Assembly (NCBI GenBank): GCA_949283775.1 | Contig: CASDTU010000002.1 | Span: forward strand, 1-48,866 | Direction: 5' to 3' | Source: an uncultured Bacillota bacterium | GTDB taxonomy: Bacteria > Bacillota > Clostridia > Christensenellales > Borkfalkiaceae | DNA: 48,866 nt | Shown: in pieces, positions 1 to 48,866 of the stretch | Position numbering within the stretch: the first letter of the stretch is position 1 | Layout: each line of letters opens with the position of its first letter | Position numbers and translations under genes: made by a program | Notes under the pieces: generated by a model | What the model was told of the DNA's origin: nothing | Seen by the model: the letters and a program-made list of their open reading frames with translations, nothing else | Databases searched by the model: none

Positions 1-688
1 TCTTTTCAATGTATACATGACAGTTTCCCGTGCCCGTTTCTATGATCGGAACCGTGGCGTTTTGCACCGCGTTCTGAATCAGCCCGGCGCTTCCTCTCGG
101 GATCAGCACATCTATGATGCCGTTCATCCTCATAAATTCCGTAGCGCCTTCCCTCGATGTATCTTCGATCAGCTGTATAAACTCCGCATTGAAGCCAGCA
201 TCCCGAATCGCGCTCTTGATGACAGAGGTGATCGCCTGATTGGAACGGATCGCATCCTTGCTTCCGCGCAATACGACCGCATTGCCGCTCTTGATCGAAA
301 GGCCGATCGCATCCGCCGTTACGTTCGGCCGCGCTTCGTAAATGATCCCCAAAACACCGAGAGGAACCCGAACGCGGCGCAGCTGTAAACCGTTATACAG
401 AGTCCTTTCTTCCAATACTTCGCCGACCGGACATTGTAACTCTATCAGCTTTTCCAGCCCGACCGCGATCCCTTCGATCCGCTTTTCGTTGAGCATCAGA
501 CGATCTACAAACTGCTCTCCGCGCGTACAGTTTTTACGGTCGATTTCATTTTCAGAAATGATATAGTCTGCCTTTTCACGCAATGCCTTCGCCGCGCACG
601 ACAGCATCCTATTCATGTCTTGTTCCGTCGCATACGCAATGGCATACGCGTTTTCTTTCGCCTTTCGGCATACTTTCGATACAGACAT
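1..688 (-). CDS. proA: Gamma-glutamyl phosphate reductase, C-terminus cut by window edge
   Basis: ProA performs the NADPH-dependent reduction of gamma-glutamyl phosphate to glutamate semialdehyde, the second step of proline synthesis, in the cytoplasm. About 229 N-terminal residues are visible and the gene runs off the left edge. Recognisable family stretches are the LGVLGIIYEARPNVTADA segment, the following GNAVVLRGSKDA, and VLIPRGSAGLI with ETGTGNCHVY near the edge. The catalytic cysteine lies in or just beyond that last segment. The ATG at 688 is preceded by GGAGGGG at good spacing. It lies just downstream of yebC on the same strand, with a short 8-bp inverted repeat (710-717 and 721-728) between them that could be an operator or weak hairpin. 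A proB partner would be expected nearby but is not visible. Confidence 0.93.
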   Translation of the reverse strand, partial: MSVSKVCRKAKENAYAIAYATEQDMNRMLSCAAKALREKADYIISENEIDRKNCTRGEQFVDRLMLNEKRIEGIAVGLEKLIELQCPVGEVLEERTLYNGLQLRRVRVPLGVLGIIYEARPNVTADAIGLSIKSGNAVVLRGSKDAIRSNQAITSVIKSAIRDAGFNAEFIQLIEDTSREGATEFMRMNGIIDVLIPRGSAGLIQNAVQNATVPIIETGTGNCHVYIEK

Positions 689-760
689 CGTTTCCCCTCC
701 GTTTTTCTATATTATGTGTGACATAATACTCTATTCAGGTGTAAAATACCGGTAAAATGC

Positions 761-1501
761 TTATTCTTCCTCTTCATCATTGGGCAAATCTACGTTATGA
801 TATACGTCCTGCACATCATCCAACTCTTCCAATTTGTCCAATAATTTGACGAACTTTTCTACGTTCTCATCGCTGAGCGTGACCTTGTTTTGCGGAATCA
901 TGCGGATATCAGCTTCCAAAAAGCTGAGCCCCTTTCCTTCCAAATACTTTCGAACCGCCGAAAAAGCAGCAGGATCCGTATAGATCTCAAACACGTCATC
1001 CAAAGTAACGACATCGTCTGCACCCGCTTCGATCGCGTATTCCGTAACGGTATCTTCATCCAGATCGACCGTGCGCTCAACGACAAGCAATCCCTTGTTG
1101 CTGAACATATAGGACACACATCCCGTGTTACCCATTTCGCCGCCGCATTTGGAGAGCGTGCTGCGCACATCCCCTGCCGTACGATTTTTATTGTCCGTCA
1201 GCGTACTGATGATCAATGCGCTGCCGCCGACTCCGTATCCCTCGTATACCAGCGTCTCATAATTTACGCTGCTGAGTTCTCCGGCGGCCTTTTTAATGCA
1301 GCGCTGAATATTGTCGTTCGGCATATTGTTTGCTTTTGCCTTTGCGATCGCGTCGGCAAGTTTGCTGTTCGTATCCGGATTCGGATTTCCCTTTGCGGCA
1401 ACAGCAATTTCTCTACCGAGTTTCGTAAAAACGCGGCCGCGCGCGGCATCTGCTTTTCCTTTTTTTGCCTGAATATTGTGCCATTTGCTATGTCCTGACA
1501 T
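761..1501 (-). CDS. yebC: YebC/PmpR (TACO1) family protein
   Basis: A full-length 246-aa member of the YebC/TACO1 family. Members have been described both as DNA-binding transcriptional regulators and as ribosome-associated factors that relieve stalling on proline-rich sequences. The N-terminus MSGHSKWHNIQAKKGKADAA is the family signature, followed by the expected three-domain layout (N-terminal helical, central and C-terminal alpha/beta domains). The C-terminus is acidic (DLPNDEEEE). The ATG at 1501 is preceded by AGGAGATAGG. It lies between the SpoU methyltransferase and proA on the same strand. Its target in this organism cannot be read from the sequence. Confidence 0.95.
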   Translation of the reverse strand: MSGHSKWHNIQAKKGKADAARGRVFTKLGREIAVAAKGNPNPDTNSKLADAIAKAKANNMPNDNIQRCIKKAAGELSSVNYETLVYEGYGVGGSALIISTLTDNKNRTAGDVRSTLSKCGGEMGNTGCVSYMFSNKGLLVVERTVDLDEDTVTEYAIEAGADDVVTLDDVFEIYTDPAAFSAVRKYLEGKGLSFLEADIRMIPQNKVTLSDENVEKFVKLLDKLEELDDVQDVYHNVDLPNDEEEE

Positions 1502-1667
1502 ATTCCTATCTCCTGTTTCTTAAATATTCTACAATTTTTTATTTTACTTTCTCCGTTCGTTTTCATCAAACAAACTTTACACCTTGCGGCAGATTTCCAT
1601 TCTGTCGTTTCCGACCGATCTTGCGCCGCACTTTTTTCTGCGCCCGAGAAACGCTCTTTTTTTGAAG

Positions 1668-2411
1668 TTATAAATTGATTTTATCCGACAGCAATTCGTA
1701 CATTAAAATGCCTGCCGAAACAGCGGCGTTTAAACTTTCACAGCTCTCGCGCATGGGGATCTTTACCGTAAATTCACACACCTTGCGGACAAAATCGGAA
1801 ACGCCATTTGCCTCGTTACCGATCACAAGGCAATATTTTGAAAGAGACTGAAAAGTACAGACATTTTCCCCCGCCATGTCGGCGCATATTTTCGGGACCC
1901 CGCTCAAAGCCGCCAAAATATCCTCAATGGCGCCTATGTGGATCCGCACAAAAAATACACCGCTCATCGCCGCGCGGATACACTTGCCCGAAAAGGGATC
2001 GGCGCATCCGTTCAGATATATATCCGTATATCCAAACGCGTTTGCCGTTCGCAGGATCGTGCCCAAATTTCCTGGATCGGAAATGCCGTCCAACAACAGG
2101 CACTTACCCTGCGGCGCATAAACCGCCGTATCCGGAATTTTTAACACTGCCAAAATGCCCTGCGGACTGACTTCTTCCGAAATTTTTTCAAACACGCTGT
2201 CCGACACCGTATAAACGGAATCTGCGGAAAAAAGCTCGCCTTTATACGACTTTGCATAAACGACCGCGCTGATTTTACAGCCGCCCGCAGAGGCCTCTTT
2301 GATCTGTTTGACCCCCTCTACAATGTATTCGCCAAATTCCCTGCGAAATTTTTTATCCCGCAGCGCTATGAGCTTTTTCACAAGCGGATTGTTTCTCGAT
2401 TCAATGACCAT
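1668..2411 (-). CDS. TrmH/SpoU-family RNA 2'-O-ribose methyltransferase
   Basis: A SPOUT-fold methyltransferase that transfers a methyl group from S-adenosylmethionine to a ribose 2'-OH of rRNA or tRNA. All three SpoU motifs are visible: motif 1 LLLDGISDPGNLGTILRTAN, motif 2 IGNEANGVS, and motif 3 IPMRESCESLNAAVSAGILM, which forms part of the trefoil knot and cofactor site. An N-terminal substrate-binding region begins MVIESRNNPLVKKLIALRDKK. I chose the ATG at 2411 because homologues begin at that point. An in-frame TTG at 2432 would add seven residues, and neither start has a strong Shine-Dalgarno. The position after rplT is typical of Clostridia, where an RlmB-like paralog often follows the infC operon. 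The exact RNA target is not determinable. Confidence 0.9.
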   Translation of the reverse strand: MVIESRNNPLVKKLIALRDKKFRREFGEYIVEGVKQIKEASAGGCKISAVVYAKSYKGELFSADSVYTVSDSVFEKISEEVSPQGILAVLKIPDTAVYAPQGKCLLLDGISDPGNLGTILRTANAFGYTDIYLNGCADPFSGKCIRAAMSGVFFVRIHIGAIEDILAALSGVPKICADMAGENVCTFQSLSKYCLVIGNEANGVSDFVRKVCEFTVKIPMRESCESLNAAVSAGILMYELLSDKINL

Positions 2412-2544
2412 ACAATTAAAATCTCTGCGCAATATTTTTCTTGGATCTCTGCGGTTCGTTCAAGATTTTTCATAAAAACGTCTTTCGCAAAATACTCCGC
2501 ATCCGAATCCCTGCGCCTATATCAAAAAAACTTAAAAATTATCT

Positions 2545-2580
2545 GAAAACAAAAAACCTTCTTAAACAAGAAGGTTTTCG
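2545..2580 (-). terminator. Intrinsic terminator after rplT
   Basis: An 11-bp perfect stem (2553-2563 pairing with 2568-2578) with a 4-base loop, followed on the minus strand by a T-rich tract. It sits directly after the rplT stop and closes the infC-rpmI-rplT operon. Confidence 0.85.
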
Positions 2581-2586
2581 TACTCT

Positions 2587-2940
2587 TTAAGCATTGGCAG
2601 CTTTTGCTTTTTCCGCCAAAGCAGCAAACGCAGCTGCATCATTGACAGCGATATCCGCCAAAACCTTTCTGTTCAGGTCGATCCCGGCAACCTTCAAACC
2701 ATGCATGAATTTGCTGTAAGAAAGTCCGTTCATACGCGCCGCTGCATTGATACGCGCAATCCATAACTGACGAAAATCTCTCTTTTTATTCTTTCTGCCG
2801 ACGTACGCATACATCAAAGACTTCATCACAGCTTCGCGTGCAATACGATACGACTTGCTCTTGGAACCAAAATATCCTTTCGATAATCTAAATATCTTTC
2901 TGCGTTTTTTGACCGCATTCACTCCTCTTTTAATACGCAT
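2587..2940 (-). CDS. rplT: 50S ribosomal protein L20
   Basis: A 117-aa L20, an early-assembly 23S rRNA-binding protein of the large subunit. In Bacillota it is also the autogenous repressor of this operon through the leader RNA. The N-terminus [20 protein letters not shown] and the central [22 protein letters not shown] region are diagnostic, and the length is normal. It is the last gene of the infC-rpmI-rplT operon, 21 bp after rpmI, and is followed by a strong terminator. The stop codon is TAA, which is useful evidence that TAA is an ordinary stop in this genome. Confidence 0.98.
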
Positions 2941-2961
2941 AATCCTTTCTCCTTATAAAAA

Positions 2962-3162
2962 TTATTTCTTGTAAGGAATCAAGTTCTTTACGGTCGATTC
3001 CTGCGTTTCGTTGACAAAAGCTGTCTGACGAAGATTTCTCTTTCTCTTTCTCGTCTTGTCACCTGTCTTGTGGTTTTTTCCTGACTGCGCTCTCTTGACT
3101 CTGCCGCTGCCGGTTACGTCAAAACGTTTCTTAGAGCCGCTATGCGATTTCTGTTTAGGCAT
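2962..3162 (-). CDS. rpmI: 50S ribosomal protein L35
   Basis: A 66-aa L35, a small basic protein of the large ribosomal subunit. The N-terminus MPKQKSHSGSKKRFDVTGSG, the GKNHKTGDKTRKRKRNLR segment and the C-terminal NLIPYKK are all typical of the family. It lies between infC (about 100 bp upstream) and rplT (21 bp downstream) on the same strand, the conserved bacterial order. Confidence 0.98.
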   Translation of the reverse strand: MPKQKSHSGSKKRFDVTGSGRVKRAQSGKNHKTGDKTRKRKRNLRQTAFVNETQESTVKNLIPYKK

Positions 3163-3266
3163 TTGATAGTCCCTCCGAAATTATTATTCAAAGCAAACAC
3201 GGCTTGTCCTATCCTTTCAGGATCCCGAGCCGCCGCATTCGTACTTGATTTCTCTTTTTTATTTTT

Positions 3267-3776
3267 TTACTTTGCAGGCGATAAAAGCATCGTAATGTTT
3301 CGGCCTTCATTCACAGGCTTTTTATCCATAACTGCTTTTCCGCCCAGCATATCAAAGAACTTCTGCATCACGTCAACACCCATCGACGCATGCGCATTCT
3401 GCCTGCCGCGCATACGAATGGATACCATTACTTTATTCCCCGCCTCTAAAAATTTTTGCGTCTGTCTGGACTTGACGTTCATATCGTTCGTATCGATCGT
3501 CATGCTCAATCGCACTTCTTTCACTTCGACGATCTTCTGATTTTTGCGCGATTCCTTCTCTTTCTTGCCAAGCTCAAACTTATACTTTCCGTAATCCATG
3601 ATCTTGCAAACGGGCGGAACTGCCGTAGGCGAAATTTTTACCAAGTCCAAATCGCTCTCTTCCGCAAGTTTCAATGCCGCAAACGCGCTCATGATCCCAA
3701 GCTGCGCCCCGTCTTGCCCTATTACTCTCACTTCCTGATCACGGATCTCTCCGTTCACCTGATGCTGGTCTTTAAT
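3267..3776 (-). CDS. infC: Translation initiation factor IF-3 with likely ATT start
   Basis: IF-3 binds the 30S subunit, prevents subunit joining and checks the start codon and initiator tRNA. The N-domain (VNGEIRDQEVRVIGQDGAQLG), linker and C-domain (VSIRMRGRQNAHASMGVD) are complete. A GTG at 3758 is the first ordinary start, but it has no Shine-Dalgarno and would cut the usual N-terminus. An ATT six codons earlier, at 3776, restores the family sequence IKDQHQVNGEIR and follows an AAGGATGG Shine-Dalgarno. AUU starts are well known for infC and allow IF-3 to repress its own translation. With that start the protein is 169 aa, a normal length. It is the first gene of the infC-rpmI-rplT operon. 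Confidence 0.93.
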   Translation of the reverse strand: MKDQHQVNGEIRDQEVRVIGQDGAQLGIMSAFAALKLAEESDLDLVKISPTAVPPVCKIMDYGKYKFELGKKEKESRKNQKIVEVKEVRLSMTIDTNDMNVKSRQTQKFLEAGNKVMVSIRMRGRQNAHASMGVDVMQKFFDMLGGKAVMDKKPVNEGRNITMLLSPAK

Positions 3777-3980
3777 CTTTTTATACCATCCTTTTTTAAT
3801 ATTTTCCGCTGTTTTGCGGTAAAAAAAACGGGCTGTCGAAATTACAACCCGCTTAAAGAACCATGTGTATATTGCAGTACGGCTTTGTTTTTAAAAGCGT
3901 ATGCAATCCGATTGATTTCATGATCATTTAGGCACTTGAAGCGCAATTGCCGCAAGGCGAGAAGTAACTTCTGCTTTTAC
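3777..3980 (-). promoter_or_regulatory. infC operon leader RNA (L20-leader type)
   Basis: About 200 nt of untranslated leader runs from the predicted transcription start near 3980 to the infC start and contains an internal terminator. In Bacillus-type infC operons such leaders bind L20, which promotes premature termination. The location, length and internal terminator here fit that type. I did not fold the pseudoknot, so the L20 site itself is inferred. Confidence 0.6.
3821..3852 (-). terminator. Attenuator hairpin in infC leader
   Basis: An 8-bp stem (3829-3836 pairing with 3844-3851, one G-U pair) is followed on the minus strand by eight T residues (3828-3821). It lies inside the infC leader, upstream of the start codon, so it can only act as a premature terminator or attenuator for the operon. 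Confidence 0.8.
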
Positions 3981-3986
3981 TGATAT

Positions 3987-4015
3987 AGAATAGCAAATAT
4001 TTTTCAATTTGTCAA
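3987..4015 (-). promoter_or_regulatory. Promoter of infC operon
   Basis: TTGACA at 4015-4010, a 17-bp spacer and TATTCT at 3992-3987, reading on the minus strand. This is a near-consensus sigma-A promoter placed about 210 bp before infC, which defines the long leader. Confidence 0.85.
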
Positions 4016-4185
4016 ACGTTTTTAATGTTTTATTGTAAATCTGTTTTATTTTTTATGCTTCTCTTTGTCGGATTGATAAAACATGCATATTGGTGCGGCA
4101 ACGCTTACCTTGGCAACGCAATGCAAAAGGAAAACGAAACAACGAAGCAATCCGCTTTCTTTCTGCCGAAAAAAGCCGCTTTTTA

Positions 4186-4227
4186 CTTCGCTGCGCCGAA
4201 CGATAAAAACCGTTCGGCGCAGCGAAG
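4186..4227 (-). terminator. Large perfect hairpin downstream of thrS
   Basis: A 17-bp perfect stem (4186-4202 with 4211-4227) with an 8-base loop. It lies about 190 bp after the thrS stop. Reading on the minus strand, T-rich sequence follows only after a few bases, so it may be a terminator, an RNA-stabilising element or a small repetitive palindrome. Confidence 0.45.
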
Positions 4228-4284
4228 AAGAAAAACTTCCCTCTTGAAAAGATCTTCATGCCGCTTTGCCCAAAAACAAACCGT

Positions 4285-4376
4285 ACATTCAAAGATCTTT
4301 TCAAAAGACGATCGCGCGATATTTCAAACAGATCGGATCTCATATACGCACCGACATTCAAAGACCTTTTAAAAAG
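4285..4376. repeat. Two-copy 23-bp direct repeat
   Basis: 4285-4307 and 4354-4376 match at 21 of 23 positions, with starts 69 bp apart. The surrounding sequence is more loosely similar, suggesting a decayed tandem duplication of about 69 bp. No function is evident. Confidence 0.55.
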
Positions 4377-4413
4377 TATGTCGTGCGGCAGTTTAAAGCC
4401 TTTCAGCTTTATT

Positions 4414-6321
4414 TTAAAAGACGATTTTTTCGTCGTTTTCTTTCTTGACGCGGTCCGCAAACTCCTGCAAGGCCATACTTCCGATATCGCCCTTTTCGCG
4501 CATACGCACGGCAACGGAACCCTCTTCCTTTTCTTTATCGCCGATGATCAGCATATACGGAAGTTTTTCGAGCTGTGCTTCACGGATCTTATATCCGATC
4601 TTTTCGTTGCGCGTATCGATTTCAACGCGGATCCCGTTCGCCTTTAAAGTTTCCGTCACTTCTTTCGCATAATCCATGGACTTGTCCGAAACGGGAAGTA
4701 CTTTTACCTGTACCGGCGCAAGCCATACGGGGAATTTCCCGGCATAATGTTCGATCAAAATTCCGATAAACCGCTCGATCGAACCGAAAACCACGCGGTG
4801 GATCATGATCGGACGATGTTTCTGTCCGTCTTCGCCCGTATATTCCGCTTCAAAACGCTGCGGAAGCTGAAAGTCAAGCTGGATCGTTCCGCACTGCCAT
4901 GTCCTGCCGATCGAGTCTTGCAGATGGAAGTCGATCTTCGGGCCGTAAAAGGCGCCGTCGCCTTCATTGACGACGTAATCGAGCCCCAGCTCATCCAACG
5001 CAAGCCGGAGCGCGTTGGTAGCGTTTTCCCAGTCCTCATCGCTTCCCATGCTGTCTTCCGGACGGGTGGAAAGTTCTACATGATATTTAAAACCGAACAG
5101 CGTATACACTTCGTTGATGATCCGAACAACGCCCTTGATCTCGTCCGTGATCTGCTCGGGCAGCATAAAGATGTGCGCGTCATCCTGCGTAAAACAGCGC
5201 ACGCGCATCAATCCGTGCAGCTGCCCGCTCTTTTCATGACGATGCACGAGACCGAGCTCGCCCATGCGGATCGGCAGATCCTTATAGCTGTGCGGATTCA
5301 ATTTGTATACGAGCATCCCGCCGGGACAGTTCATGGGTTTGATCGCGCAGTCTTCGCCGTCGATCTTGGTCGTATACATATTTTCTTTATAGTGTCCCCA
5401 ATGTCCGGATGTCTCCCACAGACTGCGGTTCAGGATGATCGGTGTCTGCACTTCGACATACCCTTCTTTGGTATGGATCTGGCGCCAATAATCGATCAAT
5501 ATATTCTTTAATACCATGCCCTTCGGCAGGAAAAACGGAAATCCGCGGCCTTCGTTAAGAAGAGCAAACAACCCCAATTCTTTTCCGAGTTTTACATGGT
5601 CGCGCTTTTTTGCCTCTTCCAGCATGGTAAAATACGCGTCCATCTCTTCCTTTTTGGCAAACGCGGTCCCGTAAATGCGCGTGAGCATCTTATTCTTTTC
5701 GTTGCCGCGCCAATATGCTCCCGCTATGCTCGTGAGTTTGAACGCCTTGATCTTTCCCGTCGAAGGCAAATGCGGTCCGCGGCACAGATCGGTAAACTCG
5801 CCCTGTTTGTAAAACGAGATCTCTTCCCCTTCCGGCAGATCCTTGATGAGTTCCACTTTGTACTTTTCCGAATTTTTCGTCATCAATTTTATCGCTTCGG
5901 CGCGCGGCAAAGTAAAGCGTTCGATCGGAAGATTGCTTTTGATGATTTTCTTCATCTCCGCTTCGATCTTGCCGAGATCTTCCTGCGTGATCGGCGTCTT
6001 AAAATCGATATCGTAATAGAATCCGTTATCGATCGTGGGCCCTATTGACAGTTTGCAGGTAGGATAGATCGCTTTGACTGCCTGCGCCAATACGTGCGCC
6101 GCCGTATGACGATATACCTGCAAGCCCTCTTTGTCCTTTAAGGTCACGATTTCCAGCTCGCAGTCCGCATCGATCGTGTGCGCCAAATCGACTAATTTTC
6201 CGTTTACTTTCGCGCATACTGCCGCGCGTGCAAGGCCTTCGCTGATATCCGCGGCAACCTGTTTGCAAGTTACGGGCAACTCATATTCCCTTACGTCTCC
6301 GCCCTTTAATGTTAGCTTCAT
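4414..6321 (-). CDS. thrS: Threonine--tRNA ligase
   Basis: Charges tRNA-Thr with threonine in the cytoplasm. The 635-aa length is normal. Domains in order are an N-terminal TGS domain (about 1-60), an editing domain with HTAAHVLAQAVK (about 70-220), the class II catalytic core (about 240-530) with motif 2 around RVRCFTQDDAHIF, a zinc-binding MNCPGGM cysteine and a motif 3 region PIMIHRVVFGSIERFIGILI, and a C-terminal anticodon-binding domain starting near PVWLAPVQVKVLPV. It is the only gene of its transcript. Expression is controlled by a T-box leader and promoter immediately upstream (6359-6628). A YtxC-like gene lies upstream, an arrangement also seen in Bacillus. Confidence 0.98.
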   Translation of the reverse strand: MKLTLKGGDVREYELPVTCKQVAADISEGLARAAVCAKVNGKLVDLAHTIDADCELEIVTLKDKEGLQVYRHTAAHVLAQAVKAIYPTCKLSIGPTIDNGFYYDIDFKTPITQEDLGKIEAEMKKIIKSNLPIERFTLPRAEAIKLMTKNSEKYKVELIKDLPEGEEISFYKQGEFTDLCRGPHLPSTGKIKAFKLTSIAGAYWRGNEKNKMLTRIYGTAFAKKEEMDAYFTMLEEAKKRDHVKLGKELGLFALLNEGRGFPFFLPKGMVLKNILIDYWRQIHTKEGYVEVQTPIILNRSLWETSGHWGHYKENMYTTKIDGEDCAIKPMNCPGGMLVYKLNPHSYKDLPIRMGELGLVHRHEKSGQLHGLMRVRCFTQDDAHIFMLPEQITDEIKGVVRIINEVYTLFGFKYHVELSTRPEDSMGSDEDWENATNALRLALDELGLDYVVNEGDGAFYGPKIDFHLQDSIGRTWQCGTIQLDFQLPQRFEAEYTGEDGQKHRPIMIHRVVFGSIERFIGILIEHYAGKFPVWLAPVQVKVLPVSDKSMDYAKEVTETLKANGIRVEIDTRNEKIGYKIREAQLEKLPYMLIIGDKEKEEGSVAVRMREKGDIGSMALQEFADRVKKENDEKIVF

Positions 6322-6358
6322 ACCCTTTTATCCTCCGTCTTTTTAGATACTCAAAAAT

Positions 6359-6593
6359 AAAAAAAACGTCCTTAAATCTTTCATTTAAGGACGCAAAATT
6401 CTGCGCGGTTCCACCTTAATTGCCGGCCAAACAGCCGACCGCTTTCTCCGTTTTTTCTTCAAGAAACGTAACTTTTGCGACGAAAAGCGGTTTCATCCGA
6501 TTTGTGATTGCAAAACTTCCAGCAACCGTTTCGCTCTCTGAAAATCACCCTGCACGGACTACTTGTCTTTCCCTGCTCTATGTTTGTTGTCTT
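6359..6593 (-). promoter_or_regulatory. T-box leader of thrS
   Basis: The leader carries the T-box sequence TTAAGGTGGAACCGCG (6419-6404, minus strand), which pairs with the uncharged tRNA acceptor end. A terminator follows, with an 11-bp stem at 6367-6377/6383-6393 and a T-run ending near 6359. Upstream Stem I features are visible: AGTA in the bulge, AGAGAG and GGTTGCTGGAAG in the apical part. A GATGAAACCGC segment offers ACC as the threonine specifier codon. Uncharged tRNA-Thr is expected to favour the antiterminator and so switch on thrS. Confidence 0.92.
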
Positions 6594-6599
6594 GCTTTA

Positions 6600-6628
6600 A
6601 TAATACCGCCTTTCGCTCGTTTTGTCAA
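6600..6628 (-). promoter_or_regulatory. Promoter of thrS
   Basis: TTGACA (6628-6623), a 17-bp spacer and TATTAT (6605-6600) on the minus strand, placed immediately before the T-box leader. Confidence 0.88.
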
Positions 6629-6693
6629 TGATTTTTCGCTTTAATTTCGCAATTTTTACAATTTTCCGTCCGTCTTTTCCCCTTTCGCAGGCT

Positions 6694-7413
6694 TTACTTG
6701 TTTTCCGCAAAAAAGCCGACTCTGCCGGCATAATATTTCTTTAAAAAGTCTTCCTGACGCACGGACAATTCGCCCAAACACTCGATTTTACCGGCGCCGC
6801 TCAAAACGATTTCACGAAATATATTGATTTCCGATTTTGCGTTTTCGATCAGCATTGCGCGGTGCAGTTTTTTACACCGGCTGTCATACACGTCGCTGTC
6901 TTTTAAAAAAATCTTGCCGGCGCTCCCGCCGATCAGATACTCCATAAACTCGCTGAGCCGTTCTTTTGTAAAGTACCCCGGCACACACTGTGCGACGCCT
7001 TTCCATTTATCCCGCAAGGCCTGCAACCGAAAAAGATAAAAACCGTCGATGCTATGATGCGCCATTTCTTTTAAACGGGATAAAACATATTTTTTGTCCT
7101 CCACAAAATCCGCAGCAAGTATCGCCGCAAGAAGCACTTCTCTTTCCTCCGCGCTTAGACCCGCTGGCTGAATCAACGGCATCATTTCCCTATATTTATA
7201 TCCGACACAGATAATTTCCGCAATCTTTTCTTCCACGATCTTGCGTATGCGCTCCGCTCCCTGCGATTCAAACTCACACGCCAGCAGTATACGCTGCGCG
7301 TCAAAGGATAAACTAAAACGAACGTCTTTTATCCCCGCCGATATAATCCCTTCCGATATATAGGAAATATAACTGCAATGCGTTTCCCTTTCCGATACAA
7401 TCAATTTTTCCAT
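6694..7413 (-). CDS. ytxC: YtxC-like putative sporulation protein
   Basis: A 239-aa soluble protein with no signal peptide or membrane segment. I assign it to the YtxC family mainly by position: in Bacillus ytxC lies directly upstream of thrS. The general make-up also fits, an N-terminal alpha/beta part followed by a helical middle (EREVLLAAILAADFV and KKYVLSRLKEMAHH) and a C-terminal region with conserved-looking basic residues. YtxC is a sporulation-associated protein of unknown biochemical role. The Shine-Dalgarno is weak (GGGGAGATG lies rather far upstream), so the start could be internal. The thrS promoter and T-box follow it, so thrS is not simply co-transcribed. Confidence 0.55.
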   Translation of the reverse strand: MEKLIVSERETHCSYISYISEGIISAGIKDVRFSLSFDAQRILLACEFESQGAERIRKIVEEKIAEIICVGYKYREMMPLIQPAGLSAEEREVLLAAILAADFVEDKKYVLSRLKEMAHHSIDGFYLFRLQALRDKWKGVAQCVPGYFTKERLSEFMEYLIGGSAGKIFLKDSDVYDSRCKKLHRAMLIENAKSEINIFREIVLSGAGKIECLGELSVRQEDFLKKYYAGRVGFFAENK

Positions 7414-7508
7414 ATTTTCAGTGTATGCAGCATCTCCCCGATTATTTACGGTTTTTCCCTTCTTTTTGCGCGAATCTTAAAAATATTGCGCGTTTTATGT
7501 CTTAAAAC

Positions 7509-7537
7509 TTGACTATCGGACTAAAAATTTATATAAT
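7509..7537 (+). promoter_or_regulatory. Promoter of small membrane protein gene
   Basis: TTGACT (7509-7514), a 17-bp spacer and a perfect TATAAT (7532-7537). Transcription should begin near 7544, which rules out the GTG at 7541 as the start of the downstream gene. Confidence 0.85.
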
Positions 7538-7567
7538 AAAGTGAATACTTATAAGGCGGGCTCTTTT

Positions 7568-7762
7568 ATGCCACCTCTTTGGATTGCTATCATTATCGTG
7601 TTGATTGCCCACTATTTTCTGGCAATTATCACCGTCTATTTTTTAATGAAGGACAAAGGTTTGACAAAAGCGATTATTCCCTGGAATATCGTCATTCTGC
7701 TGTTGCCCCTTCTCGGCCCCCTGTCGTATTGGGTTTACAGATCGTTTCAAAAGAAAAAATAG
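7568..7762 (+). CDS. Small two-helix membrane protein, PLDc_N-like
   Basis: A 64-aa hydrophobic protein with two predicted membrane helices (about residues 4-26 and 39-57), a charged KDKGLTK turn between them and a basic C-terminus. The layout resembles the phospholipase D N-terminal membrane domain (PLDc_N), which also exists as stand-alone small proteins of unknown role. The start at 7568 is chosen because the promoter places the transcript start after the in-frame GTG at 7541 and because AAGGCGG lies 8 bases before this ATG. leuS follows 147 bp downstream on the same strand and may be read from the same promoter. Confidence 0.7.
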   Translation: MPPLWIAIIIVLIAHYFLAIITVYFLMKDKGLTKAIIPWNIVILLLPLLGPLSYWVYRSFQKKK

Positions 7763-7909
7763 TACTCAATACTATGGCGTTTGCGCCCGCTTTTAATTTT
7801 ATGACCCGCACACCGCCGATTTATTGTTCTAAAAGAAATTACAACGCCCGATCCGGTGCGTTTCAATTTGAAATTTTAGCGCTTTATACGAGCGCGGAGG
7901 TTTAGTGTT

Positions 7910-10336
7910 ATGGATATGAAATCCGTTGAAAACAAATGGCAGCAACGTTGGGAAAAAACAAAGGAAAACTGTTTCAACAAGAAAAACATTGACAAAAAGT
8001 TTTATGTGCTTGAAATGTTTTCCTATCCTTCCGGTGCAAAACTTCACTTGGGACATTGGTATAACTACGGTCCTACCGACAGCTATGCGCGTTTTAAACG
8101 GATGCAAGGCTTTGAAGTCTTCCAGCCGATGGGATTTGACGCTTTCGGCCTTCCCGCTGAAAACTATGCCATTAAAACAAAAATTCATCCGAAAGATTCC
8201 ACAGAAAAGAATATTGAAACAATGGAACATCAGCTCAAAGCGATGGGCGCCATGTTCGATTGGTCCGCAGAAGTGAAAACCTGCGAGGAAGATTACTATA
8301 AGTGGACGCAGTGGATGTTTTTAAAGCTCTATGAAAACGGACTCGCTTACCGCAAAGAAGCACCTGTGAACTGGTGCTCCAGCTGTAACACGGTTTTGGC
8401 CAACGAGCAAGTCATTGACGGTTGCTGCGAACGCTGCGGCACCCCCGTCGTTAAAAAAGACTTAACGCAGTGGTTCTTTAAAATTACAAAGTATGCGGAA
8501 GAATTGCTCCAAGGGCTCGATACCATCGATTGGCCGGAAAAGACAAAGCTGATGCAAAGAAACTGGATCGGCAAATCGGTAGGCTGCGAAATCGAGTTTC
8601 AGTGCGAGAGCGGCGATACTTTCAAAGTCTTTACGACCCGCTGTGACACGATTTTCGGCGTTTCCTATGTCGTGCTGGCCCCAGAACATCCGCTTGTTCG
8701 CAAACTCGTTTCCGAGGATTGCCGGCAAGCCGTGGAAAATTATATTGCCGAAACGTCTAAATCGAATGAAATCGAACGCCTCTCTTCCACCAGAGAAAAA
8801 ACGGGCGTCTTTATCGGACATTATGCGATCAATCCGATCAACGGCAAAAAAGTGCCGATCTATGCCGCGGATTATGTACTCTATTCGTACGGCACCGGCG
8901 CCGTCATGGGCGTACCGGCGCACGACGAACGCGATTTTGCCTTCGCTAAAAAATACAATCTGCCCATTCAGAAAGTTATCGAAAATAAAAACGGCGAAAC
9001 CGTTCTCCCCTTCTGTGAAGACGGCATCTGCGTAAACAGCCTGCAATTTGACGGTCGGTTCGGCGAAGAGGCACGGACGGAGATTGCCAATCATCTCGCA
9101 AAAATCGGCAAGGGTGAACGCAAAGTCAATTATCGCCTGCGCGACTGGCTCGTTTCCCGCCAAAGATATTGGGGCGCACCCATCCCGATGATCCACTGCC
9201 CGCATTGCGGCACGGTGCCCGTTCCCTATAAAGACCTTCCGGTCAAACTGCCCTATAACGTCGAATTTGAACCGGACGGCAAATCGCCGCTTGCTAAATG
9301 CGACGAATTCATGCATACAAAATGTCCGGTTTGCGGCGGAGACGCACTGCGCGATCCCGACACATTGGATACTTTCGTCTGCTCGAGTTGGTACTACCTG
9401 CGCTATGCCGATGCGCACAACGCAAAACAGCCCTTTGACCCCGAAATCGTCAATAAAATGCTGCCCGTAGACAAATACGTCGGAGGCGCCGAACATGCCT
9501 GTATGCACCTTTTGTATGCTCGGTTCTTTACCAAAGCGCTGCGCGATATGGGATATCTCAAATTCGACGAGCCTTTCAAATCCCTCGTACATCAGGGCGT
9601 CATCTTAGGCCCCGACGGAAACCGTATGTCTAAATCCAAAGGAAACGTCGTTTCCCCCGATGAATACGTCGCAACGTACGGCTCCGATGCGTTCCGTATC
9701 TACCTCATGTTCGCTTTTTCCTATACGGAAGGCGGACCTTGGAGCGACGAAGGCATCAAATCCGTCGCAAAATTCTTAGAGCGCGTGGAAAGACTCGTTC
9801 TGAAAAGCAATGAATTAAAATCGTCCAAAGAAGAGCCTTTTGCCCAAAATGAAAAAGAGCTGAACTTTGTGCGAAACAATTCTATCAAGCAGATCACAAA
9901 AGACCTCGAAAACTTCTCTTTCAATACAGCCGTCGCCCGTTTGATGGAATATGTCAACGCTCTCTATAAATACGACGGCTTAGCTGAAAAAAATATCGCT
10001 TTTTATAAAGAATGCGTCCGCGATCTCCTGTTGCTTTTTGCTCCCTTTGCGCCGCACTTTACGGAAGAACTTTGGGAACAGACCGGAGGGAAATATTCTG
10101 TCTTCGATCAGAAATATCCCCTCTGCGATGAGAGCGCTCTCGTTCGGGAAGAGACGGAATATGCCGTTCAAGTCAACAGCAAGATCAAGACAAAACTGAT
10201 GATCTCAAAGGACAGCAGCGAAGATACGATTCGCTCGATCGTCCTGAACGACAGCAATATTCGCCCGCTTGTCGAAGGCAAAGTGATCAAAAAATTCATT
10301 ATCGTTCCCGGCCGCCTGGTCAATATCATCGTCTGA
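7910..10336 (+). CDS. leuS: Leucine--tRNA ligase
   Basis: Charges tRNA-Leu. The 808-aa protein is of normal bacterial length. The class I signatures are visible: the HIGH motif as HLGH at residues 46-49, and KMSKS as MSKS beginning at residue 573 within [18 protein letters not shown]1 editing domain lies between (about 220-420, with the [15 protein letters not shown] region), and zinc-ligand-like cysteine pairs appear at [16 protein letters not shown] and HCPHCG/CPVCGG. The C-terminal part is the anticodon-binding and extension domain. GGAGG precedes the ATG. No T-box was found upstream, unlike thrS. Confidence 0.98.
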
Positions 10337-10551
10337 TTTCGGCCGCCCGCGCTTTTGCGGATCAAAGCATCATTCTACGATCTTTTTTGAAAGTACTTTT
10401 CTACTTCTTTCATTCAATATAACCATCGGCTGATGAACTATACTTCAAAAATCAAACGGACTTTTGAAGGCGCGTGCCATGAGCCGATGTTTTTTTGTTT
10501 CCTGCGCCGATGAAAACTTTTATGTGATTTGAATACCTTTGGGGAATTTTT

Positions 10552-10669
10552 GCGTAAAAGGAGCGTGTCTTCCGACTCGAATAATTTTGCGCAAAGAAAA
10601 GGATGCGTCTTTTTGTAAACTGATGCGTAAAGAGAGTATGCCTGCCGACTCAAAAATTTTTGCGTTAAG
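10552..10669. repeat. Imperfect 45-bp direct repeat pair
   Basis: 10552-10596 and 10625-10669 match at about 34 of 45 positions, sharing GCGTAAA, CCGACTC and TTTTGCG blocks. The separation is 73 bp from start to start. Probably decayed duplicated intergenic sequence. Confidence 0.45.
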
Positions 10670-10724
10670 AGAATTTATGTACCTTCTTACAAACTTTCGC
10701 GCAGACGATAAAATTTAGCAAACG

Positions 10725-10766
10725 AAAGAGCCCCGAGACCGAATGTATACGGCCTCGGGGCTCTTT
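10725..10766. terminator. Bidirectional terminator between leuS and the lipoprotein operon
   Basis: A 13-bp perfect stem (10725-10737 with 10754-10766), GC-rich with A-run and T-run arms, so it can terminate transcription from both sides. It sits between two convergent transcription units. Confidence 0.85.
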
Positions 10767-10871
10767 CTATAAATTTTGATTCAATAAAATTCATTTTATA
10801 ATTTCGCATTCATAAGCGCTACATTCCTATAAGGAGCTTCCGATCTATAATAGTTCATCTTTTTGCGCCTT

Positions 10872-13073
10872 TTAAGTCAGCGAATTGTAGTAAAAACCTT
10901 TTCGCAACGTCAATAGCAGTTCAGCATCGGCAAGATCATAGGTAACCGTTTCCTCCATTTGCGAAAAACCGTAATTGGGAGTAAACTGTAAAAACTTGAC
11001 TACCGATTTACCCGATTCTTCACACAAAAGCGCAATTTCATCCATATAACTTTGCTGCTGAGATGCAACCGCCAATGTGATATCGATCGCTTCTATATCT
11101 TTCAACGACCAGCCGCTTCCAAGCGGATACTCCGTGCCGCTCACATTAGCTGTCAGATTGCCCTCTTCCTCCTTAAACAACACTATCAGATCTTCCGGAC
11201 GGCTAGAATCCGTCTTGATGCTTTGGCGTTTTTGACCCAATAGCAAGGCCTTTGAAAAACCTTCGCTGTTATCAATCTGTAAAGTTTCAACATACGTATA
11301 CCGTATACCATACGATGCGGCTGCGCCTTGATTAACGGCTTTATATACTTCGTAAATATATCGTTCTTGCGCATTTTTTCGGCAAACAAGCAATTCGTCC
11401 GGATCGCCCGCTAAATTCGATACAATTTCCGATAGTAAATTTCCGCCGCTGACAGATACGACTTCCCCGTTTTCATTATCGGCAAATATTTGCTCATCTT
11501 TCATAATGAGTCCGTTGTACCAATTATAGAAATAGGCAACCCTTTTACCGTTTTCCTCTTTGAGGACAACAAAATCATCGTTCGTGCCAGCCCACACTCT
11601 GGCTCTCGTCACATCGATCAATTCGCCTTCAAAAATCGAATCTAGATATCGGTTTTCGCCGCCGCTTATCCAACTGTCGTTGGCACTGTATTTATCAAAC
11701 GTTTCCGTCTGTCCGCCACCAATCGCCGTCAGTGTTTCCTGAATATACTTTTTATACGGCATGATATCTAAGTTATCGGTAAATTTCTGCTCGCTGGAAT
11801 CAATATAATTCGTCAGATCAAAATCAAGTCCGCTTCCTTCCGGATCCAATAAGATCTCGGTCATGCGCTTCAAAGACAAGCGCGCCGAAAAATTCGGTTT
11901 CTCTTCATAAAATGCCGTCAGCCCCTGTTCGCTCCCCGTTTCAATCGGATTTTCCGTCAGCCAAGGCGTATTATGAAAATTAAAAAAGTAATACCCCGGT
12001 TCATATTGGATCAACTTCGCCCCTGCATCCAAACAAAATTGCGTATAAATCGCCATAAACTCTGGCGTCGCATCCATCTCGTTTCGGATAAACCACTTCG
12101 TTCCGCCCTGTGTTGTCTTTAAATTGCTGGACGCCAAAGACTGCCATGCCCAACTTTGATTGCTTAGTCCCCAATAGGAATTCTCTAAGGAGCGATACGG
12201 GAAATTGCGGTCCATGTTATGAATAAACGCAAAGGGACGGAACGTGTTGTTCGCAAACAGTACCGTGAGCCGTTCTCCCATAATCGAAGACGCATACTTT
12301 ACAAGTTCGTCAAAAAACAAATTGTCGTGATAAGCCGGATTGCCTACATAGTCCCAGCTGTGATCGCTCCATACCAATTTCGATCCCATAGCGTCGAGCT
12401 CTTCTATGATCTGCTTTAAATCCCCTTCTTCCACCTTAAACCCGTGCGGATCGTTTTCCTGCCCGAGCTGATTCGAGCCGACCAACTCATGAAACCGTAC
12501 GCCTTCAATGATCGGATAATTCGCACGAAGCGCCTTCAATGTACTCAGATCCATCGTTAGGCCTCCGATCGCTTTTCCGTCGCCGTAAATGATTTCAGGT
12601 TTCGGCAGAGACGCCAACTCACCGTTTTGGTTCGTTCCGCAGTCGGAGGAATACAATTCAAGATAGACGGGTATATCATACGCGGTCAGTTTGGTCAATG
12701 CGTATTTTAGCGACTCGCCGATCCGATCCATGGGATCCGATGCGCCGTTCTGCGTAAAGCCCTGTGCCTTGTAACTGTGCTGCGGATTGATCAAAACGGC
12801 AACTTCAAATTTTTCTTTTAAAGGACTTAAACCACTTGCTATGTTTTCAAAAGCGAGGTCGTATGCCTCGTCGCCGGGAGAATACAGGGTCGTCAAGCCC
12901 TGTCCGCCCAGTCCCGCATCAATTTGAAACAGCAGCAAAGGGGTCTTGTCTTCCTTCCCTCCGCCTTCGGTCCCTTCATTGTTGCCGCCGCCGTTTTTCT
13001 GTGTACAGGCAACGGCGGAAAAACACAGTAAAACAGCCAATAGAATCGTAACGATCCGAATAATCCTCTTCAT
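10872..13073 (-). CDS. Secreted lipoprotein, paralog 1 of 4 (TIM-barrel-like plus FG-GAP-like)
   Basis: A 733-aa lipoprotein of a family I do not recognise by name. A lipoprotein signal ends at Cys23 (SAVAC), and a short G/N-rich linker follows. Residues about 45-430 look like a TIM-barrel enzyme domain, with conserved blocks shared by the four paralogs: NPQHSY, TNQNGELASLP, IYGDGK, EGVRFHELVGSN, HGF, LVWSDHSWD, GLSNQSWAW and IQYEPGYYFFN. The His, Asp and Glu residues in these blocks are candidate catalytic or metal ligands. Residues about 450-733 resemble calcium-loop beta-propeller repeats (for example FADNENGEVV and LAGDPDELLV). It is the last gene of a three-gene operon, 12 bp after its neighbour. 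A role as a surface glycosidase or glycan-binding protein is inferred from context. Confidence 0.75.
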   Translation of the reverse strand: MKRIIRIVTILLAVLLCFSAVACTQKNGGGNNEGTEGGGKEDKTPLLLFQIDAGLGGQGLTTLYSPGDEAYDLAFENIASGLSPLKEKFEVAVLINPQHSYKAQGFTQNGASDPMDRIGESLKYALTKLTAYDIPVYLELYSSDCGTNQNGELASLPKPEIIYGDGKAIGGLTMDLSTLKALRANYPIIEGVRFHELVGSNQLGQENDPHGFKVEEGDLKQIIEELDAMGSKLVWSDHSWDYVGNPAYHDNLFFDELVKYASSIMGERLTVLFANNTFRPFAFIHNMDRNFPYRSLENSYWGLSNQSWAWQSLASSNLKTTQGGTKWFIRNEMDATPEFMAIYTQFCLDAGAKLIQYEPGYYFFNFHNTPWLTENPIETGSEQGLTAFYEEKPNFSARLSLKRMTEILLDPEGSGLDFDLTNYIDSSEQKFTDNLDIMPYKKYIQETLTAIGGGQTETFDKYSANDSWISGGENRYLDSIFEGELIDVTRARVWAGTNDDFVVLKEENGKRVAYFYNWYNGLIMKDEQIFADNENGEVVSVSGGNLLSEIVSNLAGDPDELLVCRKNAQERYIYEVYKAVNQGAAASYGIRYTYVETLQIDNSEGFSKALLLGQKRQSIKTDSSRPEDLIVLFKEEEGNLTANVSGTEYPLGSGWSLKDIEAIDITLAVASQQQSYMDEIALLCEESGKSVVKFLQFTPNYGFSQMEETVTYDLADAELLLTLRKGFYYNSLT

Positions 13074-13085
13074 TCCTTTCTCACC

Positions 13086-15356
13086 TTATACATCCATATA
13101 ATAAAGTCCTAAGCGCAGCGTGAACAGAGCTTCGCATCTTTTCTGCAACTTGATCGTATCGTTCAACTTTTCAGCTTTACCGTTGTCAGCGTTTAAAGTA
13201 TAAAACTGCAACTCAAAAGTTCCGCCGTTTTCCACCGCGACGCAGAGTTCATCCCGCAGCGAAGCCTTTTGCTGCTCAACCGTTATCGTAACATCCGCCG
13301 AAGCCGCGGCCGTCACGTTGCCGCAGTTTATCTCATAAAAATGTACGCTGCCGTTTCCGGTGCCGCCATAAACTTTGATTCCGCTGTCCAAATTTTCCAG
13401 CACATAGAGTTCATCAAGATTCCGCATTCCGCTTTCCAACAACGCCGATCTTCTCGCACCCAACGCGACGATACCGTTAAAATTCGCCGCATCGATCTTT
13501 TCACTGCCAAAATAGTTGGAAAAGAACGTATCGCTGTTTTCATCTTTTTCCAGCTTGAACTCATAATAGTCCGCTTTGTCCGTGTTCATTGCCTTATAGA
13601 TGGTAAAGTTGATCTGCCCGTCCTTTTCCCGAGCAACGATCACTTCATCCGGATCGCCGGCAACATTATAATTGTATTTTTGTATGAAATTCCCGGCGGT
13701 TACGCCCACTACCGTTCCGTTTTCATCGTCGGCAAAGCTGACGGTATCCTTCGCCACCAACCCGGAATACGCATTGTAAACATACCCTACGTTCGCACCG
13801 TTTTCTCTCTTTACGACGAGAAAATCGTCGTTCGTTTTTGCCAGAGCATTGATTCGGCTGGTAAAGAGAATTTCTCCGTCCGTTACGGTCTTATAAAACC
13901 TTTCCGATTCGCTCTCGACAAACGTATCCGGCGTGTAAATATATCTGTCATATACCGACAGTCCGCCTTCGCCCAAAGCGGCGATCGTCGTCTGCACATA
14001 CTTTTTATACGGATTGGATGCCGTATTGGAATAATATGTATTTCTGTCTCCGTCTACAAAATCAGAAATGTGATCGGTTACCGCAGGGCTGAGTTTGTCC
14101 GCCAAAAGATAATCGATAAAGCGCTTTAAATTGATCCTCGCCGAAAAATCCGGCTTCTCTTCGTAAAACATAGGATTGCCTTCCGATTTGAGGTCGGTAA
14201 TCCCAACTTTGTTCATCCACGGCGTATTGTGCGTGTTGAAAAAGTAATAATCCGGCTCAAATTGAATGACCGACGCTCCCTGCTCCAAAAAGTCCAACGT
14301 ATACCCTGCCAAAACTTCGATCGGCGTATCCATCTCGGAATGCGCGTACCACTTCGTATTGCGCACACCGTTCGTTACAGTATAAGTGTTGCTGGAAGAA
14401 TACGATTCCCATATCCAGCTCTGGTTGCTTAATCCAAAATCCGTTCCCCTGTAATTTTTATACGGAAACGTCGCCTCTTCCCTTCCGACATAATCGCATA
14501 CATCCCAATTGTTGTTCGCCCAAATAAACGTGACGCGATTCTCTAACTTGTCAACAGCATAATCGATACAAGTCACAAAAAAATCATTCGGGTTATAATT
14601 CGGATCGTTGATCCCGTCCCAACTGTGATCGCTCCAATATAAATTCATGCCCGATTGATCGCAAGTATCGATGATCGCTTTTATCGTCGATTCCGTAACC
14701 AAAAAGCCGTGGTCATCTCCGTTCATTGCAATTTCATGCGTACCGACAAGTTCATGCATACGCACACCCAATACCGTATCGGGAAACCGCAATTTTATGT
14801 ACGAAAGCGTATCCATATCCATCGTGATTCCGGCGATCTCCTGTCCGTCGCCGTAATGCAGATTCGGCTTCGGCAACCTCGCCAACTCACCGTTTTGGTT
14901 CGTCCCGTTATCCGACGAATAGATTTCCAATACAACTTTGATCCCCTGTTTCTCAAACTGATCGATGGCAAAGATCAATCCGTCTTTCACGCGCTTTGCT
15001 TCGCTCGTCTCGTCTTTGATATAACTGTGCTGCGGATTGATCAGCACCGCAACATCAAACTTCTCCTTTAACGGCTGCAATCCTTCCGCAATGTTGTTCA
15101 GGCATTCCAAATAAAACGGATCATCCACCGAAAAGGATGTCGTTAACCCTCTTCCTCCCAAACCGGGATCGATTTGGAAAAGCAATAAACTTTTTTCTTT
15201 CATTGGCTCTTCTTCCTGCTCATTATTATTTTCATCATCGCCTATATTTGTATTGTTGTTATTGTTGTTGTTTGAATTTCCGCCGCTCGGAGAACAGCAT
15301 ACCAGCGACAAACACAATAAAACAGATAAAAGTATGGTAAATATTTTCTTTATCAT
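13086..15356 (-). CDS. Secreted lipoprotein, paralog 2 of 4
   Basis: A 756-aa paralog of the neighbouring lipoproteins. The lipobox LVCC gives Cys21, followed by an unusual low-complexity Asn-rich linker (NSNNNNNNNTN) and an acidic stretch. The enzyme-like region has the same blocks as its paralogs: INPQHSYIKDETSEA, DNGTNQNGELARLPKP, HYGDG, MDMDTL, GVRMHELVGTHE, LYWSDHSWD, WANNNWD, GLSNQSWIWES, and ASVIQFEPDYYFFN. The C-terminal third has beta-propeller-like segments (FADDENGTVVGV, NVAGDPDEVIVAREKDG). It lies 27 bp after paralog 3 and 12 bp before paralog 1. It appears most similar to paralog 1, suggesting a recent tandem duplication. No EC activity can be assigned from sequence alone. Confidence 0.75.
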   Translation of the reverse strand: MIKKIFTILLSVLLCLSLVCCSPSGGNSNNNNNNNTNIGDDENNNEQEEEPMKEKSLLLFQIDPGLGGRGLTTSFSVDDPFYLECLNNIAEGLQPLKEKFDVAVLINPQHSYIKDETSEAKRVKDGLIFAIDQFEKQGIKVVLEIYSSDNGTNQNGELARLPKPNLHYGDGQEIAGITMDMDTLSYIKLRFPDTVLGVRMHELVGTHEIAMNGDDHGFLVTESTIKAIIDTCDQSGMNLYWSDHSWDGINDPNYNPNDFFVTCIDYAVDKLENRVTFIWANNNWDVCDYVGREEATFPYKNYRGTDFGLSNQSWIWESYSSSNTYTVTNGVRNTKWYAHSEMDTPIEVLAGYTLDFLEQGASVIQFEPDYYFFNTHNTPWMNKVGITDLKSEGNPMFYEEKPDFSARINLKRFIDYLLADKLSPAVTDHISDFVDGDRNTYYSNTASNPYKKYVQTTIAALGEGGLSVYDRYIYTPDTFVESESERFYKTVTDGEILFTSRINALAKTNDDFLVVKRENGANVGYVYNAYSGLVAKDTVSFADDENGTVVGVTAGNFIQKYNYNVAGDPDEVIVAREKDGQINFTIYKAMNTDKADYYEFKLEKDENSDTFFSNYFGSEKIDAANFNGIVALGARRSALLESGMRNLDELYVLENLDSGIKVYGGTGNGSVHFYEINCGNVTAAASADVTITVEQQKASLRDELCVAVENGGTFELQFYTLNADNGKAEKLNDTIKLQKRCEALFTLRLGLYYMDV

Positions 15357-15383
15357 CTTAAAGTCCCCTTCAATTTTTTCCGA

Positions 15384-17624
15384 TTAAAATCCCTTTAAAT
15401 ACGTGCCGATTTTACAGCCGAAAATCAAATCCGGACAAAACGAACCGAGCGCAATGCTTTCAGACATGATTTCGAGAGTTTCGATATCGATAAACTTGAC
15501 CGTATACGAACCGCCAATCTCTACGACTGCTGCAATTTCATCGATAAAATCACCGTTTATATCGACGGGACAGCAGGCGACAACTTTGCCGATATCTTCA
15601 ACGACGGATGCTTCGTTGTTTAAAATCACTTTCAAGTCTGTATTTTCTGCATAGACGGCCGCCGCTTTCGTATCGATCGGCCGCGTCATATCGCCCAAAA
15701 CCGCATTGCGCGTACGCACGGCAAACGTCTTTACATATCCCGCCGCCGATCCGTTCGAAATGTATTGCAATACCCGATCGGATATTTCCTTCGCGGCGGG
15801 ATAAAGTTCAACGTCCTGCGTTACAGTGGAAGAACCCGTCGAAACGGAATAAACGGAATATTTTAACGCGCCGTCCTTTTCCCTTACAAGCACGATCTCA
15901 TCCGCATCGCCGCCCAAGGAATGAACATAATCGGAAATCAAATTGATCGAAAAGACGTCCACAACTTTACCGTCTTCATTGTCTGCAAAGAAATCGTTCT
16001 TCGCCAGCAGCCTCCCCGAACGATAATTGTAAAATTCCAGCCGAACGCCGCCGCTTTCCTGCTTCGCCACCATAATCTCGTCTCCGCAGCTGAAAGCAAG
16101 CGCGATCCGCGATGCGGCGATCACGTCATCCGTCACGATATATTCGCGCAGTCGGTTTTCGCTCTGTTCGTACCACTTGCTGTAATCGCTGTTGTATTTA
16201 TCGTATACCTGCAACTCCCCGTCTTTCGCAAGATACAATGTATTTTGATAATACCGTTTCGGCGGATCCGACTCCTTGTTCGCGACATACTTATTATAAT
16301 CGGTATCGTAATAATCGGTCGGATCGGTCGAGATGACTCCGCTGCCGTCTTCCAATATATAATCAATAAACCGCTTTAACGTGAGTTTCGCAGAATAATC
16401 GCTGTTATCTTCGATCGACGATACCGGTATTGCACTGTCATTGCGCGGAGAATAGGAATTGAAGAAATACTGTATCGGTTCAAACTGTATTAGGGATGCG
16501 CCCTGTTCGATCGCGCGCAGCGTAAACATCGCCATGATTTCAGGAGGACAATCCAGATCTGCGTCAATATACCATTTCGTCGTCCCCGTCGCATCCTGCA
16601 TCGTACTGCAATCCAATTCCTGCCAGAACCAATCCTGTACACTCGCGCCGAAAGACGTACCTTTATAATTCTTCAACAAAAAATCATCGACTATGTATTG
16701 ATGGATCGGCCAACCGTTATTCGCCCAATTCAAAGTAAGCTGATTCGATTGCAACTTCGAAACGGCATAATCCAACCAACCCTTGATCTCCTTTGCCGTC
16801 TCTACGTCATATGAGGCGCCGTATTCCCCGTTGCGCCCAAGCAAGCTCTTTTCCAACACGTTCCAGCTGTGATCGCTCCAAACAAGTTTCAGCCCCGTTT
16901 CCGCAACCGTGTCGATGATCGTCTTAACGACTTCCTCCTGCACGACAAATCCGTGCGAATATTCTTCATTTCCCTGCGCCCTGTCGCTGAGTCCGATCGA
17001 ATGCGTGCCGATCAACTCATGAAAACGGATTCCCTCAAAATAATAGTCAAATTCTTCCCGCAGCGCCTTCACGGTATCCATATCCATCGGAAGCCCGGGC
17101 CAGGTCTGATCATCGCCATAATGAAGCGCAGCCGGAGCATTGGTCCCCAATTCTCCGTTCTGATTGGTGCGTATTCCGGACGAATGCATTTCCAAATAAA
17201 AAGGAATATCTTTTCTGCGGAAATAATTCAATGTAAATTTCAGTTCCGGAGAAATTCGATTCAAAGGTTCTGAAGGATCTTCTCCGTTATATCCTTCCGC
17301 CCGATAGTGCCACGTCGGATAAATTTGAACGACTACGTCAAAATCCTCCATTAAAGGCTCCAAGCCGTTATAAATATTGTCCAGCGCCTTTTCAAGCTCT
17401 GTCAGATCATCCCTGTATTTATAAATCAGTTCCTTGCTTCCTGCCGCGCCTCCTTCAATTTCAAACATAAGTTTTACGCGCTGTTTCGGCGTTTCGGGCG
17501 TTGTGGGAGTTCCACCCTCTTCCTCCGAAGACGGCGGCGTATTGACGCTCGGCGTCGTTGCCGCACAGCCTACAAGAAAACACAGCACCAGCAATAAACA
17601 AAAAAATTTTATAAAGCGTTTCAT
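15384..17624 (-). CDS. Secreted lipoprotein, paralog 3 of 4
   Basis: A 746-aa paralog with lipobox LVGC (Cys20) and a Pro/Thr/Glu-rich linker. The enzyme-like region keeps TNQNGELG, HYGD, MDMDTVKAL, FEGIRFHELIGTHS, HGF, LVWSDHSWN, WANNGW and ASLIQFEP. It has YPTWHYRAEGYNGEDP where paralogs 1 and 2 have NPQHSY, grouping it with paralog 4. The C-terminal region contains a clear FG-GAP/VCBS-type calcium loop, DINGDFIDEIAAV, plus GGDADEIVLVREKDG, supporting a beta-propeller. It is the first gene of the three-gene operon, with its own promoter at 17643-17672. Confidence 0.76.
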   Translation of the reverse strand: MKRFIKFFCLLLVLCFLVGCAATTPSVNTPPSSEEEGGTPTTPETPKQRVKLMFEIEGGAAGSKELIYKYRDDLTELEKALDNIYNGLEPLMEDFDVVVQIYPTWHYRAEGYNGEDPSEPLNRISPELKFTLNYFRRKDIPFYLEMHSSGIRTNQNGELGTNAPAALHYGDDQTWPGLPMDMDTVKALREEFDYYFEGIRFHELIGTHSIGLSDRAQGNEEYSHGFVVQEEVVKTIIDTVAETGLKLVWSDHSWNVLEKSLLGRNGEYGASYDVETAKEIKGWLDYAVSKLQSNQLTLNWANNGWPIHQYIVDDFLLKNYKGTSFGASVQDWFWQELDCSTMQDATGTTKWYIDADLDCPPEIMAMFTLRAIEQGASLIQFEPIQYFFNSYSPRNDSAIPVSSIEDNSDYSAKLTLKRFIDYILEDGSGVISTDPTDYYDTDYNKYVANKESDPPKRYYQNTLYLAKDGELQVYDKYNSDYSKWYEQSENRLREYIVTDDVIAASRIALAFSCGDEIMVAKQESGGVRLEFYNYRSGRLLAKNDFFADNEDGKVVDVFSINLISDYVHSLGGDADEIVLVREKDGALKYSVYSVSTGSSTVTQDVELYPAAKEISDRVLQYISNGSAAGYVKTFAVRTRNAVLGDMTRPIDTKAAAVYAENTDLKVILNNEASVVEDIGKVVACCPVDINGDFIDEIAAVVEIGGSYTVKFIDIETLEIMSESIALGSFCPDLIFGCKIGTYLKGF

Positions 17625-17642
17625 TTCTTCTCCCCCTTTTTA

Positions 17643-17672
17643 ATTATACTGTATTTTTTCGGTTTTTGTAAA
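17643..17672 (-). promoter_or_regulatory. Promoter of the three-lipoprotein operon
   Basis: TTTACA (17672-17667), an 18-bp spacer and TATAAT (17648-17643) on the minus strand, just upstream of paralog 3. It lies after a large hairpin that probably ends the preceding operon. Confidence 0.7.
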
Positions 17673-17770
17673 CAACTTCCTTTCAAAATATTTTTTGCCT
17701 TTACAAAACCTTAAAAATATATCTTATCCGACAAGCCTTATTGCAATCGAACATCGGTAGCGTTCTGCCG

Positions 17771-17809
17771 CGCCGCAGTATTTTTCGCGGAGCGAAAAAT
17801 ACTGCGGCG
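17771..17809 (-). terminator. 18-bp perfect hairpin after GH38-like gene
   Basis: A perfect 18-bp stem (17771-17788 with 17792-17809) with a 3-base GGA loop. It lies 35 bp after the 829-aa gene stop and before the promoter of the next operon, so it probably separates the two transcripts. No clean T-run follows, so its terminator role is inferred. Confidence 0.6.
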
Positions 17810-17843
17810 GACACGCTTGCTTTTTGCATGGTCAAAATAATGG

Positions 17844-20333
17844 TCATTTTTTGATCAGGATCGTATGAATCTGCATAGGGTTCGTTTCAAACTCCCGTCC
17901 GCAAGGCTCCATCGGTTCTCCGAAGCTGTTTGCTCTGTACAATTTTCCGTCTGTCAGTTTTCCTATTAAGCGGATCGTACCCTTTTTCTTCTTATCTTCG
18001 CGGATCCGAAGGATGCGGCCGTCTTTTGAATCGAATACGGCAATCAGTTTGCCGCCCTCTATTTGCAGAAAATCCGCAGTATCAACGGCCGCACGCCCGC
18101 TCATGACGAGCGGTTGTACCGCGAAGGAGTACAACAAATCCGAAACGGCCGAAATATCGCCCTGATGCGGCAACAAAGCAAACTCATACGTATAATCGCC
18201 TTCCATCCATTGGGGGAAATTCGTACCCCACTGATTGTTAAAAAGATTTATATATATTTTCGCATCCGAACGGGATTCATATTCTCCCTTAAATTTATAA
18301 ACCGCCGATTCGCCGATCGAAAAAAGCGGTGCGTCCTGCGAAAGGACCGCTATGGACTTTTCTCCGTCCGTAATATCAACAAAATTTTCCATGCAATACA
18401 TCTTGTTGTTTGCATCTTTTGCTATATCGCGGGCAGGATCAAGCAGCGTCCCCACTTTATTGATCGTATATTCAGGGTTTGTCAAATTCAGATCAAACAC
18501 AAAACTGCCGCCTTCCACATACGGCGTCGCCTGCTTTTCTTGCAACGATACGCGCACGTTCAATGCCTTTCCAAGCACCGTATATACAACGCGAAGCGAA
18601 ACGGCGTTTCCGTATTCCCGAACACTCTGCTCCGAATTTACATATTCGCAAACGATCGAATCACCTTCAAACATTGCCCTTACAAGGGTCGGCTTAAATT
18701 CGGCTCCCGCAAAATTTACAGGATAACTCAGCCTTCCGAAATCGTTGACGGACCAATCATAAAACCGATACGAATAGGCGCGAATATATTCGGCTATGGC
18801 ATTGCTGGACACGATTTCATATTCATATCCGCAACCCTTGCAATAATTTTTACCCGTCGCCGCATCCGTCAACAACACGATGGCTCCGCTGTTCTTGTCG
18901 ACGGAAACGGTAATTTCATCGCCTATGATCGTCAGACAGTTTTCTTTTTCAACGAGAGAATACCCCTCGGATTCCGCCGTTTCTTCGATCTTTAAAATTT
19001 GAAATTCCAAAGGCTTTAAATGCAGATGCGCATAGGTTTTGCCGGCACTTTGCAAAATTTTAACGCCCTTTCCGCCACACGACAATCCTCTGCCCTGCGG
19101 CACACATCCGCTTACGTCCACAAATCCGTCTTTTTCGGCCGCTTCGGGATTGAAAACGGATATACAGTCAGAATTTTTTTCAAGAAACGCCCCTTCCACG
19201 AGATCCTGTAACCGATCGGTCAAAGAAACGGCCGCCTTTGCACGAGAACGCTGTTCTTCCCAAGACTCCTCAATCCGCTTATACGAATCAAAGCTTGCGC
19301 GCTCTTTTAAGAAACTTTGTTTATCGTAACTGCGCGCATACCCCAGCGTCGTTTTCACGTCCAGCCCCCACGTGTGCTCTCCGAATAAAATTGCATTTTC
19401 ATAGATCTCTTCGACGATGTCGCGCACGTCCAGCCCCTTTAAAGAAGCCAGCGTCTGCAGGGCGCAGACTCTGTTTCTGTTCCTTCGCAGCGACGCGACT
19501 TCCTTCGGATAAGAGCCTACGCCATGAATCCACGTATCTGCAAAATCTGACCTGATCACGGGCAGACGACTCAAATCGCAGCGCGAAATTTCCCGATAAA
19601 AGTCATCCATCGTTCCAACCACCATCTTTGTATCCGGTAAAACGGCATGGATTTTCTTTTCAAGATTTTCCACGATTTCGGGAGATTGCGGCCCGATATT
19701 GTCGTTTGACTGAACCAGAGCCAGCCAGACCGGAAATTCCCAGTCTTTCGGCGGCATCAGGTCGCTGCCGTAACCGCCTTTGTTGTAAAATGTCAGAACG
19801 CGAGAACCGTCGGGACCTTCCCACCAAAACAGCAACGGTAGATCCACCGGCTTACTTGCGGAGTTTACCCCCAAATGCAAGAATTTAACGCCTGCATTCG
19901 CCAAAATTGTAGGCAAAATATGCGTATGGCCGGGTACGTCCGTCATCTTTGCCGCGATCGGCATTTCAATTCCGTAGCGCTCTTTCGCTTTCTTTGCGTA
20001 ATTGCATACCCTGTTCAACTCTTCCAGCCCCAAAAATTCCGTATGCATCGTAAAAGGAAGCGCGTGAATCTTCATTTGGCCGTTTTTGATAAGCTCAATA
20101 GCTTCTTTCCGATCCTTTTCTTCTGCGTTTGCCAGCGTCTGCAAAAACACCCAGGCGGCAAAAGTCCATATAAACTTCTTATCTCCGCGATCGGATGTGC
20201 TCCTACAAGTAACCAGAATATCGCGGAGCATTTTGCCGCTGTACCGCTTCATCAATTCCCTGGCCAGCTCCGTAAATCCTATATCAAAATGCGTTTTAAA
20301 AACAGTAATGATCTTTTTTTCCATATTCCTCAC
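17844..20333 (-). CDS. GH38/DUF5054-like glycoside hydrolase, copy 2
   Basis: An 829-aa cytoplasmic protein (no signal peptide) resembling the alpha-mannosidase-type GH38 superfamily, probably the DUF5054 branch. In GH38 a zinc ion is held by the HxD motif, the nucleophile Asp and a later His. Equivalents here are His15-Phe-Asp17 in THFDIGFT, Asp132 in MTDVPGHT (aligning with the IDPFGHS nucleophile motif) and His320 in GEHTWG. The remaining C-terminal half is beta-sandwich-like, as in the family. The start is GTG at 20333 with GAGGCGG upstream; an ATG three codons later (20324) is equally plausible. It is clearly paralogous to the 22490-24955 gene. The substrate is unknown; alpha-mannose is the family's usual sugar but is not proven here. 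Confidence 0.75.
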   Translation of the reverse strand: MRNMEKKIITVFKTHFDIGFTELARELMKRYSGKMLRDILVTCRSTSDRGDKKFIWTFAAWVFLQTLANAEEKDRKEAIELIKNGQMKIHALPFTMHTEFLGLEELNRVCNYAKKAKERYGIEMPIAAKMTDVPGHTHILPTILANAGVKFLHLGVNSASKPVDLPLLFWWEGPDGSRVLTFYNKGGYGSDLMPPKDWEFPVWLALVQSNDNIGPQSPEIVENLEKKIHAVLPDTKMVVGTMDDFYREISRCDLSRLPVIRSDFADTWIHGVGSYPKEVASLRRNRNRVCALQTLASLKGLDVRDIVEEIYENAILFGEHTWGLDVKTTLGYARSYDKQSFLKERASFDSYKRIEESWEEQRSRAKAAVSLTDRLQDLVEGAFLEKNSDCISVFNPEAAEKDGFVDVSGCVPQGRGLSCGGKGVKILQSAGKTYAHLHLKPLEFQILKIEETAESEGYSLVEKENCLTIIGDEITVSVDKNSGAIVLLTDAATGKNYCKGCGYEYEIVSSNAIAEYIRAYSYRFYDWSVNDFGRLSYPVNFAGAEFKPTLVRAMFEGDSIVCEYVNSEQSVREYGNAVSLRVVYTVLGKALNVRVSLQEKQATPYVEGGSFVFDLNLTNPEYTINKVGTLLDPARDIAKDANNKMYCMENFVDITDGEKSIAVLSQDAPLFSIGESAVYKFKGEYESRSDAKIYINLFNNQWGTNFPQWMEGDYTYEFALLPHQGDISAVSDLLYSFAVQPLVMSGRAAVDTADFLQIEGGKLIAVFDSKDGRILRIREDKKKKGTIRLIGKLTDGKLYRANSFGEPMEPCGREFETNPMQIHTILIKK

Positions 20334-20354
20334 CGTCCGCCTCAGAGCTTGCCG

Positions 20355-22493
20355 CTATAACGCTATATAGGAAGTCGTCTTACGGAAGGACTCCGCATAT
20401 TGAATATTTTCTATTCCCGTTTCCAGAGTTGTTCCGGTATTATAGATCTCCGATCCTTCGAAATAATAAAATTTTATGGAACTGCCGTGCACGATCGCTA
20501 TTTCATCGACACAGTCCAGATTCACATCGCACGCAAAAGCGCCGACAAAATTTTCCGGCAGCGGAATTTCCGCCTGCTGTACGGAATAGTCGCCGACCGC
20601 GCCGTTCAATACAAGCTTATCCGCCTGTTTTGTGATCACGATTACGGAATCGAGCGGTCTCGTTCCGTTCAAAAGCCTTGCATTCCTTGTTCGGATTCCC
20701 AAAACATCCACAAACGTATCCGTCGTAAAATCGGTGCCGTATTCCTGCCGAAACGTCTCCGTCAACGCATCGTTGGGTTCGTACGCAAATGCTTTCCGCA
20801 CATTGACGTTTGAAACCTTACGCAATTTATATACGGTAGGCGTTATGACCGAACCGGCCTTGCGGAATACAACGATCTCATCGCTGTCTCCGTCAAACCC
20901 TAACTCGGAAACCAGATTGATCGCCACCGCGTCCACAAACGTTCCGTCTGTGTTGTCGGCAAACATCTGCGCGTTTTCGTATATCAGTGCATTCGTGTCC
21001 GAATAAATTTGCGCTACGGCATTGCCGTTCACTGTCTTTTTCACCAAGTACTGATCGAACTGATTGTAAGACAAATTGATGCGCATGATCTTATCGGCTC
21101 CATCCGTGACCCTTTCACGGAAATACGGCGTTTCATAAGTATATGTCTGATCGGCATCCGAACTGTATTTGTTAAAATATTCCGTATCTGTTTCTCCGAA
21201 TACGCCGATCGTCGTCTGATAATATTTTTTAGGCTTTTGAAGCTCTAAGTTATTGTTTAGACTGCTTTCGGAAGACGCATAATAATCCGCAACCGTCAAA
21301 CTGGGGAAATTGTCATAATTGTCCGCCAAAAGAAATTCTTTTACCTTATCGAATTTTAAAGTAGCCGTAAAATCAGAGATACCTTCGTTATATCCCGTTT
21401 GATCCGGAGCGCTTTCGCCCGAATAATTGCAGTTAAAGAAATATCCGACGGGCTCAAACTGCACCATCGACGCTCCGCGATTGATCGCGTCCAGCGTAAA
21501 GACCGCGGATAATTCTGCCGGCATATCGATTTCGGAATCTTCATACCAATCGTTGCCCATGACCACTTCCGCCTCGGACCAAAACCAGCTCTGATTGCTC
21601 AGTCCCCAACGTCTGCCGTATTTGCCGTCGTCCATAATGTCCTTTAACTTGATGGAATTCAAAACATAGCGACTGTTGTTGTTGAAATTGATGATCAGAT
21701 TTTCACCCAACTGCTCCGATACTTTTTCAATCACTTCCTGCCACCATTCCTGCGTGTAGTCGTTGTAAACGAGCGTCCAGGAATGATCTCCCCACACCAA
21801 CGTTTTATTGTTTTTCTCCACAACGTCCGCAATGGCATAGATCGTATCCACATCCACTTCAAATCCGTGTCCGTTTCCCGCCTGAATGTTGGATCCGATC
21901 AATTCATGAAACCGCACGCCGCGCACCGACGGATATGCCTGCATCAAAGCGTCTAGGGCTTCCATATCCAGCGGCAAACTCTTTACCGTTTCCGTATCGC
22001 CGTAATGTAGCGGAACCAGCGGCAAATTCCCGAGCTCTCCGTTTTGATTCGTATATACGCCGGATGAATACGCTTCCAGATAAATCCCGTACTGCGTATT
22101 GCTGAAATATTGCAACGTATGCTTCAATTCATTGGATATGCGGTTTAACGGATTGGATGCGTCTCCGCCATAGCCGTTTTCCGAATAATGCCAATTCGGA
22201 TAAATTAAAAACGATACGTCATATTTTTCCGTTAAGGGCTCTACCGCCTCGATCATGTTGGAAAAATATTCATCCATTTGATCCAGATCGTCCTTATATT
22301 TTGTCGTCAAACCTTTTCCGGAAATTCCTTCGTCCATCAAAAACAGCAATTCCACCTTTTCGTTTCCCGTCTCATCTTTCCCGCCGTCGGGCGGCGTATC
22401 GGATGTCGTCGGCTTAGTATTGCATGCGCTCAAAATTGCCGTTCCGCTTATTAAAATAAGCAACGCCATGATAAGTGAAATAATTTTTTTCAT
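20355..22493 (-). CDS. Secreted lipoprotein, paralog 4 of 4
   Basis: A 712-aa paralog located apart from the other three, between the two GH38-like genes. The lipobox LSAC gives Cys24. Conserved blocks are NWHYSENGYGGDA, TNQNGELGNLPL, HYGDTE, MEALDAL, VRGVRFHELIGSN, HGFEVD, LVWGDHSW, GLSNQSWFWSEA and ASMVQFEPVGYFFN. The C-terminal domain includes FADNTDGTFVDAVAINLVS, FDGDSDEIVVFRK and DVNLDCVDEIAIVHG, calcium-loop repeats of a beta-propeller. The start ATG overlaps the stop of the upstream GH38-like gene by ATGA, indicating translational coupling. The interleaving of lipoprotein and GH38-like genes suggests the two proteins act on the same glycan in successive compartments (inference). Confidence 0.77.
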   Translation of the reverse strand: MKKIISLIMALLILISGTAILSACNTKPTTSDTPPDGGKDETGNEKVELLFLMDEGISGKGLTTKYKDDLDQMDEYFSNMIEAVEPLTEKYDVSFLIYPNWHYSENGYGGDASNPLNRISNELKHTLQYFSNTQYGIYLEAYSSGVYTNQNGELGNLPLVPLHYGDTETVKSLPLDMEALDALMQAYPSVRGVRFHELIGSNIQAGNGHGFEVDVDTIYAIADVVEKNNKTLVWGDHSWTLVYNDYTQEWWQEVIEKVSEQLGENLIINFNNNSRYVLNSIKLKDIMDDGKYGRRWGLSNQSWFWSEAEVVMGNDWYEDSEIDMPAELSAVFTLDAINRGASMVQFEPVGYFFNCNYSGESAPDQTGYNEGISDFTATLKFDKVKEFLLADNYDNFPSLTVADYYASSESSLNNNLELQKPKKYYQTTIGVFGETDTEYFNKYSSDADQTYTYETPYFRERVTDGADKIMRINLSYNQFDQYLVKKTVNGNAVAQIYSDTNALIYENAQMFADNTDGTFVDAVAINLVSELGFDGDSDEIVVFRKAGSVITPTVYKLRKVSNVNVRKAFAYEPNDALTETFRQEYGTDFTTDTFVDVLGIRTRNARLLNGTRPLDSVIVITKQADKLVLNGAVGDYSVQQAEIPLPENFVGAFACDVNLDCVDEIAIVHGSSIKFYYFEGSEIYNTGTTLETGIENIQYAESFRKTTSYIAL

Positions 22494-24955
22494 CTTTCCT
22501 CCGCTTTTTCAAGCAAAATCGTCTTGGTTTCATTTGCTTGAAAATTTAATTTGACTGATTTACAGTTCTTTCCGACAACAAAAAGTTTTCGTTCAAACAG
22601 ATCGCATTCCGTTAAAACCGCATCGGCAAATTGGCCGCTGAGTACAACCTTTCCCGAAGTGTTTTCCTTTCTCTTTATCCTTAAAAGAAAAGATTCGTCT
22701 CCTGCGCTCTTGATGTCGATCAATTCCGCCCCCGCAAGTTTGATCGCATACCGATCTTTCCCGCCTTCCGCAAAAATGGGCGGCGAAATCAAATTTTCGA
22801 TCTTATCCAAAACCGATTTCGAAGCGGCATGCGGCAGCAAATCAAAAGTAAAGTTGAAATCGCCTTCTATCCACTGCGGAAAGTTTGTCCCCCACATCGT
22901 ATTTGCCAAATTCACATAAATCTTGCAATCCCTGCGCTTTTTATAAATCGGTGAAAATTTATACAAAGTCTGTTCTCCGATCGAAAAGAGCGGAGCATCG
23001 TGCGACAGCAATGCGAGCGCGTTCTCTCCGTCCGATATGTCCACATAATTTTCCATGCAGTACAGGATATTGTTTCCTCCGACCGCAATGTCGCTCTCCG
23101 GATCGACGATCGACCCCACTTTGTTGATCTTGTACGTCGGGTTTTGAAAATTGAAATCAAATACGTAATGGAGCGCCTCAACCATGGGGGTCGCCTGTTT
23201 CTCGGACAGCTTCACCTGGATCCGCAGGCGGTTTCCGAACAGCGCATAAAAAACGCATATCGACTTGGCGTTGCCGTATTCTTCATAGCTAAACGGATCT
23301 TTCGGCTGAAAGACGACCTCCACTCCGCCGTTGTACTCCCGTACGCTGACAGCTTGCGCGATATCCGTAAAATGCTCAAATTTATCGGGATATGCCATCC
23401 GCCCGTGCGCCGTTACGACCCAATCGTAAAAATAATAGGCATATTCGCGCAAATACTCACAGATCTCTTCGTAATTGCATACGTCGTACTGGTAATATCC
23501 GGCCGCAAGCGCATAGTTCTTTTTTGTCGCCGTGTCATAGTATTCGATCACTGTTCCGCTCGTCTTTGATATGCGAACATATGCCGCATCGCTTTTGATT
23601 TCATAATACATGCCATAGTCCGCTACGTTTGAAACGTCCGGCTTTTTAAACGCGCGCTCAGAAACGGTCCGCAGACCGGGAATTTTTACCTGCGAATACA
23701 GACGATCACCGATGCGAGCGCATTGCTTCTCCCGATTTAATGCCGTATTCTCTTCAACGGCGACAACGCCGTCGAAGGATATAGCCGACGGATTGAAACA
23801 GTTCTTACCGTCTCCGCGAATACGCTCGTACAACTTCTGCGTTTCGGCGACGGCATAGGAACAACGGTCGCGCTGTTCCTGCCAGGACGCTTCCATACGG
23901 AGGTAATTTTCCTGTCTGCGCATCGTTTGAAAACTCTCTTTGTCGTAGCGTCTGTCATAATTTAAATCCACTATGACGTTCAGTCCCATCGTATGCTCGC
24001 CGTATAAAATAGACGCATCGTAAATGTCGTAAATTTGGCGGCGGATCTCTGCATCCGTCTTCAAAAATAGGTTATAATATTTTTCGGTCGCCGTCAACAG
24101 CCTGCGGTTTCTGCGCAGAAGCGCGGTCTCCTTCGGATAAGACATAATTCCGTGTATCCAGCTGTCCGCTATGTCCTGCCGGACGACGGGCAAAAACGTG
24201 AGGTCGTATTTTGAAATCTCGCGATAAAAATCATCCATCGTTCCGACCAAAAAGGAACAGCCGTTCCCGTACTGTTTTTTTACGACCTGCTCGTACCTTT
24301 CCACATCCGCGGCTGTTTGCGGCCCCGTATTGTCGTTCGTCACGCGCAGCCATATCCATACGGGCAGTTCCCAATACTCGGGAGGCGTAAGATCCGTACT
24401 GTAACTGCCCTTGGAATATATGGTCAATACCCTGCCGCCGTCAGGTCCTTCCCACCAAAAGACAGGAGGCAGATCCGCGGGATGACTCCCCGGATTACAG
24501 CCGATATGCATAAACTTTACGCCCGCTTTCGCTAATAGCGAAGGAAGCAGCCATGTATGCCCGGGAACATCCGTCATCTTCGCCGAAATCGGATAAGAAA
24601 GCCCGTATCGATCGCAAAATTCTTTGCTGAATAAAAATACTCTATTTAATTCTGCCTCGCCTAAAAATTCCGTATGCGTAGTAAAGGGAAGCGCGTGTGC
24701 AAGCAACTGCCCCTGCCGGATCAAATTTTCCGCTTCCGCCTTATCTTTTGCATCCGCAATTTCTAAAACTTTTAATAAAGGCCAGGCAGGCATAGTCCAT
24801 TTAAAACTTTTTTCTTTTCCCAAAAATGCCGTATCTTGACATGTCTTAATAACGGCTTTCAGCATTTTGTCTTTATATTCTTGCATGATCTCAGGAAATA
24901 AACCTGTAAATCCAATATCAAAATGGGTCTTACATACCGATATAATCTTTTCCAT
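22490..24955 (-). CDS. GH38/DUF5054-like glycoside hydrolase, copy 1
   Basis: An 821-aa cytoplasmic paralog of the 829-aa gene. The start at 24955 gives MEKIISVCKTHFDIGFT, as in relatives; a longer frame to 25003 would run into an intergenic hairpin and is rejected. Putative metal and catalytic residues are His11 and Asp13 (HFDIGFT), Asp129 in MTDVPGHT and His321 in GEHTMG, all matching the GH38 pattern. The middle carries VGTMDDFYREISKYD and IADSWIHGIMSYPKE, shared with the paralog. The C-terminus is a beta-rich domain. It follows the solute-binding protein gene after a stable hairpin and overlaps the next lipoprotein gene by 4 bases. Probably it acts on imported oligosaccharide. Confidence 0.76.
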   Translation of the reverse strand: MEKIISVCKTHFDIGFTGLFPEIMQEYKDKMLKAVIKTCQDTAFLGKEKSFKWTMPAWPLLKVLEIADAKDKAEAENLIRQGQLLAHALPFTTHTEFLGEAELNRVFLFSKEFCDRYGLSYPISAKMTDVPGHTWLLPSLLAKAGVKFMHIGCNPGSHPADLPPVFWWEGPDGGRVLTIYSKGSYSTDLTPPEYWELPVWIWLRVTNDNTGPQTAADVERYEQVVKKQYGNGCSFLVGTMDDFYREISKYDLTFLPVVRQDIADSWIHGIMSYPKETALLRRNRRLLTATEKYYNLFLKTDAEIRRQIYDIYDASILYGEHTMGLNVIVDLNYDRRYDKESFQTMRRQENYLRMEASWQEQRDRCSYAVAETQKLYERIRGDGKNCFNPSAISFDGVVAVEENTALNREKQCARIGDRLYSQVKIPGLRTVSERAFKKPDVSNVADYGMYYEIKSDAAYVRISKTSGTVIEYYDTATKKNYALAAGYYQYDVCNYEEICEYLREYAYYFYDWVVTAHGRMAYPDKFEHFTDIAQAVSVREYNGGVEVVFQPKDPFSYEEYGNAKSICVFYALFGNRLRIQVKLSEKQATPMVEALHYVFDFNFQNPTYKINKVGSIVDPESDIAVGGNNILYCMENYVDISDGENALALLSHDAPLFSIGEQTLYKFSPIYKKRRDCKIYVNLANTMWGTNFPQWIEGDFNFTFDLLPHAASKSVLDKIENLISPPIFAEGGKDRYAIKLAGAELIDIKSAGDESFLLRIKRKENTSGKVVLSGQFADAVLTECDLFERKLFVVGKNCKSVKLNFQANETKTILLEKAEER

Positions 24956-24989
24956 GTTTTGCCTGCGATTATAATGCTTATAATTTTTG

Positions 24990-25035
24990 AAAGGCAGTAA
25001 CAAAGAAGAATGTTCATTCGTTTGTTACTGCCTTT
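24990..25035 (-). other. Intercistronic hairpin after the solute-binding protein gene
   Basis: A 15-bp perfect stem (24990-25004 with 25021-25035), with a loop that can itself pair GAATG with CATTC. No T-run follows on the minus strand. Hairpins at this place often protect binding-protein mRNA from 3' decay or partially reduce expression of downstream genes; that role is inferred. Confidence 0.7.
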
Positions 25036-25067
25036 ACCGAACTTCTTTATTTGATTAGAATTACTGT

Positions 25068-26786
25068 CTATGCAGCGTTCTTTTTCGCTACAAATTCATC
25101 GACTTGTCTCTGTACTTCCGCGATCAGTCCGTCAATGTTTGCCGCCTCTAAGTCCGCCAAAAGCCTTGCATATTTCGTTGTAGCCGGGCTTCCGACCTCT
25201 TCATCCAAAGCAGAACGGCCGTCCGCAAATTCCGCCGCAAGCGTCATTGCCGCCATTACGTTTGCCTTATTGTTTTTCAATGCAGGCACCGTTTCATCCA
25301 AAACAAAACCGATCAGAGGATTTACAACATAATTCAACGGCTCGCCGTTTTCATCATCTTTCTCCCAATAAATTCTCGAAAGGATATATTCATCTGTCAA
25401 ATTTTTCGACCAACGCGTCATGTTGATATCCGTAACCGTCCAGTTCGGGAAATTGACCGCATACCGTTTATCCGCAGGAATATTCACCTTGATCTCTTCG
25501 CCGTTTACTTCTTTAACGGTCGAATAGGAGAAATAATGCACCAAAACATCTTCGCCGTCTTCGTTCTGGATCGTCTTTTCATCGGCAAAATAATTTTCAC
25601 CCTCTACGCCATAGCAGAACAGATCGTAGTTGTCCTGCGATTCGCGGATCCAGTTGAAGAAGTCGATCGCTTCATTCGGATTTTTCGAGAAGCTGAGCAC
25701 CGCCAACATATTGTCCGCGCCCGTCATAACGTATTTCGGCGCATCTTCGTTCAAATACACATCATACAGCGCTGCGCTAGAACCTATCGGCTGCTGTGCC
25801 ATAAATTCATCGATACGCTCCGCCTGTTTCAAAACAACGTTCCAAAGACATCCTGCCATTCCCGTATAGAAACGATAATCATGGCCCGTCAAGGAGCTTG
25901 CACCGTCTTCCGGCGTATATCCGGCATCTACCCAAGAGGTTGCCGTCTCCGTCCATTGAATGAACGCTCTCGATTCATAGAAATTCTTTACGTCGTAACT
26001 TCCCTTTGCGTTTTGCTGCGTTATGTCGATATAAAGCGGCCGCTGTGCATAATAAATGATCGGGAAATAATAACCGGGTGCATATTCACGCAGAACGAAC
26101 GTATTGCTGTGTTCGCCCATGTTCGCCCAGAAACCTTCCTTCTTGACGCCGCCCTCCAAACCGATACCTTCCGTGTTGCTGATTTCTGCAAAATATTCCG
26201 TAACGTCTTCGACCGTATTGATCTCCGTGATCCCAACCTGATCCATCCAATCCTTACGAACGGCGAGCGTTTCTTTGTAATCCGCAAGCGGCACGTTTCT
26301 GGGAATCGCATAAATATTCCCGTCTTTCGGATTCGTGACCTGATCCCACGCATAATCTTTGATCGTCGCCTTCAACGCCGAACCGTATTGTTCCAGATAC
26401 GGCGAAACATTCATCAATGTGCCGCGCGCCAACAAACTCGAAAAATCATCGATATAGACAAACGCTGCATCCAACCCTTCGTTTTTCGTCATGTTTTCAA
26501 TATCGGTTATGTAGTTCGTTTCCGGAACAAATTCAAACTCAACCGAATACGGTCTGCCGTCTTTTTTCAGATCAGCATTGATCGCCTTTACGACGTTATC
26601 GACATCATTCGCTTCCTCACCGCGAAAAGCGATCTTTACCGTGGTTTCTCTAAGCTCCGCAACTTCGATCGGTTTTAGCGTCGTACCGCCGCCGCCACCG
26701 CCGTCTCTGCTACATGCAGACAAAAAGCTCATGCACGATATTCCGGTTACACCGGCTAAAATCAATGACAAAAATCTTTTCTTCAT
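25068..26786 (-). CDS. Sugar ABC transporter solute-binding lipoprotein
   Basis: A 572-aa extracellular substrate-binding lipoprotein of a carbohydrate importer. A signal peptide ends in lipobox LSAC with Cys25, followed by a Gly-rich linker. The long length and the following LplB/LplC-type permeases match the LipO/LplA polysaccharide-importer subclass. Aromatic residues in the cleft region, typical of sugar binding, occur throughout (for example YAPGYYFPIIYYAQRPLYID). It is 15 bp after the second permease gene and is followed by an mRNA hairpin. No ATPase gene is present in the locus, so a shared MsmX-like ATPase must power it (known arrangement in Bacillota). Confidence 0.9.
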   Translation of the reverse strand: MKKRFLSLILAGVTGISCMSFLSACSRDGGGGGGTTLKPIEVAELRETTVKIAFRGEEANDVDNVVKAINADLKKDGRPYSVEFEFVPETNYITDIENMTKNEGLDAAFVYIDDFSSLLARGTLMNVSPYLEQYGSALKATIKDYAWDQVTNPKDGNIYAIPRNVPLADYKETLAVRKDWMDQVGITEINTVEDVTEYFAEISNTEGIGLEGGVKKEGFWANMGEHSNTFVLREYAPGYYFPIIYYAQRPLYIDITQQNAKGSYDVKNFYESRAFIQWTETATSWVDAGYTPEDGASSLTGHDYRFYTGMAGCLWNVVLKQAERIDEFMAQQPIGSSAALYDVYLNEDAPKYVMTGADNMLAVLSFSKNPNEAIDFFNWIRESQDNYDLFCYGVEGENYFADEKTIQNEDGEDVLVHYFSYSTVKEVNGEEIKVNIPADKRYAVNFPNWTVTDINMTRWSKNLTDEYILSRIYWEKDDENGEPLNYVVNPLIGFVLDETVPALKNNKANVMAAMTLAAEFADGRSALDEEVGSPATTKYARLLADLEAANIDGLIAEVQRQVDEFVAKKNAA

Positions 26787-26801
26787 ACTTTACCTCCTAA
26801 T

Positions 26802-27677
26802 TTAACCTTTTACAGCCCCTACAATAATGCCTTTTATGAAAAATTTCTGCACAAACGGGTATACCAAAACGATCGGTCCCATTGTTACAAACATTGTTGC
26901 CAAATATACTGTGTTGATCGGAATTGCCGTCCCGCTCCCTTGGCTCGAGCTGGCATCCGAAGTGATGCGCGTATGTAGCATATATAAATAATATTGCAGA
27001 GGATATAAATCGTCTTCCCGAATAAACCAGGTAGCCAAATACCAGTCGTTCCAATACCCCAACGCGATAAACAATACGATCGTTGCCGTGATCGGCGTCG
27101 CGAGCGGAAACATGATCTTGAAGAAAATTTGGAACGGGCTTGCCCCATCCAGCTCTGCCGATTCGGAAAGTGAATCCGGAATGGTTTTATAATAGTTCCG
27201 AACCAGGAAAATATTATATACACCGATCAGACTCGGCACAATTAAAACCGCCAGCGTATCTTTTAATTTCAATACATACGCTATATTATAATACCACGCA
27301 ACGACACCGGTACTGATGATCGTAGGAATATAAAAATACAATGCGATTTGATTCCTTCCCCACACTTTTTTGGACGAAAGCGCAAATCCTGCCATTGATG
27401 TCAAAAATACACTGATCGGCGTGCCGATAACCGTAACGCGAATCGTTACCCAATATGCTTTTAAAATATCGTTCGTTTCGAACAAATATTTATATGCCGC
27501 ACCGGAAAAACCAGAAGGGAAAAAGGAATACCCTTTTTGAATAATCGACTGCTCCGTACTGATTGAAGCGATAAACGTAAGCAAAATCGGATAAATGATT
27601 GAAATGCTCGCCAATACAAAAAACAAATGTAACAAGACTTGTTCTAATCTGACAGCCTTATCATTCTTTTCTACCAT
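26802..27677 (-). CDS. Sugar ABC transporter permease, LplC/YtcP type
   Basis: A 291-aa inner membrane permease with six predicted helices. The EAA loop that contacts the ATPase is visible as SLSESAELDGASPFQIFFKIMFPLATP. The N-terminus MVEKNDKAVRLEQVLLH precedes the first helix. It pairs with the 343-aa permease upstream (20-bp gap) and the solute-binding lipoprotein downstream. The C-terminus FVQKFFIKGIIVGAVKG is characteristic of MalG-like carbohydrate permeases. Confidence 0.93.
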   Translation of the reverse strand: MVEKNDKAVRLEQVLLHLFFVLASISIIYPILLTFIASISTEQSIIQKGYSFFPSGFSGAAYKYLFETNDILKAYWVTIRVTVIGTPISVFLTSMAGFALSSKKVWGRNQIALYFYIPTIISTGVVAWYYNIAYVLKLKDTLAVLIVPSLIGVYNIFLVRNYYKTIPDSLSESAELDGASPFQIFFKIMFPLATPITATIVLFIALGYWNDWYLATWFIREDDLYPLQYYLYMLHTRITSDASSSQGSGTAIPINTVYLATMFVTMGPIVLVYPFVQKFFIKGIIVGAVKG

Positions 27678-27697
27678 ACTTCCAAATCACCCCCATC

Positions 27698-28729
27698 TTA
27701 GAACAAAGAATAATCTTTGTTGTACAGACGCACCAACGTGTTTGTACCGAAAATCATTATAAATCCAAGAAGTGTCTGGAATAAACTGACTGCCGCGGCA
27801 GTCCCGTAATCCGGCGCCGACCCTGCCCCCGCATTCGTAACGGAGCGGAACAAATACGTTTCAATAATATCCAAAGAATCCATCAATGCATAGTTTGTCG
27901 TACCGATTACGGCATGAATCAACTGAAAATCACCGTAGAAAATTCTTCCGATACTGAACAAAGACAAAATAATAATTGTGGGCAACAAAAGCGGTACAGT
28001 GATCTTAATCATACAAGAACCGCGCCCGGCACCGTCGATCGCCGCCGCTTCATAGATCTCGCGGTCAATACCGGAAATAACCGCCAAATACACAATCAAA
28101 TTGTATCCTACGCCTTTCCAAATATAGGCAAATACGATTATTCCGACCCAAGGTCCCGGCGTATCATAAAACATAACGGGAGCAAAACCCATGCTCTCAA
28201 ATAATGCATTGATTACGCCTCTGTTATTGTTCAGCATTAGGTCCAAAAACCTCGCAACTAACAATACCGATAAAAATGTAGGAAGGAACAATATGTTTTG
28301 ATATATCTTTTTCCCTTTTGCACTGTTCATTTCATTCAACAAAAGCGCAAACAATACACTGCTAAAAGTTCCGAAAACCAAATTCGTTATATTGATCAGG
28401 AACGTATTGCGCGTACAACGCCAAAAATAGGGTCCTTCAAAAAACGCAATAAAGTTTTCGAAACCGATCCACTCGTTATGAAACAAACCGCCCGTTATCG
28501 TGTATCTTTGAAAAGCCAAAAAGATTCCGGGCATCGCCATATATGAAAATAAGAAAAACAGCACGACCGCAGGCAATACCATAACATAATATTGCCAATT
28601 CTTTAAAACACGAAAAAACTTGTTATTTCGCATTTTTTTTACTGCCTGAGCACTCGTCGAATTCATACCGATCGACGCTTCGGCTGTCTGACTCGTTTCA
28701 TTTACGTCTGTCCTGATATCGTTGCTCAT
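27698..28729 (-). CDS. Sugar ABC transporter permease, LplB/YteP type
   Basis: A 343-aa permease with six predicted membrane helices and an extended hydrophilic N-terminus (about 40 residues), as usual for the first permease of this importer class. The ATPase-contacting EAA loop appears as EIYEAAAIDGAGRGSCMIKITVPLL. The C-terminal NTLVRLYNKDYSLF ending is very typical of LplB/YteP proteins. AGGAGG precedes the ATG. It is the first of the three importer genes and follows an intercistronic hairpin after the 1180-aa surface protein gene. Confidence 0.93.
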   Translation of the reverse strand: MSNDIRTDVNETSQTAEASIGMNSTSAQAVKKMRNNKFFRVLKNWQYYVMVLPAVVLFFLFSYMAMPGIFLAFQRYTITGGLFHNEWIGFENFIAFFEGPYFWRCTRNTFLINITNLVFGTFSSVLFALLLNEMNSAKGKKIYQNILFLPTFLSVLLVARFLDLMLNNNRGVINALFESMGFAPVMFYDTPGPWVGIIVFAYIWKGVGYNLIVYLAVISGIDREIYEAAAIDGAGRGSCMIKITVPLLLPTIIILSLFSIGRIFYGDFQLIHAVIGTTNYALMDSLDIIETYLFRSVTNAGAGSAPDYGTAAAVSLFQTLLGFIMIFGTNTLVRLYNKDYSLF

Positions 28730-28759
28730 ACTCCTCCTAACTCCGCTTTAACAATTTTT

Positions 28760-28790
28760 TTCCCAGCCCTGCCTTCGGCAAGGCTGGGAA
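28760..28790 (-). other. Intercistronic hairpin between surface protein and permease genes
   Basis: A 12-bp stem (28762-28773 with 28777-28788) and a 3-base loop. The single non-Watson-Crick position is a G-U pair only in minus-strand RNA, matching the direction of the operon. A-rich rather than T-rich sequence follows, so it is better read as an mRNA stability or processing element than as a terminator. Confidence 0.65.
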
Positions 28791-28804
28791 CTTTTTCTGC
28801 ACTC

Positions 28805-31800
28805 TTATTTGTTTTTAATCGTCTTTTTCCCGATTACCACAACAAAAGCTGCTACACATACCAAGGAGAGAACCAATACGGCATTCAAACCAACCACGCC
28901 GCTGCATCCGCCGCCCTTCTGCGTATCGCTGCCGCCATCGCCGCCGGACGTCGATTTCTCCGCCACCGTCAACTTAAACTCGCCGTTGCTTGCATTGTTC
29001 GCTTCATCGATCGCTATTACCTTGATCGTATACTCTCCGGCTTTTTTCGGCGTAAATTTGTTGTCTTCCAGCGTTACCGTGTTATTGTCCGGATCCAAAA
29101 CCGTAAGACGAACGATAATATCTTCTGCCGCAGAAGCATTGTCCGTAACGGGAGGAGGCGTCAACGTAACTCCTTTCCCTACCGTAGCATCTTTCGGCAA
29201 AGTCATTTCACCGATAACCGGAGCTACGTCATCGATCGCCGTAATCGTAAACATCTGCTTCAACGTACCGTTTTCGTTGGAAGCCGTAATCGTTACCATG
29301 TAATTTCCGCGCTTTGTCGGCGTAAACGTCTTGCCGTTCACTTCGACCGCATTGTAATCGGGGCCGATGATGCTGAGCGTATAATCGACGAATTCGCGAT
29401 CATTGTAATCGTAAGCAAGATTATCGCTGAACGTGTACGGCTGCGAGCATTCGATTTCATTGTTTTCGGGCAACGCGCGTTTGTACAGCATCGGGCCGTC
29501 CGCATAGTACGCCGCGCCTTCAACCGCATAATTATCCGGTTCAGGGAGCGAACTTGCATCAATATTCGATGCGGTAATAGATGACGACAACGCAGGTTCG
29601 GTGCTGCCGCCCGCAAAATACACGGTCGCAGTGTCGTCTTCTGCTATAAATTTAATATTGTCGAGATAAATCGTTATTTTCTCGCCCACCGCTGCGCTCG
29701 TCTTGACCACGATAAAGATATCCGCAATACCCTGTGTCGCAGAGCCGCTGTCGTACGGAATCTCGCGGGTGTACCAATCGGACAACTTGTCGCTAAGATC
29801 TGCATCCGTAGCAAGCGCAACGCCGTCTGTATCTGTTTCACTTCCGGTCAGCAAAGCATTCCAACCGATCGAAGATGTATTATCGCCATACGCATTCGCA
29901 TATCCGACACCGGCTATAGGAGAATCCATTTTAATATCGAAAGAGAACGTTCCTTTTCCGGGGATTGCCTTTTGCTGCCAGCCGAAGAGACGGATCGTCA
30001 ACTCTTTTGCCGTATCGGCCGCACGGTGCGTTTCCGGAACGGAAATTTCAACCTTGATTGCGTTATTTTGCGTTCCATCTAAGGAAGTAGCAAGCGCATA
30101 GCCGCCCGGTGTAGGAGGATTGTTCGCCGCAAATATCGAAGGAGCCTGCGTTGTCTGCATACCGTTATAATATACATTTACGATTCCGTCGTCGCTTTCA
30201 AAATAAATATCGCGCAAATACACTTCGATATATTCGCCGACAGCCGCCGTCGTATCGACATACAAAACCATGTCGCACATCGCGCCGACGCCCGTATAGC
30301 AAGTGGGTACCGGAACGGAACGAGCATACCAACCTGAATTGCCGTCCGCATCCTGCAATTTTTCGGTCAAGTCCGCCGTTGCGGTAAAAGGAATTCCTTC
30401 AACGTCCTTTTCGTTTCCGGTCAAACCGCTGCCGGTCGCCGAGAATTTGCCCCATCCTGCAACACCGTTGCCGTCACCGAGGAAGTCGATCATACCTACA
30501 CCCGGAATCGGATCCGGCATATAGATCGAATAATTGATCGTATCTCTCGCACCGATCGCAGGGCCTTCCAACCACGTGAATACGCGTATCTCCGCCGTTT
30601 TACGAATGCCTTCCTCACGCAGTTCTTCCGGAACGTACAGTTTCAATTTCGTGACCATGCCCTCGATCGCGGAAATATTGAGCGTAAGTTCTTGGGGTAT
30701 CGTCTCACCCATGAAGTTCACCGCTGAAAATTTCATCGTATATTCGCCGGGCACGTCAGTCAGGAATGCATAATCGGCACTGCTTGTACCGGTCAGACCT
30801 TCCGTTACAGGTACGCCGCCCTTGCTGATCTTAACGGTATATTCCGTTACGCCGTTTACAGGATCGGTAAACACGACCTTCGACAAATCGTATGCCGTTC
30901 CGATCTCCCCTACGCCGTACAATGTTCCGTCTTCTTTTTCAGCAAGTTCCAATCCGGAAATATCGATATTCATTACGCCGACGCGAATGGTTACCGGCGC
31001 TGCGCTGACTGTCTTTTCCGCATTGTCAGGATCTGTATACGTATACTGCACCACATAATCGCCGTAATCGGCAGGAGTGAAAGTAAATCCGCTTTCCACC
31101 GAAGTTACCGCGACGTTCGTATCGTTGAACGTTACCACCGGCGTGATCGGGAAACGCTGATCCTTATAATATGCCGAAATCGCAGGCAACGTAATTTCTG
31201 ATTTATCCTCATACAGTCGCGCGATCACGTCTGTATCCGCTTCAAAAATAAACGGAACCGCAGGATCGACCGTCCAAAGATATAACACCGCGTTTGTTTC
31301 CAAATCGCCCTTCATTGCTTTAAGTTCCACTCGGTATTTACCCATCGCGGAAAAATTGACAACAAAATTATTGACGGCGATCTCTTCTCCGATTACATCG
31401 TTCTCGCCCAGCGTATATACCTTCGCTTCCGTAAGCGTTGCACCGTCCAGATCGGTGATTTCACTCAAATTCAAATCACGGTTGATGCCTTGCACGGGGC
31501 TGGGGAAACTCAAAGTTGCCGGAGCAACGTTTTCCACGTATTCTGCCGTCGTCTTGATTCTCCGTACGTTTTCTTCCGTACCTTCCGTTACAATGGACGT
31601 AGCAGGATCCCCTTCCGGAGGAGCATACATATAGTTGTCTTCCGGATCCGCACATTCGCTCAATTTTGTGGGGAAGTTGTAAATGCTGATCGAGTAAGCC
31701 GTATCGGTCGTACCCTTGAAGAAGCAATAGTTTACGATACCGCCGTTTTCATCCAAAATTCTTGCATTTTTGATATAGACCGTAAGTTTTTCATAGGGAA

Positions 31801-32347
31801 TCGGCGATTTCGCTTCCAGCATGGTTACCCAGTGCGAGCTAGCCAATCCGCCGTTGTCGACCGTCAAAAACTGACCGAATTCGATCTCTCTGGAATACCA
31901 GCCGTTTCCGATATAATCGGTCATGTCCGCATGCGATTGCGCACTAATACCGTTTTGGTCTACTTCTTCCGTAAAACGTAAATCCCATGAACGCCATTCG
32001 CCGCCCTGTTCAGCGCCTCCAAAGAAACCTAAACCGGGTATGGGCGTGGGAGAATACACGTCATAAGCAAGTTTGTATCCGGGCTTCAATCCCTGGTTAC
32101 CGTCTCCGATCCAGTTAAAAAAGCTGATACCTCTGTTAATAACCGTACCGGCAGGCAGCGAACCGCCCACTTGCGCCTCTTCAGGAATGTAAAATTCCAC
32201 TTTGATGGTCGTTTCGGCTTTTGTCTCGTCGTAGTCCAATGCGTGCACTTTCGTATCGTTCATCATGAACGTCGCAGCAAGAAGCACAAACGATGCGGCC
32301 AATAAGAAAACCAAACCAAATAAGAATGTCTTCCTAACTTTGCTCAT
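28805..32347 (-). CDS. Large surface protein with triplicated carbohydrate-binding-like module
   Basis: An 1180-aa exported, membrane-anchored protein of a family I do not recognise. A signal peptide (about 1-36, ending KVHA) is followed by three related modules of about 170-200 residues (about 45-225, 570-740 and 775-935). Each starts with an IKVE- or KLKLYVPE-like strand and contains PIPG(V/L)G, a GWYSRE/GWYARS/DWYTRE segment, and a VTVYI(K/R)(D/N) end strand, suggesting a beta-sandwich CBM. Ig-like domains lie between and after them (about 260-560 and 950-1135). A Gly-rich linker with GGGCSG precedes a C-terminal helix and a KKTIKNK tail. SD AAGGAGAGG precedes the ATG. Glycan capture at the cell surface is inferred. 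Confidence 0.72.
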   Translation of the reverse strand: MSKVRKTFLFGLVFLLAASFVLLAATFMMNDTKVHALDYDETKAETTIKVEFYIPEEAQVGGSLPAGTVINRGISFFNWIGDGNQGLKPGYKLAYDVYSPTPIPGLGFFGGAEQGGEWRSWDLRFTEEVDQNGISAQSHADMTDYIGNGWYSREIEFGQFLTVDNGGLASSHWVTMLEAKSPIPYEKLTVYIKNARILDENGGIVNYCFFKGTTDTAYSISIYNFPTKLSECADPEDNYMYAPPEGDPATSIVTEGTEENVRRIKTTAEYVENVAPATLSFPSPVQGINRDLNLSEITDLDGATLTEAKVYTLGENDVIGEEIAVNNFVVNFSAMGKYRVELKAMKGDLETNAVLYLWTVDPAVPFIFEADTDVIARLYEDKSEITLPAISAYYKDQRFPITPVVTFNDTNVAVTSVESGFTFTPADYGDYVVQYTYTDPDNAEKTVSAAPVTIRVGVMNIDISGLELAEKEDGTLYGVGEIGTAYDLSKVVFTDPVNGVTEYTVKISKGGVPVTEGLTGTSSADYAFLTDVPGEYTMKFSAVNFMGETIPQELTLNISAIEGMVTKLKLYVPEELREEGIRKTAEIRVFTWLEGPAIGARDTINYSIYMPDPIPGVGMIDFLGDGNGVAGWGKFSATGSGLTGNEKDVEGIPFTATADLTEKLQDADGNSGWYARSVPVPTCYTGVGAMCDMVLYVDTTAAVGEYIEVYLRDIYFESDDGIVNVYYNGMQTTQAPSIFAANNPPTPGGYALATSLDGTQNNAIKVEISVPETHRAADTAKELTIRLFGWQQKAIPGKGTFSFDIKMDSPIAGVGYANAYGDNTSSIGWNALLTGSETDTDGVALATDADLSDKLSDWYTREIPYDSGSATQGIADIFIVVKTSAAVGEKITIYLDNIKFIAEDDTATVYFAGGSTEPALSSSITASNIDASSLPEPDNYAVEGAAYYADGPMLYKRALPENNEIECSQPYTFSDNLAYDYNDREFVDYTLSIIGPDYNAVEVNGKTFTPTKRGNYMVTITASNENGTLKQMFTITAIDDVAPVIGEMTLPKDATVGKGVTLTPPPVTDNASAAEDIIVRLTVLDPDNNTVTLEDNKFTPKKAGEYTIKVIAIDEANNASNGEFKLTVAEKSTSGGDGGSDTQKGGGCSGVVGLNAVLVLSLVCVAAFVVVIGKKTIKNK

Positions 32348-32375
32348 CTTCCTCTCCTTTTAAAATTTATTTTAC

Positions 32376-32433
32376 CGTCAAATGGATTTTTCGCAATAAA
32401 ATTGCGAAAAAAGGGAGCTCCCTTTTTTTGACG
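32376..32433 (-). other. Nested inverted repeats (three-way junction) before the surface protein gene
   Basis: An outer 7-bp stem (32376-32382 with 32427-32433) encloses two hairpins. One has an 11-bp stem (32387-32397 with 32401-32411). The other has GGG/CCC plus A/T-run arms (32407-32415 with 32420-32428). Read on the minus strand, the second hairpin comes first and looks terminator-like, with a T-run after it. It lies 28 bp upstream of the 1180-aa gene and may tune expression between the two surface protein genes. Confidence 0.65.
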
Positions 32434-32479
32434 ATCTTGCCGTTTCATAAGTCTTTCATCGATATTTTGATGAAATTAT

Positions 32480-33760
32480 TTATTCCGGATTTTGTACAGA
32501 ACCATCTTTCTTGTTCGCTTCTTTTCTCTTTTTTATCTTCTCTTTGATGTCATTCCAATTGACATAGACAAAGGTGAAGGCAGAGAAAACGATCACAAAT
32601 CCAACAAACCCTAAAATATAAGGAACAATGCTGCCGTCCTTCGTCCGCACTTTAAAATCTGCATATTGAAACACTTTTACCGCCACCGGATCGGACAGCC
32701 CTCTGTAAGCCGTGATCCGATAAATATAATCTGTATTCTGCGTCAGCTTCGAATCACTGTAATAAGACGTCGCCTTGGTTTTATAGGTAACGCTTTTTTC
32801 CAGATTGGAATCATCCCCCTTGAAACGCTCCAGCACATACCCTTCATAGTCATAGTTTGCGTAATCTTTCACATCCCAGTTGATGCTGATCTTGGAATAA
32901 GCGACCGATTCTTCCGTAGCGGCATAGGCCGAAGGGACCTGATCATAATCGTAAAATAAACTCTCTCCGAACTGATACAGAGTGATAGCCGTTTCTGTTT
33001 TGTCCGGATTGACGATCTCCAAACTCAAATATGCCGGCGCGCTCTGCAACGTCTTTACTTTTTCCAACATATTAGCGCAACTCTCCGCCAAAATTTCGTA
33101 ATCCTCGTCCAAGATCATCGATTTATTGCTGCGGAAAAATAAAAAGTCTACCAAACTTCCGTCCATTACGCCGGGTATGTTGTTCGCATATTTCTGCGAA
33201 GTACCGATCGCTGCCTGTATCCCGTTTCTCCCCGTCTCCAAAGATGTCTGCGTATCGTCCTTTTGATCTAAGGAGTTTTTCAAAAACGAACATTTGGTAT
33301 ATTCCATCGTTTCCGAAACTTCCCCTGCCGACGATACATATTCCAGATTCGCCGTAAATTTTTCATCTGCAAATGTATCAAAAGCGATCCGCAAATAATT
33401 TTGCGCCTTGATGTTTTCTGCATCCGAAATATTGATATAGATCTTTAAATTTGCATTTTCCGCAGAGTTCAACGCCAAACTAAACTTCAAATCCGAAAAT
33501 TTTGTGGTCTTTTTATATCCCAGCAAAAGATTTTCCGAAGAGCTCTTTACGGATATACCCGTATTTGTATCGTTTTTCTCGATCTCTGCCGAGCCCGCTT
33601 GTGAAGTAAAACAGTCTGCACCCGCACCTTCTATGCTGGTAATATCTCCCCCGCTTTCCGTTTCTGCTAAAACTGTTCCTATTCCGCTAAAAAGCAACAA
33701 AGTCAGCAGCAAAGAAAGTATCATAACAAACTTTCTTTTCTTACTTTTGATTTTAAGCAT
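32480..33760 (-). CDS. Membrane-anchored surface protein with fibronectin type III-like domain
   Basis: A 426-aa exported protein, first gene of the large operon. A signal peptide (about 1-32, TVLA-ETE) is followed by a beta-rich domain (about 40-270) of unknown family, then a fibronectin type III-like domain (about 275-370, with KISINWDVKDY and YVLERF and DYIYRITAYRG). A single membrane helix (about 382-404) and a strongly basic cytoplasmic tail (KEKIKKRKEANKK) follow. The ATG at 33760 has GAGGTGAGG upstream and its promoter lies at 33791-33819. It could be a scaffold or a glycan-binding partner of the 1180-aa protein. I see no catalytic signature. Confidence 0.75.
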   Translation of the reverse strand: MLKIKSKKRKFVMILSLLLTLLLFSGIGTVLAETESGGDITSIEGAGADCFTSQAGSAEIEKNDTNTGISVKSSSENLLLGYKKTTKFSDLKFSLALNSAENANLKIYINISDAENIKAQNYLRIAFDTFADEKFTANLEYVSSAGEVSETMEYTKCSFLKNSLDQKDDTQTSLETGRNGIQAAIGTSQKYANNIPGVMDGSLVDFLFFRSNKSMILDEDYEILAESCANMLEKVKTLQSAPAYLSLEIVNPDKTETAITLYQFGESLFYDYDQVPSAYAATEESVAYSKISINWDVKDYANYDYEGYVLERFKGDDSNLEKSVTYKTKATSYYSDSKLTQNTDYIYRITAYRGLSDPVAVKVFQYADFKVRTKDGSIVPYILGFVGFVIVFSAFTFVYVNWNDIKEKIKKRKEANKKDGSVQNPE

Positions 33761-33790
33761 CCTATTACCTCACCTCTTAATCTTGGTTTA

Positions 33791-33819
33791 ATTTTATAAT
33801 AACTTTTTTCACTCGTCAA
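33791..33819 (-). promoter_or_regulatory. Promoter of the large carbohydrate operon
   Basis: TTGACG (33819-33814), a 17-bp spacer and TAAAAT (33796-33791) on the minus strand. The -35 box sits in ATGGATATTGAC, which recurs at the promoter of the 38421 operon. Confidence 0.72.
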
Positions 33820-33869
33820 TATCCATTTTTAATTTTTTCTTCTGTTTTTTTTATATTTTTTTTAAAAAC

Positions 33870-33885
33870 ATAACATATTTTTAAA
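33870..33885 (-). promoter_or_regulatory. Shared upstream element, copy A
   Basis: TTTAAAAATATGTTAT on the minus strand, 50 bp upstream of the -35 box. It matches copy B at 38531-38546 at 15 of 16 positions with almost the same distance to -35. A possible activator site. Confidence 0.5.
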
Positions 33886-33900
33886 CTTCATATCAAATAC

Positions 33901-33929
33901 TTGCCTTTCTTTTCCTTTTCGTCTATAAT
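33901..33929 (+). promoter_or_regulatory. Promoter of the GntR/LacI-type regulator gene
   Basis: TTGCCT (33901-33906), a 17-bp spacer and perfect TATAAT (33924-33929). Transcription should start near 33936, at the first of two direct repeats. Confidence 0.75.
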
Positions 33930-33934
33930 ACAGT

Positions 33935-33969
33935 TTGAGGAAATTTGTCCATAAAAATTGAGGAAATTT
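33935..33969 (+). promoter_or_regulatory. Putative operator: tandem TTGAGGAAATTT repeats
   Basis: TTGAGGAAATTT occurs at 33935-33946 and 33958-33969, 23 bp apart (about two helical turns). The first is at the expected transcription start, and the second overlaps the Shine-Dalgarno of the regulator gene. This is a plausible autoregulatory site. Confidence 0.5.
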
Positions 33970-33973
33970 ACCA

Positions 33974-35050
33974 ATGAAAAAATATGAAATTATTATAAAA
34001 GACATAAAAAAACAGATAAAAAACGGAATCCTGAAAAGCGGAGACAAGCTCCCGACCGAAAAAGAATACGAAAAAATTTACGGAGTGAGCCGCATCACCG
34101 TTCAAACTGCCATGCAAAAGCTGAAAGACGAAAACATCATTTTCAGGCGCGCCGGATCCGGCTCCTACCTGGCCGATATTCCTATGCCTTCTTCCGCAGA
34201 AAAAAATTTTATCACTTTCATCTGTTATAACTCCGTCAATGAACTGATGAGCATCATTGAAGGCGCAAATTGCGTCATTGAAAAAAATAATCTCTATATT
34301 TCCATGAAAATTACAAACGGAAATCCCGACGTGGAACACGAAGCTGTCCTCTCATCCATCGAAAAAGGCACGCGGGGTATTTTGATCTTTCCCACCGAAC
34401 AGGAAAAAGAAAAAAATATCATGTTCCTGCAAGATCTCGTCATTAAAAAATTTCCGATCGTCTTCATCGACCGCAACCCGCTGAAAAATTACTGCAATTT
34501 TGTCTCTTCCAACAACTATATGGGCGCGCGGCTGGTTACCGAACACCTCATCCGGTACGGACACAAAAACATCTGCTACATAAACGCGGGCGTCCTGCAG
34601 CCTCTGCAAGACCGCATCCGCGGTTTCCACGAAGCGCTGCGATATGCCAACTTGCCGATCAATAAGGATTCGGTCCTCTACATCAAAGATCCGATCACTT
34701 CCCAATATTCCGATTTTTCCGATATCGATTCTTCTTTGGTCAAAATCTTCAAAAAAGAGAACCATCCCACCGCTTTGGTTTGCTGCAACGACCTGATCGC
34801 GCTCCACTGCATCAAACAGCTCCGCGCCATGCATTTTAAAATCCCGGAAGACGTCTCCGTTACCGGTTACGACAATATTTTACAGGCCGCCAGCAGCAGC
34901 TACCGTCTTACTACCATCGATCAGGACTTCTTCGGCATCGGACACACCGCCGCTACCCTTCTTCTGAATTATATCGAAAACAAACAGCAAATTTCAAACA
35001 TTCTCATCGATCCGAGATTGATCATTCGCGGAAGCACGAAACGCCTTTGA
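33974..35050 (+). CDS. GntR-family transcriptional regulator with LacI-type sensor domain
   Basis: A 358-aa AraR-like regulator. An N-terminal GntR winged helix (about 1-70: GDKLPTEKEYEKIYGVSRITVQTAMQKL) is joined to a LacI-type periplasmic-binding-protein-like sensor domain (about 75-355) with the family landmarks GARLVTEHLIRYGH, ALVCCNDLIALHC, VSVTGYDNI and LTTIDQDFFGIGHTAA. The latter normally binds a sugar that changes DNA affinity. It is transcribed away from the large operon and toward the 731-aa gene, with which its 3' end overlaps by 57 bp. GAGG precedes the ATG. It most likely controls both flanking operons and itself; effector unknown. Confidence 0.92.
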   Translation: MKKYEIIIKDIKKQIKNGILKSGDKLPTEKEYEKIYGVSRITVQTAMQKLKDENIIFRRAGSGSYLADIPMPSSAEKNFITFICYNSVNELMSIIEGANCVIEKNNLYISMKITNGNPDVEHEAVLSSIEKGTRGILIFPTEQEKEKNIMFLQDLVIKKFPIVFIDRNPLKNYCNFVSSNNYMGARLVTEHLIRYGHKNICYINAGVLQPLQDRIRGFHEALRYANLPINKDSVLYIKDPITSQYSDFSDIDSSLVKIFKKENHPTALVCCNDLIALHCIKQLRAMHFKIPEDVSVTGYDNILQAASSSYRLTTIDQDFFGIGHTAATLLLNYIENKQQISNILIDPRLIIRGSTKRL

Positions 35051-37189
35051 ACTTTTCTTTCCGTTCGGCCTTCCGTATCCGGTTTGCCGCCCTTCCCTTT
35101 TTGTTTCTTGCTTTTCAAACGTCACAATCCCCGCTTTATGCCCTGCCAGAGCGATAAATACGCCGTCGGGATCCTGTCTTAAAATCGTCGGAGCGATAAA
35201 ACCCTCCGCAACGTTCTGCACTGCGCCCTTTAATTGCGCGTGGACGGCAAACTGACTGTTTCCGGTAAGGCCTGTCTCTAAATTTGCCGCCATCGCGGCA
35301 TTCCCCGCCGCCGCGTAGGATACCCATAAAAAGTTGACGGGTCTCCTGTAATCTTCCTGCGCCAATACCGGCAGACCCCTTCGGGAAAATACTTTTCGGA
35401 TCTCTTCCGCTATGCAGTAAAACGGTTCCGGATCGCCGAAAGAATTGGGAAACAAATGAAGATCATATTTGGTGCCCCATTCCGGCGTCTCCCAAAAATA
35501 TACGTCCGCATCGTATGCCTTGGAAAATACGGCGTATTTTTCCTTCCAAATTTTTGACTTGATCTTTTCGCTCTGCAGCATGGTATGTACGCGAATCGTA
35601 CTCTTGCAGCCTTCCGCATTCACCAGATCGGAAAAATCTTTATCAAAATAGACAACGTTTTGCGCCTTTTCCGATACTTTCGGACTCGTAACCTTGAGCT
35701 TAAAACGATCCTGAATCCCCTGCGGGATCAGCGTTGCCCTGCCCATGAACAGAACGGGGACCCCTTTGTCGATTTTTTTCATGATCGCGGCGTCGGAGGA
35801 CTGAGGCGGTACGATCAAAAAGTCTGCATCGATATCTTTCAGCCATTCCGCTCGGGTGATCGAAAAAATGCTCGCTCCGTATTTTTGCACGAGAGCGCAC
35901 CAATCGTCAAATTCCTCTCCGTTGCTGTAACTCTCCAAGCCCGAACTGTTGATCAGATCAATGGTCGCCGTCCGGTCATACACGATACAACACCCGCGAT
36001 TCGTCGGGTTTTTTTGTATGCTTTTATTGCAATATTCCAGAAAATCCGTAATGCAGTCTATGCTCTCGCGGTCGATCAGGTCATATCCGTGATTCATCCA
36101 CGATATGTAACAGCCCGCGCAGCGTATGCTCCCCTCGGGCGTTTTGAGCTCCGCATGACTGTACGCCCAGATCTCCCACTGTACCTTGCTGCGATATTGA
36201 TGAATACTGTCCCAAGGTTCCCATGCGTCGAAAGTCTCTATCACAAACAGTACGTTGCACTTGCTCTTTTTGACAAATGCCAAGGTCGCCAAAACATATT
36301 GAAGCTGAAACGTAAATCCCATGGAATGCGCCGGCCAATAGTCCTGCCATGCCGACGCCCACGTCTGCACGATAAACACGTCCAGAAAACCGCTCTCGCA
36401 TATCCGCTCCAAATCAAAGCCGTGCGAACGCAATTCTTCCACCGGCGATGAGCCCGAATTGTATCCGATCGTGATAAAGTTCGGGTTCATCTTTTTTATT
36501 AAACCGAAAAAGGAAAGAAAAGTCTCCGTATTTTCCCGTATCGCTCTCGCCGACATGAATCGGTTTCGATTGCCGCGGATATAGGAAGGCGTAAAGAAAT
36601 GATCGCGGAAAACCGCTCCGTCCAGATCGCACGCCGCAGTCATCGAAATCAGCTTTTGCGCAAAATATTCGTAAAACTTTACATCGCCGCCATCCGTATG
36701 GACCGCGGAACCTAAATACGGCACTCCGTATTTGATGCGATCGATTTCCGGATGAGCCGCAAACCACTTTCCTCGAATATTGTAATTCGCTCGCTGCTCC
36801 AATTCTTCCGTTCTGCCGCACCAGCCTTCACAAGTCTTTTCCGCCTCGTAATACATCGTTTCGCCGCCGATGAACTGTATGACGACATGAAAGTCGGAAA
36901 TGCTGCGCTTTTGCGCTTCCGCTTTCAGCGAATCCACACAGTCCTTCAACCGCTGATAATCCCAATATTTGTACGTGGGTGCCTGACAGGTCGGGATCTC
37001 TTCCTTCATGTCTCCGTGGAAATACAAAACACTGTCGCGAAGCCACCCCACGCACAGGCTGACTCCTTTGCGCGCTTGCGGATTTTTCAAAAATACCGTC
37101 TCTACCCGATCAAAATACCGCTTCGGCGTATTTTCTTCCCTGTCAAACCAATATATGTCCATTTCAAGCCAAATTTCCCTGTCCGCCAT
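34994..37189 (-). CDS. Putative cytoplasmic TIM-barrel glycoside hydrolase-like protein
   Basis: A 731-aa protein without signal peptide or membrane helix; I cannot name its family. The N-terminal 400 residues look like a TIM barrel, with candidate active-site segments DGAVFRDHFFTP, IVQTWASAWQDYWP and FVIETFDAWEPWDS. Residues about 430-540 (VYDRTATIDLINSSGLES, DADFLIVPPQSSDAAIMKKI, GVPVLFMG) resemble the flavodoxin-like trimerisation domain found in GH42-type beta-galactosidases. It starts 2 bp after the URO-D-like gene and forms an operon with it. Its C-terminal 19 codons overlap, in antisense, the end of the regulator gene; the very basic tail may therefore be a weakly conserved extension. 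Confidence 0.65.
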   Translation of the reverse strand: MADREIWLEMDIYWFDREENTPKRYFDRVETVFLKNPQARKGVSLCVGWLRDSVLYFHGDMKEEIPTCQAPTYKYWDYQRLKDCVDSLKAEAQKRSISDFHVVIQFIGGETMYYEAEKTCEGWCGRTEELEQRANYNIRGKWFAAHPEIDRIKYGVPYLGSAVHTDGGDVKFYEYFAQKLISMTAACDLDGAVFRDHFFTPSYIRGNRNRFMSARAIRENTETFLSFFGLIKKMNPNFITIGYNSGSSPVEELRSHGFDLERICESGFLDVFIVQTWASAWQDYWPAHSMGFTFQLQYVLATLAFVKKSKCNVLFVIETFDAWEPWDSIHQYRSKVQWEIWAYSHAELKTPEGSIRCAGCYISWMNHGYDLIDRESIDCITDFLEYCNKSIQKNPTNRGCCIVYDRTATIDLINSSGLESYSNGEEFDDWCALVQKYGASIFSITRAEWLKDIDADFLIVPPQSSDAAIMKKIDKGVPVLFMGRATLIPQGIQDRFKLKVTSPKVSEKAQNVVYFDKDFSDLVNAEGCKSTIRVHTMLQSEKIKSKIWKEKYAVFSKAYDADVYFWETPEWGTKYDLHLFPNSFGDPEPFYCIAEEIRKVFSRRGLPVLAQEDYRRPVNFLWVSYAAAGNAAMAANLETGLTGNSQFAVHAQLKGAVQNVAEGFIAPTILRQDPDGVFIALAGHKAGIVTFEKQETKREGRQTGYGRPNGKKSSKAFRASANDQSRIDENV

Positions 37190-37191
37190 CT

Positions 37192-38421
37192 CTATTTCCC
37201 GTAGGCCTCCTCGCTTTCTTCGCGTACGATCTCCACATAACGGGCAACTTTGCGCTCGTCTTTGTTCACCGTATAGACGTCGCGCTGTGAAAATTCAATT
37301 TTACAGCCCTTCGCACTGTCTACGGTGCTTTTGATATGCTTTCTGAGCCTGTCTTCGTCCAATGCCGCGCCCACACCCAAAATGGTCGGATCCGGCTTTC
37401 TGTGATAGATGATACCGCTGCGGCTCAGCTTCTCGCCCATGAATCGCTCGTCGCACCATGGCGATATCGACACCCTCCGTAAATTGGAAAAATGCCGAAT
37501 ACACGAATCCCAGATCGGATGCACCGGTTCACAGCAGCCGTAAGACAACAGCCCGAATTCCGAAGCTACCTTTTTATAATAAGGATAGATAAGTTTCTCA
37601 AACATCTCTTCCGATACGCCGACCGTCTCCTGGCTGTCCATATAGCCCCATACGTCCTTCGGCGTATACTTTTGTTTGTCCTTCGGCAAAAGATCATTGA
37701 ACGCATAGGTGCCTTGCCCGACTCTCTCCCCTTCGTTGGTCGGCAAAATCAGATTGCGCTCCGATAAATACTGAAAATACGCTATGTAATCATCGGACAG
37801 CATTCCCATCATTTCCTGAAACAGCTCGGGATAATCGTACATGGAATAAAACATATTTTCCATTCCCATCAAATGCACCAGATCCTGCGTCAGACTGCAA
37901 CAGAGCGATATGCCTTCATACTTCACCGGAAGTATATCGCCGAATGCGTCTTTGGCAAAGCGGATATGCTCTTCTTGAAGATCGTCCCGGCAGTGAAAGG
38001 TCGATTTGTTCAATAAAGAAAAATCTTTGCCAAGATCTTCGATTTGCGGCTCAAAATGATGCCCGACTCCTTCCGTCCTCGTTACTTTTACATCCAAACC
38101 GAACGGCCTTATATAGGTATAATGCCGGACGGGATAATACGGCGGCAACACGCTGTCGTCTTTGAATACGACGTAATTGATCTGTTTTAAAAGTAAATTG
38201 TATTCGATCTGCCGCGCGATTTCCGTTTCACAAAGCATCTTTTGCGGCAGCAGATCCTGCGCGAGGGTATCCGTTTCCACCGTTACCATCGGACGGCTGC
38301 CCCGATATGCATTGTGCTCTTTCCACAGCGTTCGCAGCGATTTATTCCTGTCTTCCCGTGCCAGATCCGCCTGCCGTTTGGCCAAATCGCGCAGAATTTT
38401 TCTGTCTCTTGCCGTAACCAC
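37192..38421 (-). CDS. Uroporphyrinogen decarboxylase-like (URO-D/methyltransferase superfamily) protein
   Basis: A 409-aa soluble protein of the URO-D superfamily, which includes haem-pathway decarboxylases and the MtaA/MtbA-type zinc methyltransferases. True HemE signatures are not evident. A YGCCEPV motif (Cys296-Cys297-Glu298) followed by PNLRRVSI-like strand sequence (here FSNLRRVSISPWCDERFMGE) matches a subgroup often found next to sugar genes, where the cysteine may bind zinc. The GTG at 38421 has AGGAGG upstream. It is the first gene of a two-gene operon with the 731-aa protein; its promoter resembles that of the large carbohydrate operon. The reaction is unknown; a role in demethylating a methylated sugar is only a hypothesis. 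Confidence 0.78.
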   Translation of the reverse strand: MVTARDRKILRDLAKRQADLAREDRNKSLRTLWKEHNAYRGSRPMVTVETDTLAQDLLPQKMLCETEIARQIEYNLLLKQINYVVFKDDSVLPPYYPVRHYTYIRPFGLDVKVTRTEGVGHHFEPQIEDLGKDFSLLNKSTFHCRDDLQEEHIRFAKDAFGDILPVKYEGISLCCSLTQDLVHLMGMENMFYSMYDYPELFQEMMGMLSDDYIAYFQYLSERNLILPTNEGERVGQGTYAFNDLLPKDKQKYTPKDVWGYMDSQETVGVSEEMFEKLIYPYYKKVASEFGLLSYGCCEPVHPIWDSCIRHFSNLRRVSISPWCDERFMGEKLSRSGIIYHRKPDPTILGVGAALDEDRLRKHIKSTVDSAKGCKIEFSQRDVYTVNKDERKVARYVEIVREESEEAYGK

Positions 38422-38450
38422 CTTTTTTCTTCCTCCTTCTCGCTACATTG

Positions 38451-38479
38451 AGTTTAGCATAGCGCCCTATCCTTGTCAA
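38451..38479 (-). promoter_or_regulatory. Promoter of the URO-D-like operon
   Basis: TTGACA (38479-38474), a 17-bp spacer and TAAACT (38456-38451) on the minus strand. The -35 box lies in ATGGATATTGAC, identical to the promoter of the large operon. Confidence 0.75.
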
Positions 38480-38530
38480 TATCCATCTTTTATTCTTTTT
38501 TTCACTTTTTTGAACTTTTTTTCTGTTTTT

Positions 38531-38546
38531 ATAGCATATTTTTAAA
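38531..38546 (-). promoter_or_regulatory. Shared upstream element, copy B
   Basis: TTTAAAAATATGCTAT on the minus strand, 51 bp upstream of the -35 box, one mismatch from copy A at 33870-33885. The spacing is nearly the same as in copy A. Confidence 0.5.
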
Positions 38547-38878
38547 AATATAACAAATTTTTTGCCCCTGCGCTCGCCTCGTACTCTGACAGCCCTTTTT
38601 CGGCTATATAATACGGCCTATTCTCACCGATTCTAAGCAAGAATAAAGACGTCAGAATCATCGCCTATCTCCCTTTTATTCCTTCTTTTTAAGGATTTGC
38701 CCCTCTCTCGTTTTCAAAAACTTTTTACCTTTGCCCCGTTTTCCGCTTTTTATTGCAAAGCATGAAAACAAGAAGCTTTTGGGCGCATTTCACGATGAAA
38801 TGTTTTAATACCTACAAAAAAAATCGGCGCACTCCGCAAAAATGTTTGCCCGATGCGCCGATATACGCTGTACAGTAT

Positions 38879-38918
38879 AGCCGCGCCCCCTTTCGGCATT
38901 GCCAAAGGGGGCGCGGCT
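38879..38918 (-). terminator. Strong hairpin after serS
   Basis: A 15-bp perfect GC-rich stem (38879-38893 with 38904-38918) and a 10-base loop, about 50 bp after the serS reading frame ends. It lacks a clean T-run, but its place suits a terminator for serS. Confidence 0.65.
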
Positions 38919-38965
38919 TATTTTCATCCGTATTCCGTTTTATTTTTTGTGTTTCCACTTGCATC

Positions 38966-40252
38966 TTACTTTTTTGGAAGAATTACTTCTTTTCCACCCA
39001 TATATTTGCGCAAAACTTCCGGGATCGTCACGCTGCCGTCTTCGTTCAAATGGTTTTCCAGCAGTGCGATCAGCATTCTCGGAGGCGCAACCACCGTATT
39101 GTTCAGCGTATGCGCATATGCGTTTCCTTTTTCCGTTTTATACCGGATCCCCAGCCTGCGCGCCTGCGCATCCGTCAAATTGGAGCAGCTTCCCACTTCG
39201 AAATACTTCTTTTGACGGGGGCTCCACGCCTCTACATCGATGCTCCTGTATTTGAGATCTGCCAAATCCCCCGAGCAGCATTCCAGCGTGCGGACAGGGA
39301 TCTGCATGGATACAAACAGCTCCACCGTATACGAATACAAGTGTTCAAACCATTCACACCTTTATTCCGGCTTGCAGATCACGATCATTTCCTGCTTTTC
39401 AAACTGGTGAATGCGATAGATCCCGCGCTCTTCTATTCCGTGCGCGCCCTTTTCCTTCCTGAAACAGGGAGAATAACTCGTCAGCGTCAAAGGCAATTCT
39501 TTTTCGTCCAATACCGTATTCATGAAGCGGCCGATCATGGAATGTTCGCTCGTTCCGATCAGATACAGATCTTCCCCTTCGATCTTATACATCATGCCGT
39601 CCATTTCTTCAAACGACATGACGCCAGATACTACTTCGCTCCGAATCATGAAGGGTGGAATCACATACGTAAATCCTTTATCGATCATAAAATCACGGGC
39701 ATAGGTCAATACTGCCGAATGCAGCCGCGCAATATCGCCTATCAAATAATAGAACCCCTGTCCACTCGTTCTGCGCGCGCTGTCCAGATCGATGCAGCCG
39801 AGTTTTTCCAAAATATCGACGTGATACGGCACTTCAAAAGGCTTTTCTTTCGGTTCCAAAAAGCGCTTTCTCTCCACGTTCTCCGAATCATCTTTGCCGA
39901 TCGGCACTTCGTCCGCTATCATGTTCGGGATCGACATCATATCCTGTTTCAATTTTACGGCGATCTCTTCCGTCTCTTTTTCGATCTGTGCAATCCGTTC
40001 GTTGTTTTCGACGACTTCTGCCTTGACTTTGTTTGCCTCTTCTGTATTCTTCTCTTTCATCAGCTTGCCGATCTTTGCGCTCAGCGTGTTGCGGATTGAT
40101 CTGCACGAGTCCCCTTCCTTCTGCAATTCGCGGCGTTTGCTGTCCAATTCCAGCACTTCGTCTACCAATGAAAGCTTTTTATCCTGAAATTTCTTTTTGA
40201 TATTCTCCCGTACCGCGTCCGGATTGCTGCGCAGAAAATTGATGTCGATCAT
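38966..40252 (-). pseudogene. serS: Serine--tRNA ligase gene interrupted by an in-frame TAA
   Basis: Together the frame encodes a 428-residue SerRS, the usual length, but codon 297 (39364-39362) is TAA. The reading frame before and after is the same, so this is a nonsense change and not a frameshift. Before it lie the coiled-coil tRNA-binding arm (about 30-100) and class II motif 2 (PCFRKEKGAHGIEERGIYRI), ending QEMIVICKPE. After it come WFEHLYSYTVELF, the active-site segment SIDVEAWSPRQKKYFEVGSC and motif 3 (NNTVVAPPRMLIALLENH). Truncation would remove motif 3 and abolish activity. One base change from GAA would create it. Promoter and ribosome-binding site (CGGAGG) look intact. Sequencing error, a second serS copy or real recoding must be distinguished. 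Confidence 0.9.
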
Positions 40253-40290
40253 GGTATTTTTGCCTCCGTTTTTTCATATACTACTTTAAT

Positions 40291-40319
40291 ATTTTAAAAC
40301 AATTTTCTTCTTTTTGCAA
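40291..40319 (-). promoter_or_regulatory. Probable serS promoter
   Basis: TTGCAA (40319-40314), a 17-bp spacer and TAAAAT (40296-40291) on the minus strand, 39 bp before the serS ATG. No T-box is present. Confidence 0.6.
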
Positions 40320-40392
40320 TAAATTCGCTGCCGATATCCAAAATTTGCTCATTTTTATTTTACAGTTTCTTCTGTAAAAAAAGACAAAACAT

Positions 40393-40421
40393 TTGTATCT
40401 CCGGTTTTTTTATGGTATACT
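40393..40421 (+). promoter_or_regulatory. Promoter of the P-type ATPase gene
   Basis: TTGTAT (40393-40398), a 17-bp spacer and TATACT (40416-40421), 39 bp before the ATG. Confidence 0.75.
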
Positions 40422-40460
40422 GAAACAGTAGAATATTTTTACTTTTTACAGGGAGAAAAT

Positions 40461-43286
40461 ATGAACGAAAACGAAAACGAAATTCAATCCATAAAAAAAA
40501 CATCCCGCCGCCGCAGGAAAACTTCCGAATCGGAGTTAGATTCGACAAGTTCAGCGCCGTTGGAAAACAGCTTTTCGGACGATCCGAACGCACCCTCGCC
40601 GGAAAGCCGGGAAACCGAGAATCAACATCGTAAAACCGCTTTGTCTCGAAAAAGGACGCCTCGGTCCTCCGTTGAAAAAGCCAGAGAGGATGAAATTGCC
40701 GCAAGCAAAGTTTCCGCGCGCGACGGCAAAGTCGGCGGAGAGACAAAAACCTCGCCCGCTCAGGCTCCGATGCAGAGCGTTTCCGATTATGTCATCGAAA
40801 AATTAAAAAACGATGCCGCTGAGCAGGAAAAAAGCGCCGAACCCGTCAATTACGCAGCGATCAAAAAACAGTTCCGCAAGAAAAAAACGGAAGTGCCGCA
40901 ATATTCAAAGGTGCGCAGGTTTCACCCCGACGTCAAAACAGGCCTCTCCTCTTCACAGGTAGACGAAAGGTTTTCGCAATTTCTGTTTAACGATACGAAT
41001 CAAAAGTATTCCAAATCGTATGCAAGCATCTTTATGGGGAATATCTTCACGTTCTTTAACTTGCTCTGCGTCCTAGCGGCCGTTGCGCTGGTGTATTCCG
41101 AAGCGTCCCCTTCCCAATTTCTGTTCGTCGTAATTTTTGCGCTCAACCTCGGTTTCAGCGTCGTTACCGAAATCATTGCTAAGCGCAAGATTGATAAACT
41201 CTCTCTCTTGACCGTTCCCACGACAACCGTCGTGCGCGACGGCGAACTTACCGAGATCCATGCCAAAGATATCGTTCTCGACGACATTTTGGAACTTTCG
41301 CTCGGAAATCAGATCCCAGCCGACTGCATCGTCGCCGAAGGCACCGTCGAAGTCAACGAGGCACTCTTAACCGGTGAATCCGTACCCGTAAAAAAAGAGC
41401 CCGGCGATATGCTCTATGCCGGAAGTTTCATATCCAGCGGCTCCTGCCGCGCCAGAGCCGACAAGGTCGGTAAAAATACCTATCTCAACTCTCTCTCGGC
41501 AAAGGCAAAAAAATATAAAAAACCGAACTCGGAATTGATGCGCTCAACAAAATTGATCATTCGCATCATCGGCCTTTTGATCATTCCCGTCGCGGCAGGT
41601 ATGTTTTTCGTCAACTATAACAACTATGTGCCGAACGAGAATATTACAAAACTGAACGATACCATTCAGCGTACCGTTTCCATCGTGATCGGTATGATCC
41701 CTTCCGGGATGCTGCTTTTGACCAGCATCGCCCTCACCCTCGGTATCATCCGACTGATGACCCAAAATACGTTGGTCCAGGACCTCTATTCTTTGGAAAT
41801 GCTGGCGCGCGTCAATGTCCTGTGCCTTGACAAAACGGGTACCATCACGGACGGACGTATGAAAGTCAACGACTGTATGCTTTTGAATAACCCCACCGAT
41901 TTTACGATCAATGAGATCGTCGGCTCTTGTTTGAAAGCATTGCCGGACAACAACCAAACGTCCATCGCTCTCTATAATTACTTTGGGCACTGTGCGGCGC
42001 TCAAACCGCTGGCAGTCATGCCCTTCTCTTCCAAGCGGAAACTTTCCGCCGTCACATTTGCGGAAATCGGAACGATATCGATCGGCGCGCCGGAATTCGT
42101 CTTGGGTACCGTTCCCGAAAAGATCAACCGCATCGTCAATCAATACGCTTCTATGGGACTGCGCGTTCTGATCGTCGCCATTTCAAACGGAAAAATCGCA
42201 GGCGATCACCTGCCGACAGGCTTTAAACCGCTCGCCATTATTTCGATCTCCGATAATATCCGCGACGACGCCGCCCAAACGATTCGCTGGTTCAAAGAAA
42301 ACGACGTGGCCGTAAAAATCATTTCCGGCGATAACCCGGTTACGGTTTCCGAAGTCGCGCGCCGCGTTGGCGTGGCAAATTCCGATAAATATATCTCCTT
42401 AGAAGGCCTGAACGAAAAAGAAGTCGCTTCCATTGCCAATAAATATACCGTCTTCGGCCGTGTGACACCCGAACAAAAAGCAATCTTGGTCAAAGCCATC
42501 AAGTCCGAAGGCAATACGGTCGCCATGACCGGTGACGGCGTCAATGATATTTTAGCCATGAAAGAGGCCGATTGCGCCGTGTCCGTCGCTTCCGGAAGCG
42601 AAGCTGCGAAAAACGTCAGCCATATCGTCCTGATGGACAATAACTTCGCTTCGATGCCGAAAGTCGTCTTTGAGGGCAGACGAGTAATCAACAACATTCA
42701 AAACTCTTCTTCCCTCTACCTGATGAAGACGCTCTTTACCACGATCTTTGCGATCTTGTCGATCATTTTCTTTGCCCCGTACCCCTTCAAGACCAACAAC
42801 CTGATGCTGCTTGAATTTTTTGTGATCGGCATACCGACATTCTTTTTGTCCCTGCAACCCAATACAAATCGCGTTAAAGGGAAATTTCTGCCATCCGTGC
42901 TGTCGAGAGCGATTCCTTGCGCTGTCGTTTTGGTGTTGGCCGTTCAGGCAACCAACGTGGTCACGGCCCTGCAACCGGGATATTTCGAAAATTATTATGA
43001 AGAAATTTCCGTTTATATCATTTCCTTTGCCGGTCTGGTCATGCTCTACCGCGTCTGTATGCCCCTGAATGTTTACAGAACCGTTCTGTTTTTATCAATG
43101 ACGGCTGCGTGTATTCTCGGGCTGACTTTAATGCCGAACACTTTCTTGGGCGCTTCGCATGATCCGCTGAACTTCGTCTGTGTCTTGTATATCATAGTCG
43201 TGATATTGCTGTGCGTTCCTCTTTCCGGCGTCTTTATACGCATCTTCGACCGATTGCGCGGCGGAAAAAGCATCAATGAACGATAA
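40461..43286 (+). CDS. P-type cation-transporting ATPase (CtpE-like)
   Basis: A 941-aa membrane ATPase that moves a cation using an aspartyl-phosphate intermediate. The phosphorylation site DKTGT begins at Asp457, the actuator motif TGES is at 304-307 and the hinge motif TGDGVND at 690-696. Membrane helices occur in pairs near 190-235 and 365-435, with a further cluster at the C-terminus (about 755-925). The M4 motif reads GMIPSGM rather than the PEGL of calcium pumps or CPC of heavy-metal pumps, resembling CtpE-type ATPases. Odd feature: a 150-residue N-terminal extension rich in Ser, Glu, Lys and Arg, with RRRRK clusters and no predicted fold. Ion specificity is uncertain. Sits alone, divergent from serS. 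Confidence 0.92.
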   Translation: MNENENEIQSIKKTSRRRRKTSESELDSTSSAPLENSFSDDPNAPSPESRETENQHRKTALSRKRTPRSSVEKAREDEIAASKVSARDGKVGGETKTSPAQAPMQSVSDYVIEKLKNDAAEQEKSAEPVNYAAIKKQFRKKKTEVPQYSKVRRFHPDVKTGLSSSQVDERFSQFLFNDTNQKYSKSYASIFMGNIFTFFNLLCVLAAVALVYSEASPSQFLFVVIFALNLGFSVVTEIIAKRKIDKLSLLTVPTTTVVRDGELTEIHAKDIVLDDILELSLGNQIPADCIVAEGTVEVNEALLTGESVPVKKEPGDMLYAGSFISSGSCRARADKVGKNTYLNSLSAKAKKYKKPNSELMRSTKLIIRIIGLLIIPVAAGMFFVNYNNYVPNENITKLNDTIQRTVSIVIGMIPSGMLLLTSIALTLGIIRLMTQNTLVQDLYSLEMLARVNVLCLDKTGTITDGRMKVNDCMLLNNPTDFTINEIVGSCLKALPDNNQTSIALYNYFGHCAALKPLAVMPFSSKRKLSAVTFAEIGTISIGAPEFVLGTVPEKINRIVNQYASMGLRVLIVAISNGKIAGDHLPTGFKPLAIISISDNIRDDAAQTIRWFKENDVAVKIISGDNPVTVSEVARRVGVANSDKYISLEGLNEKEVASIANKYTVFGRVTPEQKAILVKAIKSEGNTVAMTGDGVNDILAMKEADCAVSVASGSEAAKNVSHIVLMDNNFASMPKVVFEGRRVINNIQNSSSLYLMKTLFTTIFAILSIIFFAPYPFKTNNLMLLEFFVIGIPTFFLSLQPNTNRVKGKFLPSVLSRAIPCAVVLVLAVQATNVVTALQPGYFENYYEEISVYIISFAGLVMLYRVCMPLNVYRTVLFLSMTAACILGLTLMPNTFLGASHDPLNFVCVLYIIVVILLCVPLSGVFIRIFDRLRGGKSINER

Positions 43287-43587
43287 CGAGCAAAAAGCCT
43301 GCGCAAAAAATAACGCGAAAGATAAACTGTGCGGCGATAGCGTGAAAGGAACATTACGCGGCGTAAAAATTACACAAATGAAAAACTGCGCGAATGAAAA
43401 ATGATAGACTGCCGAATTTGCGGCGATCTCGGCATCCCCGCCTTCGCGTCGCAAAAGAACAAAAAGCCATATAGCAAAACTGTTTCGCAAGGATTCAGCT
43501 TTGAATCGTGCGCTAGTCAACGGCTCAGCTAAGCCGGTCGCTTTTTCCTAAAAAAGAAGGCGCTTAAAACAGGGAAACGTTTTAAAA

Positions 43588-43626
43588 GGAAGCGGTGCGA
43601 TTTTTTTCGCAGCGCTTCCTTTTTTT
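43588..43626 (+). terminator. Terminator downstream of the P-type ATPase gene
   Basis: A 13-bp stem (43588-43600 with 43607-43619, one mismatch) with a T6 loop and a seven-T run after it. Confidence 0.8.
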
Positions 43627-43697
43627 GATTATCCGCAAGAGCCGCCCGCAGAGCGAGCAGCTATAATAAACTTTATAGCCGCTGACATTGAACATAC

Positions 43698-43732
43698 AAA
43701 GTCCCGTCCGCCGAAACGGCGGACGGGACTTT
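43698..43732. terminator. 16-bp perfect hairpin between convergent genes
   Basis: Stem 43698-43713 with 43717-43732 and a 3-base loop, GC-rich with AAA/TTT ends. It could terminate transcription from either side. Confidence 0.6.
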
Positions 43733-43881
43733 GCGAATTTTCTCGATCAATGAGTCCATTCTTTCTCAATATTTGAACTTTTCCCGTTGAAAAAATTCAA
43801 CGCTTTGTACTTGATTTGTAAGAGGATATCGGACATTTTCCTTTAAAAAATCTCTCGCTTTTTTATTTTACGATAAAACTT

Positions 43882-44439
43882 TTAATTTTTTCTTTTTGCC
43901 GTAAATCCGTACGAACCCAAAGTCTTTCCCGTAGCAAGATACCTGTTTTGGACATAAGAGATCAAACCGCCGTCCGGAATCACGAGTTTTCCGCTTTGCA
44001 ACCACTCCTCTTTTGCCGTTACTCCTACGATTTCGGCGAGAAACATGACGTGCGTGTTTAAGGACACTTTTTCCTTGACCCTGCATTCCAAACTGACCGG
44101 ACTTTCCTCAATCGCCGGAGCCTTTACAAAGCTGCACCCTTGCTTGTGCAGTTTGAATTCGCGGAATTTATCGACCGTCCTGCCGGAGACGACGCCGCAT
44201 TTATCGCACACTTCAAGCAGTTCCGGCGTTACGAGATTGATCACGAACTCACCTGTCTTCTCAATCAACTCATAAGAATACCGCGAACGGCGCACCGAAA
44301 CCGATACCATCGGCGGCTCCGAATTGATCGTACCCGTCCATGCAATCGTTATAATATCCGAATTTTCCATGTCTCCGCTCGAAACCATCACAACCGATAC
44401 CGGCGCTAAATCGGTAGAAGCCTGTATTTTCTTTTTCAT
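43882..44439 (-). CDS. Flavin reductase family protein (FMN-binding split barrel)
   Basis: A 185-aa flavoprotein of the flavin reductase-like family that binds FMN and reduces flavin or another small substrate using NAD(P)H. Typical features are the N-terminal PVSVVMVSSGDMENSDIITI strand-loop, the EPPMVSVSVRRSRYSYELI segment, EFVINLVTPELLEVCDKCG with the GRTVDKF motif, and the FLAEIVGV strand. The length is normal. It faces the P-type ATPase gene across two hairpins. The YgjP-type gene lies 177 bp upstream on the same strand. Physiological substrate not inferable. Confidence 0.9.
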   Translation of the reverse strand: MKKKIQASTDLAPVSVVMVSSGDMENSDIITIAWTGTINSEPPMVSVSVRRSRYSYELIEKTGEFVINLVTPELLEVCDKCGVVSGRTVDKFREFKLHKQGCSFVKAPAIEESPVSLECRVKEKVSLNTHVMFLAEIVGVTAKEEWLQSGKLVIPDGGLISYVQNRYLATGKTLGSYGFTAKRKN

Positions 44440-44616
44440 AAATTGACCTCCTGATGTTTTTTATTGTATTTTTTCATTGACTGATTTTTTTCAATTCCAT
44501 TCGCCCTTGCCGCACTCGATAGCCAACTTTTTTTACTGAAACGAGTTGCTTTTTCGGCCATTGCTGCCCTTTTTTTCGCCTCTTTGCCGTACCTCATCTT
44601 TATAGATAAACGTCGG

Positions 44617-45297
44617 TCAACGCTTTCTAATCGGCGACTCGCTTTTTGCTTCTCTGCGATAGTAAAGAGTCAAAAAAGAATATTCCTTCAACTCCTTACG
44701 CCTGCTTCGATAATCGGGACAAAATCTTTCCACTTCTTTCCAAAACGCCGCCGAATGATCCATAAAACGCAGATGGCTCAATTCGTGTATCACCACATAT
44801 TCCGCAAGCCGCTCCGGCAGCATCGTCAGCCGCCAATTCAATAAAATTTTGCCGGATGCGTCGCAGCTGCCCCATCGCGATTTAAAATCACGAAATCCTA
44901 CCTTTGTCGGACTGCGCCCCATTTCCGCCGAATATCCTTCCAAAATATATAAAATGCTCTGCTTGCGCGTTCTTTCAAAATACCTGCGGATATGCTCCGG
45001 AGACGGGAAATAAAACCCGTTTTTCTCTTCTCCCTCTTTCTCCAAGCCGAACCAAACCGGCCGCTCTGTGCCGCCGTCTAAAATCGTACGATACATCTTT
45101 ACCGCACAAAATTTTTTCGACTCCTTTTCTTGCTCGTGCAATTTTTTCTCGATCCAGCCTTTCTTTTGGGTAAGAAACGCATTGATACGCTCATCCGAAA
45201 GATATTTGGGAGCTTTACATATAACTTTCCCCTCTTTTACCGTAATCACGACGCTCCGACGCCGCGAGCGCTCAATCTCTACCTCAAAATTAAGCAA
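44617..45297 (-). CDS. YgjP-type (M48-like) zinc metallopeptidase
   Basis: A 226-aa YgjP/DUF45 family protein, a minimal zinc metalloprotease related to the SprT/WLM group. The zinc motif is HELSH at residues 171-175 (VVIHELSHLRFMDHS), with His181 as likely third ligand and Glu172 as catalytic base. The family-typical SRWGSC motif is at 140-145. The N-terminal 60 residues form a beta-rich region with RRRSVVITVKEGKVICKAP. Its start overlaps the upstream acyl-ACP thioesterase stop by 8 bp, so the two are probably co-transcribed and coupled. Substrate unknown. Confidence 0.9.
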   Translation of the reverse strand: MLNFEVEIERSRRRSVVITVKEGKVICKAPKYLSDERINAFLTQKKGWIEKKLHEQEKESKKFCAVKMYRTILDGGTERPVWFGLEKEGEEKNGFYFPSPEHIRRYFERTRKQSILYILEGYSAEMGRSPTKVGFRDFKSRWGSCDASGKILLNWRLTMLPERLAEYVVIHELSHLRFMDHSAAFWKEVERFCPDYRSRRKELKEYSFLTLYYRREAKSESPIRKR

Positions 45298-46027
45298 AAC
45301 AAACCCTCGCCATCACTACGATTTCTTCATCGTTTTTTACGCCGACAATCCGAAAATTGTTCTTGAAATCCTCCGCCTTGTAAAAGCGCAGGCGATCGCC
45401 TTCGTGCGATTGCTTTACATAATGGATCTGAAAACTCTTGATCTCCCTCTCTTGCAGCTCCGCGACAGTAAAACAATTAAAAATATAATCGGCATATTTT
45501 ATGTTGTTGACATGATAATTCAAGTCATACTCGCTGTTTGCGATTTTTATTTCAAAAGAGGGCGCTCCTTTCTCTTCGATATCTTCGATCATCCAATTAT
45601 CAAAATCCACTGCTTTCTTGTCGATGTACGTTTGAATTTTTTGTTCCACACGCGAACACGGAAGCACTCTGCCGTTTGACGCTTGTAAAATGCACCACCT
45701 TGAAAAAGCCCGTATACACCCCTCGCCTCCGGCAACGTTGACCGCAAAGCTACGCTCATAAATCGCCTTGTTCGGTGCATGCGGCCATGTAACGACCTCT
45801 ATCGAATCGCCTACTTTCGGACGCTTATCGATCTCAATATAAATCTTAGAAAGCACCCAAAAATATCCATGCTCCCGCAGCGAATTGGTCCCAAGCCCCA
45901 TCTCGTCCGAATGCGCCCCTGCGCTTTCCTGAAAGAAACCGAGTATCGCGGACGGTTTGATCTTTCGCATAAAATCTGTTTCATAATTTCTGATATTGAA
46001 AGAACAGGATAAACTATTTGCTATCAT
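45290..46027 (-). CDS. Acyl-ACP thioesterase (FatA-like)
   Basis: A 245-aa double hot-dog thioesterase that releases fatty acids from acyl-carrier protein. Family hallmarks are the first-domain ILGFFQESAGAHSDEMGLG with the preceding YETDFMRKI, and the second-domain ANSEYDLNYHVNNIKYADYI, which carries the conserved Asn/His pair. Length fits bacterial members found widely in Clostridia. GAGGTGAAAA precedes the ATG, and the promoter is at 46052-46080. It is divergent from the PadR-like gene. Confidence 0.92.
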   Translation of the reverse strand: MIANSLSCSFNIRNYETDFMRKIKPSAILGFFQESAGAHSDEMGLGTNSLREHGYFWVLSKIYIEIDKRPKVGDSIEVVTWPHAPNKAIYERSFAVNVAGGEGCIRAFSRWCILQASNGRVLPCSRVEQKIQTYIDKKAVDFDNWMIEDIEEKGAPSFEIKIANSEYDLNYHVNNIKYADYIFNCFTVAELQEREIKSFQIHYVKQSHEGDRLRFYKAEDFKNNFRIVGVKNDEEIVVMARVCFA

Positions 46028-46051
46028 TTTTCACCTCTGCAATCCCTCTGT

Positions 46052-46080
46052 ATTGTACTACAATTTACCTGTTTTGTCTA
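46052..46080 (-). promoter_or_regulatory. Promoter of thioesterase-YgjP operon
   Basis: TAGACA (46080-46075), a 17-bp spacer and TACAAT (46057-46052) on the minus strand. Confidence 0.7.
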
Positions 46081-46162
46081 TCTATTTTTTCTTTTTTTTC
46101 GGCACTTATTTCAGACATAGTACTTTGAAAAATTGTATAATATTTAAATTCACGGATTAAAC

Positions 46163-46191
46163 TTGACAAAATTCGACAAATATACTATAAT
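46163..46191 (+). promoter_or_regulatory. Promoter of the PadR-like gene
   Basis: A full-consensus TTGACA (46163-46168), 17-bp spacer and TATAAT (46186-46191), followed by AAGGAGG before the ATG at 46215. This is the strongest-looking promoter in the window. Confidence 0.9.
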
Positions 46192-46214
46192 ATTTTTTGT
46201 AAGGAGGTTATTTT

Positions 46215-48137
46215 ATGGAACCAAATAATATGAACGATCCCGAAAAAGATATTGCCGACACTTCCTCTATCAGCAGCGATTTAATTCGAGGGCATATCAA
46301 TACCATCATTCTTCGAACACTGTATGACAGCGATAAATATGGCTATGAAATTATAAACGATATTGAAGCGAAAAGCAAAGGACAATATACTTTAAAACAA
46401 CCCACTTTGTACAGCGCCTTAAAACGTCTGGAAAGCCAGGATTATGTCACTTCCTATTGGGGCGGTGCTTCCGGAGGCGGAAGGCGGAAATATTTTCAGA
46501 TTACCGAAAAAGGACGCAAAATTGTCGAACAAAATCTTGCGGAATGGGAATATTCCAGAACCGTCATCGACAGCCTGATCTCCGAAAAAGATTATGATTT
46601 CAACAATCCTCCCCCCTCCCATTCGGTTGATTTCAATATCTTGAAAAAATCAACCACGCGCGTACCCTTCGCTAAGGGAGAAGATACAGAGGATGCTTTT
46701 ATGGAGGAAGACTCCGACAGCGAATCTTTCAACCAGACCGAAACCGTTCTCGATTCGTCTGAAATTTCCGATTACCGCAGCGATACCGAACAAGGCGGCG
46801 CGGTGTTTTCGGACAACGCATCACTGCAAAACGACGCTTATAAAACCGAATCGGAAATCGACGAGCAGCGAAGTGAAGAATTTTCTTCAAAAGAATTTTC
46901 CGACGAAGGAAATCCATCCGCTTATACAAAACCACAGGCTGCGTCCGTTTCGGAAGATTCGATTTTAGACCGCTCGTATTACGAAAGTCATACAGATGTT
47001 TCAAGCGCATCGGATAAGCCTTCCCCCGCAGGCGCGGTTCCTTCTGCCGGCGCCGAAGCGAATGAAAAACTTCAAACAAAGGAACAGCATACTCTATCCG
47101 AAGAGGACAAGCAGCGGATCCATGAAAATTACAAAGTCTTGATCGGAGAGGAAACGGATGCGACGGCATACTATTATTCGCATGTAAAAAATGAAAAAGC
47201 TGCGAGCGTTCCGTCGGACGTTCCGTCTTATCGAGAGCAAGAAACCGCTTATTCGGAAAATATCGGCGCCATTTACGACAGCCCCGTTTACCCGGAGAAC
47301 GTCGGAAACGGCTATGAAAAACCGCCCGTCCGAGAGCAGAATTTCTCCGAAACGCCGAATGCGCCAGAGGCGAACGAATACAACCAATTCGCAAACGACA
47401 GCGGCGATATGCTGTACGCAAACAAATCGCCGGCAGAGCGCAATTACAAAGAGCTTCTGTCAAAACTATATGACAATACTTATAAAAGCTCTAAACAGGA
47501 AGATTTGACACAAGCGATTTCGAGCGAGATTCCCGAACCGCAGCCGGCGCAAACCTTTACCGAACAACCGCGGCAGCAAAGGCCTTCCTATCCCCCTGCT
47601 GAGGGAAAAACGGCAAGCAATATCGAATTTTATGACGTGGCGGAAAAGGCCGAAAATGAAGGAATCAAAATTACGACCACAAACGGCGCAAGAAACCGCA
47701 CCGTTTCCAAATCGATCGGCAATACCTTCGACAAGGGCAAGGCTCTCTTTATCAGCGCCGTCTTCGTCTTTATTGTTGCCATGGCGGAAGCAATTATCAT
47801 CATTTGCCTGCGCGCCGCTTTACATACCAATGCGTTTTACGTCGTACTGCCCTTTGTCGTCAACTTTGCTATGCTCGGCGTATTCCTGTTCCTGTACTTG
47901 CGCGGGTACGGCAAAAACAGCAAAAAAACGCAGGCGAAATCTTATCTTTCTTCCAGCCTCATCATTTATGTAAGTTTGGTTTTGATCGTTTGCGTAGTCG
48001 CTTACTTGATCATTTATTTTAACGACGCCCCCTTCTCTTTTACGCAAATTTTAAAGTACGGAATTTTCCCGTGCGTCTATCTGTTTAATATTCCACTGTT
48101 TGCTCTCATATACAATTATAATTGCAACAGACAATGA
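46215..48137 (+). CDS. PadR-family regulator fused to a long acidic linker and four-helix membrane domain
   Basis: A 640-aa protein of unusual build. Residues about 20-115 form a PadR winged helix (RGHINTIILRTLYDSDKYGYEI, QPTLYSALKRLESQDYV, GGRRKYFQITEKG). Residues about 125-500 are low-complexity, rich in Glu, Ser, Asp and Tyr, and probably disordered. Residues about 510-640 contain four predicted membrane helices (starting ALFISAVF, AFYVVLPF, SLIIYVSL and LKYGIFPC). PadR proteins are normally small soluble repressors, so membrane tethering is unusual and suggests a sensor reading the membrane directly (inference). AAGGAGG precedes the ATG, behind a full-consensus promoter. It is divergent from the thioesterase gene, a possible target. 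Confidence 0.85.
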   Translation: MEPNNMNDPEKDIADTSSISSDLIRGHINTIILRTLYDSDKYGYEIINDIEAKSKGQYTLKQPTLYSALKRLESQDYVTSYWGGASGGGRRKYFQITEKGRKIVEQNLAEWEYSRTVIDSLISEKDYDFNNPPPSHSVDFNILKKSTTRVPFAKGEDTEDAFMEEDSDSESFNQTETVLDSSEISDYRSDTEQGGAVFSDNASLQNDAYKTESEIDEQRSEEFSSKEFSDEGNPSAYTKPQAASVSEDSILDRSYYESHTDVSSASDKPSPAGAVPSAGAEANEKLQTKEQHTLSEEDKQRIHENYKVLIGEETDATAYYYSHVKNEKAASVPSDVPSYREQETAYSENIGAIYDSPVYPENVGNGYEKPPVREQNFSETPNAPEANEYNQFANDSGDMLYANKSPAERNYKELLSKLYDNTYKSSKQEDLTQAISSEIPEPQPAQTFTEQPRQQRPSYPPAEGKTASNIEFYDVAEKAENEGIKITTTNGARNRTVSKSIGNTFDKGKALFISAVFVFIVAMAEAIIIICLRAALHTNAFYVVLPFVVNFAMLGVFLFLYLRGYGKNSKKTQAKSYLSSSLIIYVSLVLIVCVVAYLIIYFNDAPFSFTQILKYGIFPCVYLFNIPLFALIYNYNCNRQ

Positions 48138-48273
48138 TCTTCGATTTTTCATTTTGATATGCAGGGCTGCCTGCCTTTAAAGCGGATTAACGCAGACGCA
48201 GTAATGATGTTTTTCATCGGCATTGCGACTGCGGTACAGTGAGAATAAAATTTTTACGATCAACAAATTAGAT

Positions 48274-48296
48274 GAATTGTCAAGTTAAGTGCAACA
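48274..48296. repeat. Terminal inverted repeat of the IS30-family element (one end)
   Basis: The sequence GAATTGTCAAGTTAAGTGCA and the next bases resemble IS30-family ends and contain the transposase stop codon (48285-48287). The other end lies outside the window. Confidence 0.6.
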
Positions 48297-48866
48297 GTTG
48301 AAAAGATTTAGTTCGAATAAATCTTGCGGAGTATAGTAGTGCAAAACTTTTTTGGGCCTGGCGTTTATAAGCGCCAGGTTCTTTTTTAATGTTGCCGGAC
48401 TCACTCTCGAAAGATTTCTTCCCTTTGGATAAAATTCCCTAAGCAGTCCGTTTAAGTTTTCATTCGTTCCTTTCTGCCATGCACAATACGGATCTGCGAA
48501 GTACATATCACAACTTAGTGCTTTTTCTATCTCCCTCCAACAGGCAAACTCGCTGCCTCTGTCGCAGGTGATCGTCTTTACCGCTCCTTTGGGAAAATTC
48601 GAAAGTGCGTCTATGATCGCTTTTGCCATCGTCTCTCCCTTTCTGTCCGGTATCTTGATCGCGATATAATATCTCGTCTTTCTTTCCGCAAGCGTGGCAA
48701 AGCATGCTTTACTTTTCCCTTGCCCCGACACCACCGTGTCCGCTTCCCAATGTCCGAACTCTTTGCGGTTATATACGCTTTTATCCCGTTTCCGTATGCT
48801 TTTTCCCGTCGTAAATCTTCCGCCGTTGCCCATGCGTTTACGGGTTTTCCCTTTCCTGCGCAGGTT
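48285..48866 (-). CDS. IS30-family transposase, N-terminus beyond window edge
   Basis: The C-terminal 193 residues of an IS30-family DDE transposase, continuing past the right edge. An integrase-type catalytic core is visible: first Asp in GHWEADTV, second Asp in TITCDRGSEF, and Glu in GTNENLNGLLREFYPKG. The frame stays open through the last codons of the window (N-L-R-R-K-G), typical of the family before the core. The end of the gene overlaps the terminal inverted repeat, as is usual for IS30. It probably marks a recent insertion next to the PadR-like gene. Confidence 0.93.
   Translation of the reverse strand, partial: NLRRKGKTRKRMGNGGRFTTGKSIRKRDKSVYNRKEFGHWEADTVVSGQGKSKACFATLAERKTRYYIAIKIPDRKGETMAKAIIDALSNFPKGAVKTITCDRGSEFACWREIEKALSCDMYFADPYCAWQKGTNENLNGLLREFYPKGRNLSRVSPATLKKNLALINARPKKVLHYYTPQDLFELNLFNCCT

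Follow-up and report, generated by a model that had tools for sequence, protein, structure and literature searches.

Putative cell-surface glycoside hydrolases distantly related to GH98 in an importer-linked gene cluster of an uncultured Bacillota bacterium

Four paralogous proteins encoded in a single gene cluster of an uncultured Bacillota bacterium, designated here a, b, c and d, are probably cell-surface glycoside hydrolases that, within the GH98 superfamily, form a divergent branch bearing a propeller, and that feed an adjoining importer. We put the probability of this reading, which draws on sequence comparison and predicted structures, at roughly two in three. To our knowledge, GH98 is a small family for which no close relatives have been described, and none of the papers searched contains 'GH98-like', 'GH98-related' or a comparable phrase built on 'similar to', 'related to' or 'distantly related to'. 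The homology of the barrel domain of these proteins to GH98 is well supported by alignment of their sequence profiles, and the best reading of the family as a whole places it in the GH98 superfamily as a divergent branch which sequence searches do not recognize.

Results

The four proteins lie in a window of 48,866 nucleotides, this being the whole stretch of DNA that was analysed (Table 1). Their open reading frames are intact, with the lengths given in a first-pass annotation of the window, and they are homologous from end to end at pairwise identities of 32.7-41.0%. The sequence blocks which that annotation had listed as common to all four recur with small variations: NQNGEL is present in every protein; HYGD occurs in b, c and d and reads IYGD in a; RFHELIG becomes RFHELVG in a and RMHELVG in b; WSDHSW is kept in a, b and c and reads WGDHSW in d; and QFEP, found in b, c and d, is QYEP in a. 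A lipobox had also been claimed throughout. A PROSITE-type pattern, read as a pattern match only, fits three of the four proteins but misses b, which has LVCC at this place. The signal sequences suggest that a, b, c and d may all be anchored outside the cell. The positions of the open reading frames and the PF01074 matches bear out the described arrangement, with a, b and c in tandem (intergenic gaps of 12 and 27 bases) and d flanked by two GH38-like genes.

Table 1 Features of the window, with the positions of aligned active-site codons in protein c
Feature	Position	Strand	Basis or remark
GH98-related lipoprotein a, 733 aa	10872..13073	minus	ORF; aligned active-site positions E196, D237, Q306, E358
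GH98-related protein b, 756 aa	13086..15356	minus	ORF; signal sequence, non-standard lipobox LVCC; E202, D243, Q312, E367
GH98-related lipoprotein c, 746 aa	15384..17624	minus	ORF; protein taken for structure model
GH38-like protein, presumed alpha-mannosidase	17844..20333	minus	PF01074 E 5.3e-10, above cut-off; DUF5054
GH98-related lipoprotein d, 712 aa	20355..22493	minus	ORF; E197, D236, Q301, E347
Second GH38-like protein	22490..25003	minus	PF01074 E 3.5e-9, above cut-off
Solute-binding protein, DUF3502	25068..26786	minus	Relatives in L052, L053, L014, L054
ABC permease	26802..27677	minus	PF00528; relatives in L052, L053, L014, L054
ABC permease	27698..28729	minus	PF00528; relatives in L052, L053, L014, L054 (a fragment in L054)
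Large multidomain protein, PKD + Y_Y_Y	28805..32347	minus	Pfam; relatives in module loci
Presumed membrane-anchored module protein	32480..33760	minus	No Pfam match above cut-off; relatives adjoin member in L052, L053, L014, L054
GntR/LacI-type regulator, divergent from cluster	33974..35050	plus	Domain match
731-aa protein, may or may not be in cluster	34994..37189	minus	42% identical relative beside L011 member
Propeller-like all-beta C-terminal domain of c, about residues 459-746	15387..16250	minus	AlphaFold2 secondary structure
Barrel domain of c, residues 47-453 (stretch modelled alone)	16266..17486	minus	AlphaFold2 strands; Foldseek ranks 1-15 GH98
Glu382 codon of c, in QFEP where strand 8 ends	16479..16481	minus	Aligned with Sp4GH98 Glu301; proposed base; Glu in 13/13
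Gln330 codon of c, in GASVQDWFW where strand 7 ends	16635..16637	minus	GH98 catalytic Asp position; Gln in 13/13 members
Asp251 codon of c, in WSDH where strand 5 ends	16872..16874	minus	Invariant acid; D or E in 7/10 GH98-model proteins
Glu203 codon of c, in GIRFHE where strand 4 ends	17016..17018	minus	Aligned with GH98 general acid; Glu in 13/13 members
NQNGE loop of c after strand 3, residues 154-158	17151..17165	minus	Mark of propeller-bearing family

Searches of sequence libraries did not place the family. Across Pfam and NCBIfam none of the four proteins had a match above cut-off; the few weak matches, those of b among them, fell far below, and a had none in either library up to an E value of 1. 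When the 14 aligned family sequences were scanned against Pfam, PF08306 was found in 0/14 and PF08307 in none. With protein c as the query, PHROGs gave nothing usable and a phmmer search of the PDB a single match at E 0.36, while the family profile retrieved from the PDB three esterase chains at E 2 and no GH98 chain. BLAST and HMMER comparison of the family with proteins matching the GH98 model PF08306 likewise gave nothing significant, the best HMMER E value being 0.02 with 23 frames searched. PF08306 was matched in 0/199 genomes of the window's phylum, its own genome included, and in 0/14 control genomes. In the phylum of the Bacteroidales family member L013, two of 395 genomes matched: that of L013 itself encodes two clear GH98-model proteins (55.5 and 34.8 bits), and here the family member also passes, at 23.9 bits vs a cut-off of 23; the match in the other genome is below cut-off. 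The phylum of the Victivallales member L012 gave matches in 7/240 genomes and none in L012's own genome, despite the family member that it contains.

AlphaFold2, run on the seven members of the genome with c as the protein modelled, predicts an alpha/beta barrel of eight strands and, after it, a propeller-like domain (pTM 0.77); on nine barrels alone the pTM was 0.85, in agreement with the barrel first proposed. In Foldseek searches the full-length model placed GH98 structures at ranks 1-6 (E 2.1e-8 to 1.4e-7), and the barrel, searched by itself against the PDB, placed them at all of ranks 1-15 (E 1.0e-8 to 1.1e-6), with GH20 following at rank 16; normalized by query length, the TM-scores of the barrel against these structures are a moderate 0.44-0.48. 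The TIM barrel is thus shared with GH98 (Sp3GH98, Sp4GH98, RgGH98 and BACOVA_03433), the top fold match. In a viral structure library, six entries matched the barrel with E values of 0.001 or less, KDO8P synthases (4.5e-6) and a hexosaminidase (3.8e-5) at their head, and none of the 50 matches listed is named GH98. The C-terminal domain is predicted with moderate confidence to be a propeller: that of c has about five four-stranded blades by strand count on the model, and partial Foldseek matches to TolB, RSL lectin and NHL propellers. Of the calcium-loop propeller of the first-pass annotation, the propeller stands at this moderate confidence; a pattern search found only two to three acidic D..DE turns per protein and no regular calcium-loop repeat. 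One family sequence, L012 to judge by its additional C-terminal stretch, carries an F5/8C-type domain (E 5.6e-16).

Profile-profile comparison gave the same kinship from sequence. Aligned by hhalign, 13 family barrels and 10 GH98-model proteins matched over 187 columns with a probability of 96.0 and a score of 71.7 (95.8 and 70.2 with roles swapped). The best of 100 block-shuffled controls scored 32.2 and the reversed control 15.4. Profiles of similar depth built from GH20 (11/14 loci) and GH35 (9/14 loci) scored 28.2, at 3.5% probability, and 25.1; a first GH35 control of two sequences had scored 20.5. The GH20 value is no higher than shuffling alone can give, and kinship of the barrel with GH20 or GH35 was dropped, leaving the GH20 beta-hexosaminidases as the next fold match after GH98 without profile-profile signal. 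The depth of the GH98 profile mattered, for the probability was 0.3% against only two GH98-model sequences and the signal was clear only with ten. These ten were taken from 13 loci found by the PF08306 genome searches, leaving out L032 (below cut-off, with an internal stop), L034 (a family member itself) and L043 (in the same frame as L041). On the family side, L009 is identical in protein to L014 and was left out, so that 13 of the 14 aligned sequences enter the alignments and the residue counts.

The verdict on the earlier reading is accordingly mixed. That no named family could be found holds true for sequence libraries at their cut-offs (Pfam, NCBIfam and the PDB searched by sequence); fold and profile-profile comparison nonetheless tie its barrel to GH98, an established CAZy family. 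Structure prediction and fold search returned the anticipated TIM barrel with conserved acids at the strand ends, but with GH98 as the matching fold, and a profile search of the barrel, blind to GH98 in its plain library form, linked the two at 96% once profiles were compared with each other.

Scans of viral contigs revealed closer relatives of the barrel at four loci and then on one more contig, giving six proteins on five contigs (L044, L045, L047, L049 and L050). These are one-domain barrels without the propeller: two (311 and 316 aa) combine the barrel with an N-terminal membrane-type segment, and four with a different C-terminal part (about 450 aa). The proteins of L047 and L049 are near-identical, that of L049 being truncated by the contig end. 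The virus barrels align with the window family at 99.2% (score 147; 99.0% and 137 with roles swapped) and with GH98 at 94.8% (score 63.7; 91.8% swapped), and they keep the Glu, [QE] and Q[FY]E positions of the window family. A capsid-family gene (PF05065, E 2.2e-6) lies near the protein in L045, the only contig examined for it.

The alignments also place conserved residues of the family at active-site positions of GH98. The GH98-model protein L031 aligns with Sp4GH98 in a phmmer search of the PDB, where the glutamate of its GIESGENFW motif corresponds to Glu in chains 2wmf and 2wmh and to Ala in chain 2wmg, which we read as the mutated general acid. The Glu of the family's GIRFHE motif (Glu203 of c) falls at this acid position in the hhalign register. 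By the same two alignments, the Asp of GSSTDTWKW in Sp4GH98 corresponds to GTWNDEWCW in L031 and to Gln330 of GASVQDWFW in the family, and FECAAY to METSSF and to Glu382 of QFEP. We take the Sp4GH98 residues to be Glu158 (the acid), Asp251 and Glu301, a numbering whose spacing agrees with the phmmer alignment at all three places. The general acid of RgGH98 is given as Glu411 (PMC8730463). In the Bacteroides ovatus GH98 enzyme BACOVA_03433, activity was lost when Glu361 and Asp467 were both replaced, and the two are called key catalytic residues (PMC4491172); the 361-467 spacing suggests that Asp467 is the residue found as Gln in our family.

Residue counts, which for the GH98-model proteins rest on a single MAFFT alignment, sharpen this correspondence. 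The strand-4 acid Glu is present in 13/13 family members, 10/10 GH98-model proteins and 6/6 phage proteins, and the strand-5 acid in 13/13, 7/10 and 6/6, respectively. At the strand-7 position, which in the GH98-model proteins lies in a shared G-x5-W-x-W motif (8/10), all 13 family members have Gln, whereas the GH98-model proteins have Asp (six), Glu (three) or, in L042, Gln, and the phage proteins Glu (four) or Gln (two). The strand-8 Glu is found in 13/13 family members, 6/6 phage proteins and 6/10 GH98-model proteins; its replacement in the other four (Q, S, S and G) counts against our main reading, in which it is the proposed base. Further residues invariant in 13/13 members include, in c numbering, Glu145, Glu158, Asp181, Arg200, His202, His224 and Asn302-Asn303. 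The QNGE loop occurs in 14/14 family sequences (as NQNGE in 12/14) and, in contrast, in 0/10 GH98-model and 0/6 phage proteins. In keeping with the suspicion that conserved acids mark an active site, invariant acids lie at the strand ends of the predicted barrel, the strand-4 Glu aligning with the GH98 general acid and the strand-8 Glu with Sp4GH98 Glu301.

The family has seven members in the window's genome (eight matches, one protein being matched twice), three of them on other contigs, and matches occur in 3/201 genomes of relatives, this genome included. A scan of the phylum put 10/398 genomes above threshold, of which only the window's own is convincing: eight of the other nine match only within the first 85 profile positions, the signal sequence, and the ninth through a 110-position part at 21.3 bits. 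A pattern scan of one genome per species across 84,980 species returned 60 stretches, four of which were confirmed, in a Bacillota MAG (L011, with two members), the Victivallales MAG L012, the Bacteroidales MAG L013 and a Clostridia MAG (L014). Within their orders, the genomes of L013 (1/247) and L012 (1/47) stood by themselves, and a plasmid collection searched with protein c gave no match. A family so rare yet spread across three phyla suggests transfer between lineages. In a tree that includes five of the six phage proteins, a pairs with b (100/100), d groups with the Bacteroidales member L013 (100/99) and c pairs with L002, a paralogue elsewhere in the window's genome (97/94). These pairings indicate that old lineages have come together in the locus, and a recent fourfold duplication was discarded on this tree. 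Different specificities of a, b, c and d are likely, and the four may divide labour on one glycan, as the first-pass annotation suggested.

The cluster extends from 10872 to 33760 on one strand in the order a, b, c, GH38-like, d, GH38-like, solute-binding protein, two permeases, PKD/Y_Y_Y protein and membrane protein. This importer module accompanies six of the seven members in the genome, in three clusters (the window, L052 and L053), and recurs in two related genomes (L014 and L054). In each of these four further loci, family members are surrounded by genes related to those for the importer, the large protein and the membrane protein; the order differs in L053, and the contig end truncates L054. 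The 19 kb examined around the seventh member (L051/L002) showed no relatives of the other window genes. A 41% identical relative of the window's first GH38-like protein is encoded beside the two members of L011, with the DUF5054 and GH38 C-terminal models above cut-off and PF01074 below, and in L054 a GH38-like protein with both models just below cut-off is 51% identical to that of the window over 371 residues. Genes of beta-galactosidase type lie near members in L011 (GH35), L013 (GH35 and GH2) and L054 (GH2); none was identified in the window, and GH35 had no match in the window's genome. The neighbourhood of L013 contains a GH92 gene, and L013 itself lies in a cluster with a SusD-type gene. 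That of L011 also codes for GxGYxYP and GH43 proteins.

Discussion

Glycan-uptake gene clusters are a general bacterial kind, and the window resembles them in bringing together a regulator, an importer, surface lipoproteins and exo-glycosidases. It differs in that the presumed endo-acting slot is held by a GH98-related family rather than by a named glycoside hydrolase. In the mechanism that we propose, a glycan would be held in the TIM-barrel cleft and cut by single displacement, with Glu203 of c donating the proton and Glu382, assisted by the invariant Gln330 and Asn302-Asn303, taking over from the GH98 Asp in placing or activating the water that attacks. The released oligosaccharides would be captured by the solute-binding protein and imported through the two permeases, to be finished by the GH38-like enzymes and, in relatives, also by GH35 or GH2 beta-galactosidases. 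Catalysis, its stereochemistry and the part played by each residue are what we infer from this arrangement. The substrate can be guessed from neighbouring genes only, and might be a branched glycan that contains alpha-mannose and possibly beta-galactose as well. Against the main reading stand the Gln at the position of a GH98 catalytic residue, the direct sequence searches that, save for L013, did not reach GH98, and the moderate TM-scores.

The invariant Gln at the position of the catalytic Asp invites the thought that these proteins have lost catalysis and act as glycan receptors, each paralogue capturing its own glycan for the ABC importer. The adjoining solute-binding protein, a propeller domain that may bind sugars and the presence of several diverged paralogues at one locus would all suit such a role. 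However, the acid Glu, the strand-8 Glu, Asp251, Glu145, Glu158 and Asp181 are invariant in 13/13 members, which would be unusual for a dead enzyme, and the start regions of L002 and L011:4786-7140, when read, showed no signal sequence, as would be expected of an enzyme more than of a receptor at the surface. We regard loss of catalysis as unlikely. An active enzyme might instead work by another mechanism, whether amide-assisted as in GH95, retaining, transferring or phosphorolytic, with Glu158 or Asp181 taking on part of the chemistry. The QNGE loop, confined to the family among the proteins compared, and the invariant Asp181 would fit this, and in GH95 Asn residues are described in place of the carboxylate base, a precedent for amide-assisted activation of water (PMC4491172). 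Against this stand Glu382, which keeps a carboxylate at the Glu301 position, and the presumed extracellular location, which makes phosphorolysis improbable; a departure of this sort seems to us equally unlikely.

At the other extreme, the family might be no more than a GH98 subfamily of endo-beta-galactosidases or endo-xylanases in which only details differ. The fold and the residue correspondence agree with this, one of the ten GH98-model proteins, L042, likewise carries Gln in place of this Asp, and GH98 already contains a xylanase (PMC4491172). Yet the equivalent of Asp251 (Sp4GH98 numbering) is Gln in every family member counted, the C-terminal beta-sandwich PF08307 of GH98 has no match and a propeller-like domain is predicted in its stead, and the members lie below the family cut-off save for one in one kind of search. 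We have not filed the family within GH98, because neither a strand-7 Asp nor the GH98 C-terminal domain was found when looked for, and simple membership appears quite improbable.

Taken together, our findings favor active glycoside hydrolases that form a divergent offshoot within the GH98 superfamily. It is tempting to speculate, with somewhat less than even expectation, that they represent a new glycoside hydrolase family of the same clan as GH98, with Gln fixed where the catalytic Asp had been and catalysis passing to a water-activating site of Glu, Gln and Asn or to the QNGE loop; viruses of microbes would then encode one-domain glycan cutters with the same barrel, and a switch between Asp, Glu and Gln at this single position would run through the entire superfamily.

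If these proteins are active, GH98 would widen into a superfamily of three branches, namely the classical enzymes, the propeller-bearing lipoproteins and the virus-encoded barrels, and the family would offer a natural experiment on the role of the strand-7 acid. The mannosidase and galactosidase neighbours narrow the candidate substrates. Furthermore, the likely backbone-cutting step would be named for importer-linked glycan loci of uncultured bacteria.

Genes neighbouring and related to the family

Both GH38-like proteins flanking family member d match Glyco_hydro_38N and DUF5054, a double match that recurs in the GH38-like relatives from L011 (a Bacillota genome with two family members) and L054 (a related-genome locus with a member and an importer module). 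The 731-aa protein had no Pfam match above cut-off, and its L011 counterpart directly adjoins a family member; it possibly represents another unnamed carbohydrate-active family. Uroporphyrinogen-decarboxylase-family proteins, encoded close to some family loci (clearly in the Bacteroidales genome L013, as weaker candidates in L011 and the window), might have a role in demethylating methylated sugars. Towards the window end, the integrase core domain indicates a possible mobile element; in the 640-aa ORF, the long stretch beyond the PadR-type domain has no confident match.

The genome of L013 encodes two more GH98-model proteins, each with a Por secretion tail. Furthermore, one-domain barrels of the same superfamily as the window family are encoded on virus contigs (IMG/VR); the two on L044 differ from each other, and on L045 a capsid-family gene lies close to the barrel gene. 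These viral barrels are possibly virion-linked glycan cutters.

Coordinates of the features discussed
Feature	Location	Remark
GH38-like	window 17844-20333	
GH38-like	window 22490-25003	DUF5054 below cut-off
731-aa protein	window 34994-37189	
Its counterpart	L011:11991-14459	42% identical
Uroporphyrinogen-decarboxylase-family	L013:18415-19470 and 20849-21889	clear
Uroporphyrinogen-decarboxylase-family	L011:18343-19380	only by 21% similarity to one L013 protein
Uroporphyrinogen-decarboxylase-family	window 37192-38421	E 0.05 only
640-aa ORF	window 46215-48137	PadR-type regulator domain close to N-terminus
Integrase core domain (rve)	window 48285-48833	edge of window
GH98-model protein	L031:1459-3594	711 aa
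GH98-model protein	L033:1138-3291	717 aa
Virus barrel	L044:426-1793	
Virus barrel	L044:2314-3249	
Virus barrel	L045:2743-3693	
Virus barrels	L047, L049, L050
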